This document shows positions 1-64,000 of a DNA stretch of 64,000 nt, in pieces. The number at the start of each line of letters is the position of its first letter. Positions within the stretch are counted from its first letter, which is position 1. Under the pieces are notes generated by a model. That model had not been told where the DNA came from. It ran no database searches and was given only the letters and a program-made list of their open reading frames with translations. The DNA is taken from NCBI GenBank assembly GCA_964017235.1, contig OZ024936.1, positions 13,244,496 through 13,308,495 of the forward strand. Direction: 5' to 3'. A program made the translations under genes and the position numbers. The stretch comes from Sabellastarte sp. h YS-2021 (Eukaryota > Annelida > Polychaeta > Sabellida > Sabellidae).

Positions 1-128
1 GGGACACCAATTTTTTTCCACCAATGGATAGAGTGGTCCAGTCTGAGTCTATACAATATAACAGGGTAGGGTCTAAAGACCTTAATTTCGTAGATATGAG
101 CAGACCCAGTATTTCCCATTGATTTTAA
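1..128 (+). repeat. Truncated satellite monomer at left edge
   Basis: This is the last 128 bp of a monomer cut by the window edge. Its class cannot be told because the diagnostic cassette lies outside. Near its end it has the variant GACCCAGT (about 105) instead of GAAACAGT. Elsewhere that variant sits just before B monomers carrying CCTTCCC (2099, 7760, 10301, 13228, 14997). The same pairing holds here, since the next B at 129 also has CCTTCCC. Confidence 0.95.
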
Positions 129-3100
129 ATGGGGATTTTGCCATGCATATACACTAGTAAAGGTGCCTTCCCATCGAGTACGCCAATTTTGGTCGTTCCG
201 AGGGACACCAATTTTTTTCCACCAATGGATAGAGTGGTCCAGTCTGAGTCTATACAATATAACAGGGTAGGGTCTAAAGACCTTAATTTCGTAGATATGA
301 GCAGAAACAGTATTTCCCATTGATTTTAAATGGGGATTTCGTCGTACATGTGTAGATGCCTTACCATCGAGTACGCCAATTTTGGTCGTTCCGAGGGACA
401 CCAATTTTTTTCCACCAATGGATAGAGTGGTCCAGTCTGAGTCTGTACAATATAACAGGGTAGGGTCTAAAGACCTTAATTTCGTAGATATGAGCAGAAA
501 CAGTATTTCCCATTGATTTTAAATGGGGATTTCGTCGTACATGTGTAGATGCCTTACCATCGAGTACGCCAATTTTGGTCGTTCCGAGGGACACCAATTT
601 TTTTCCACCAATGGATAGAGTGGTCCAGTCTGAGTCTATACAATATAACAGGGTAGGGTCTAAAGACCTTAATTTCGTAGATATGAGCAGAAACAGTATT
701 TCCCATTGATTTTAAATGGGGATTTTGCCATGCATATACACTAGTACAGGTGCCTTACCATCGAGTACGCCAATTTTGGTCGTTCCGAGGGACACCAATT
801 TTTTTCCACCAATGGATAGAGTGGTCCAGTCTGAGTCTATACAATATAACAGGGTAGGGTCTAAAGACCTTAATTTCGTAGATATGAGCAGAAACAGTAT
901 TTCCCATTGATTTTAAATGGGGATTTCGTCGTACATGTGTAGATGCCTTACCATCGAGTACGCCAATTTTGGTCGTTCCGAGGGACACCAATTTTTTTCC
1001 ACCAATGGATAGAGTGGTCCAGTCTGAGTCTGTACAATATAACAGGGTAGGGTCTAAAGACCTTAATTTCGTAGATATGAGCAGAAACAGTATTTCCCAT
1101 TGATTTTAAATGGGGATTTCGTCGTACATGTGTAGATGCCTTACCATCGAGTACGCCAATTTTGGTCATTCCGAGGGACACCAATTTTTTTCCACCAATG
1201 GATAGAGTGGTCCAGTCTGAGTCTATACAATATAACAGGGTAGGGTCTAAAGACCTTAATTTCGTAGATATGAGCAGAAACAGTATTTCCCATTGATTTT
1301 AAATGGGGATTTTGCCATGCATATACACTAGTACAGGTGCCTTACCATCGAGTACGCCAATTTTGGTCGTTCCGAGGGACACCAATTTTTTTCCACCAAT
1401 GGATAGAGTGGTCCAGTCTGAGTCTATACAATATAACAGGGTAGGGTCTAAAGACCTTAATTTCGTAGATATGAGCAGAAACAGTATTTCCCATTGATTT
1501 TAAATGGGGATTTCGTCGTACATGTGTAGATGCCTTACCATGGAGTACGCCAATTTTGGTCGTTCCGAGGGACACCAATTTTTTTCCACCAATGGATAGA
1601 GTGGTCCAGTCTGAGTCTATACAATATAACAGGGTAGGGTCTAAAGACCTTAATTTCGTAGATATGAGCAGAAACAGTATTTCCCATTGATTTTAAATGG
1701 GGATTTTGCCATGCATATACACTAGTACAGCTGCCTTACCATGGAGTACGCCAATTTTGGTCGTTCCGAGGGACACCAATTTTTTTCCACCAATGGATAG
1801 AGTGGTCCAGTCTGAGTCTATACAATATAACAGGGTAGGGTCTAAAGACCTTAATTTCGTAGATATGAGCAGAAACAGTATTTCCCATTGATTTTAAATG
1901 GGGATTTTGCCATGCATATACACTAGTACAGGTGCCTTACCATTGAGTACGCCAATTTTGGTCGTTCCGAGGGACACCAATTTTTTTCCACCAATGGATA
2001 GAGTGGTCCAGTCTGAGTCTATACAATATAACAGGGTAGGGTCTAAAGACCTTAATTTCGTAGATATGAGCCGACCCAGTATTTCCCATTGATTTTAAAT
2101 GGGGATTTTGCCATGCATATACACTAGTACAGGTGCCTTCCCATCGAGTACGCCAATTTTGGTCGTTCCGAGGGACACCAATTTTTTTCCACCAATGGAT
2201 AGAGTGGTCCAGTCTGAGTCTATACAATATAACAGGGTAGGGTCTAAAGACCTTAATTTCGTAGATATGAGCAGAAACAGTATTTCCCATTGATTTTAAA
2301 TGGGGATTTCGTCGTACATGTGTAGATGCCTTGCCATCGAGTACGCCAATTTTGGTCGTTCCGAGGGACACCAATTTTTTTCCACCAATGGATAGAGTGG
2401 TCCAGTCTGAGTCTGTACAATATAACAGGGTAGGGTCTAAAGACCTTAATTTTGTAGATATGAGCAGAAACAGTATTTCCCATTGATTTTAAATGGGGAT
2501 TTCGTCGTACATGTGTAGATGCCTTACCATCGAGTACGCCAATTTTGGTCGTTCCGAGGGACACCAATTTTTTTCCACCAATGGATAGAGTGGTCCAGTC
2601 TGAGTCTATACAATATAACAGGGTAGGGTCTAAAGACCTTAATTTCGTAGATATGAGCAGAAACAGTATTTCCCATTGATTTTAAATGGGGATTTTGCCA
2701 TGCATATACACTAGTACAGGTGCCTTATCATCGAGTACGCCAATTTTGGTCGTTCCGAGGGACACCAATTTTTTTCCACCAATGGATAGAGTGGTCCAGT
2801 CTGAGTCTATACAATATAACAGGGTAGGGTCTAAAGACCTTAATTTCGTAGATATGAGCAGAAACAGTATTTCCCATTGATTTTAAATGGGGATTTCGTC
2901 GTACATGTGTAGATGCCTTGCCATCGAGTACGCCAATTTTGGTCGTTCCGAGGGACACCAATTTTTTTCCACCAATGGATAGAGTGGTCCAGTCTGAGTC
3001 TGTACAATATAACAGGGTAGGGTCTAAAGACCTTAATTTCGTAGATATGAGCAGAAACAGTATTTCCCATTGATTTTAAATGGGGATTTCGTCGTACATG

Positions 3101-6006
3101 TGTAGATGCCTTACCATCGAGTACGCCAATTTTGGTCGTTCCGAGGGACACCAATTTTTTTCCACCAATGGATAGAGTGGTCCAGTCTGAGTCTATACAA
3201 TATAACAGGGTAGGGTCTAAAGACCTTAATTTCGTAGATATGAGCAGAAACAGTATTTCCCATTGATTTTAAATGGGGATTTTGCCATGCATATACACTA
3301 GTACAGGTGCCTTACCATCGAGTACGCCAATTTTGGTCGTTCCGAGGGACACCAATTTTTTTCCACCAATGGATAGAGTGGTCCAGTCTGAGTCTATACA
3401 ATATAACAGGGTAGGGTCTAAAGACCTTAATTTCGTAGATATGAGCAGAAACAGTATTTCCCATTGATTTTAAATGGGGATTTCGTCGTACATGTGTAGA
3501 TGCCTTACCATGGAGTACGCCAATTTTGGTCGTTCCGAGGGACACCAATTTTTTTCCACCAATGGATAGAGTGGTCCAGTCTGAGTCTATACAATATAAC
3601 AGGGTAGGGTCTAAAGACCTTAATTTCGTAGATATGAGCAGAAACAGTATTTCCCATTGATTTTAAATGGGGATTTCGTCGTACATGTGTAGATGCCTTG
3701 CCATCGAGTACGCCAATTTTGGTCGTTCCGAGGGACACCAATTTTTTTCCACCAATGGATAGAGTGGTCCAGTCTGAGTCTGTACAATATAACAGGGTAG
3801 GGTCTAAAGACCTTAATTTCGTAGATATGAGCAGAAACAGTATTTCCCATTGATTTTAAATGGGGATTTCGTCGTACATGTGTAGATGCCTTACCATCGA
3901 GTACGCCAATTTTGGTCGTTCCGAGGGACACCAATTTTTTTCCACCAATGGATAGAGTGGTCCAGTCTGAGTCTATACAATATAACAGGGTAGGGTCTAA
4001 AGACCTTAATTTCGTAGATATGAGCAGAAACAGTATTTCCCATTGATTTTAAATGGGGATTTTGCCATGCATATACACTAGTACAGGTGCCTTATCATCG
4101 AGTACGCCAATTTTGGTCGTTCCGAGGGACACCAATTTTTTTCCACCAATGGATAGAGTGGTCCAGTCTGAGTCTATACAATATAACAGGGTAGGGTCTA
4201 AAGACCTTAATTTCGTAGATATGAGCAGAAACAGTATTTCCCATTGATTTTAAATGGGGATTTCGTCGTACATGTGTAGATGCCTTGCCATCGAGTACGC
4301 CAATTTTGGTCGTTCCGAGGGACACCAATTTTTTTCCACCAATGGATAGAGTGGTCCAGTCTGAGTCTGTACAATATAACAGGGTAGGGTCTAAAGACCT
4401 TAATTTCGTAGATATGAGCAGAAACAGTATTTCCCATTGATTTTAAATGGGGATTTCGTCGTACATGTGTAGATGCCTTACCATCGAGTACGCCAATTTT
4501 GGTCGTTCCGAGGGACACCAATTTTTTTCCACCAATGGATAGAGTGGTCCAGTCTGAGTCTATACAATATAACAGGGTAGGGTCTAAAGACCTTAATTTC
4601 GTAGATATGAGCAGAAACAGTATTTCCCATTGATTTTAAATGGGGATTTTGCCATGCATATACACTAGTACAGGTGCCTTACCATCGAGTACGCCAATTT
4701 TGGTCGTTCCGAGGGACACCAATTTTTTTCCACCAATGGATAGAGTGGTCCAGTCTGAGTCTATACAATATAACAGGGTAGGGTCTAAAGACCTTAATTT
4801 CGTAGATATGAGCAGAAACAGTATTTCCCATTGATTTTAAATGGGGATTTCGTCGTACATGTGTAGATGCCTTACCATGGAGTACGCCAATTTTGGTCGT
4901 TCCGAGGGACACCAATTTTTTTCCACCAATGGATAGAGTGGTCCAGTCTGAGTCTATACAATATAACAGGGTAGGGTCTAAAGACCTTAATTTCGTAGAT
5001 ATGAGCAGAAACAGTATTTCCCATTGATTTTAAATGGGGATTTCGTCGTACATGTGTAGATGCCTTACCATCGAGTACGCCAATTTTGGTCGTTCCGAGG
5101 GACACCAATTTTTTTCCACCAATGGATAGAGTGGTCCAGACTGAGTCTGTACAATATAACAGGGTAGGGTCTAAAGACCTTAATTTCGTAGATATGAGCA
5201 GAAACAGTATTTCCCATTGATTTTAAATGGGGATTTCGTCGTACATGTGTAGATGCCTTACCATTGAGTACGCCAATTTTGGTCGTTCCGAGGGACACCA
5301 ATTTTTTTCCACCAATGGATAGAGTGGTCCAGTCTGAGTCTATACAATATAACAGGGTAGGGTCTAAAGACCTTAATTTCGTAGATATGAGCAGAAACAG
5401 TATTTCCCATTGATTTTAAATGGGGATTTTGCCATGCATATACACTAGTACAGGTGCCTTACCATTGAGTACGCCAATTTTGGTCGTTCCGAGGGACACC
5501 AATTTTTTTCCACCAGTGGATAGAGTGGTCCAGTCTGAGTCTATACAATATAACAGGGTAGGGTCTAAAGACCTTAATTTCGTAGATATGAGCAGAAACA
5601 GTATTTCCCATTGATTTTAAATGGGGATTTCGTCGTACATGTGTAGATGCCTTACCATCGAGTACGCCAATTTTGGTCGTTCCGAGGGACACCAATTTTT
5701 TTCCACCAATGGATAGAGTGGTCCAGTCTGAGTCTATACAATATAACAGGGTAGGGTCTAAAGACCTTAATTTCGTAGATATGAGCAGAAACAGTATTTC
5801 CCATTGATTTTAAATGGGGATTTCGTCATACATGTGTAGATGCCTTACCATGGAGTACGCCAATTTTGGTCGTTCCGAGGGACACCAATTTTTTTCCACC
5901 AATGGATAGAGTGGTCCAGTCTGAGTCTATACAATATAACAGGGTAGGGTCCAAAGACCTTAATTTTGTAGATATGAGCAGAAACAGTATTTCCCATTGA
6001 TTTTAA
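129..6006 (+). repeat. Left flank block, B and A monomers, ATGGGG type
   Basis: B starts are 129, 716, 1303, 1697, 1898, 2099, 2686, 3273, 4053, 4640 and 5420; the remaining units are A. Spacing is mostly BAA (587 bp), with BAAA (780 bp) at 3273 and 4640 and a BBB cluster at 1697-2299. All B copies are ATGGGG type. Diagnostic variants are GTCTGTAC in alternate A copies (about 443, 1030, 2415, 3000, 3780, 4370, 5147), CCATGG for CCATCG (about 1538, 1740, 3508, 4875, 5848) and CCAGACTGAG (about 5136). Most of 1303-6006 is present again at 14201-17344. Confidence 0.93.
2686..5419 (+). repeat. Tandem duplication of a 7-mer (2 x 1367 bp)
   Basis: The order B-A-A-B-A-A-A (2 x 201 plus 5 x 193 = 1367 bp) occurs at 2686-4052 and again at 4053-5419. 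Shared private states confirm it: CCTTATCATCG in the first B (about 2727 and 4094), CCATGG in the fourth unit's successor (about 3508 and 4875) and the same GTCTGTAC positions. The homologous block at 15584-16950 has this 7-mer only once. So the window holds both the one-copy and two-copy forms of the same region, which points to an unequal exchange in one of them. Confidence 0.92.
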
Positions 6007-6410
6007 ATAGGGATTTTGCCATGCATATACACTAGTACAGGTGCCTTACCATCGAGTACGCCAATTTTGGTCGTTCCGAGGGACACCAGTTTTTTTCCAC
6101 CAATGGATAGAGTGGTCCAGTCTGAGTCTATACAATATAACAGGGTAGGGTCTAAAGACCTTAATTTCGTAGATATGAGCAGAAACAGTATTTCCCATTG
6201 ATTTTAAATGGGGATTTCGTCGTACATGTGTAGATGCCTTACCCTCGAGTACGCCAATTTTGGTCGTTCCGAGGGACACCAATTTTTTTCCACCAATGGA
6301 TAGAGTGGTCCAGTCTGAGTCTATACAATATAACAGGGTAGGGTCTAAAGACCTTAATTTCGTAGATATGAGCAGAAACAGTATTTCCCATTGATTTTAA
6401 ATGGGGATTT

Positions 6411-6427
6411 CGTCGTACATGTGTAGA
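6411..6427 (+). other. Class A diagnostic cassette
   Basis: These 17 bases after ATGGGGATTT distinguish class A. The cassette contains two CpGs (TCGTCG) and the self-complementary ACATGT. Against the B cassette there are seven differences at offsets 11, 13, 15, 17, 21, 23 and 24, plus one at 27, and all eight are transitions. It occurs with few changes in all 239 A copies. Exceptions include GTCATA for GTCGTA at about 5826, 17164 and 61993, and TTTTGTC for TTTCGTC at about 57689, 59643 and 61991. A protein-binding role is possible by analogy with the A/B boxes of primate alpha satellite, but nothing in the sequence proves it. Confidence 0.85.
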
Positions 6428-6475
6428 TGCCTTACCATCGAGTACGCCAATTTTGGTCGTTCCGAGGGACACCAA

Positions 6476-6482
6476 TTTTTTT
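6476..6482 (+). other. T7 tract in each monomer
   Basis: CCAA is followed by seven T and CCACC in nearly every monomer (A offset 76-82). Such tracts bend DNA and influence nucleosome placement in general; here that is inference. Length or base variants are rare: T6 at 22116, 27591 and 34416, a T-to-A change at about 47452, and a T-to-C change at about 60493. TTCTACC instead of TTCCACC just after the tract is a diagnostic variant found only between about 36.9 and 55.1 kb. Confidence 0.8.
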
Positions 6483-6534
6483 CCACCAATGGATAGAGTG
6501 GTCCAGTCTGAGTCTATACAATATAACAGGGTAG

Positions 6535-6546
6535 GGTCTAAAGACC
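6535..6546 (+). other. Short dyad GGTCT-AA-AGACC, one per monomer
   Basis: The sequence GGTCTAAAGACC is a perfect 5 bp inverted repeat around a two-base centre, and flanking A/T and G.T positions extend the symmetry weakly. It sits at offset 135-146 of A and 143-154 of B, so it recurs about every 193-201 bp. Two variants break the pairing: GGTGTAAAG in a subset of B copies (for example 7124, 9464, 18462) and GGTCCAAAG (5949, 17288, 18856, 24331, 31156, 61137). With so short a centre it is better viewed as a possible protein site than as a stable hairpin. Confidence 0.7.
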
Positions 6547-8346
6547 TTAATTTCGTAGATATGAGCAGAAACAGTATTTCCCATTGATTTTAAATGGGGA
6601 TTTCGTCGTACATGTGTAGATGCCTTACCATCGAGTACGCCAATTTTGGTCGTTCCGAGGGACACCAATTTTTTTCCACCAATGGATAGAGTGGTCCAGT
6701 CTGAGTCTATACAATATAACAGGGTAGGGTCTAAAGACCTTAATTTCGTAGATATGAGCAGAAACAGTATTTCCCATTGATTTTAAATGGGGATTTCGTC
6801 GTACATGTGTAGATGCCTTACCATCGAGTACGCCAATTTTGGTCGTTCCGAGGGACACCAATTTTTTTCCACCAATGGATAGAGTGGTCCAGTCTGCGTC
6901 TATACAATATAACAGGGTAGGGTCTAAAGACCTTAATTTTGTAGATATGAGCAGAAACAGTATTTCCCATTGATTTTAAATAGGGATTTTGCCATGCATA
7001 TACACTAGTACAGGTGCCTTACCATCGAGTATGCCAATTTTGGTCGTTCCGAGGGACACCAATTTTTTTCCACCAATGCATAGAGTGGGCCAGTCTGAGT
7101 CTATACAATATAACAGGGTAGGGTGTAAAGACCTTAATTTCGTAGATTTGAGCAGAAACAGTATTTCCCATTGATTTTAAATGGGGATTTCGTCGTACAT
7201 GTGTAGATGCCTTACCATCGAGTACGCCAATTTTGGTCGTTCCGAGGGACACCAATTTTTTTCCACCAATGGATAGAGTGGTCCAGTCTGAGTCTATACA
7301 ATATAACAGGGTAGGGTCTAAAGACCTTAATTTCGTAGATATGAGCAGAAACAGTATTTCCCATTGATTTTAAATGGGGATTTCGTCGTACATGTGTAGA
7401 TGCCTTACCCTCGAGTACGCCAATTTTGGTCGTTCCGAGGGACACCAATTTTTTTCCACCAATGGATAGAGTGGTCCAGTCTGAGTCTATACAATATAAC
7501 AGGGTAGGGTCTAAAGACCTTAATTTCGTAGATATGAGCAGAAACAGTATTTCCCATTGATTTTAAATGGGGATTTCGTCGTACATGTGTAGATGCCTTA
7601 CCATCGAGTACGCCAATTTTGGTCGTTCTGAGGGACACCAATTTTTTTCCACCAATGGATAGAGTAGTCCAGTCTGAGTCTATACAATATAACAGGGTAG
7701 GGTCTAAAGACCTTAATTTCGTAGATATGAGCAGACCCAGTATTTCCCATTGATTTTAAATGGGGATTTTGCCATGCATATACACTAGTACAGGTGCCTT
7801 CCCATCGAGTACGCCAATTTTGGTCGTTCCGAGGGACACCAATTTTTTTCCACCAATGGATAGAGTGGTCCAGTCTGAGTCTATACAATATAACAGGGTA
7901 GGGTCTAAAGACCTTAATTTCGTAGATATGAGCAGAAACAGTATTTCCCATTGATTTTAAATGGGGATTTCGTCGTACATGTGTAGATGCCTTACCATCG
8001 AGTACGCCAATTTTGGTCGTTCCGAGGGACACCAATTTTTTTCCACCAATGGATAGAGTGGTCCAGTCTGAGTCTGTACAATATAACAGGGTAGGGTCTA
8101 AAGACCTTAATTTCGTAGATATGAGCAGAAACAGTATTTCCCATTGATTTTAAATGGGGATTTCGTCGTACATGTGTAGATGCCTTACCATCGAGTACGC
8201 CAATTTTGGTCGTTCCGAGGGACACCAATTTTTTTCCACCAATGGATAGAGTGGTCCAGTCTGAGTCTATACAATATAACAGGGTAGGGTCTAAAGACCT
8301 TAATTTCGTAGATATGAGCAGAAACAGTATTTCCCATTGATTTTAA

Positions 8347-8547
8347 ATGGGGATTTTGCCATGCATATACACTAGTACAGGTGCCTTACCATCGAGTACG
8401 CCAATTTTGGTCGTTCCGAGGGACACCAATTTTTTTCCACCAATGGATAGAGTGGTCCAGTCTGAGTCTATACAATATAACAGGGTAGGGTCTAAAGACC
8501 TTAATTTCGTAGATATGAGCAGAAACAGTATTTCCCATTGATTTTAA
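8347..8547 (+). repeat. Reference class B monomer, 201 bp
   Basis: This is the common form of class B. It equals class A except for the cassette at offsets 11-35, where it has seven transitions, then an inserted CTAGTACA (offsets 26-33), then one more transition. Subtypes by first bases: 35 copies begin ATGGGG; 32 begin ATAGGG after TTTAA; 19 begin ATAGGG after TTTCA; two begin CTAGGG after TTTAA (41535, 45610). Some ATAGGG copies also carry GGTGTAAAG in the dyad and GATTTG further on (for example 9320). A 64-codon ATG frame runs through ATGGGG copies and stops at CAT TGA. ATAGGG copies lose that ATG, so their shorter frame needs a TTG start. Confidence 0.97.
8357..8381 (+). other. Class B diagnostic cassette
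   Basis: These 25 bases replace the 17-base A cassette. They include ATGCATAT, ACTAGT and an 8 bp insertion, CTAGTACA. The insertion leaves TACA on both sides of CTAG. Both CpGs of the A cassette are lost here, one as TpG and one as CpA. Recurring variants are ACAGCTG for ACAGGTG (about 1730, 14628, 61227, 63373) and AGTAAAGG for AGTACAGG (about 154). The cassette is strongly maintained across the 88 B copies. Confidence 0.85.
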
Positions 8548-11500
8548 ATGGGGATTTCGTCGTACATGTGTAGATGCCTTACCCTCGAGTACGCCAATTT
8601 TGGTCGTTCCGAGGGACACCAATTTTTTTCCACCAATGGATAGAGTGGTCCAGTCTGAGTCTATACAATATAACAGGGTAGGGTCTAAAGACCTTAATTT
8701 CGTAGATATGAGCAGAAACAGTATTTCCCATTGATTTTAAATGGGGATTTCGTCGTACATGTGTAGATGCCTTACCATCGAGTACGCCAATTTTGGTCGT
8801 TCCGAGGGACACCAATTTTTTTCCACCAATGGATAGAGTGGTCCAGTCTGAGTCTATACAATATAACAGGGTAGGGTCTAAAGACCTTAATTTCGTAGAT
8901 ATGAGCAGAAACAGTATTTCCCATTGATTTTAAATGGGGATTTCGTCGTACATGTGTAGATGCCTTACCATCGAGTACGCCAATTTTGGTCGTTCCGAGG
9001 GACACCAATTTTTTTCCACCAATGGATAGAGTGGTCCAGTCTGAGTCTATACAATATAACAGGGTAGGGTCTAAAGACCTTAATTTCGTAGATATGAGCA
9101 GAAACAGTATTTCCCATTGATTTTAAATGGGGATTTCGTCGTACATGTGTAGATGCCTTACCATCGAGTACGCCAATTTTGGTCGTTCCGAGGGACACCA
9201 ATTTTTTTCCACCAATGGATAGAGTGGTCCAGTCTGCGTCTATACAATATAACAGGGTAGGGTCTAAAGACCTTAATTTTGTAGATATGAGCAGAAACAG
9301 TATTTCCCATTGATTTTAAATAGGGATTTTGCCATGCATATACACTAGTACAGGTGCCTTACCATCGAGTATGCCAATTTTGGTCGTTCCGAGGGACACC
9401 AATTTTTTTCCACCAATGGATAGAGTGGTCCAGTCTGAGTCTATACAATATAACAGGGTAGGGTGTAAAGACCTTAATTTCGTAGATTTGAGCAGAAACA
9501 GTATTTCCCATTGATTTTAAATGGGGATTTCGTCGTACATGTGTAGATGCCTTACCATCGAGTACGCCAATTTTGGTCGTTCCGAGGGACACCAATTTTT
9601 TTCCACCAATGGATAGAGTGGTCCAGTCTGAGTCTATACAATATAACAGGGTAGGGTCTAAAGACCTTAATTTCGTAGATATGAGCAGAAACAGTATTTC
9701 CCATTGATTTTCAATAGGGATTTTGCCATGCATATACACTAGTACAGGTGCCTTACCATCGAGTACGCCAATTTTGGTCGTTCCGAGGGACACCAATTTT
9801 TTTCCACCAATGGATAGAGTGGTCCAGTCTGAGTCTATACAATATAACAGGGTAGGGTCTAAAGACCTTAATTTCGTAGATATGAGCAGAAACAGTATTT
9901 CCCATTGATTTTAAATGGGGATTTCGTCGTACATGTGTAGATGCCTTACCCTCGAGTACGCCAATTTTGGTCGTTCCGAGGGACACCAATTTTTTTCCAC
10001 CAATGGATAGAGTGGTCCAGTCTGAGTCTATACAATATAACAGGGTAGGGTCTAAAGACCTTAATTTCGTAGATATGAGCAGAAACAGTATTTCCCATTG
10101 ATTTTAAATGGGGATTTCGTCGTACATGTGTAGATGCCTTACCATCGAGTACGCCAATTTTGGTCGTTCTGAGGGACACCAATTTTTTTCCACCAATGGA
10201 TAGAGTAGTCCAGTCTGAGTCTATACAATATAACAGGGTAGGGTCTAAAGACCTTAATTTCGTAGATATGAGCAGACCCAGTATTTCCCATTGATTTTAA
10301 ATGGGGATTTTGCCATGCATATACACTAGTACAGGTGCCTTCCCATCGAGTACGCCAATTTTGGTCGTTCCGAGGGACACCAATTTTTTTCCACCAATGG
10401 ATAGAGTGGTCCAGTCTGAGTCTATACAATATAACAGGGTAGGGTCTAAAGACCTTAATTTCGTAGATATGAGCAGAAACAGTATTTCCCATTGATTTTA
10501 AATGGGGATTTCGTCGTACATGTGTAGATGCCTTACCATCGAGTACGCCAATTTTGGTCGTTCCGAGGGACACCAATTTTTTTCCACCAATGGATAGAGT
10601 GGTCCAGTCTGAGTCTGTACAATATAACAGGGTAGGGTCTAAAGACCTTAATTTCGTAGATATGAGCAGAAACAGTATTTCCCATTGATTTTAAATGGGG
10701 ATTTCGTCGTACATGTGTAGATGCCTTACCATCGAGTACGCCAATTTTGGTCGTTCCGAGGGACACCAATTTTTTTCCACCAATGGATAGAGTGGTCCAG
10801 TCTGAGTCTATACAATATAACAGGGTAGGGTCTAAAGACCTTAATTTCGTAGATATGAGCAGAAACAGTATTTCCCATTGATTTTAAATGGGGATTTCGT
10901 CGTACATGTGTAGATGCCTTACCATCGAGTACGCCAATTTTGGTCGTTCCGAGGGACACCAATTTTTTTCCACCAATGGATAGAGTGGTCCAGTCTGAGT
11001 CTGTACAATATAACAGGGTAGGGTCTAAAGACCTTAATTTCGTAGATATGAGCAGAAACAGTATTTCCCATTGATTTTAAATGGGGATTTCGTCGTACAT
11101 GTGTAGATGCCTTACCATCGAGTACGCCAATTTTGGTCGTTCCGAGGGACACCAATTTTTTTCCACCAATGGATAGAGTGGTCCAGTCTGAGTCTATACA
11201 ATATAACAGGGTAGGGTCTAAAGACCTTAATTTCGTAGATATGAGCAGAAACAGTATTTCCCATTGATTTTAAATGGGGATTTTGCCATGCATATACACT
11301 AGTACAGGTGCCTTACCATCGAGTACGCCAATTTTGGTCGTTCCGAGGGACACCAATTTTTTTCCACCAATGGATAGAGTGGTCCAGTCTGAGTCTATAC
11401 AATATAACAGGGTAGGGTCTAAAGACCTTAATTTCGTAGATATGAGCAGAAACAGTATTTCCCATTGATTTTAAATGGGGATTTCGTCGTACATGTGTAG

Positions 11501-14200
11501 ATGCCTTACCCTCGAGTACGCCAATTTTGGTCGTTCCGAGGGACACCAATTTTTTTCCACCAATGGATAGAGTGGTCCAGTCTGAGTCTATACAATATAA
11601 CAGGGTAGGGTCTAAAGACCTTAATTTCGTAGATATGAGCAGAAACAGTATTTCCCATTGATTTTAAATGGGGATTTCGTCGTACATGTGTAGATGCCTT
11701 ACCATCGAGTACGCCAATTTTGGTCGTTCCGAGGGACACCAATTTTTTTCCACCAATGGATAGAGTGGTCCAGTCTGAGTCTATACAATATAACAGGGTA
11801 GGGTCTAAAGACCTTAATTTCGTAGATATGAGCAGAAACAGTATTTCCCATTGATTTTAAATGGGGATTTCGTCGTACATGTGTAGATGCCTTACCATCG
11901 AGTACGCCAATTTTGGTCGTTCCGAGGGACACCAATTTTTTTCCACCAATGGATAGAGTGGTCCAGTCTGAGTCTATACAATATAACAGGGTAGGGTCTA
12001 AAGACCTTAATTTCGTAGATATGAGCAGAAACAGTATTTCCCATTGATTTTAAATGGGGATTTCGTCGTACATGTGTAGATGCCTTACCATCGAGTACGC
12101 CAATTTTGGTCGTTCCGAGGGACACCAATTTTTTTCCACCAATGGATAGAGTGGTCCAGTCTGCGTCTATACAATATAACAGGGTAGGGTCTAAAGACCT
12201 TAATTTTGTAGATATGAGCAGAAACAGTATTTCCCATTGATTTTAAATAGGGATTTTGCCATGCATATACACTAGTACAGGTGCCTTACCATCGAGTATG
12301 CCAATTTCGGTCATTCCGAGGGACACCAATTTTTTTCCACCAATGGATAGAGTGGTCCAGTCTGAGTCTATACAATATAACAGGGTAGGGTGTAAAGACC
12401 TTAATTTCGTAGATTTGAGCAGAAACAGTATTTCCCATTGATTTTAAATGGGGATTTCGTCGTACATGTGTAGATGCCTTACCATCGAGTACGCCAATTT
12501 TGGTCGTTCCGAGGGACACCAATTTTTTTCCACCAATGGATAGAGTGGTCCAGTCTGAGTCTATACAATATAACAGGGTAGGGTCTAAAGACCTTAATTT
12601 CGTAGATATGAGCAGAAACAGTATTTCCCATTGATTTTCAATAGGGATTTTGCCATGCATATACACTAGTACAGGTGCCTTACCATCGAGTACGCCAATT
12701 TTGGTCGTTCCGAGGGACACCAATTTTTTTCCACCAATGGATAGAGTGGTCCAGTCTGAGTCTATACAATATAACAGGGTAGGGTCTAAAGACCTTAATT
12801 TCGTAGATATGAGCAGAAACAGTATTTCCCATTGATTTTAAATGGGGATTTCGTCGTACATGTGTAGATGCCTTACCCTCGAGTACGCCAATTTTGGTCG
12901 TTCCGAGGGACACCAATTTTTTTCCACCAATGGATAGAGTGGTCCAGTCTGAGTCTATACAATATAACAGGGTAGGGTCTAAAGACCTTAATTTCGTAGA
13001 TATGAGCAGAAACAGTATTTCCCATTGATTTTAAATGGGGATTTCGTCGTACATGTGTAGATGCCTTACCATCGAGTACGCCAATTTTGGTCGTTCTGAG
13101 GGACACCAATTTTTTTCCACCAATGGATAGAGTAGTCCAGTCTGAGTCTATACAATATAACAGGGTAGGGTCTAAAGACCTTAATTTCGTAGATATGAGC
13201 AGACCCAGTATTTCCCATTGATTTTAAATGGGGATTTTGCCATGCATATACACTAGTACAGGTGCCTTCCCATCGAGTACGCCAATTTTGGTCGTTCCGA
13301 GGGACACCAATTTTTTTCCACCAATGGATAGAGTGGTCCAGTCTGAGTCTATACAATATAACAGGGTAGGGTCTAAAGACCTTAATTTCGTAGATATGAG
13401 CAGAAACAGTATTTCCCATTGATTTTAAATGGGGATTTCGTCGTACATGTGTAGATGCCTTACCATCGAGTACGCCAATTTTGGTCGTTCCGAGGGACAC
13501 CAATTTTTTTCCACCAATGGATAGAGTGGTCCAGTCTGAGTCTGTACAATATAACAGGGTAGGGTCTAAAGACCTTAATTTCGTAGATATGAGCAGAAAC
13601 AGTATTTCCCATTGATTTTAAATGGGGATTTCGTCGTACATGTGTAGATGCCTTACCATCGAGTACGCCAATTTTGGTCGTTCCGAGGGACACCAATTTT
13701 TTTCCACCAATGGATAGAGTGGTCCAGTCTGAGTCTATACAATATAACAGGGTAGGGTCTAAAGACCTTAATTTCGTAGATATGAGCAGAAACAGTATTT
13801 CCCATTGATTTTAAATGGGGATTTCGTCGTACATGTGTAGATGCCTTACCATCGAGTACGCCAATTTTGGTCGTTCCGAGGGACACCAATTTTTTTCCAC
13901 CAATGGATAGAGTGGTCCAGTCTGAGTCTGTACAATATAACAGGGTAGGGTCTAAAGACCTTAATTTCGTAGATATGAGCAGAAACAGTATTTCCCATTG
14001 ATTTTAAATGGGGATTTCGTCGTACATGTGTAGATGCCTTATCATCGAGTACGCCAATTTTGGTCGTTCCGAGGGACACCAATTTTTTTCCACCAATGGA
14101 TAGAGTGGTCCAGTCTGAGTCTATACAATATAACAGGGTAGGGTCTAAAGACCTTAATTTCGTAGATATGAGCAGAAACAGTATTTCCCATTGATTTTAA

Positions 14201-17200
14201 ATGGGGATTTTGCCATGCATATACACTAGTACAGGTGCCTTACCATCGAGTACGCCAATTTTGGTCGTTCCGAGGGACACCAATTTTTTTCCACCAATGG
14301 ATAGAGTGGTCCAGTCTGAGTCTATACAATATAACAGGGTAGGGTCTAAAGACCTTAATTTCATAGATATGAGCAGAAACAGTATTTCCCATTGATTTTA
14401 AATGGGGATTTCGTCGTACATGTGTAGATGCCTTACCATGGAGTACGCCAATTTTGGTCGTTCCGAGGGACACCAATTTTTTTCCACCAATGGATAGAGT
14501 GGTCCAGTCTGAGTCTATACAATATAACAGGGTAGGGTCTAAAGACCTTAATTTCGTAGATATGAGCAGAAACAGTATTTCCCATTGATTTTAAATGGGG
14601 ATTTTGCCATGCATATACACTAGTACAGCTGCCTTACCATGGAGTACGCCAATTTTGGTCGTTCCGAGGGACACCAATTTTTTTCCACCAATGGATAGAG
14701 TGGTCCAGTCTGAGTCTATACAATATAACAGGGTAGGGTCTAAAGACCTTAATTTCGTAGATATGAGCAGAAACAGTATTTCCCATTGATTTTAAATGGG
14801 GATTTTGCCATGCATATACACTAGTACAGGTGCCTTACCATTGAGTACGCCAATTTTGGTCGTTCCGAGGGACACCAATTTTTTTCCACCAATGGATAGA
14901 GTGGTCCAGTCTGAGTCTATACAATATAACAGGGTAGGGTCTAAAGACCTTAATTTCGTAGATATGAGCCGACCCAGTATTTCCCATTGCTTTTAAATGG
15001 GGATTTTGCCATGCATATACACTAGTACAGGTGCCTTCCCATCGAGTACGCCAATTTTGGTCGTTCCGAGGGACACCAATTTTTTTCCACCAATGGATAG
15101 AGTGGTCCAGTCTGAGTCTATACAATATAACAGGGTAGGGTCTAAAGACCTTAATTTCGTAGATATGAGCAGAAACAGTATTTCCCATTGATTTTAAATG
15201 GGGATTTCGTCGTACATGTGTAGATGCCTTGCCATCGAGTACGCCAATTTTGGTCGTTCCGAGGGACACCAATTTTTTTCCACCAATGGATAGAGTGGTC
15301 CAGTCTGAGTCTGTACAATATAACAGGGTAGGGTCTAAAGACCTTAATTTCGTAGATATGAGCAGAAACAGTATTTCCCATTGATTTTAAATGGGGATTT
15401 CGTCGTACATGTGTAGATGCCTTACCATCGAGTACGCCAATTTTGGTCGTTCCGAGGGACACCAATTTTTTTCCACCAATGGATAGAGTGGTCCAGTCTG
15501 AGTCTATACAATATAACAGGGTAGGGTCTAAAGACCTTAATTTCGTAGATATGAGCAGAAACAGTATTTCCCATTGATTTTAAATGGGGATTTTGCCATG
15601 CATATACACTAGTACAGGTGCCTTATCATCGAGTACGCCAATTTTGGTCGTTCCGAGGGACACCAATTTTTTTCCACCAATGGATAGAGTGGTCCAGTCT
15701 GAGTCTATACAATATAACAGGGTAGGGTCTAAAGACCTTAATTTCGTAGATATGAGCAGAAACAGTATTTCCCATTGATTTTAAATGGGGATTTCGTCGT
15801 ACATGTGTAGATGCCTTGCCATCGAGTACGCCAATTTTGGTCGTTCCGAGGGACACCAATTTTTTTCCACCAATGGATAGAGTGGTCCAGTCTGAGTCTG
15901 TACAATATAACAGGGTAGGGTCTAAAGACCTTAATTTCGTAGATATGAGCAGAAACAGTATTTCCCATTGATTTTAAATGGGGATTTCGTCGTACATGTG
16001 TAGATGCCTTACCATCGAGTACGCCAATTTTGGTCGTTCCGAGGGACACCAATTTTTTTCCACCAATGGATAGAGTGGTCCAGTCTGAGTCTATACAATA
16101 TAACAGGGTAGGGTCTAAAGACCTTAATTTCGTAGATATGAGCAGAAACAGTATTTCCCATTGATTTTAAATGGGGATTTTGCCATGCATATACACTAGT
16201 ACAGGTGCCTTACCATCGAGTACGCCAATTTTGGTCGTTCCGAGGGACACCAATTTTTTTCCACCAATGGATAGAGTGGTCCAGTCTGAGTCTATACAAT
16301 ATAACAGGGTAGGGTCTAAAGACCTTAATTTCGTAGATATGAGCAGAAACAGTATTTCCCATTGATTTTAAATGGGGATTTCGTCGTACATGTGTAGATG
16401 CCTTACCATGGAGTACGCCAATTTTGGTCGTTCCGAGGGACACCAATTTTTTTCCACCAATGGATAAAGTGGTCCAGTCTGAGTCTATACAATATAACAG
16501 GGTAGGGTCTAAAGACCTTAATTTCGTAGATATGAGCAGAAACAGTATTTCCCATTGATTTTAAATGGGGATTTCGTCGTACATGTGTAGATGCCTTACC
16601 ATCGAGTACGCCAATTTTGGTCGTTCCGAGGGACACCAATTTTTTTCCACCAATGGATAGAGTGGTCCAGACTGAGTCTGTACAATATAACAGGGTAGGG
16701 TCTAAAGACCTTAATTTCGTAGATATGAGCAGAAACAGTATTTCCCATTGATTTTAAATGGGGATTTCGTCGTACATGTGTAGATGCCTTACCATTGAGT
16801 ACGCCAATTTTGGTCGTTCCGAGGGACACCAATTTTTTTCCACCAATGGATAGAGTGGTCCAGTCTGAGTCTATACAATATAACAGGGTAGGGTCTAAAG
16901 ACCTTAATTTCGTAGATATGAGCAGAAACAGTATTTCCCATTGATTTTAAATGGGGATTTTGCCATGCATATACACTAGTACAGGTGCCTTACCATTGAG
17001 TACGCCAATTTTGGTCGTTCCGAGGGACACCAATTTTTTTCCACCAGTGGATAGAGTGGTCCAGTCTGAGTCTATACAATATAACAGGGTAGGGTCTAAA
17101 GACCTTAATTTCGTAGATATGAGCAGAAACAGTATTTCCCATTGATTTTAAATGGGGATTTCGTCATACATGTGTAGATGCCTTACCATGGAGTACGCCA

Positions 17201-17344
17201 ATTTTGGTCGTTCCGAGGGACACCAATTTTTTTCCACCAATGGATAGAGTGGTCCAGTCTGAGTCTATACAATATAACAGGGTAGGGTCCAAAGACCTTA
17301 ATTTTGTAGATATGAGCAGAAACAGTATTTCCCATTGATTTTAA
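14201..17344 (+). repeat. Second version of the 1303-6006 block
   Basis: B starts are 14201, 14595, 14796, 14997, 15584, 16171 and 16951. Positions 14201 to about 16600 match 1303 to about 3700 at offset 12898, including the BBB cluster, ACAGCTG, CCATGG and GACCCAGT. From about 16600 the offset becomes 11531, which equals 12898 minus one 1367 bp 7-mer. It then becomes 11338, the loss of one further A. Private differences from the left copy include CATTGCTTTTAA near 14988, TTCATAGAT near 14361 and GGATAAAGTG near 16463. The two versions lie either side of the 15-mer array. Confidence 0.92.
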
Positions 17345-20300
17345 ATAGGGATTTTGCCATGCATATACACTAGTACAGGTGCCTTACCATCGAGTACGCC
17401 AATTTTGGTCGTTCCGAGGGACACCAATTTTTTTCCACCAATGGATAGAGTGGTCCAGTCTGAGTCTATACAATATAACAGGGTAGGGTCTAAAGACCTT
17501 AATTTCGTAGATATGAGCAGAAACAGTATTTCCCATTGATTTTAAATGGGGATTTCGTCGTACATGTGTAGATGCCTTACCCTCGAGTACGCCAATTTTG
17601 GTCGTTCCGAGGGACACCAATTTTTTTCCACCAATGGATAGAGTGGTCCAGTCTGAGTCTATACAATATAACAGGGTAGGGTCTAAAGACCTTAATTTCG
17701 TAGATATGAGCAGAAACAGTATTTCCCATTGATTTTAAATGGGGATTTCGTCGTACATGTGTAGATGCCTTACCATCGAGTACGCCAATTTTGGTCGTTC
17801 TGAGGGACACCAATTTTTTTCCACCAATGGATAGAGTGGTCCAGTCTGAGTCTATACAATATAACAGGGTAGGGTCTAAAGACCTTAATTTCGTAGATAT
17901 GAGCAGAAACAGTATTTCCCATTGATTTTAAATGGGGATTTCGTCGTACATGTGTAGATGCCTTACCATCGAGTACGCCAATTTTGGTCGTTCCGAGGGA
18001 CACCAATTTTTTTCCACCAATGGATAGAGTGGTCCAGTCTGAGTCTATACAATATAACAGGGTAGGGTCTAAAGACCTTAATTTCGTAGATATGAGCAGA
18101 AACAGTATTTCCCATTGATTTTAAATGGGGATTTCGTCGTACATGTGTAGATGCCTTACCATCGAGTACGCCAATTTTGGTCGTTCCGAGGGACACCAAT
18201 TTTTTTCCACCAATGGATAGAGTGGTCCAGTCTGCGTCTATACAATATAACAGGGTAGGGTCTAAAGACCTTAATTTTGTAGATATGAGCAGAAACAGTA
18301 TTTCCCATTGATTTTAAATAGGGATTTTGCCATGCATATACACTAGTACAGGTGCCTTACCATCGAGTATGCCAATTTTGGTCGTTCCGAGGGACACCAA
18401 TTTTTTTCCACCAATGGATAGAGTGGTCCAGTCTGAGTCTATACAATATAACAGGGTAGGGTGTAAAGACCTTAATTTCGTAGATTTGAGCAGAAACAGT
18501 ATTTCCCATTGATTTTAAATGGGGATTTCGTCGTACATGTGTAGATGCCTTACCATCGAGTACGCCAATTTTGGTCGTTCCGAGGGACACCAATTTTTTT
18601 CCACCAATGGATAGAGTGGTCCAGTCTGAGTCTATACAATATAACAGGGTAGGGTCTAAAGACCTTAATTTCGTAGATATGAGCAGAAACAGTATTTCCC
18701 ATTGATTTTCAATAGGGATTTTGCCATGCATATACACTAGTACAGGTGCCTTACCATGGAGTACGCCAATTTTGGTCGTTCCGAGGGACACCAATTTTTT
18801 TCCACCAATGGATAGAGTGGTCCAGTCTGAGTCTATACAATATAACAGGGTAGGGTCCAAAGACCTTAATTTTGTAGATATGAGCAGAAACAGTATTTCC
18901 CATTGATTTTAAATAGGGATTTTGCCATGCATATACACTAGTACAGGTGCCTTACCATCGAGTACGCCAATTTTGGTCGTTCCGAGGGACACCAATTTTT
19001 TTCCACCAATGGATAGAGTGGTCCAGTCTGAGTCTATACAATATAACAGGGTAGGGTCTAAAGACCTTAATTTCGTAGATATGAGCAGAAACAGTATTTC
19101 CCATTGATTTTAAATGGGGATTTCGTCGTACATGTGTAGATGCCTTACCCTCGAGTACGCCAATTTTGGTCGTTCCGAGGGACACCAATTTTTTTCCACC
19201 AATGGATAGAGTGGTCCAGTCTGAGTCTATACAATATAACAGGGTAGGGTCTAAAGACCTTAATTTCGTAGATATGAGCAGAAACAGTATTTCCCATTGA
19301 TTTTAAATGGGGATTTCGTCGTACATGTGTAGATGCCTTACCATCGAGTACGCCAATTTTGGTCGTTCTGAGGGACACCAATTTTTTTCCACCAATGGAT
19401 AGAGTGGTCCAGTCTGAGTCTATACAATATAACAGGGTAGGGTCTAAAGACCTTAATTTCGTAGATATGAGCAGAAACAGTATTTCCCATTGATTTTAAA
19501 TGGGGATTTCGTCGTACATGTGTAGATGCCTTACCATCGAGTACGCCAATTTTGGTCGTTCCGAGGGACACCAATTTTTTTCCACCAATGGATAGAGTGG
19601 TCCAGTCTGAGTCTATACAATATAACAGGGTAGGGTCTAAAGACCTTAATTTCGTAGATATGAGCAGAAACAGTATTTCCCATTGATTTTAAATGGGGAT
19701 TTCGTCGTACATGTGTAGATGCCTTACCATCGAGTACGCCAATTTTGGTCGTTCCGAGGGACACCAATTTTTTTCCACCAATGGATAGAGTGGTCCAGTC
19801 TGCGTCTATACAATATAACAGGGTAGGGTCTAAAGACCTTAATTTTGTAGATATGAGCAGAAACAGTATTTCCCATTGATTTTAAATAGGGATTTTGCCA
19901 TGCATATACACTAGTACAGGTGCCTTACCATCGAGTATGCCAATTTTGGTCGTTCCGAGGGACACCAATTTTTTTCCACCAATGGATAGAGTGGTCCAGT
20001 CTGAGTCTATACAATATAACAGGGTAGGGTGTAAAGACCTTAATTTCGTAGATTTGAGCAGAAACAGTATTTCCCATTGATTTTAAATGGGGATTTCGTC
20101 GTACATGTGTAGATGCCTTACCATCGAGTACGCCAATTTTGGTCGTTCCGAGGGACACCAATTTTTTTCCACCAATGGATAGAGTGGTCCAGTCTGAGTC
20201 TATACAATATAACAGGGTAGGGTCTAAAGACCTTAATTTCGTAGATATGAGCAGAAACAGTATTTCCCATTGATTTTCAATAGGGATTTTGCCATGCATA

Positions 20301-20480
20301 TACACTAGTACAGGTGCCTTACCATCGAGTACGCCAATTTTGGTCGTTCCGAGGGACACCAATTTTTTTCCACCAATGGATAGAGTGGTCCAGTCTGAGT
20401 CTATACAATATAACAGGGTAGGGTCTAAAGACCTTAATTTCGTAGATATGAGCAGAAACAGTATTTCCCATTGATTTTAA
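17345..20480 (+). repeat. 8-mer repeat, 1568 bp offset (two copies)
   Basis: The order B AAAA B A B (3 x 201 + 5 x 193 = 1568 bp) is at 17345-18912 and 18913-20480. B starts are 17345, 18318, 18712 and 18913, 19886, 20280. Two B monomers abut at 18712/18913. The copies differ at the last B: 18712 has CCATGGAG and GGTCCAAAG, while 20280 has CCATCGAG and GGTCTAAAG. The 18712 unit therefore looks like a hybrid of a TTTCA-ATAGGG start with the 17152-17344 type of body. From 18913 the array also matches itself at 1367 bp (B A B AAAA). Confidence 0.88.
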
Positions 20481-23400
20481 ATGGGGATTTCGTCGTACAT
20501 GTGTAGATGCCTTACCCTCGAGTACGCCAATTTTGGTCGTTCCGAGGGACACCAATTTTTTTCCACCAATGGATAGAGTGGTCCAGTCTGAGTCTATACA
20601 ATATAACAGGGTAGGGTCTAAAGACCTTAATTTCGTAGATATGAGCAGAAACAGTATTTCCCATTGATTTTAAATGGGGATTTCGTCGTACATGTGTAGA
20701 TGCCTTACCATCGAGTACGCCAATTTTGGTCGTTCTGAGGGACACCAATTTTTTTCCACCAATGGATAGAGTGGTCCAGTCTGAGTCTATACAATATAAC
20801 AGGGTAGGGTCTAAAGACCTTAATTTCGTAGATATGAGCAGAAACAGTATTTCCCATTGATTTTAAATGGGGATTTCGTCGTACATGTGTAGATGCCTTA
20901 CCATCGAGTACGCCAATTTTGGTCGTTCCGAGGGACACCAATTTTTTTCCACCAATGGATAGAGTGGTCCAGTCTGAGTCTATACAATATAACAGGGTAG
21001 GGTCTAAAGACCTTAATTTCGTAGATATGAGCAGAAACAGTATTTCCCATTGATTTTAAATGGGGATTTCGTCGTACATGTGTAGATGCCTTACCATCGA
21101 GTACGCCTATTTTGGTCGTTCCGAGGGACACCAATTTTTTTCCACCAATGGATAGAGTGGTCCAGTCTGCGTCTATACAATATAACAGGGTAGGGTCTAA
21201 AGACCTTAATTTTGTAGATATGAGCAGAAACAGTATTTCCCATTGATTTTAAATAGGGATTTTGCCATGCATATACACTAGTACAGGTGCCTTACCATCG
21301 AGTACGCCAATTTTGGTCGTTCCGAGGGACACCAATTTTTTTCCACCAATGGATAGAGTGGTCCAGTCTGAGTCTATACAATATAACAGGGTAGGGTGTA
21401 AAGACCTTAATTTCGTAGATTTGAGCAGAAACAGTATTTCCCATTGATTTTAAATGGGGATTTCGTCGTACATGTGTAGATGCCTTACCCTCGAGTACGC
21501 CAATTTTGGTCGTTCCGAGGGACACCAATTTTTTTCCACCAATGGATAGAGTGGTCCAGTCTGAGTCTATACAATATAACAGGGTAGGGTCTAAAGACCT
21601 TAATTTCGTAGATATGAGCAGAAACAGTATTTCCCATTGATTTTAAATGGGGATTTCGTCGTACATGTGTAGATGCCTTACCATCGAGTACGCCAATTTT
21701 GTTCGTTCCGAGGGACACCAATTTTTTTCCACCAATGGATAGAGTGGTCCAGTCTGAGTCTATACAATATAACAGGGTAGGGTCTAAAGACCTTAATTTC
21801 GTAGATATGAGCAGAAACAGTATTTCCCATTGATTTTAAATGGGGATTTCGTCGTACATGTGTAGATGCCTTACCATCGAGTACGCCAATTTTGGTCGTT
21901 CCGAGGGACACCAATTTTTTTCCACCAATGGATAGAGTGGTCCAGTCTGCGTCTATACAATATAACAGGGTAGGGTCTAAAGACCTTAATTTTGTAGATA
22001 TGAGCAGAAACAGTATTTCCCATTGATTTTAAATAGGGATTTTGCCATGCATATACACTAGTACAGGTGCCTTACCATCGAGTATGCCAATTTTGGTCGT
22101 TCCGAGGGACACCAATTTTTTCCACCAATGGATAGAGTGGTCCAGTCTGAGTCTATACAATATAACAGGGTAGGGTGTAAAGACCTTAATTTCGTAGATT
22201 TGAGCAGAAACAGTATTTCCCATTGATTTTAAATGGGGATTTCGTCGTACATGTGTAGATGCCTTACCATCGAGTACGCCAATTTTGGTCGTTCCGAGGG
22301 ACACCAATTTTTTTCCACCAATGGATAGAGTGGTCCAGTCTGAGTCTATACAATATAACAGGGTAGGGTCTAAAGACCTTAATTTCGTAGATATGAGCAG
22401 AAACAGTATTTCCCATTGATTTTCAATAGGGATTTTGCCATGCATATACACTAGTACAGGTGCCTTACCATCGAGTACGCCAATTTTGGTCGTTCCGAGG
22501 GACACCAATTTTTTTCCACCAATGGATAGAGTGGTCCAGTCTGAGTCTATACAATATAACAGGGTAGGGTCTAAAGACCTTAATTTCGTAGATATGAGCA
22601 GAAACAGTATTTCCCATTGATTTTAAATGGGGATTTCGTCGTACATGTGTAGATGCCTTACCCTCGAGTACGCCAATTTTGGTCGTTCCGAGGGACACCA
22701 ATTTTTTTCCACCAATGGATAGAGTGGTCCAGTCTGAGTCTATACAATATAACAGGGTAGGGTCTAAAGACCTTAATTTCGTAGATATGAGCAGAAACAG
22801 TATTTCCCATTGATTTTAAATGGGGATTTCGTCGTACATGTGTAGATGCCTTACCATCGAGTACGCCAATTTTGGTCGTTCCGAGGGACACCAATTTTTT
22901 TCCACCAATGGATAGAGTGGTCCAGTCTGAGTCTATACAATATAACAGGGTAGGGTCTAAAGACCTTAATTTCGTAGATATGAGCAGAAACAGTATTTCC
23001 CATTGATTTTAAATGGGGATTTCGTCGTACATGTGTAGATGCCTTACCATCGAGTACGCCAATTTTGGTCGTTCCGAGGGACACCAATTTTTTTCCACCA
23101 ATGGATAGAGTGGTCCAGTCTGAGTCTATACAATATAACAGGGTAGGGTCTAAAGACCTTAATTTCGTAGATATGAGCAGAAACAGTATTTCCCATTGAT
23201 TTTAAATGGGGATTTCGTCGTACATGTGTAGATGCCTTACCATCAAGTACGCCAATTTTGGTCGTTCCGAGGGACACCAATTTTTTTCCACCAATGGATA
23301 GAGTGGTCCAGTCTGCGTCTATACAATATAACAGGGTAGGGTCTAAAGACCTTAATTTTGTAGATATGAGCAGAAACAGTATTTCCCATTGATTTTAAAT

Positions 23401-23792
23401 AGGGATTTTGCCATGCATATACACTAGTACAGGTGCCTTACCATCGAGTACGCCAATTTTGGTCGTTCCGAGGGACACCAATTTTTTTCCACCAATGGAT
23501 AGAGTGGTCCAGTCTGAGTCTATACAATATAACAGGGTAGGGTCTAAAGACCTTAATTTCGTAGATATGAGCAGAAACAGTATTTCCCATTGATTTTAAA
23601 TGGGGATTTCGTCGTACATGTGTAGATGCCTTACCATCGAGTACGCCAATTTTGGTCGTTCCGAGGGACACCAATTTTTTTCCACCAATGGATAGAGTGG
23701 TCCAGTCTGCGTCTATACAATATAACAGGGTAGGGTCTAAAGACCTTAATTTTGTAGATATGAGCAGAAACAGTATTTCCCATTGATTTTAA
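18318..23792 (+). repeat. 28-mer higher-order repeat, copy 1 (5475 bp)
   Basis: This block holds 9 B and 19 A. B starts are 18318, 18712, 18913, 19886, 20280, 21253, 22033, 22426 and 23399; the one at 22033 is 200 bp. It recurs at 23793 (offset 5475) and again at 30618. Private landmarks shared by the copies are CGCCTATTTT (21107, 26582, 33407), TTTGTTCGTTCC (about 21700, 27175, 34000), the T6 tract (22116, 27591, 34416) and CATCAAGTAC (about 23243, 28718, 35543). I saw no difference between copies 1 and 2 until about 23.6 kb against 29.1 kb, so the duplication looks recent. Confidence 0.93.
22033..22232 (+). repeat. 200 bp B monomer with T6 tract
   Basis: A single T is missing from the T7 tract (22116-22121). 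This shortens the B monomer to 200 bp and breaks the frame that is open in other B copies. The same deletion occurs only at 27508-27707 and 34333-34532, exactly 5475 and 12300 bp away. It is a good marker for one ancestral event carried along by block duplication. The related B at 41141 has the normal T7. Confidence 0.93.
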
Positions 23793-26700
23793 ATAGGGAT
23801 TTTGCCATGCATATACACTAGTACAGGTGCCTTACCATCGAGTATGCCAATTTTGGTCGTTCCGAGGGACACCAATTTTTTTCCACCAATGGATAGAGTG
23901 GTCCAGTCTGAGTCTATACAATATAACAGGGTAGGGTGTAAAGACCTTAATTTCGTAGATTTGAGCAGAAACAGTATTTCCCATTGATTTTAAATGGGGA
24001 TTTCGTCGTACATGTGTAGATGCCTTACCATCGAGTACGCCAATTTTGGTCGTTCCGAGGGACACCAATTTTTTTCCACCAATGGATAGAGTGGTCCAGT
24101 CTGAGTCTATACAATATAACAGGGTAGGGTCTAAAGACCTTAATTTCGTAGATATGAGCAGAAACAGTATTTCCCATTGATTTTCAATAGGGATTTTGCC
24201 ATGCATATACACTAGTACAGGTGCCTTACCATGGAGTACGCCAATTTTGGTCGTTCCGAGGGACACCAATTTTTTTCCACCAATGGATAGAGTGGTCCAG
24301 TCTGAGTCTATACAATATAACAGGGTAGGGTCCAAAGACCTTAATTTTGTAGATATGAGCAGAAACAGTATTTCCCATTGATTTTAAATAGGGATTTTGC
24401 CATGCATATACACTAGTACAGGTGCCTTACCATCGAGTACGCCAATTTTGGTCGTTCCGAGGGACACCAATTTTTTTCCACCAATGGATAGAGTGGTCCA
24501 GTCTGAGTCTATACAATATAACAGGGTAGGGTCTAAAGACCTTAATTTCGTAGATATGAGCAGAAACAGTATTTCCCATTGATTTTAAATGGGGATTTCG
24601 TCGTACATGTGTAGATGCCTTACCCTCGAGTACGCCAATTTTGGTCGTTCCGAGGGACACCAATTTTTTTCCACCAATGGATAGAGTGGTCCAGTCTGAG
24701 TCTATACAATATAACAGGGTAGGGTCTAAAGACCTTAATTTCGTAGATATGAGCAGAAACAGTATTTCCCATTGATTTTAAATGGGGATTTCGTCGTACA
24801 TGTGTAGATGCCTTACCATCGAGTACGCCAATTTTGGTCGTTCTGAGGGACACCAATTTTTTTCCACCAATGGATAGAGTGGTCCAGTCTGAGTCTATAC
24901 AATATAACAGGGTAGGGTCTAAAGACCTTAATTTCGTAGATATGAGCAGAAACAGTATTTCCCATTGATTTTAAATGGGGATTTCGTCGTACATGTGTAG
25001 ATGCCTTACCATCGAGTACGCCAATTTTGGTCGTTCCGAGGGACACCAATTTTTTTCCACCAATGGATAGAGTGGTCCAGTCTGAGTCTATACAATATAA
25101 CAGGGTAGGGTCTAAAGACCTTAATTTCGTAGATATGAGCAGAAACAGTATTTCCCATTGATTTTAAATGGGGATTTCGTCGTACATGTGTAGATGCCTT
25201 ACCATCGAGTACGCCAATTTTGGTCGTTCCGAGGGACACCAATTTTTTTCCACCAATGGATAGAGTGGTCCAGTCTGCGTCTATACAATATAACAGGGTA
25301 GGGTCTAAAGACCTTAATTTTGTAGATATGAGCAGAAACAGTATTTCCCATTGATTTTAAATAGGGATTTTGCCATGCATATACACTAGTACAGGTGCCT
25401 TACCATCGAGTATGCCAATTTTGGTCGTTCCGAGGGACACCAATTTTTTTCCACCAATGGATAGAGTGGTCCAGTCTGAGTCTATACAATATAACAGGGT
25501 AGGGTGTAAAGACCTTAATTTCGTAGATTTGAGCAGAAACAGTATTTCCCATTGATTTTAAATGGGGATTTCGTCGTACATGTGTAGATGCCTTACCATC
25601 GAGTACGCCAATTTTGGTCGTTCCGAGGGACACCAATTTTTTTCCACCAATGGATAGAGTGGTCCAGTCTGAGTCTATACAATATAACAGGGTAGGGTCT
25701 AAAGACCTTAATTTCGTAGATATGAGCAGAAACAGTATTTCCCATTGATTTTCAATAGGGATTTTGCCATGCATATACACTAGTACAGGTGCCTTACCAT
25801 CGAGTACGCCAATTTTGGTCGTTCCGAGGGACACCAATTTTTTTCCACCAATGGATAGAGTGGTCCAGTCTGAGTCTATACAATATAACAGGGTAGGGTC
25901 TAAAGACCTTAATTTCGTAGATATGAGCAGAAACAGTATTTCCCATTGATTTTAAATGGGGATTTCGTCGTACATGTGTAGATGCCTTACCCTCGAGTAC
26001 GCCAATTTTGGTCGTTCCGAGGGACACCAATTTTTTTCCACCAATGGATAGAGTGGTCCAGTCTGAGTCTATACAATATAACAGGGTAGGGTCTAAAGAC
26101 CTTAATTTCGTAGATATGAGCAGAAACAGTATTTCCCATTGATTTTAAATGGGGATTTCGTCGTACATGTGTAGATGCCTTACCATCGAGTACGCCAATT
26201 TTGGTCGTTCTGAGGGACACCAATTTTTTTCCACCAATGGATAGAGTGGTCCAGTCTGAGTCTATACAATATAACAGGGTAGGGTCTAAAGACCTTAATT
26301 TCGTAGATATGAGCAGAAACAGTATTTCCCATTGATTTTAAATGGGGATTTCGTCGTACATGTGTAGATGCCTTACCATCGAGTACGCCAATTTTGGTCG
26401 TTCCGAGGGACACCAATTTTTTTCCACCAATGGATAGAGTGGTCCAGTCTGAGTCTATACAATATAACAGGGTAGGGTCTAAAGACCTTAATTTCGTAGA
26501 TATGAGCAGAAACAGTATTTCCCATTGATTTTAAATGGGGATTTCGTCGTACATGTGTAGATGCCTTACCATCGAGTACGCCTATTTTGGTCGTTCCGAG
26601 GGACACCAATTTTTTTCCACCAATGGATAGAGTGGTCCAGTCTGCGTCTATACAATATAACAGGGTAGGGTCTAAAGACCTTAATTTTGTAGATATGAGC

Positions 26701-29700
26701 AGAAACAGTATTTCCCATTGATTTTAAATAGGGATTTTGCCATGCATATACACTAGTACAGGTGCCTTACCATCGAGTACGCCAATTTTGGTCGTTCCGA
26801 GGGACACCAATTTTTTTCCACCAATGGATAGAGTGGTCCAGTCTGAGTCTATACAATATAACAGGGTAGGGTGTAAAGACCTTAATTTCGTAGATTTGAG
26901 CAGAAACAGTATTTCCCATTGATTTTAAATGGGGATTTCGTCGTACATGTGTAGATGCCTTACCCTCGAGTACGCCAATTTTGGTCGTTCCGAGGGACAC
27001 CAATTTTTTTCCACCAATGGATAGAGTGGTCCAGTCTGAGTCTATACAATATAACAGGGTAGGGTCTAAAGACCTTAATTTCGTAGATATGAGCAGAAAC
27101 AGTATTTCCCATTGATTTTAAATGGGGATTTCGTCGTACATGTGTAGATGCCTTACCATCGAGTACGCCAATTTTGTTCGTTCCGAGGGACACCAATTTT
27201 TTTCCACCAATGGATAGAGTGGTCCAGTCTGAGTCTATACAATATAACAGGGTAGGGTCTAAAGACCTTAATTTCGTAGATATGAGCAGAAACAGTATTT
27301 CCCATTGATTTTAAATGGGGATTTCGTCGTACATGTGTAGATGCCTTACCATCGAGTACGCCAATTTTGGTCGTTCCGAGGGACACCAATTTTTTTCCAC
27401 CAATGGATAGAGTGGTCCAGTCTGCGTCTATACAATATAACAGGGTAGGGTCTAAAGACCTTAATTTTGTAGATATGAGCAGAAACAGTATTTCCCATTG
27501 ATTTTAAATAGGGATTTTGCCATGCATATACACTAGTACAGGTGCCTTACCATCGAGTATGCCAATTTTGGTCGTTCCGAGGGACACCAATTTTTTCCAC
27601 CAATGGATAGAGTGGTCCAGTCTGAGTCTATACAATATAACAGGGTAGGGTGTAAAGACCTTAATTTCGTAGATTTGAGCAGAAACAGTATTTCCCATTG
27701 ATTTTAAATGGGGATTTCGTCGTACATGTGTAGATGCCTTACCATCGAGTACGCCAATTTTGGTCGTTCCGAGGGACACCAATTTTTTTCCACCAATGGA
27801 TAGAGTGGTCCAGTCTGAGTCTATACAATATAACAGGGTAGGGTCTAAAGACCTTAATTTCGTAGATATGAGCAGAAACAGTATTTCCCATTGATTTTCA
27901 ATAGGGATTTTGCCATGCATATACACTAGTACAGGTGCCTTACCATCGAGTACGCCAATTTTGGTCGTTCCGAGGGACACCAATTTTTTTCCACCAATGG
28001 ATAGAGTGGTCCAGTCTGAGTCTATACAATATAACAGGGTAGGGTCTAAAGACCTTAATTTCGTAGATATGAGCAGAAACAGTATTTCCCATTGATTTTA
28101 AATGGGGATTTCGTCGTACATGTGTAGATGCCTTACCCTCGAGTACGCCAATTTTGGTCGTTCCGAGGGACACCAATTTTTTTCCACCAATGGATAGAGT
28201 GGTCCAGTCTGAGTCTATACAATATAACAGGGTAGGGTCTAAAGACCTTAATTTCGTAGATATGAGCAGAAACAGTATTTCCCATTGATTTTAAATGGGG
28301 ATTTCGTCGTACATGTGTAGATGCCTTACCATCGAGTACGCCAATTTTGGTCGTTCCGAGGGACACCAATTTTTTTCCACCAATGGATAGAGTGGTCCAG
28401 TCTGAGTCTATACAATATAACAGGGTAGGGTCTAAAGACCTTAATTTCGTAGATATGAGCAGAAACAGTATTTCCCATTGATTTTAAATGGGGATTTCGT
28501 CGTACATGTGTAGATGCCTTACCATCGAGTACGCCAATTTTGGTCGTTCCGAGGGACACCAATTTTTTTCCACCAATGGATAGAGTGGTCCAGTCTGAGT
28601 CTATACAATATAACAGGGTAGGGTCTAAAGACCTTAATTTCGTAGATATGAGCAGAAACAGTATTTCCCATTGATTTTAAATGGGGATTTCGTCGTACAT
28701 GTGTAGATGCCTTACCATCAAGTACGCCAATTTTGGTCGTTCCGAGGGACACCAATTTTTTTCCACCAATGGATAGAGTGGTCCAGTCTGCGTCTATACA
28801 ATATAACAGGGTAGGGTCTAAAGACCTTAATTTTGTAGATATGAGCAGAAACAGTATTTCCCATTGATTTTAAATAGGGATTTTGCCATGCATATACACT
28901 AGTACAGGTGCCTTACCATCGAGTACGCCAATTTTGGTCGTTCCGAGGGACACCAATTTTTTTCCACCAATGGATAGAGTGGTCCAGTCTGAGTCTATAC
29001 AATATAACAGGGTAGGGTCTAAAGACCTTAATTTCGTAGATATGAGCAGAAACAGTATTTCCCATTGATTTTAAATGGGGATTTCGTCGTACATGTGTAG
29101 ATGCCTTACCATCGAGTACGCCAATTTTGGTCGTTCTGAGGGACACCAATTTTTTTCCACCAATGGATAGAGTGGTCCAGTCTGAGTCTATACAATATAA
29201 CAGGGTAGGGTCTAAAGACCTTAATTTCGTAGATATGAGCAGAAACAGTATTTCCCATTGATTTTAAATGGGGATTTCGTCGTACATGTGTAGATGCCTT
29301 ACCATCGAGTACGCCAATTTTGGTCGTTCCGAGGGACACCAATTTTTTTCCACCAATGGATAGAGTGGTCCAGTCTGAGTCTATACAATATAACAGGGTA
29401 GGGTCTAAAGACCTTAATTTCGTAGATATGAGCAGAAACAGTATTTCCCATTGATTTTAAATGGGGATTTCGTCGTACATGTGTAGATGCCTTACCATCG
29501 AGTACGCCAATTTTGGTCGTTCCGAGGGACACCAATTTTTTTCCACCAATGGATAGAGTGGTCCAGTCTGAGTCTATACAATATAGCAGGGTAGGGTCTA
29601 AAGACCTTAATTTCGTAGATATGAGCAAAAACAGTATTTCCCATTGATTTTAAATGGGGATTTCGTCGTACATGTGTAGATGCCTTACCATCGAGTACGC

Positions 29701-30617
29701 CAATTTTGGTCGTTCCGAGGGACACCAATTTTTTTCCACCAATGGATAGAGTGGTCCAGTCTGAGTCTATACAATATAACAGGGTAGGGTCTAAAGACCT
29801 TAATTTCGTAGATATGAGCAGAAACAGTATTTCCCATTGATTTTAAATGGGGATTTCGTCGTACATGTGTAGATGCCTTACCTCGAGTACGCCAATTTTG
29901 GTCGTTCTGAGGGACACCAATTTTTTTCCACCAATGGATAGAGTGGTCCAGTCTGAGTCTATACAATATAACAGGGTAGGGTCTAAAGACCTTAATTTCG
30001 TAGATATGAGCAGAAACAGTATTTCCCATTGATTTTAAATGGGGATTTCGTCGTACATGTGTAGATGCCTTACCATCGAGTACGCCAATTTTGGTCGTTC
30101 TGAGGGACACCAATTTTTTTCCACCAATGGATAGAGTGGTCCAGTCTGAGTCTATACAATATAACAGGGTAGGGTCTAAAGACCTTAATTTCGTAGATAT
30201 GAGCAGAAACAGTATTTCCCATTGATTTTAAATGGGGATTTCGTCGTACATGTGTAGATGCCTTACCATCGAGTACGCCAATTTTGGTCGTTCCGAGGGA
30301 CACCAATTTTTTTCCACCAATGGATAGAGTGGTCCAGTCTGAGTCTATACAATATAACAGGGTAGGGTCTAAAGACCTTAATTTCGTAGATATGAGCAGA
30401 AACAGTATTTCCCATTGATTTTAAATGGGGATTTCGTCGTACATGTGTAGATGCCTTACCATCGAGTACGCCAATTTTGGTCGTTCCGAGGGACACCAAT
30501 TTTTTTCCACCAATGGATAGAGTGGTCCAGTCTGCGTCTATACAATATAACAGGGTAGGGTCTAAAGACCTTAATTTTGTAGATATGAGCAGAAACAGTA
30601 TTTCCCATTGATTTTAA
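23793..30617 (+). repeat. 35-mer higher-order repeat, copy 2 (6825 bp)
   Basis: B starts are 23793, 24187, 24388, 25361, 25755, 26728, 27508, 27901 and 28874. The first 28 monomers repeat 18318-23792. The block is then extended by seven more A monomers, one of them 192 bp (6 x 193 + 192 = 1350), giving an eight-A run after 28874. The extension brings the variants ATATAGCAGGG with GAGCAAAAAC (about 29583-29627) and the 1 bp deletion at about 29881. The next block (30618-37442) repeats all 35 monomers at offset 6825. Confidence 0.92.
29847..30038 (+). repeat. 192 bp A monomer (1 bp deletion in CCCTCGAG)
   Basis: TTACCCTCGAG has become TTACCTCGAG, one C short, so this A copy is 192 bp. The same allele occurs at 36672, 37837, 43674 and 44839 and nowhere else. 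Spacings are 6825 (29847 to 36672), 1165 (36672 to 37837 and 43674 to 44839) and 7002 (36672 to 43674), which trace three separate duplication steps. The deletion also removes the usual early stop from the plus frame of this A monomer, which accounts for the 61-codon frame there. I do not regard that frame as a gene. Confidence 0.93.
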
Positions 30618-33600
30618 ATAGGGATTTTGCCATGCATATACACTAGTACAGGTGCCTTACCATCGAGTATGCCAATTTTGGTCGTTCCGAGGGACACCAA
30701 TTTTTTTCCACCAATGGATAGAGTGGTCCAGTCTGAGTCTATACAATATAACAGGGTAGGGTGTAAAGACCTTAATTTCGTAGATTTGAGCAGAAACAGT
30801 ATTTCCCATTGATTTTAAATGGGGATTTCGTCGTACATGTGTAGATGCCTTACCATCGAGTACGCCAATTTTGGTCGTTCCGAGGGACACCAATTTTTTT
30901 CCACCAATGGATAGAGTGGTCCAGTCTGAGTCTATACAATATAACAGGGTAGGGTCTAAAGACCTTAATTTCGTAGATATGAGCAGAAACAGTATTTCCC
31001 ATTGATTTTCAATAGGGATTTTGCCATGCATATACACTAGTACAGGTGCCTTACCATGGAGTACGCCAATTTTGGTCGTTCCGAGGGACACCAATTTTTT
31101 TCCACCAATGGATAGAGTGGTCCAGTCTGAGTCTATACAATATAACAGGGTAGGGTCCAAAGACCTTAATTTTGTAGATATGAGCAGAAACAGTATTTCC
31201 CATTGATTTTAAATAGGGATTTTGCCATGCATATACACTAGTACAGGTGCCTTACCATCGAGTACGCCAATTTTGGTCGTTCCGAGGGACACCAATTTTT
31301 TTCCACCAATGGATAGAGTGGTCCAGTCTGAGTCTATACAATATAACAGGGTAGGGTCTAAAGACCTTAATTTCGTAGATATGAGCAGAAACAGTATTTC
31401 CCATTGATTTTAAATGGGGATTTCGTCGTACATGTGTAGATGCCTTACCCTCGAGTACGCCAATTTTGGTCGTTCCGAGGGACACCAATTTTTTTCCACC
31501 AATGGATAGAGTGGTCCAGTCTGAGTCTATACAATATAACAGGGTAGGGTCTAAAGACCTTAATTTCGTAGATATGAGCAGAAACAGTATTTCCCATTGA
31601 TTTTAAATGGGGATTTCGTCGTACATGTGTAGATGCCTTACCATCGAGTACGCCAATTTTGGTCGTTCTGAGGGACACCAATTTTTTTCCACCAATGGAT
31701 AGAGTGGTCCAGTCTGAGTCTATACAATATAACAGGGTAGGGTCTAAAGACCTTAATTTCGTAGATATGAGCAGAAACAGTATTTCCCATTGATTTTAAA
31801 TGGGGATTTCGTCGTACATGTGTAGATGCCTTACCATCGAGTACGCCAATTTTGGTCGTTCCGAGGGACACCAATTTTTTTCCACCAATGGATAGAGTGG
31901 TCCAGTCTGAGTCTATACAATATAACAGGGTAGGGTCTAAAGACCTTAATTTCGTAGATATGAGCAGAAACAGTATTTCCCATTGATTTTAAATGGGGAT
32001 TTCGTCGTACATGTGTAGATGCCTTACCATCGAGTACGCCAATTTTGGTCGTTCCGAGGGACACCAATTTTTTTCCACCAATGGATAGAGTGGTCCAGTC
32101 TGCGTCTATACAATATAACAGGGTAGGGTCTAAAGACCTTAATTTTGTAGATATGAGCAGAAACAGTATTTCCCATTGATTTTAAATAGGGATTTTGCCA
32201 TGCATATACACTAGTACAGGTGCCTTACCATCGAGTATGCCAATTTTGGTCGTTCCGAGGGACACCAATTTTTTTCCACCAATGGATAGAGTGGTCCAGT
32301 CTGAGTCTATACAATATAACAGGGTAGGGTGTAAAGACCTTAATTTCGTAGATTTGAGCAGAAACAGTATTTCCCATTGATTTTAAATGGGGATTTCGTC
32401 GTACATGTGTAGATGCCTTACCATCGAGTACGCCAATTTTGGTCGTTCCGAGGGACACCAATTTTTTTCCACCAATGGATAGAGTGGTCCAGTCTGAGTC
32501 TATACAATATAACAGGGTAGGGTCTAAAGACCTTAATTTCGTAGATATGAGCAGAAACAGTATTTCCCATTGATTTTCAATAGGGATTTTGCCATGCATA
32601 TACACTAGTACAGGTGCCTTACCATCGAGTACGCCAATTTTGGTCGTTCCGAGGGACACCAATTTTTTTCCACCAATGGATAGAGTGGTCCAGTCTGAGT
32701 CTATACAATATAACAGGGTAGGGTCTAAAGACCTTAATTTCGTAGATATGAGCAGAAACAGTATTTCCCATTGATTTTAAATGGGGATTTCGTCGTACAT
32801 GTGTAGATGCCTTACCCTCGAGTACGCCAATTTTGGTCGTTCCGAGGGACACCAATTTTTTTCCACCAATGGATAGAGTGGTCCAGTCTGAGTCTATACA
32901 ATATAACAGGGTAGGGTCTAAAGACCTTAATTTCGTAGATATGAGCAGAAACAGTATTTCCCATTGATTTTAAATGGGGATTTCGTCGTACATGTGTAGA
33001 TGCCTTACCATCGAGTACGCCAATTTTGGTCGTTCTGAGGGACACCAATTTTTTTCCACCAATGGATAGAGTGGTCCAGTCTGAGTCTATACAATATAAC
33101 AGGGTAGGGTCTAAAGACCTTAATTTCGTAGATATGAGCAGAAACAGTATTTCCCATTGATTTTAAATGGGGATTTCGTCGTACATGTGTAGATGCCTTA
33201 CCATCGAGTACGCCAATTTTGGTCGTTCCGAGGGACACCAATTTTTTTCCACCAATGGATAGAGTGGTCCAGTCTGAGTCTATACAATATAACAGGGTAG
33301 GGTCTAAAGACCTTAATTTCGTAGATATGAGCAGAAACAGTATTTCCCATTGATTTTAAATGGGGATTTCGTCGTACATGTGTAGATGCCTTACCATCGA
33401 GTACGCCTATTTTGGTCGTTCCGAGGGACACCAATTTTTTTCCACCAATGGATAGAGTGGTCCAGTCTGCGTCTATACAATATAACAGGGTAGGGTCTAA
33501 AGACCTTAATTTTGTAGATATGAGCAGAAACAGTATTTCCCATTGATTTTAAATAGGGATTTTGCCATGCATATACACTAGTACAGGTGCCTTACCATCG

Positions 33601-36600
33601 AGTACGCCAATTTTGGTCGTTCCGAGGGACACCAATTTTTTTCCACCAATGGATAGAGTGGTCCAGTCTGAGTCTATACAATATAACAGGGTAGGGTGTA
33701 AAGACCTTAATTTCGTAGATTTGAGCAGAAACAGTATTTCCCATTGATTTTAAATGGGGATTTCGTCGTACATGTGTAGATGCCTTACCCTCGAGTACGC
33801 CAATTTTGGTCGTTCCGAGGGACACCAATTTTTTTCCACCAATGGATAGAGTGGTCCAGTCTGAGTCTATACAATATAACAGGGTAGGGTCTAAAGACCT
33901 TAATTTCGTAGATATGAGCAGAAACAGTATTTCCCATTGATTTTAAATGGGGATTTCGTCGTACATGTGTAGATGCCTTACCATCGAGTACGCCAATTTT
34001 GTTCGTTCCGAGGGACACCAATTTTTTTCCACCAATGGATAGAGTGGTCCAGTCTGAGTCTATACAATATAACAGGGTAGGGTCTAAAGACCTTAATTTC
34101 GTAGATATGAGCAGAAACAGTATTTCCCATTGATTTTAAATGGGGATTTCGTCGTACATGTGTAGATGCCTTACCATCGAGTACGCCAATTTTGGTCGTT
34201 CCGAGGGACACCAATTTTTTTCCACCAATGGATAGAGTGGTCCAGTCTGCGTCTATACAATATAACAGGGTAGGGTCTAAAGACCTTAATTTTGTAGATA
34301 TGAGCAGAAACAGTATTTCCCATTGATTTTAAATAGGGATTTTGCCATGCATATACACTAGTACAGGTGCCTTACCATCGAGTATGCCAATTTTGGTCGT
34401 TCCGAGGGACACCAATTTTTTCCACCAATGGATAGAGTGGTCCAGTCTGAGTCTATACAATATAACAGGGTAGGGTGTAAAGACCTTAATTTCGTAGATT
34501 TGAGCAGAAACAGTATTTCCCATTGATTTTAAATGGGGATTTCGTCGTACATGTGTAGATGCCTTACCATCGAGTACGCCAATTTTGGTCGTTCCGAGGG
34601 ACACCAATTTTTTTCCACCAATGGATAGAGTGGTCCAGTCTGAGTCTATACAATATAACAGGGTAGGGTCTAAAGACCTTAATTTCGTAGATATGAGCAG
34701 AAACAGTATTTCCCATTGATTTTCAATAGGGATTTTGCCATGCATATACACTAGTACAGGTGCCTTACCATCGAGTACGCCAATTTTGGTCGTTCCGAGG
34801 GACACCAATTTTTTTCCACCAATGGATAGAGTGGTCCAGTCTGAGTCTATACAATATAACAGGGTAGGGTCTAAAGACCTTAATTTCGTAGATATGAGCA
34901 GAAACAGTATTTCCCATTGATTTTAAATGGGGATTTCGTCGTACATGTGTAGATGCCTTACCCTCGAGTACGCCAATTTTGGTCGTTCCGAGGGACACCA
35001 ATTTTTTTCCACCAATGGATAGAGTGGTCCAGTCTGAGTCTATACAATATAACAGGGTAGGGTCTAAAGACCTTAATTTCGTAGATATGAGCAGAAACAG
35101 TATTTCCCATTGATTTTAAATGGGGATTTCGTCGTACATGTGTAGATGCCTTACCATCGAGTACGCCAATTTTGGTCGTTCCGAGGGACACCAATTTTTT
35201 TCCACCAATGGATAGAGTGGTCCAGTCTGAGTCTATACAATATAACAGGGTAGGGTCTAAAGACCTTAATTTCGTAGATATGAGCAGAAACAGTATTTCC
35301 CATTGATTTTAAATGGGGATTTCGTCGTACATGTGTAGATGCCTTACCATCGAGTACGCCAATTTTGGTCGTTCCGAGGGACACCAATTTTTTTCCACCA
35401 ATGGATAGAGTGGTCCAGTCTGAGTCTATACAATATAACAGGGTAGGGTCTAAAGACCTTAATTTCGTAGATATGAGCAGAAACAGTATTTCCCATTGAT
35501 TTTAAATGGGGATTTCGTCGTACATGTGTAGATGCCTTACCATCAAGTACGCCAATTTTGGTCGTTCCGAGGGACACCAATTTTTTTCCACCAATGGATA
35601 GAGTGGTCCAGTCTGCGTCTATACAATATAACAGGGTAGGGTCTAAAGACCTTAATTTTGTAGATATGAGCAGAAACAGTATTTCCCATTGATTTTAAAT
35701 AGGGATTTTGCCATGCATATACACTAGTACAGGTGCCTTACCATCGAGTACGCCAATTTTGGTCGTTCCGAGGGACACCAATTTTTTTCCACCAATGGAT
35801 AGAGTGGTCCAGTCTGAGTCTATACAATATAACAGGGTAGGGTCTAAAGACCTTAATTTCGTAGATATGAGCAGAAACAGTATTTCCCATTGATTTTAAA
35901 TGGGGATTTCGTCGTACATGTGTAGATGCCTTACCATCGAGTACGCCAATTTTGGTCGTTCTGAGGGACACCAATTTTTTTCCACCAATGGATAGAGTGG
36001 TCCAGTCTGAGTCTATACAATATAACAGGGTAGGGTCTAAAGACCTTAATTTCGTAGATATGAGCAGAAACAGTATTTCCCATTGATTTTAAATGGGGAT
36101 TTCGTCGTACATGTGTAGATGCCTTACCATCGAGTACGCCAATTTTGGTCGTTCCGAGGGACACCAATTTTTTTCCACCAATGGATAGAGTGGTCCAGTC
36201 TGAGTCTATACAATATAACAGGGTAGGGTCTAAAGACCTTAATTTCGTAGATATGAGCAGAAACAGTATTTCCCATTGATTTTAAATGGGGATTTCGTCG
36301 TACATGTGTAGATGCCTTACCATCGAGTACGCCAATTTTGGTCGTTCCGAGGGACACCAATTTTTTTCCACCAATGGATAGAGTGGTCCAGTCTGAGTCT
36401 ATACAATATAGCAGGGTAGGGTCTAAAGACCTTAATTTCGTAGATATGAGCAAAAACAGTATTTCCCATTGATTTTAAATGGGGATTTCGTCGTACATGT
36501 GTAGATGCCTTACCATCGAGTACGCCAATTTTGGTCGTTCCGAGGGACACCAATTTTTTTCCACCAATGGATAGAGTGGTCCAGTCTGAGTCTATACAAT

Positions 36601-37442
36601 ATAACAGGGTAGGGTCTAAAGACCTTAATTTCGTAGATATGAGCAGAAACAGTATTTCCCATTGATTTTAAATGGGGATTTCGTCGTACATGTGTAGATG
36701 CCTTACCTCGAGTACGCCAATTTTGGTCGTTCTGAGGGACACCAATTTTTTTCCACCAATGGATAGAGTGGTCCAGTCTGAGTCTATACAATATAACAGG
36801 GTAGGGTCTAAAGACCTTAATTTCGTAGATATGAGCAGAAACAGTATTTCCCATTGATTTTAAATGGGGATTTCGTCGTACATGTGTAGATGCCTTACCA
36901 TCGAGTACGCCAATTTTGGTCGTTCCGAGGGACACCAATTTTTTTCTACCAATGGATAGAGTGGTCCAGTCTGAGTCTATACAATATAACAGGGTAGGGT
37001 CTAAAGACCTTAATTTCGTAGATATGAGCAGAAACAGTATTTCCCATTGATTTTAAATGGGGATTTCGTCGTACATGTGTAGATGCCTTACCATCGAGTA
37101 CACCAATTTTGGTCGTTCCGAGGGACACCAATTTTTTTCCACCAATGGATAGAGTGGTCCAGTCTGAGTCTATACAATATAGCAGGGTAGGGTCTAAAGA
37201 CCTTAATTTCGTAGATATGAGCAAAAACAGTATTTCCCATTGATTTTAAATGGGGATTTCGTCGTACATGTGTAGATGCCTTACCATCGAGTACGCCAAT
37301 TTTGGTCGTTCCGAGGGACACCAATTTTTTTCCACCAATGGATAGAGTGGTCCAGTCTGAGTCTATACAATATAACAGGGTAGGGTCTAAAGACCTTAAT
37401 TTCGTAGATATGAGCAGAAACAGTATTTCCCATTGATTTTAA
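30618..37442 (+). repeat. 35-mer higher-order repeat, copy 3 (6825 bp)
   Basis: B starts are 30618, 31012, 31213, 32186, 32580, 33553, 34333, 34726 and 35699, each exactly 6825 bp after its counterpart. The block includes the 192 bp A at 36672. Identity with copy 2 appears complete until about 36.9 kb, where copy 3 has TTCCGAGG and TTCTACC (about 36929-36957) and copy 2 has TTCTGAGG and TTCCACC. Copy 3 therefore ends in different sequence, and a recombination breakpoint lies just before it. A CACCAATTTTGG variant (37102) and a second ATATAGCAGGG unit (about 37179) follow. Confidence 0.92.
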
Positions 37443-40400
37443 ATAGGGATTTTGCCATGCATATACACTAGTACAGGTGCCTTAACATCGAGTACGCCAA
37501 TTTTGGTCGTTCCGAGGGACACCAATTTTTTTCCACCAATGGATAGAGTGGTCCAGTCTGAGTCTATACAATATAACAGGGTAGGGTGTAAAGACCTTAA
37601 TTTCGTAGATTTGAGCAGAAACAGTATTTCCCATTGATTTTAAATGGGGATTTCGTCGTACATGTGTAGATGCCTTACCCTCGAGTACGCCAATTTTGGT
37701 CGTTCCGAGGGACACCAATTTTTTTCCACCAATGGATAGAGTGGTCCAGTCTGAGTCTATACAATATAACAGGGTAGGGTCTAAAGACCTTAATTTCGTA
37801 GATATGAGCAGAAACAGTATTTCCCATTGATTTTAAATGGGGATTTCGTCGTACATGTGTAGATGCCTTACCTCGAGTACGCCAATTTTGGTCGTTCTGA
37901 GGGACACCAATTTTTTTCCACCAATGGATAGAGTGGTCCAGTCTGAGTCTATACAATATAACAGGGTAGGGTCTAAAGACCTTAATTTCGTAGATATGAG
38001 CAGAAACAGTATTTCCCATTGATTTTAAATGGGGATTTCGTCGTACATGTGTAGATGCCTTACCATCGAGTACGCCAATTTTGGTCGTTCCGAGGGACAC
38101 CAATTTTTTTCTACCAATGGATAGAGTGGTCCAGTCTGAGTCTATACAATATAACAGGGTAGGGTCTAAAGACCTTAATTTCGTAGATATGAGCAGAAAC
38201 AGTATTTCCCATTGATTTTCAATAGGGATTTTGCCATGCATATACACTAGTACAGGTGCCTTACCATCGAGTACGCCAATTTTGGTCGTTCCGAGGGACA
38301 CCAATTTTTTTCCACCAATGGATAGAGTGGTCCAGTCTGAGTCTATACAATATAACAGGGTAGGGTCTAAAGACCTTAATTTCGTAGATATGAGCAGAAA
38401 CAGTATTTCCCATTGATTTTAAATGGGGATTTCGTCGTACATGTGTAGATGCCTTACCCTCGAGTACGCCAATTTTGGTCGTTCCGAGGGACACCAATTT
38501 TTTTCCACCAATGGATAGAGTGGTCCAGTCTGAGTCTATACAATATAACAGGGTAGGGTCTAAAGACCTTAATTTCGTAGATATGAGCAGAAACAGTATT
38601 TCCCATTGATTTTAAATGGGGATTTCGTCGTACATGTGTAGATGCCTTACCATCGAGTACGCCAATTTTGGTCGTTCTGAGGGACACCAATTTTTTTCCA
38701 CCAATGGATAGAGTGGTCCAGTCTGAGTCTATACAATATAACAGGGTAGGGTCTAAAGACCTTAATTTCGTAGATATGAGCAGAAACAGTATTTCCCATT
38801 GATTTTAAATGGGGATTTCGTCGTACATGTGTAGATGCCTTACCATCGAGTACGCCAATTTTGGTCGTTCCGAGGGACACCAATTTTTTTCCACCAATGG
38901 ATAGAGTGGTCCAGTCTGAGTCTATACAATATAACAGGGTAGGGTCTAAAGACCTTAATTTCGTAGATATGAGCAGAAACAGTATTTCCCATTGATTTTA
39001 AATGGGGATTTCGTCGTACATGTGTAGATGCCTTACCATCGAGTACGCCTATTTTGGTCGTTCCGAGGGACACCAATTTTTTTCTACCAATGGATAGAGT
39101 GGTCCAGTCTGAGTCTATACAATATAACAGGGTAGGGTCTAAAGACCTTAATTTCGTAGATATGAGCAGAAACAGTATTTCCCATTGATTTTAAATGGGG
39201 ATTTCGTCGTACATGTGTAGATGCCTTACCATCGAGTACGCCAATTTTGGTCGTTCCGAGGGACACCAATTTTTTTCTACCAATGGATAGAGTGGTCCAG
39301 TCTGAGTCTATACAATATAACAGGGTAGGGTCTAAAGACCTTAATTTCGTAGATATGAGCAGAAACAGTATTTCCCATTGATTTTCAATAGGGATTTTGC
39401 CATGCATATACACTAGTACAGGTGCCTTACCATCGAGTACGCCAATTTTGGTCGTTCCGAGGGACACCAATTTTTTTCCACCAATGGATAGAGTGGTCCA
39501 GTCTGAGTCTATACAATATAACAGGGTAGGGTCTAAAGACCTTAATTTCGTAGATATGAGCAGAAACAGTATTTCCCATTGATTTTAAATGGGGATTTCG
39601 TCGTACATGTGTAGATGCCTTACCCTCGAGTACGCCAATTTTGGTCGTTCCGAGGGACACCAATTTTTTTCCACCAATGGATAGAGTGGTCCAGTCTGAG
39701 TCTATACAATATAACAGGGTAGGGTCTAAAGACCTTAATTTTGTAGATATGAGCAGAAACAGTATTTCCCATTGATTTTAAATGGGGATTTCGTCGTACA
39801 TGTGTAGATGCCTTACCATCGAGTACGCCAATTTTGGTCGTTCTGAGGGACACCAATTTTTTTCCACCAATGGATAGAGTGGTCCAGTCTGAGTCTATAC
39901 AATATAACAGGGTAGGGTCTAAAGACCTTAATTTCGTAGATATGAGCAGAAACAGTATTTCCCATTGATTTTAAATGGGGATTTCGTCGTACATGTGTAG
40001 ATGCCTTACCATCGAGTACGCCAATTTTGGTCGTTCCGAGGGACACCAATTTTTTTCCACCAATGGATAGAGTGGTCCAGTCTGAGTCTATACAATATAA
40101 CAGGGTAGGGTCTAAAGACCTTAATTTCGTAGATATGAGCAGAAACAGTATTTCCCATTGATTTTAAATGGGGATTTCGTCGTACATGTGTAGATGCCTT
40201 ACCATCGAGTACGCCTATTTTGGTCGTTCCGAGGGACACCAATTTTTTTCCACCAATGGATAGAGTGGTCCAGTCTGCGTCTATACAATATAACAGGGTA
40301 GGGTCTAAAGACCTTAATTTTGTAGATATGAGCAGAAACAGTATTTCCCATTGATTTTAAATAGGGATTTTGCCATGCATATACACTAGTACAGGTGCCT

Positions 40401-42507
40401 TACCATCGAGTACGCCAATTTTGGTCGTTCCGAGGGACACCAATTTTTTTCCACCAATGGATAGAGTGGTCCAGTCTGAGTCTATACAATATAACAGGGT
40501 AGGGTGTAAAGACCTTAATTTCGTAGATTTGAGCAGAAACAGTATTTCCCATTGATTTTAAATGGGGATTTCGTCGTACATGTGTAGATGCCTTACCCTC
40601 GAGTACGCCAATTTTGGTCGTTCCGAGGGACACCAATTTTTTTCCACCAATGGATAGAGTGGTCCAGTCTGAGTCTATACAATATAACAGGGTAGGGTCT
40701 AAAGACCTTAATTTCGTAGATATGAGCAGAAACAGTATTTCCCATTGATTTTAAATGGGGATTTCGTCGTACATGTGTAGATGCCTTACCATCGAGTACG
40801 CCAATTTTGTTCGTTCCGAGGGACACCAATTTTTTTCCACCAATGGATAGAGTGGTCCAGTCTGAGTCTATACAATATAACAGGGTAGGGTCTAAAGACC
40901 TTAATTTCGTAGATATGAGCAGAAACAGTATTTCCCATTGATTTTAAATGGGGATTTCGTCGTACATGTGTAGATGCCTTACCATCGAGTACGCCAATTT
41001 TGGTCGTTCCGAGGGACACCAATTTTTTTCCACCAATGGATAGAGTGGTCCAGTCTGCGTCTATACAATATAACAGGGTAGGGTCTAAAGACCTTAATTT
41101 TGTAGATATGAGCAGAAACAGTATTTCCCATTGATTTTAAATAGGGATTTTGCCATGCATATACACTAGTACAGGTGCCTTACCATCGAGTATGCCAATT
41201 TTGGTCGTTCCGAGGGACACCAATTTTTTTCCACCAATGGATAGAGTGGTCCAGTCTGAGTCTATACAATATAACAGGGTAGGGTGTAAAGACCTTAATT
41301 TCGTAGATTTGAGCAGAAACAGTATTTCCCATTGATTTTAAATGGGGATTTCGTCGTACATGTGTAGATGCCTTACCATCGAGTACGCCAATTTTGGTCG
41401 TTCCGAGGGACACCAATTTTTTTCCACCAATGGATAGAGTGGTCCAGTCTGAGTCTATACAATATAACAGGGTAGGGTCTAAAGACCTTAATTTCGTAGA
41501 TATGAGCAGAAACAGTATTTCCCATTGATTTTAACTAGGGATTTTGCCATGCATATACACTAGTACAGGTGCCTTACCATCGAGTACGCCAATTTTGGTC
41601 GTTCCGAGGGACACCAATTTTTTTCCACCAATGGATAGAGTGGTCCAGTCTGAGTCTATACAATATAACAGGGTAGGGTCTAAAGACCTTAATTTCGTAG
41701 ATATGAGCAGAAACAGTATTTCCCATTGATTTTAAATGGGGATTTCGTCGTACATGTGTAGATGCCTTACCCTCGAGTACGCCAATTTTGGTCGTTCCGA
41801 GGGACACCAATTTTTTTCCACCAATGGATAGAGTGGTCCAGTCTGAGTCTATACAATATAACAGGGTAGGGTCTAAAGACCTTAATTTCGTAGATATGAG
41901 CAGAAACAGTATTTCCCATTGATTTTAAATGGGGATTTCGTCGTACATGTGTAGATGCCTTACCATCGAGTACGCCAATTTTGGTCGTTCTGAGGGACAC
42001 CAATTTTTTTCCACCAATGGATAGAGTGGTCCAGTCTGAGTCTATACAATATAACAGGGTAGGGTCTAAAGACCTTAATTTCGTAGATATGAGCAGAAAC
42101 AGTATTTCCCATTGATTTTAAATGGGGATTTCGTCGTACATGTGTAGATGCCTTACCATCGAGTACGCCAATTTTGGTCGTTCCGAGGGACACCAATTTT
42201 TTTCCACCAATGGATAGAGTGGTCCAGTCTGAGTCTATACAATATAACAGGGTAGGGTCTAAAGACCTTAATTTCGTAGATATGAGCAGAAACAGTATTT
42301 CCCATTGATTTTAAATGGGGATTTCGTCGTACATGTGTAGATGCCTTACCATCAAGTACGCCAATTTTGGTCGTTCCGAGGGACACCAATTTTTTTCCAC
42401 CAATGGATAGAGTGGTCCAGTCTGCGTCTATACAATATAACAGGGTAGGGTCTAAAGACCTTAATTTTGTAGATATGAGCAGAAACAGTATTTCCCATTG
42501 ATTTTAA
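37443..42507 (+). repeat. Composite block with a 6-mer (1166 bp) duplication
   Basis: B starts are 37443, 38222, 39388, 40361, 41141 and 41535. The B+5A unit at 38222-39387 (1166 bp) is repeated from 39388 to about 40.2 kb. After 40361 the block matches 33553 onward at offset 6808, with shared CGCCTATTTT (40215) and TTTGTTCG (about 40808), up to about 41.1 kb. The B at 41141 has T7 where its counterpart has T6. The B at 41535 begins with the rare CTAGGG, seen otherwise only at 45610. The block is a mosaic of pieces from the 28-mer/35-mer family. Confidence 0.85.
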
Positions 42508-45500
42508 ATAGGGATTTTGCCATGCATATACACTAGTACAGGTGCCTTACCATCGAGTACGCCAATTTTGGTCGTTCCGAGGGACACCAATTTTTTTCCA
42601 CCAATGGATAGAGTGGTCCAGTCTGAGTCTATACAATATAACAGGGTAGGGTGTAAAGACCTTAATTTCGTAGATTTGAGCAGAAACAGTATTTCCCATT
42701 GATTTTAAATGGGGATTTCGTCGTACATGTGTAGATGCCTTACCCTCGAGTACGCCAATTTTGGTCGTTCCGAGGGACACCAATTTTTTTCCACCAATGG
42801 ATAGAGTGGTCCAGTCTGAGTCTATACAATATAACAGGGTAGGGTCTAAAGACCTTAATTTCGTAGATATGAGCAGAAACAGTATTTCCCATTGATTTTA
42901 AATGGGGATTTCGTCGTACATGTGTAGATGCCTTACCATCGAGTACGCCAATTTTGGTCGTTCTGAGGGACACCAATTTTTTTCCACCAATGGATAGAGT
43001 GGTCCAGTCTGAGTCTATACAATATAACAGGGTAGGGTCTAAAGACCTTAATTTCGTAGATATGAGCAGAAACAGTATTTCCCATTGATTTTAAATGGGG
43101 ATTTCGTCGTACATGTGTAGATGCCTTACCATCGAGTACGCCAATTTTGGTCGTTCCGAGGGACACCAATTTTTTTCCACCAATGGATAGAGTGGTCCAG
43201 TCTGAGTCTATACAATATAACAGGGTAGGGTCTAAAGACCTTAATTTCGTAGATATGAGCAGAAACAGTATTTCCCATTGATTTTAAATGGGGATTTCGT
43301 CGTACATGTGTAGATGCCTTACCATCGAGTACGCCAATTTTGGTCGTTCCGAGGGACACCAATTTTTTTCCACCAATGGATAGAGTGGTCCAGTCTGAGT
43401 CTATACAATATAGCAGGGTAGGGTCTAAAGACCTTAATTTCGTAGATATGAGCAAAAACAGTATTTCCCATTGATTTTAAATGGGGATTTCGTCGTACAT
43501 GTGTAGATGCCTTACCATCGAGTACGCCAATTTTGGTCGTTCCGAGGGACACCAATTTTTTTCCACCAATGGATAGAGTGGTCCAGTCTGAGTCTATACA
43601 ATATAACAGGGTAGGGTCTAAAGACCTTAATTTCGTAGATATGAGCAGAAACAGTATTTCCCATTGATTTTAAATGGGGATTTCGTCGTACATGTGTAGA
43701 TGCCTTACCTCGAGTACGCCAATTTTGGTCGTTCTGAGGGACACCAATTTTTTTCCACCAATGGATAGAGTGGTCCAGTCTGAGTCTATACAATATAACA
43801 GGGTAGGGTCTAAAGACCTTAATTTCGTAGATATGAGCAGAAACAGTATTTCCCATTGATTTTAAATGGGGATTTCGTCGTACATGTGTAGATGCCTTAC
43901 CATCGAGTACGCCAATTTTGGTCGTTCCGAGGGACACCAATTTTTTTCTACCAATGGATAGAGTGGTCCAGTCTGAGTCTATACAATATAACAGGGTAGG
44001 GTCTAAAGACCTTAATTTCGTAGATATAAGCAGAAACAGTATTTCCCATTGATTTTAAATGGGGATTTCGTCGTACATGTGTAGATGCCTTACCATCGAG
44101 TACACCAATTTTGGTCGTTCCGAGGGACACCAATTTTTTTCCACCAATGGATAGAGTGGTCCAGTCTGAGTCTATACAATATAGCAGGGTAGGGTCTAAA
44201 GACCTTAATTTCGTAGATATGAGCAAAAACAGTATTTCCCATTGATTTTAAATGGGGATTTCGTCGTACATGTGTAGATGCCTTACCATCGAGTACGCCA
44301 ATTTTGGTCGTTCCGAGGGACACCAATTTTTTTCCACCAATGGATAGAGTGGTCCAGTCTGAGTCTATACAATATAACAGGGTAGGGTCTAAAGACCTTA
44401 ATTTCGTAGATATGAGCAGAAACAGTATTTCCCATTGATTTTAAATAGGGATTTTGCCATGCATATACACTAGTACAGGTGCCTTACCATCGAGTACGCC
44501 AATTTTGGTCGTTCCGAGGGACACCAATTTTTTTCCACCAATGGATAGAGTGGTCCAGTCTGAGTCTATACAATATAACAGGGTAGGGTGTAAAGACCTT
44601 AATTTCGTAGATTTGAGCAGAAACAGTATTTCCCATTGATTTTAAATGGGGATTTCGTCGTACATGTGTAGATGCCTTACCCTCGAGTACGCCAATTTTG
44701 GTCGTTCCGAGGGACACCAATTTTTTTCCACCAATGGATAGAGTGGTCCAGTCTGAGTCTATACAATATAACAGGGTAGGGTCTAAAGACCTTAATTTCG
44801 TAGATATGAGCAGAAACAGTAATTCCCATTGATTTTAAATGGGGATTTCGTCGTACATGTGTAGATGCCTTACCTCGAGTACGCCAATTTTGGTCGTTCT
44901 GAGGGACACCAATTTTTTTCCACCAATGGATAGAGTGGTCCAGTCTGAGTCTATACAATATAACAGGGTAGGGTCTAAAGACCTTAATTTCGTAGATATG
45001 AGCAGAAACAGTATTTCCCATTGATTTTAAATGGGGATTTCGTCGTACATGTGTAGATGCCTTACCATCGAGTACGCCAATTTTGGTCGTTCCGAGGGAC
45101 ACCAATTTTTTTCTACCAATGGATAGAGTGGTCCAGTCTGAGTCTATACAATATAACAGGGTAGGGTCTAAAGACCTTAATTTCGTAGATATGAGCAGAA
45201 ACAGTATTTCCCATTGATTTTAAATGGGGATTTCGTCGTACATGTGTAGATGCCTTACCATCGAGTACACCAATTTTGGTCGTTCCGAGGGACACCAATT
45301 TTTTTCCACCAATGGATAGAGTGGTCCAGTCTGAGTCTATACAATATAGCAGGGTAGGGTCTAAAGACCTTAATTTCGTAGATATGAGCAAAAACAGTAT
45401 TTCCCATTGATTTTAAATGGGGATTTCGTCGTACATGTGTAGATGCCTTACCATCGAGTACGCCAATTTTGGTCGTTCCGAGGGACACCAATTTTTTTCC

Positions 45501-46775
45501 ACCAATGGATAGAGTGGTCCAGTCTGAGTCTATACAATATAACAGGGTAGGGTCTAAAGACCTTAATTTCGTAGATATGAGCAGAAACAGTATTTCCCAT
45601 TGATTTTAACTAGGGATTTTGCCATGCATATACACTAGTACAGGTGCCTTACCATCGAGTACGCCAATTTTGGTCGTTCCGAGGGACACCAATTTTTTTC
45701 CACCAATGGATAGAGTGGTCCAGTCTGAGTCTATACAATATAACAGGGTAGGGTGTAAAGACCTTAATTTCGTAGATTTGAGCAGAAACAGTATTTCCCA
45801 TTGATTTTAAATGGGGATTTCGTCGTACATGTGTAGATGCCTTACCCTCGAGTACGCCAATTTTGGTCGTTCCGAGGGACACCAATTTTTTTCTACCAAT
45901 GGATAGAGTGGTCCAGTCTGAGTCTATACAATATAACAGGGTAGGGTCTAAAGACCTTAATTTCGTAGATATGAGCAGAAACAGTATTTCCCATTGATTT
46001 TAAATGGGGATTTCGTCGTACATGTGTAGATGCCTTACCATCGAGTACGCCAATTTTGGTCGTTCCGAGGGACACCAATTTTTTTCCACCAATGGATAGA
46101 GTGGTCCAGTCTGAGTCTATACAATATAACAGGGTAGGGTCTAAAGACCTTAATTTCGTAGATATGAGCAAAAACAGTATTTCCCATTGATTTTAAATGG
46201 GGATTTCGTCGTACATGTGTAGATGCCTTACCATCGAGTACGCCAATTTTGGTCGTTCCGAGGGACACCAATTTTTTTCCACCAATGGATAGAGTGGTCC
46301 AGTCTGAGTCTATACAATATAACAGGGTAGGGTCTAAAGACCTTAATTTCGTAGATATGAGCAGAAACAGTATTTCCCATTGATTTTAAATGGGGATTTC
46401 GTCGTACATGTGTAGATGCCTTACCATCGAGTACGCCAATTTTGGTCGTTCCGAGGGACACCAATTTTTTTCCACCAATGGATAGAGTGGTCCAGTCTGA
46501 GTCTATACAATATAACAGGGTAGGGTCTAAAGACCTTAATTTCGTAGATATGAGCAGAAACAGTATTTCCCATTGATTTTAAATGGGGATTTCGTCGTAC
46601 ATGTGTAGATGCCTTACCATCGAGTACGCCAATTTTGGTCGTTCCGAGGGACACCAATTTTTTTCCACCAATGGATAGAGTGGTCCAGTCTGAGTCTATA
46701 CAATATAACAGGGTAGGGTCTAAAGACCTTAATTTCGTAGATATGAGCAGAAACAGTATTTCCCATTGATTTTCA
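42508..46775 (+). repeat. Partial re-copy of 35.7-38.2 kb (offset 7002) plus 6-mer repeat
   Basis: B starts are 42508, 44445 and 45610. Between about 42.74 and 45.2 kb the sequence follows about 35.74-38.2 kb at offset 7002, including two 192 bp A copies (43674, 44839), CACCAATTTTGG (44104) and TTCTACC (43948). A 9-A run at 42709-44444 is the longest in the window. A 6-mer of 1165 bp links 43.67-44.7 to 44.84-45.9 kb. Private bases include GATATAAGC near 44026 and CAGTAATTCCC near 44818. From 44445 onward, ATAGGG B copies are no longer preceded by CTGCGTC, so the older linkage is broken. Confidence 0.86.
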
Positions 46776-49700
46776 ATAGGGATTTTGCCATGCATATACA
46801 CTAGTACAGGTGCCTTACCATCGAGTACGCCAATTTTGGTCGTTCCGAGGGACACCAATTTTTTTCCACCAATGGATAGAGTGGTCCAGTCTGAGTCTAT
46901 ACAATATAACAGGGTAGGGTCTAAAGACCTTAATTTCGTAGATATGAGCAGAAACAGTATTTCCCATTGATTTTAAATGGGGATTTCGTCGTACATGTGT
47001 AGATGCCTTGCCATCGAGTACGCCAATTTTGGTCGTTCTGAGGGACACCAATTTTTTTCCACCAATGGATAGAGTGGTCCAGTCTGAGTCTATACAATAT
47101 AACAGGGTAGGGTCTAAAGACCTTAATTTCGTAGATATGAGCAAAAACAGTATTTCCCATTGATTTTAAATGGGGATTTCGTCGTACATGTGTAGATGCC
47201 TTACCATCGAGTACGCCAATTTTGGTCGTTCCGAGGGACACCAATTTTTTTCCACCAATGGATAGAGTGGTCCAGTCTGAGTCTATACAATATAACAGGG
47301 TAGGGTCTAAAGACCTTAATTTCGTAGATATGAGCAGAAACAGTATTTCCCATTGATTTTAAATGGGGATTTTGCCATGCATATACACTAGTACAGGTGC
47401 CTTACCATCGAGTACGCCAATTTTGGTCGTTCCGAGGGACACCAATTTTTTACCACCAATGGATAGAGTGGTCCAGTCTGAGTCTATACAATATAACAGG
47501 GTAGGGTCTAAAGACCTTAATTTCGTAGATATGAGCAGAAACAGTATTTCCCATTGATTTTAAATGGGGATTTCGTCGTACATGTGTAGATGCCTTGCCA
47601 TCGAGTACGCCAATTTTGGTCGTTCTGAGGGACACCAATTTTTTTCCACCAATGGATAGAGTGGTCCAGTCTGAGTCTATACAATATAACAGGGTAGGGT
47701 CTAAAGACCTTAATTTCGTAGATATGAGCAAAAACAGTATTTCCCATTGATTTTAAATGGGGATTTCGTCGTACATGTGTAGATGCCTTACCATCGAGTA
47801 CGCCAATTTTGGTCGTTCCGAGGGACACCAATTTTTTTCTACCAATGGATAGAGTGGTCCAGTCTGAGTCTATACAATATAACAGGGTAGGGTCTAAAGA
47901 CCTTAATTTCGTAGATATGAGCAGAAACAGTATTTCCCATTGATTTTAAATGGGGCTTTCGTCGTACATGTGTAGATGCCTTACCATCGAGTACGCCAAT
48001 TTTGGTCGTTCCGAGGGACACCAATTTTTTTCCACCAATGGATAGAGTGGTCCAGTCTGAGTCTATACAATATAGCAGGGTAGGGTCTAAAGACCTTAAT
48101 TTCGTAGATATGAGCAAAAACAGTATTTCCCATTGATTTTAAATGGGGATTTCGTCGTACATGTGTAGATGCCTTACCATCGAGTACGCCAATTTTGGTC
48201 GTTCCGAGGGACACCAATTTTTTTCCACCAATGGATAGAGTGGTCCAGTCTGAGTCTATACAATATAACAGGGTAGGGTCTAAAGACCTTAATTTCGTAG
48301 ATATGAGCAGAAACAGTATTTCCCATTGATTTTAAATAGGGATTTTGCCATGCATATACACTAGTACAGGTGCCTTACCATCGAGTACGCCAATTTTGGT
48401 CGTTCCGAGGGACACCAATTTTTTTCCACCAATGGATAGAGTGGTCCAGTCTGAGTCTATACAATATAACAGGGTAGGGTGTAAAGACCTTAATTTCGTA
48501 GATTTGAGCAGAAACAGTATTTCCCATTGATTTTAAATGGGGATTTCGTCGTACATGTGTAGATGCCTTACCCTCGAGTACGCCAATTTTGGTCGTTCCG
48601 AGGGACACCAATTTTTTTCCACCAATGGATAGAGTGGTCCAGTCTGAGTCTATACAATATAACAGGGTAGGGTCTAAAGACCTTAATTTCGTAGATATGA
48701 GCAGAAACAGTATTTCCCATTGATTTTAAATGGGGATTTCGTCGTACATGTGTAGATGCCTTACCATCGAGTACGCCAATTTTGGTCGTTCTGAGGGACA
48801 CCAATTTTTTTCCACCAATGGATAGAGTGGTCCAGTCTGAGTCTATACAATATAACAGGGTAGGGTCTAAAGACCTTAATTTCGTAGATATGAGCAGAAA
48901 CAGTATTTCCCATTGATTTTAAATGGGGATTTCGTCGTACATGTGTAGATGCCTTACCATCGAGTACGCCAATTTTGGTCGTTCCGAGGGACACCAATTT
49001 TTTTCTACCAATGGATAGAGTGGTCCAGTCTGAGTCTATACAATATAACAGGGTAGGGTCTAAAGACCTTAATTTCGTAGATATGAGCAGAAACAGTATT
49101 TCCCATTGATTTTAAATGGGGATTTCGTCGTACATGTGTAGATGCCTTACCATCGAGTACGCCAATTTTGGTCGTTCCGAGGGACACCAATTTTTTTCCA
49201 CCAATGGATAGAGTGGTCCAGTCTGAGTCTATACAATATAGCAGGGTAGGGTCTAAAGACCTTAATTTCGTAGATATGAGCAAAAACAGTATTTCCCATT
49301 GATTTTAAATGGGGATTTCGTCGTACATGTGTAGATGCCTTACCATCGAGTACGCCAATTTTGGTCGTTCCGAGGGACACCAATTTTTTTCCACCAATGG
49401 ATAGAGTGGTCCAGTCTGAGTCTATACAATATAACAGGGTAGGGTCTAAAGACCTTAATTTCGTAGATATGAGCAGAAACAGTATTTCCCATTGATTTTC
49501 AATAGGGATTTTGCCATGCATATACACTAGTACAGGTGCCTTACCATCGAGTACGCCAATTTTGGTCGTTCCGAGGGACACCAATTTTTTTCCACCAATG
49601 GATAGAGTGGTCCAGTCTGAGTCTATACAATATAACAGGGTAGGGTGTAAAGACCTTAATTTCGTAGATATGAGCAGAAACAGTATTTCCCATTGATTTT

Positions 49701-52700
49701 AAATGGGGATTTCGTCGTACATGTGTAGATGCATTACCCTCGAGTACGCCAATTTTGGTCGTTCCGAGGGACACCAATTTTTTTCCACCAATGGATAGAG
49801 TGGTCCAGTCTGAGTCTATACAATATAACAGGGTAGGGTCTAAAGACCTTAATTTCGTAGATATGAGCAGAAACAGTATTTCCCATTGATTTTAAATGGG
49901 GATTTTGCCATGCATATACACTAGTACAGGTGCCTTACCATCGAGTACGCCAATTTTGGTCGTTCCGAGGGACACCAATTTTTTTCCACCAATGGATAGA
50001 GTGGTCCAGTCTGAGTCTATACAATATAACAGGGTAGGGTCTAAAGACCTTAATTTCGTAGATATGAGCAGAAACAGTATTTCCCATTGATTTTAAATGG
50101 GGATTTCGTCGTACATGTGTAGATGCCTTGCCATCGAGTACGCCAATTTTGGTCGTTCTGAGGGACACCAATTTTTTTCCACCAATGGATAGAGTGGTCC
50201 AGTCTGAGTCTATACAATATAACAGGGTAGGGTCTAAAGACCTTAATTTCGTAGATATGAGCAAAAACAGTATTTCCCATTGATTTTAAATGGGGATTTC
50301 GTCGTACATGTGTAGATGCCTTACCATCGAGTACGCCAATTTTGGTCGTTCCGAGGGACACCAATTTTTTTCTACCAATGGATAGAGTGGTCCAGTCTGA
50401 GTCTATACAATATAACAGGGTAGGGTCTAAAGACCTTAATTTCGTAGATATGAGCAGAAACAGTATTTCCCATTGATTTTAAATGGGGCTTTCGTCGTAC
50501 ATGTGTAGATGCCTTACCATCGAGTACGCCAATTTTGGTCGTTCCGAGGGACACCAATTTTTTTCCACCAATGGATAGAGTGGTCCAGTCTGAGTCTATA
50601 CAATATAGCAGGGTAGGGTCTAAAGACCTTAATTTCGTAGATATGAGCAAAAACAGTATTTCCCATTGATTTTAAATGGGGATTTCGTCGTACATGTGTA
50701 GATGCCTTACCATCGAGTACGCCAATTTTGGTCGTTCCGAGGGACACCAATTTTTTTCCACCAATGGATAGAGTGGTCCAGTCTGAGTCTATACAATATA
50801 ACAGGGTAGGGTCTAAAGACCTTAATTTCGTAGATATGAGCAGAAACAGTATTTCCCATTGATTTTAAATAGGGATTTTGCCATGCATATACACTAGTAC
50901 AGGTGCCTTACCATCGAGTACGCCAATTTTGGTCGTTCCGAGGGACACCAATTTTTTTCCACCAATGGATAGAGTGGTCCAGTCTGAGTCTATACAATAT
51001 AACAGGGTAGGGTGTAAAGACCTTAATTTCGTAGATTTGAGCAGAAACAGTATTTCCCATTGATTTTAAATGGGGATTTCGTCGTACATGTGTAGATGCC
51101 TTACCCTCGAGTACGCCAATTTTGGTCGTTCCGAGGGACACCAATTTTTTTCCACCAATGGATAGAGTGGTCCAGTCTGAGTCTATACAATATAACAGGG
51201 TAGGGTCTAAAGACCTTAATTTCGTAGATATGAGCAGAAACAGTATTTCCCATTGATTTTAAATGGGGATTTCGTCGTACATGTGTAGATGCCTTACCAT
51301 CGAGTACGCCAATTTTGGTCGTTCTGAGGGACACCAATTTTTTTCCACCAATGGATAGAGTGGTCCAGTCTGAGTCTATACAATATAACAGGGTAGGGTC
51401 TAAAGACCTTAATTTCGTAGATATGAGCAGAAACAGTATTTCCCATTGATTTTAAATGGGGATTTCGTCGTACATGTGTAGATGCCTTACCATCGAGTAC
51501 GCCAATTTTGGTCGTTCCGAGGGACACCAATTTTTTTCCACCAATGGATAGAGTGGTCCAGTCTGAGTCTATACAATATAACAGGGTAGGGTCTAAAGAC
51601 CTTAATTTCGTAGATATGAGCAGAAACAGTATTTCCCATTGATTTTAAATGGGGATTTCGTCGTACATGTGTAGATGCCTTACCATCGAGTACGCCAATT
51701 TTGGTCGTTCCGAGGGACACCAATTTTTTTCCACCAATGGATAGAGTGGTCCAGTCTGAGTCTATACAATATAACAGGGTAGGGTCTAAAGACCTTAATT
51801 TCGTAGATATGAGCAGAAACAGTATTTCCCATTGATTTTAAATGGGGATTTCGTCGTACATGTGTAGATGCCTTACCATCGAGTACGCCAATTTTGGTCG
51901 TTCCGAGGGACACCAATTTTTTTCCACCAATGGATAGAGTGGTCCAGTCTGAGTCTATACAATATAGCAGGGTAGGGTCTAAAGACCTTAATTTCGTAGA
52001 TATGAGCAAAAACAGTATTTCCCATTGATTTTAAATGGGGATTTCGTCGTACATGTGTAGATGCCTTACCATCGAGTACGCCAATTTTGGTCGTTCCGAG
52101 GGACACCAATTTTTTTCCACCAATGGATAGAGTGGTCCAGTCTGAGTCTATACAATATAACAGGGTAGGGTCTAAAGACCTTAATTTCGTAGATATGAGC
52201 AGAAACAGTATTTCCCATTGATTTTCAATAGGGATTTTGCCATGCATATACACTAGTACAGGTGCCTTACCATCGAGTACGCCAATTTTGGTCGTTCCGA
52301 GGGACACCAATTTTTTTCCACCAATGGATAGAGTGGTCCAGTCTGAGTCTATACAATATAACAGGGTAGGGTGTAAAGACCTTAATTTCGTAGATATGAG
52401 CAGAAACAGTATTTCCCATTGATTTTAAATGGGGATTTCGTCGTACATGTGTAGATGCATTACCCTCGAGTACGCCAATTTTGGTCGTTCCGAGGGACAC
52501 CAATTTTTTTCCACCAATGGATAGAGTGGTCCAGTCTGAGTCTATACAATATAACAGGGTAGGGTCTAAAGACCTTAATTTCGTAGATATGAGCAGAAAC
52601 AGTATTTCCCATTGATTTTAAATGGGGATTTCGTCGTACATGTGTAGATGCCTTACCATCGAGTACGCCAATTTTGGTCGTTCCGAGGGACACCAATTTT

Positions 52701-53586
52701 TTTCCACCAATGGATAGAGTGGTCCAGTCTGAGTCTATACAATATAACAGGGTAGGGTCTAAAGACCTTAATTTCGTAGATATGAGCAGAAACAGTATTT
52801 CCCATTGATTTTAAATGGGGATTTCGTCGTACATGTGTAGATGCCTTGCCATCGAGTACGCCAATTTTGGTCGTTCTGAGGGACACCAATTTTTTTCCAC
52901 CAATGGATAGAGTGGTCCAGTCTGAGTCTATACAATATAACAGGGTAGGGTCTAAAGACCTTAATTTCGTAGATATGAGCAAAAACAGTATTTCCCATTG
53001 ATTTTAAATGGGGATTTCGTCGTACATGTGTAGATGCCTTACCATCGAGTACGCCAATTTTGGTCGTTCCGAGGGACACCAATTTTTTTCTACCAATGGA
53101 TAGAGTGGTCCAGTCTGAGTCTATACAATATAACAGGGTAGGGTCTAAAGACCTTAATTTCATAGATATGAGCAGAAACAGTATTTCCCATTGATTTTAA
53201 ATGGGGATTTCGTCGTACATGTGTAGATGCCTTACCATCGAGTACGCCAATTTTGGTCGTTCCGAGGGACACCAATTTTTTTCCACCAATGGATAGAGTG
53301 GTCCAGTCTGAGTCTATACAATATAGCAGGGTAGGGTCTAAAGACCTTAATTTCGTAGATATGAGCAAAAACAGTATTTCCCATTGATTTTTAATGGGGA
53401 TTTCGTCGTACATGTGTAGATGCCTTACCATCGAGTACGCCAATTTTGGTCGTTCCGAGGGACACCAATTTTTTTCCACCAATGGATAGAGTGGTCCAGT
53501 CTGAGTCTATACAATATAACAGGGTAGGGTCTAAAGACCTTAATTTCGTAGATATGAGCAGAAACAGTATTTCCCATTGATTTTAA
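46776..53586 (+). repeat. 13/14-mer higher-order repeat (2533 then 2726 bp)
   Basis: B starts are 46776, 47363, 48336, 49502, 49896, 50869 and 52228. B AAAA B AAAAA B A (3 B and 10 A, 2533 bp) at 47363-49895 is repeated from 49896. GGGGCTTTCG (about 47955 and 50488) marks the pair. After about 51.5 kb an extra A makes the offset 2726 (49502 to 52228), marked by GATGCATTACC (about 49730 and 52456). At 52622 an A monomer replaces the expected B, so the offset becomes 2718. One ATGGGG B at 47363 has TTTTTTACCACC where the consensus has TTTTTTTCCACC. Confidence 0.88.
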
Positions 53587-56500
53587 ATAGGGATTTTGCC
53601 ATGCATATACACTAGTACAGGTGCCTTACCATCGAGTACGCCAATTTTGGTCGTTCCGAGGGACACCAATTTTTTTCCACCAATGGATAGAGTGGTCCAG
53701 TCTGAGTCTATACAATATAACAGGGTAGGGTGTAAAGACCTTAATTTCGTAGATTTGAGCAGAAACAGTATTTCCCATTGATTTTAAATGGGGATTTCGT
53801 CGTACATGTGTAGATGCCTTACCATCGAGTACGCCAATTTTGGTCGTTCTGAGGGACACCAATTTTTTTCCACCAATGGATAGAGTGGTCCAGTCTGAGT
53901 CTATACAATATAACAGGGTAGGGTCTAAAGACCTTAATTTCGTAGATATGAGCAGAAACAGTATTTCCCATTGATTTTAAATGGGGATTTCGTCGTACAT
54001 GTGTAGATGCCTTACCATCGAGTACGCCAATTTTGGTCGTTCCGAGGGACACCAATTTTTTTCTACCAATGGATAGAGTGGTCCAGTCTGAGTCTATACA
54101 ATATAACAGGGTAGGGTCTAAAGACCTTAATTTCGTAGATATGAGCAGAAACAGTATTTCCCATTGATTTTAAATGGGGATTTCGTCGTACATGTGTAGA
54201 TGCCTTACCATCGAGTACGCCAATTTTGGTCGTTCCGAGGGACACCAATTTTTTTCCACCAATGGATAGAGTGGTCCAGTCTGAGTCTATACAATATAGC
54301 AGGGTAGGGTCTAAAGACCTTAATTTCGTAGATATGAGCAAAAACAGTATTTCCCATTGATTTTAAATGGGGATTTCGTCGTACATGTGTAGATGCCTTA
54401 CCATCGAGTACGCCAATTTTGGTCGTTCCGAGGGACACCAATTTTTTTCCACCAATGGATAGAGTGGTCCAGTCTGAGTCTATACAATATAACAGGGTAG
54501 GGTCTAAAGACCTTAATTTCGTAGATATGAGCAGAAACAGTATTTCCCATTGATTTTAAATAGGGATTTTGCCATGCATATACACTAGTACAGGTGCCTT
54601 ACCATCGAGTACGCCAATTTTGGTCGTTCCGAGGGACACCAATTTTTTTCCACCAATGGATAGAGTGGTCCAGTCTGAGTCTATACAATATAACAGGGTA
54701 GGGTCTAAAGACCTTAATTTCGTAGATATGAGCAGAAACAGTATTTCCCATTGATTTTAAATGGGGATTTCGTCGTACATGTGTAGATGCCTTACCATCG
54801 AGTACGCCAATTTTGGTCGTTCTGAGGGACACCAATTTTTTTCCACCAATGGATAGAGTGGTCCAGTCTGAGTCTATACAATATAACAGGGTAGGGTCTA
54901 AAGACCTTAATTTCGTAGATATGAGCAGAAACAGTATTTCCCATTGATTTTAAATGGGGATTTCGTCGTACATGTGTAGATGCCTTACCATCGAGTACGC
55001 CAATTTTGGTCGTTCCGAGGGACACCAATTTTTTTCTACCAATGGATAGAGTGGTCCAGTCTGAGTCTATACAATATAACAGGGTAGGGTCTAAAGACCT
55101 TAATTTCGTAGATATGAGCAGAAACAGTATTTCCCATTGATTTTAAATGGGGATTTCGTCGTACATGTGTAGATGCCTTACCATCGAGTACGCCAATTTT
55201 GGTCGTTCCGAGGGACACCAATTTTTTTCCACCAATGGATAGAGTGGTCCAGTCTGAGTCTATACAATATAGCAGGGTAGGGTCTAAAGACCTTAATTTC
55301 GTAGATATGAGCAAAAACAGTATTTCCCATTGATTTTAAATGGGGATTTCGTCGTACATGTGTAGATGCCTTACCATCGAGTACGCCAATTTTGGTCGTT
55401 CCGAGGGACACCAATTTTTTTCCACCAATGGATAGAGTGGTCCAGTCTGAGTCTATACAATATAACAGGGTAGGGTCTAAAGACCTTAATTTCGTAGATA
55501 TGAGCAGAAACAGTATTTCCCATTGATTTTCAATAGGGATTTTGCCATGCATATACACTAGTACAGGTGCCTTACCATCGAGTACGCCAATTTTGGTCGT
55601 TCCGAGGGACACCAATTTTTTTCCACCAATGGATAGAGTGGTCCAGTCTGAGTCTATACAATATAACAGGGTAGGGTGTAAAGACCTTAATTTCGTAGAT
55701 ATGAGCAGAAACAGTATTTCCCATTGATTTTAAATGGGGATTTCGTCGTACATGTGTAGATGCCTTACCCTCGAGTACGCCAATTTTGGTCGTTCCGAGG
55801 GACACCAATTTTTTTCCACCAATGGATAGAGTGGTCCAGTCTGAGTCTATACAATATAACAGGGTAGGGTCTAAAGACCTTAATTTCGTAGATATGAGCA
55901 AAAACAGTATTTCCCATTGATTTTAAATGGGGATTTCGTCGTACATGTGTAGATGCCTTACCATCGAGTACGCCAATTTTGGTCGTTCCGAGGGACACCA
56001 ATTTTTTTCCACCAATGGATAGAGTGGTCCAGTCTGAGTCTATACAATATAACAGGGTAGGGTCTAAAGACCTTAATTTCGTAGATATGAGCAGAAACAG
56101 TATTTCCCATTGATTTTAAATGGGGATTTCGTCGTACATGTGTAGATGCCTTACCATCGAGTACGCCAATTTTGGTCGTTCCGAGGGACACCAATTTTTT
56201 TCCACCAATGGATAGAGTGGTCCAGTCTGAGTCTATACAATATAACAGGGTAGGGTCTAAAGACCTTAATTTCGTAGATATGAGCAGAAACAGTATTTCC
56301 CATTGATTTTAAATGGGGATTTCGTCGTACATGTGTAGATGCCTTACCATCGAGTACGCCAATTTTGGTCGTTCCGAGGGACACCAATTTTTTTCCACCA
56401 ATGGATAGAGTGGTCCAGTCTGAGTCTATACAATATAACAGGGTAGGGTCTAAAGACCTTAATTTCGTAGATATGAGCAGAAACAGTATTTCCCATTGAT

Positions 56501-57478
56501 TTTCAATAGGGATTTTGCCATGCATATACACTAGTACAGGTGCCTTACCATCGAGTACGCCAATTTTGGTCGTTCCGAGGGACACCAATTTTTTTCCACC
56601 AATGGATAGAGTGGTCCAGTCTGAGTCTATACAATATAACAGGGTAGGGTGTAAAGACCTTAATTTCGTAGATATGAGCAGAAACAGTATTTCCCATTGA
56701 TTTTAAATGGGGATTTCGTCGTACATGTGTAGATGCCTTACCCTCGAGTACGCCAATTTTGGTCGTTCCGAGGGACACCAATTTTTTTCCACCAATGGAT
56801 AGAGTGGTCCAGTCTGAGTCTATACAATATAACAGGGTAGGGTCTAAAGACCTTAATTTCGTAGATATGAGCAAAAACAGTATTTCCCATTGATTTTAAA
56901 TGGGGATTTCGTCGTACATGTGTAGATGCCTTACCATCGAGTACGCCAATTTTGGTCGTTCCGAGGGACACCAATTTTTTTCCACCAATGGATAGAGTGG
57001 TCCAGTCTGAGTCTATACAATATAACAGGGTAGGGTCTAAAGACCTTAATTTCGTAGATATGAGCAGAAACAGTATTTCCCATTGATTTTAAATGGGGAT
57101 TTCGTCGTACATGTGTAGATGCCTTACCATCGAGTACGCCAATTTTGGTCGTTCCGAGGGACACCAATTTTTTTCCACCAATGGATAGAGTGGTCCAGTC
57201 TGAGTCTATACAATATAACAGGGTAGGGTCTAAAGACCTTAATTTCGTAGATATGAGCAGAAACAGTATTTCCCATTGATTTTAAATGGGGATTTCGTCG
57301 TACATGTGTAGATGCCTTACCATCGAGTACGCCAATTTTGGTCGTTCCGAGGGACACCAATTTTTTTCCACCAATGGATAGAGTGGTCCAGTCTGAGTCT
57401 ATACAATATAACAGGGTAGGGTCTAAAGACCTTAATTTCGTAGATATGAGCAGAAACAGTATTTCCCATTGATTTTAA
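53587..57478 (+). repeat. Four consecutive B+4A pentamers (973 bp each)
   Basis: B starts at 53587, 54560, 55533 and 56506, each followed by exactly four A monomers, and the next B is at 57479. The first two pentamers (ATAGGG after TTTAA) resemble each other, as do the last two (ATAGGG after TTTCA, then GGTGTAAAG). Each pair looks like its own duplication. ATATAGCAGGG with GAGCAAAAAC occurs at about 54297 and 55269, the last ATATAGC copies in the window. This is the most regular stretch and shows the basic pentamer most plainly. Confidence 0.92.
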
Positions 57479-60413
57479 ATGGGGATTTTGCCATGCATAT
57501 ACACTAGTACAGGTGCCTTACCATCGAGTACGCCAATTTTGGTCGTTCCGAGGGACACCAATTTTTTTCCACCAATGGATAGAGTGGTCCAGTCTGAGTC
57601 TATACAATATAACAGGGTAGGGTCTAAAGACCTTAATTTCGTAGATATGAGCAGAAACAGTATTTCCCATTGATTTTAAATGGGGATTTTGTCGTACATG
57701 TGTAGATGCCTTGCCATCGAGTACGCCAATTTTGGTCGTTCTGAGGGACACCAATTTTTTTCCACCAATGGATAGAGTGGTCCAGTCTGAGTCTATACAA
57801 TATAACAGGGTAGGGTCTAAAGACCTTAATTTCGTAGATATGAGCAAAAACAGTATTTCCCATTGATTTTAAATGGGGATTTCGTCGTACATGTGTAGAT
57901 GCCTTACCATCGAGTACGCCAATTTTGGTCGTTCCGAGGGACACCAATTTTTTTCCACCAATGGATAGAGTGGTCCAGTCTGAGTCTATACAATATAACA
58001 GGGTAGGGTCTAAAGACCTTAATTTCGTAGATATGAGCAGAAACAGTATTTCCCATTGATTTTAAATGGGGATTTTGCCATGCATATACACTAGTACAGG
58101 TGCCTTACCATGGAGTACGCCAATTTTGGTCGTTCCGAGGGACACCAATTTTTTTCCACCAATGGATAGAGTGGTCCAGTCTGAGTCTATACAATATAAC
58201 AGGGTAGGGTCTAAAGACCTTAATTTCGTAGATATGAGCAGAAACAGTATTTCCCATTGATTTTAAATGGGGATTTCGTCGTACATGTGTAGATGCCTTG
58301 CCATCGAGTACACCAATTTTGGTCGTTATGAGGGACACCAATTTTTTTCCACCAATGGATAGAGTGGTCCAGTCTGAGTCTATACAATATAACAGGGTAG
58401 GGTCTAAAGACCTTAATTTCGTAGATATGAGCAGAAACAGTATTTCCCATTGATTTTCAATAGGGATTTTGCCATGCATATACACTAGTACAGGTGCCTT
58501 ACCATCGAGTACGCCAATTTTGGTCGTTCCGAGGGACACCAATTTTTTTCCACCAATGGATAGAGTGGTCCAGTCTGAGTCTATACAATATAACAGGGTA
58601 GGGTGTAAAGACCTTAATTTCGTAGATATGAGCAGAAACAGTATTTCCCATTGATTTTAAATGGGGATTTCGTCGTACATGTGTAGATGCCTTACCCTCG
58701 AGTACGCCAATTTTGGTCGTTCCGAGGGACACCAATTTTTTTCCACCAATGGATAGAGTGGTCCAGTCTGAGTCTATACAATATAACAGGGTAGGGTCTA
58801 AAGACCTTAATTTCGTAGATATGAGCAAAAACAGTATTTCCCATTGATTTTAAATGGGGATTTCGTCGTACATGTGTAGATGCCTTACCATCGAGTACGC
58901 CAATTTTGGTCGTTCCGAGGGACACCAATTTTTTTCCACCAATGGATAGAGTGGTCCAGTCTGAGTCTATACAATATAACAGGGTAGGGTCTAAAGACCT
59001 TAATTTCGTAGATATGAGCAGAAACAGTATTTCCCATTGATTTTAAATGGGGATTTCGTCGTACATGTGTAGATGCCTTACCATCGAGTACGCCAATTTT
59101 GGTCGTTCCGAGGGACACCAATTTTTTTCCACCAATGGATAGAGTGGTCCAGTCTGAGTCTATACAATATAACAGGGTAGGGTCTAAAGACCTTAATTTC
59201 GTAGATATGAGCAGAAACAGTATTTCCCATTGATTTTAAATGGGGATTTCGTCGTACATGTGTAGATGCCTTACCATCGAGTACGCCAATTTTGGTCGTT
59301 CCGAGGGACACCAATTTTTTTCCACCAATGGATAGAGTGGTCCAGTCTGAGTCTATACAATATAACAGGGTAGGGTCTAAAGACCTTAATTTCGTAGATA
59401 TGAGCAGAAACAGTATTTCCCATTGATTTTAAATGGGGATTTTGCCATGCATATACACTAGTACAGGTGCCTTACCATCGAGTACGCCAATTTTGGTCGT
59501 TCCGAGGGACACCAATTTTTTTCCACCAATGGATAGAGTGGTCCAGTCTGAGTCTATACAATATAACAGGGTAGGGTCTAAAGACCTTAATTTCGTAGAT
59601 ATGAGCAGAAACAGTATTTCCCATTGATTTTAAATGGGGATTTTGTCGTACATGTGTAGATGCCTTGCCATCGAGTACGCCAATTTTGGTCGTTCTGAGG
59701 GACACCAATTTTTTTCCACCAATGGATAGAGTGGTCCAGTCTGAGTCTATACAATATAACAGGGTAGGGTCTAAAGACCTTAATTTCGTAGATATGAGCA
59801 AAAACAGTATTTCCCATTGATTTTAAATGGGGATTTCGTCGTACATGTGTAGATGCCTTACCATCGAGTACGCCAATTTTGGTCGTTCCGAGGGACACCA
59901 ATTTTTTTCCACCAATGGATAGAGTGGTCCAGTCTGAGTCTATACAATATAACAGGGTAGGGTCTAAAGACCTTAATTTCGTAGATATGAGCAGAAACAG
60001 TATTTCCCATTGATTTTAAATGGGGATTTTGCCATGCATATACACTAGTACAGGTGCCTTACCATCGAGTACGCCAATTTTGGTCGTTCCGAGGGACACC
60101 AATTTTTTTCCACCAATGGATAGAGTGGTCCAGTCTGAGTCTATACAATATAACAGGGTAGGGTCTAAAGACCTTAATTTCGTAGATATGAGCAGAAACA
60201 GTATTTCCCATTGATTTTAAATGGGGATTTCGTCGTACATGTGTAGATGCCTTGCCATCGAGTACACCAATTTTGGTCGTTCTGAGGGACACCAATTTTT
60301 TTCCACCAATGGATAGAGTGGTCCAGTCTGAGTCTATACAATATAACAGGGTAGGGTCTAAAGACCTTAATTTCGTAGATATGAGCAAAAACAGTATTTC
60401 CCATTGATTTTAA
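56506..60413 (+). repeat. 10-mer higher-order repeat, two copies of 1954 bp
   Basis: B AAAA B AA B A (3 B and 7 A) occurs at 56506-58459 and 58460-60413. B starts are 56506, 57479, 58066 and 58460, 59433, 60020. TTTTGTCG in an A cassette (57689 and 59643) and CACCAATTTTGG (58310 and 60264) mark the pair. The copies differ in the third B (58066 has CCATGG, 60020 has CCATCG) and at about 58327, where GGTCGTTATGAGG is private. Here ATGGGG-type B monomers return after the ATAGGG core. Confidence 0.9.
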
Positions 60414-61595
60414 ATGGGGATTTCGTCGTACATGTGTAGATGCCTTACCATCGAGTACGCCAATTTTGGTCGTTCCGAGGGACACCAATTTTCTTCCACC
60501 AATGGATAGAGTGGTCCAGTCTGAGTCTATACAATATAACAGGGTAGGGTCTAAAGACCTTAATTTCGTAGATATGAGCAGAAACAGTATTTCCCATTGA
60601 TTTTAAATGGGGATTTCGTCGTACATGTGTAGATGCCTTACCATCGAGTACGCCAATTTTGGTCGTTCCGAGGGACACCAATTTTTTTCCACCAATGGAT
60701 AGAGTGGTCCAGTCTGAGTCTATACAATATAACAGGGTAGGGTCTAAAGACCTTAATTTCGTAGATATGAGCAGAAACAGTATTTCCCATTGATTTTAAA
60801 TGGGGATTTCGTCGTACATGTGTAGATGCCTTACCATCGAGTACGCCAATTTTGGTCGTTCCGAGGGACACCAATTTTTTTCCACCAATGGATAGAGTGG
60901 TCCAGTCTGAGTCTATACAATATAACAGGGTAGGGTCTAAAGACCTTAATTTCGTAGATATGAGCAGAAATAGTATTTCCCATTGATTTTAAATGGGGAT
61001 TTTGCCATGCATATACACTAGTACAGGTGCCTTACCATCGAGTACGCCAATTTTGGTCGTTCCGAGGGACACCAATTTTTTTCCACCAATGGATAGAGTG
61101 GTCCAGTCTGAGTCTATACAATATAACAGGGTAGGGTCCAAAGACCTTAATTTTGTAGATATGAGCAGAAACAGTATTTCTCATTGATTTTAAATGGGGA
61201 TTTTGCCATGCATATACACTAGTACAGCTGCCTTACCATTGAGTACGCCAATTTTGGTCGTTCCGAGGGACACCAATTTTTTTCCACCAATGGATAGAGT
61301 GGTCCAGTCTGAGTCTATACAATATAACAGGGTAGGGTCTAAAGACCTTAATTTCGTAGATATGAGCAGAAACAGTATTTCCCATTGATTTTAAATGGGG
61401 ATTTTGCCATGCATATACACTAGTACAGGTGCCTTACCATTGAGTACGCCAATTTTGGTCGTTCCGAGGGACACCAATTTTTTTCCACCAATGGATAGAG
61501 TGGTCCAGTCTGAGTCTATACAATATAACAGGGTAGGGTCTAAAGACCTTAATTTCGTAGATATGAGCAGAAACAGTATTTCCCATTGATTTTAA
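60414..61595 (+). repeat. Three A, then three adjacent B monomers
   Basis: Three A monomers (60414, 60607, 60800) are followed by B monomers at 60993, 61194 and 61395 with no A between. BBB clusters also occur at 1697-2299 and 14595-15197. All three B copies here are ATGGGG type. The first has GGTCCAAAG with AATTTTGTAG and a private TTTCTCATTG near 61177. The second has ACAGCTG and CCATTGAG, the third CCATTGAG. These states match the left flank, not the core. A T-to-C change at about 60493 interrupts the T7 tract of one A. Confidence 0.88.
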
Positions 61596-62946
61596 ATGGG
61601 GATTTCGTCGTACATGTGTAGATGCCTTACCATCGAGTACGCCAATTTTGGTCGTTCCGAGGGACACCAATTTTTTTCCACCAATGGATAGAGTAGTCCA
61701 GTCTGAGTCTATACAATATAACAGGGTAGGGTCTAAAGACCTTAATTTCGTAGATATGAGCAGAAACAGTATTTCCCATTGATTTTAAATGGGGATTTCG
61801 TCGTACATGTGTAGATGCCTTACCATCGAGTACGCCAATTTTGGTCGTTCCGAGGGACACCAATTTTTTTCCACCAATGGATAGAGTGGTCCAGTCTGAG
61901 TCTATACAATATAACAGGGTAGGGTCTAAAGACCTTAATTTCGTAGATATGAGCAGAAACAGTATTTCCCATTGATTTTAAATGGGGATTTTGTCATACA
62001 TGTGTAGATGCCTTACCATCGAGTACGCCAATTTTGGTCGTACCGAGGGACACCAATTTTTTTCCACCATTGGATAGAGTGGTCCAGTCTGAGTCTATAC
62101 AATATAACAGGGTAGGGTCTAAAGACCTTAATTTCGTAGATATGAGCAGAAACAGTATTTCCCATTGATTTTAAATGGGGATTTCGTCGTACATGTGTAG
62201 ATGCCTTACCATCGAGTACGCCAATTTTGGTCGTTCCGAGGGACACCAATTTTTTTCCACCAATGGATAGAGTGGTCCAGTCTGAGTCTATACAATATAA
62301 CAGGGTAGGGTCTAAAGACCTTAATTTCGTAGATATGAGCAGAAACAGTATTTCCCATTGATTTTAACTGGGGATTTCGTCGTACATGTGTAGATGCCTT
62401 ACCATCGAATACGCCAATTTTGGTCGTTCCGAGGGACACCAATTTTTTTCCACCAATGGATAGAGTGGTCCAGTCTGAGTCTATACAATATAACAGGGTA
62501 GGGTCTAAAGACCTTAATTTCGTAGATATGAGCAGAAACAGTATTTCCCATTGATTTTAAATGGGGATTTCGTCGTACATGTGTAGATGCCTTACCATCG
62601 AGTACGCCAATTTTGGTCGTTCCGAGGGACACCAATTTTTTTCCACCAATGGATAGAGTGGTCCAGTCTGAGTCTATACAATATAACAGAGTAGGGTCTA
62701 AAGACCTTAATTTTGTAGATATGAGCAGAAACAGTATTTCCCATTGATTTTAAATGGGGATTTCGTCGTACATGTGTAGATGCCTTACCATCGAGTACGC
62801 CAATTTTGGTCGTTCCGAGGGACACCAATTTTTTTCCACCAATTGATAGAGTGGTCCAGTCTGAGTCTATACAATATAACAGGGTAGGGTGTAAAGACCT
62901 TAATTTCGTAGATATGAGCAGAAACAGTATTTCCCATTTATTTTAA
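61596..62946 (+). repeat. Seven A monomers with raised private variation
   Basis: Seven A monomers in a row (7 x 193 = 1351 bp) carry many changes not seen elsewhere: GGTCGTACCG (about 62036), CCACCATTGG (about 62085), TTTTAACTGGGG (about 62362), CATCGAATACG (about 62403), AACAGAGTAGG (about 62686), CCAATTGATAG (about 62840) and CCCATTTATTTT (about 62934). They also have TTTTGTCATA (about 61988) and GAGTAGTCC (61692), which occur in other contexts. No length change occurs. This is the least homogenised part of the window. Confidence 0.87.
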
Positions 62947-63935
62947 ATGGGGATTTTGCCATGCATATACACTAGTACAGGTGCCTTCCCATCGAGTACG
63001 CCAATTTTGGTCGTTCCGAGGGACACCAATTTTTTTCCACCAATGGATAGAGTGGTCCAGTCTGAGTCTATACAATATAACAGGGTAGGGTCTAAAGACC
63101 TTAATTTCGTAGATATGAGCAGAAACAGTATTTCCCATTGATTTTAAATGGGGATTTCGTCGTACATGTGTAGATGCCTTACCATCGAGTACGCCAATTT
63201 TGGTCGTTCCGAGGGACACCAATTTTTTTCCACCAATGGATAGAGTGGTCCAGTCTGAGTCTATACAATATAACAGGGTAGGGTCTAAAGACCTTAATTT
63301 CGTAGATATGAGCAGAAACAGTATTTCCCATTGATTTTAAATGGGGATTTTGCCATGCATATACACTAGTACAGCTGCCTTACCATGGAGTACGCCAATT
63401 TTGGTCGTTCCGAGGGACACCAATTTTTTTCCACCAATGGATAGAGTGGTCCAGTCTGAGTCTATACAATATAACAGGGTAGGGTCTAAAGACCTTAATT
63501 TCGTAGATATGAGCAGAAACAGTATTTCCCATTGATTTTAAATGGGGATTTTGCCATGCATATACACTAGTACAGGTGCCTTACCATTGAGTACGCCAAT
63601 TTTGGTCGTTCCGAGGGACACCAATTTTTTTCCACCAATGGATAGAGTGGTCCAGTCTGAGTCTATACAATATAACAGGGTAGGGTCTAAAGACCTTAAT
63701 TTCGTAGATATGAGCAGAAACAGTATTTCCCATTGATTTTAAATGGGGATTTCGTCGTACATGTGTAGATGCCTTACCATCGAGTACGCCAATTTTGGTC
63801 GTTCCGAGGGACAGCAATTTTTTTCCACCAATGGATAGAGTGGTCCAGACTGAGTCTGTACAATATAACAGGGTAGGGTCTAAAGACCTTAATTTCGTAG
63901 ATATGAGCAGAAACAGTATTTCCCATTGATTTTAA
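62947..63935 (+). repeat. Right flank block resembling the left flank
   Basis: B starts are 62947, 63341 and 63542, with A at 63148 and 63743. The B at 62947 has CCTTCCC, that at 63341 has ACAGCTG with CCATGG, and that at 63542 has CCATTGAG. The same three states occur in B monomers of the left flank (2099, 1697 and 1898) and again at 14595-14997. The A at 63743 has CCAGACTGAGTCTGTAC, otherwise found only at about 5136 and 16667, and a private GGGACAGCAA near 63810. Confidence 0.9.
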
Positions 63936-64000
63936 ATGGGGATTTCGTCGTACATGTGTAGATGCCTTACCATCGAGTACGCCAATTTTGGTCGTTCCGA
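63936..64000 (+). repeat. Truncated class A monomer at right edge
   Basis: The first 65 bp of a class A monomer, with the A cassette and CCATCGAG, run to the window edge. The array therefore continues beyond 64 kb, and neither border of the satellite is in view. Confidence 0.95.

What the first reader, a model, noticed from the sequence alone, without database searches (positions are those of the whole stretch)
8347..8547. A and B monomers differ in one short cassette, by transitions only plus an 8 bp insertion
Aligning 6401-6593 with 8347-8547, the consistent class differences lie in offsets 11-27 (A) or 11-35 (B). I count eight substitutions, all transitions, evenly split in direction, and one inserted CTAGTACA. 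The other 166 or so bases are shared. Primate alpha satellite also has A and B monomer types that differ in a short box bound by pJalpha or CENP-B. A comparable binding-site dimorphism here is inference.
Basis: partly seen in the sequence, partly recalled or inferred. Interest (0 to 1): 0.72.

Follow-up and report, generated by a model that had tools for sequence, protein, structure and literature searches.

The report
Two-form box in a satellite repeat
A megabase-long tandem DNA repeat in an unidentified animal comes in two versions that consistently differ only in one box of 17 or 25 letters, much like the A and B versions of human centromere repeats, but whether any protein reads the box is unknown.

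Summary
All 64 kb is one 193/201 bp satellite. Box Fst is 0.97, flank Fst 0.04; 202 A and 133 B monomers share a letter-identical 176-column flank. No box is a clear A/B hybrid. Some flank variants are shared locally between classes, so backbones are copied across classes while boxes travel whole. A 201-bp-spaced form with the B base at column 28 also occurs on C19. By subtraction, about 14,800 relatives have neither box within three mismatches. The geometry resembles the primate AB-box, and B monomers are neighbours less often than chance. CENP-B and pJalpha motifs are not above shuffled sequence, and the box is not more conserved than flanks. Best reading: a heterology island copied as a unit in a homogenising array; a protein-read AB-box is the main rival.

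The parts
1..64000 (+). Head-to-tail satellite array, 193 bp (A) and 201 bp (B) monomers interspersed; part of an array of about 2.6 Mb on C14
6401..6593 (+). Example A monomer (193 bp)
6411..6427 (+). A box, 17 bp (columns 26-35 and 44-50)
8347..8547 (+). Example B monomer (201 bp)
8357..8381 (+). B box, 25 bp (columns 26-50)
8367..8374 (+).
8382..8547 (+). Shared backbone after the box (166 bp), no fixed class difference

Best explanation
This is a megabase satellite array with local higher-order repeats whose monomers carry one of two versions of a short box. Shown: the two boxes keep the same purine/pyrimidine pattern at all 17 aligned sites, so they look homologous and diverged; the rest of the monomer is shared; some flank variants are common to A and B in the same stretch; no box is a clear hybrid. 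Inferred mechanism: array turnover (unequal exchange, gene conversion or break-induced template switching) joins monomers in the long identical backbone and hardly ever inside the short non-identical box. The backbone is thus homogenised across classes while boxes are passed on as whole units, A and B behaving like two alleles inside one array. The B form arose once, by slow divergence or by import of a short patch from a diverged array, and was spread by higher-order-repeat amplification. No bound protein is needed for this, and none is shown.
For: Box Fst 0.974 against flank Fst 0.040; 14 flank haplotypes (of 170 A and 121 B) are shared and cover 324 of 745 A and 200 of 445 B monomers; 202 A and 133 B have the letter-identical consensus flank. 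Among 1,190 monomers none joins an A left half to a B right half or the reverse; the departures are mostly one-site changes, 42 of them at the A class's two CpG sites. Flank alleles 62G, 139G, 162C and 177T (the last a CpG transition) rise together in A and B of the same locus (r 0.79-0.92; 0-4 of 500 permutations); mean r over the 18 tested is 0.25, above the null maximum 0.19. Exact higher-order copies at lags 35 and 36 in L031 and L033, 14 monomer pairs each. Box diversity within class is ordinary: A exceeds 80 of 160 flank windows, B 124 of 152.
Against: B spacing is over-dispersed, and both forms are present in all 21 sampled stretches (B fraction 0.21-0.63), which pure drift with local amplification need not give. 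Seven changes in 17 bp against none fixed in 176 implies long persistence of both forms unless B was imported, and no donor array was read. Of the 18 shared flank alleles 12 show no local correlation and 2 only a weak one, so many may be recurrent mutations. Swaps at an end site (13 A monomers with the B base at column 26 only, 1 B monomer with the A base at column 50) cannot be told from exchange breakpoints inside the box. Flank Fst, though small, exceeds shuffled labels (maximum 0.0038).
Confidence: 0.5

Rival explanations
1. The box is a functional AB-box: A and B are alternative recognition sites (one bound, one not, or two proteins), and selection or centromere drive keeps both forms while the backbone is homogenised, as proposed for CENP-B/pJalpha in primates. 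A pogo-derived protein of this animal could be the reader.
For: Fixed divergence confined to a 17/25 bp box; both forms in every sampled stretch; BB neighbours fewer than chance, as for CENP-B boxes; a mix of 193 and 201 bp spacings with the B base at column 28 also on C19; 61 CENP-B_N matches in the genome (150 of 235 candidates scored), one open frame having four CENP-B_N and four HTH_Tnp_Tc5 matches.
Against: No significant CENP-B or pJalpha motif; box not conserved above flanks in either class; spacing could be inherited through higher-order repeats; runs of up to 6 B occur; no binding or chromatin data; centromere identity of the array untested.
Confidence: 0.36
2. A special case of the best explanation: B was made by a short patch copied from a diverged relative of the same satellite on another chromosome, followed by amplification; there was no long co-existence in this array.
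For: By subtraction about 14,800 of 33,012 backbone-bearing monomers genome-wide have neither box within 3 mismatches, so possible donors with other boxes exist; relatives lie on C18, C19, C21 and small scaffolds. One compact patch fits a conversion tract.
Confidence: 0.3
3. Assembly or alignment artefact.
For: 200 N are in the stretch with the left edge and in the one with the first strand switch of the C14 array; gap placement is ambiguous by several bases.
Against: The same two boxes recur in 1,190 monomers at 21 stretches and in 6,402 + 3,361 exact copies.
Confidence: 0.01

Closest known systems
Primate alpha satellite A/B monomers with the AB-box (CENP-B box or pJalpha box)
   Same: Class difference concentrated in a 17-bp-scale box at a fixed place in the monomer; both classes interspersed in higher-order repeats; B monomers seldom adjacent (PMC9549924 and PMC8997354, passages).
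   Different: A 193/201 bp monomer in another animal; box forms differ by transitions plus 8 bp; backbones can be letter-identical between classes, whereas pairs of alpha monomers within a higher-order repeat may be only 50-70% identical; no CENP-B or pJalpha motif above chance; B avoidance is much weaker here.
PcP190 satellite of frogs
   Same: A divergent block flanked by conserved sequence, with recombination or selection offered as explanations (PMC4201667, passages).
   Different: The block spans positions 94-169 and the comparison is between species and genera; here two forms co-exist monomer by monomer in one array.
Meloidogyne satellites with a CENP-B box-like motif
   Same: Invertebrate satellites with higher-order arrays and a short motif tied to array rearrangement (PMC3694981, abstract and outline).
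   Different: There the motif is conserved among dissimilar monomers; here the box is the part that varies.

Membership tests
Alpha-satellite-type AB-box dimorphism (as a form) | Monomer classes differ mainly in one narrow box | tested here: met
   Fst 0.974 in the box, 0.040 in the flank
Alpha-satellite-type AB-box dimorphism (as a form) | Both classes interspersed in higher-order repeats | tested here: met
Alpha-satellite-type AB-box dimorphism (as a form) | B monomers rarely adjacent | tested here: inconclusive
   Fewer than chance but not rare: BB 122 against 169 expected, 81 against 98 among distinct dimers; runs of up to 6 B occur; amplified copies make p-values optimistic
CENP-B box | Core NTTCGNNNNANNCGGGN (recalled consensus) | tested here: not met
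   A box 7 of 9, B box 3 of 9 in the same register; 114 of 300 shuffles reach 7
pJalpha box | TTCCTTTTYCACCRTAG in the variable box (recalled consensus) | tested here: not met
   best 12 of 17, outside the box, in both classes; 41 and 53 of 300 shuffles reach it
Centromeric satellite | Occupied by CENP-A/CENH3 | not testable with these tools
   no chromatin data; only a megabase array at one place on C14
Protein-bound box | Box more conserved within class than flanks | tested here: not met
   A box average, B box above 124 of 152 flank windows in diversity
Known structured RNA or RNA-derived repeat | Rfam match | tested here: not met
   0 matches at E<=1 in window 8001-8800

The most novel reading that the evidence does not exclude
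An animal outside the primates independently evolved an AB-box satellite: two alternative recognition boxes kept in balance and spaced apart in one array while the backbone is homogenised, possibly read by a domesticated pogo-like protein with four CENP-B-type DNA-binding modules.
Probability: 0.3. Interest if true: 0.82.

Novelty: new variant of a known kind. Interest (0 to 1): 0.56.

Why it matters
Why CENP-B boxes avoid neighbouring monomers in human arrays is described as unclear (PMC8997354, passages). A satellite with similar geometry, but with backbones that can be letter-identical between classes, separates the effect of the box from the effect of the rest of the monomer and gives a clean natural test of binding, spacing and drive. 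Even if neutral, it shows array turnover homogenising around a short heterology rather than through it.

Tried and rejected
CENP-B box and pJalpha box: searched on both strands of both consensus monomers with 300 shuffles each; not significant. Hairpin in the box: single-strand DNA folding of both boxes is no better than shuffles (z 1.08 and 0.75). RNA-gene origin: no Rfam match. Strict purine/pyrimidine constraint: between classes all 17 sites keep the pattern, but B boxes carry within-class transversions (18 variant types, 119 copies, which still included the two false L042 rows; 66 copies at column 50 and 26 at column 29), so a strict constraint is rejected. R at column 28 with exact anchors: 0 places genome-wide. 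The idea that the other arrays are simply CpG-decayed A: forms with T at columns 26 and 28 number 445 and every listed place is on C14, the list being capped. DNA search by a whole monomer returned nothing, its words being too common. Species identity: COX1 reads with the invertebrate mitochondrial code and a CCCTAA-like repeat is at the start of C320; two literature searches (0 papers, listing) gave no species; a spiralian animal is my guess only. Literature: the listings (20 of 251 shown; 10 of 14; 12 of 27; 10 of 34; 3 of 3; 3 of 3; 6 of 6) showed, by title and start of abstract, no paper on this satellite; I saw passages of PMC9549924, PMC8997354 and PMC4201667 and the abstract and outline of PMC3694981. 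Romanova et al. 1996 was seen only as a reference-list entry.

Rows dropped: three of 1,193 aligned rows, all from L042 (two not satellite, one truncated edge monomer); diversity, Fst, haplotype and transition figures were recomputed without them. The BB shuffle and the local correlations used loci with 30 or more monomers, which leaves L042 out; the dimer count and the B fractions used all rows. Searches used 1,193 rows.

Full report
What the window is. The 64,000 bases are a single head-to-tail satellite lying at C14:13,244,496-13,308,495 of a 1.786 Gb genome in 647 contigs. Of 20 stretches of 10 kb taken across C14, 19 hold the satellite wholly or in part, from about 11.86 Mb to 14.50 Mb; the one at 11.80 Mb has none. 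It reads on the minus strand up to about 12.40 Mb, on the plus strand after, and on the minus strand again in the 14.50 Mb stretch. 200 N lie in the stretch with the left edge and in the one with the first strand switch, so block order there is uncertain. In the window 328 monomer starts were found, 240 A and 88 B, with spacings 193 (234), 201 (85), 192 (5) and 200 (3).

The class difference. Aligning 327 window monomers, the only near-fixed differences are columns 26, 28, 30, 32, 46, 47 and 50 and an 8-bp block, columns 36-43; column 18 differs in frequency. The same fixed columns appear in 1,190 monomers from the window and 19 C14 stretches (745 A, 445 B; 3 of 1,193 rows dropped): box Fst 0.974, flank Fst 0.040 (shuffled-label maximum 0.0038), flank diversity 2.54 (A), 2.98 (B) and 2.88 between classes per monomer. 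The two example monomers have 0 differences outside the box. Transitions make up 46-52% of flank variants, so all-transition has P 0.004-0.011 for 7 of 7. Two of the seven are at CpG sites of A.

Discreteness and exchange. Of 1,190 monomers, 689 are pure A at the seven sites, 375 pure B, and 67 are B with a third base at column 50. Of the other 59, 48 are A with the B base at one of columns 26 (13), 28 (6) or 30 (29), 1 is A with the B base at columns 26 and 30, 2 are A-like with nearly the whole box deleted, and 8 have one other changed site (rows shown). None joins an A half to a B half; single changes at an end site cannot be told from a breakpoint. By contrast the flanks are shared: 14 identical flank haplotypes (of 170 in A and 121 in B) cover 324 A and 200 B monomers; 202 A and 133 B have the consensus flank letter for letter. 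Eighteen derived flank alleles occur at least three times in both classes. Four (62G, 139G, 162C, 177T) rise together in A and B of the same locus (0-4 of 500 permutations), two more weakly (5T 26 of 500; 178A 38 of 500), and twelve do not; 177T and 178A are CpG transitions. So backbone copying between classes happens locally for some variants, while others may be recurrent mutations.

Arrangement. Higher-order repeats are local: exact identity at lag 35 (L031) and 36 (L033) over 14 monomer pairs each; lag 35 is also the best in the window (22% of pairs identical). B neighbours are too few: 122 BB pairs against 169.2 +/- 7.8 when shuffled within 18 loci (0 of 2,000). Among 615 distinct dimers 81 are BB against 98.4 expected (Fisher p 0.004). 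Amplified copies are not independent, so these p-values are optimistic.

Outside C14. Exact boxes number 6,402 (A) and 3,361 (B) genome-wide. With up to 3 mismatches they are 12,066 and 6,154, and a 47-base piece of the backbone, up to 3 mismatches, gives 33,012. Listings are capped, so the split by contig is my arithmetic: C14 should hold about 13,400 monomers (2.64 Mb at 51 per 10 kb), about 41% B in the sampled stretches without the window (357 of 863; 27% in the window). On that estimate B within 3 mismatches is mostly on C14, about 4,000 A-like monomers are elsewhere, and about 14,800 monomers have neither box. A search for irregular spacings placed relatives on C18 (8.0-10.05 Mb), C19 (5.25-5.77 Mb), C21 (0.15-0.51 Mb), C37, C24, C491, C537 and a trace on C11. 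A pattern with the B base at column 28, either transition state at columns 26, 30 and 32, and a base other than A at column 36 gave 682 places; of the 100 listed, 82 are on C19 from 5.15 Mb, 12 on C14, 4 on C18 and 1 each on C7 and C11. Of the 81 spacings on C19, 70 are sums of 193 and 201 with at least one 201 (2.2% of integers would be), 16 are exactly 201, 9 are one base more than such a sum and 2 are long.

Function tests. CENP-B and pJalpha motifs are at chance level. Folding of either box is at chance level. Within a class, box diversity is average (A) or above most flank windows (B), which speaks against a strongly constrained binding site. The genome has 61 CENP-B_N matches among 150 scored candidates. 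One on C2 is an open frame with four CENP-B_N and four HTH_Tnp_Tc5 matches and a DDE_1 domain, similar to the solved CENP-B DNA-binding domain 1hlv (E 7.5e-8). Compared with a relative on C3 (L022), two acidic residues of the DDE part are replaced (LLIDNCPAH to LLIKNCPAH; PMDQG to PMNQG), as in a domesticated transposase; that these are catalytic residues is recalled knowledge. Any link to the satellite is speculation.

Verdict. The finding is real and sharper than stated: an AB-box-like dimorphism in which the box holds the only fixed class differences. It works like a heterology island carried whole through a homogenising array; whether it also works like the primate AB-box (alternative protein sites) is open. 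It is not filed as a CENP-B or pJalpha box.

Noticed in passing
L020 (G000:C2:164646158-164649307): Open frame (1346 aa) with four CENP-B_N and four HTH_Tnp_Tc5 matches and a DDE_1 domain in which two acidic residues present in the relative L022 are replaced; candidate domesticated multi-module DNA-binding protein.
   Followed up: partly
L024:1-7365 (G000:C14:11855001-11862365): A 681-bp tandem array, 10.8 copies at 100% matches, beside the left edge of the 193/201 bp array; 200 bases lie between them and the stretch holds 200 N.
   Followed up: no
L047, L048, L049, L050, L059 (C21, C22, C25, C30, C550): A second satellite of 375/376 bp, with a weaker 187-188 bp period in L047, L048 and L059; C21 starts with it.
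   Followed up: no
L054 (C110): A 353-bp tandem repeat at 100% matches; by eye the starts of C1 and C20 carry similar sequence.
   Followed up: no
L025 (C14:12000001-12010000): Two A-like monomers of 176 bp lack nearly the whole box by a 17-bp deletion.
   Followed up: no
8368-8379: The extra B block repeats TACA at a distance of 8 bp (TACACTAGTACA), which could be a slippage or transposon-footprint trace; seen by eye.
   Followed up: no
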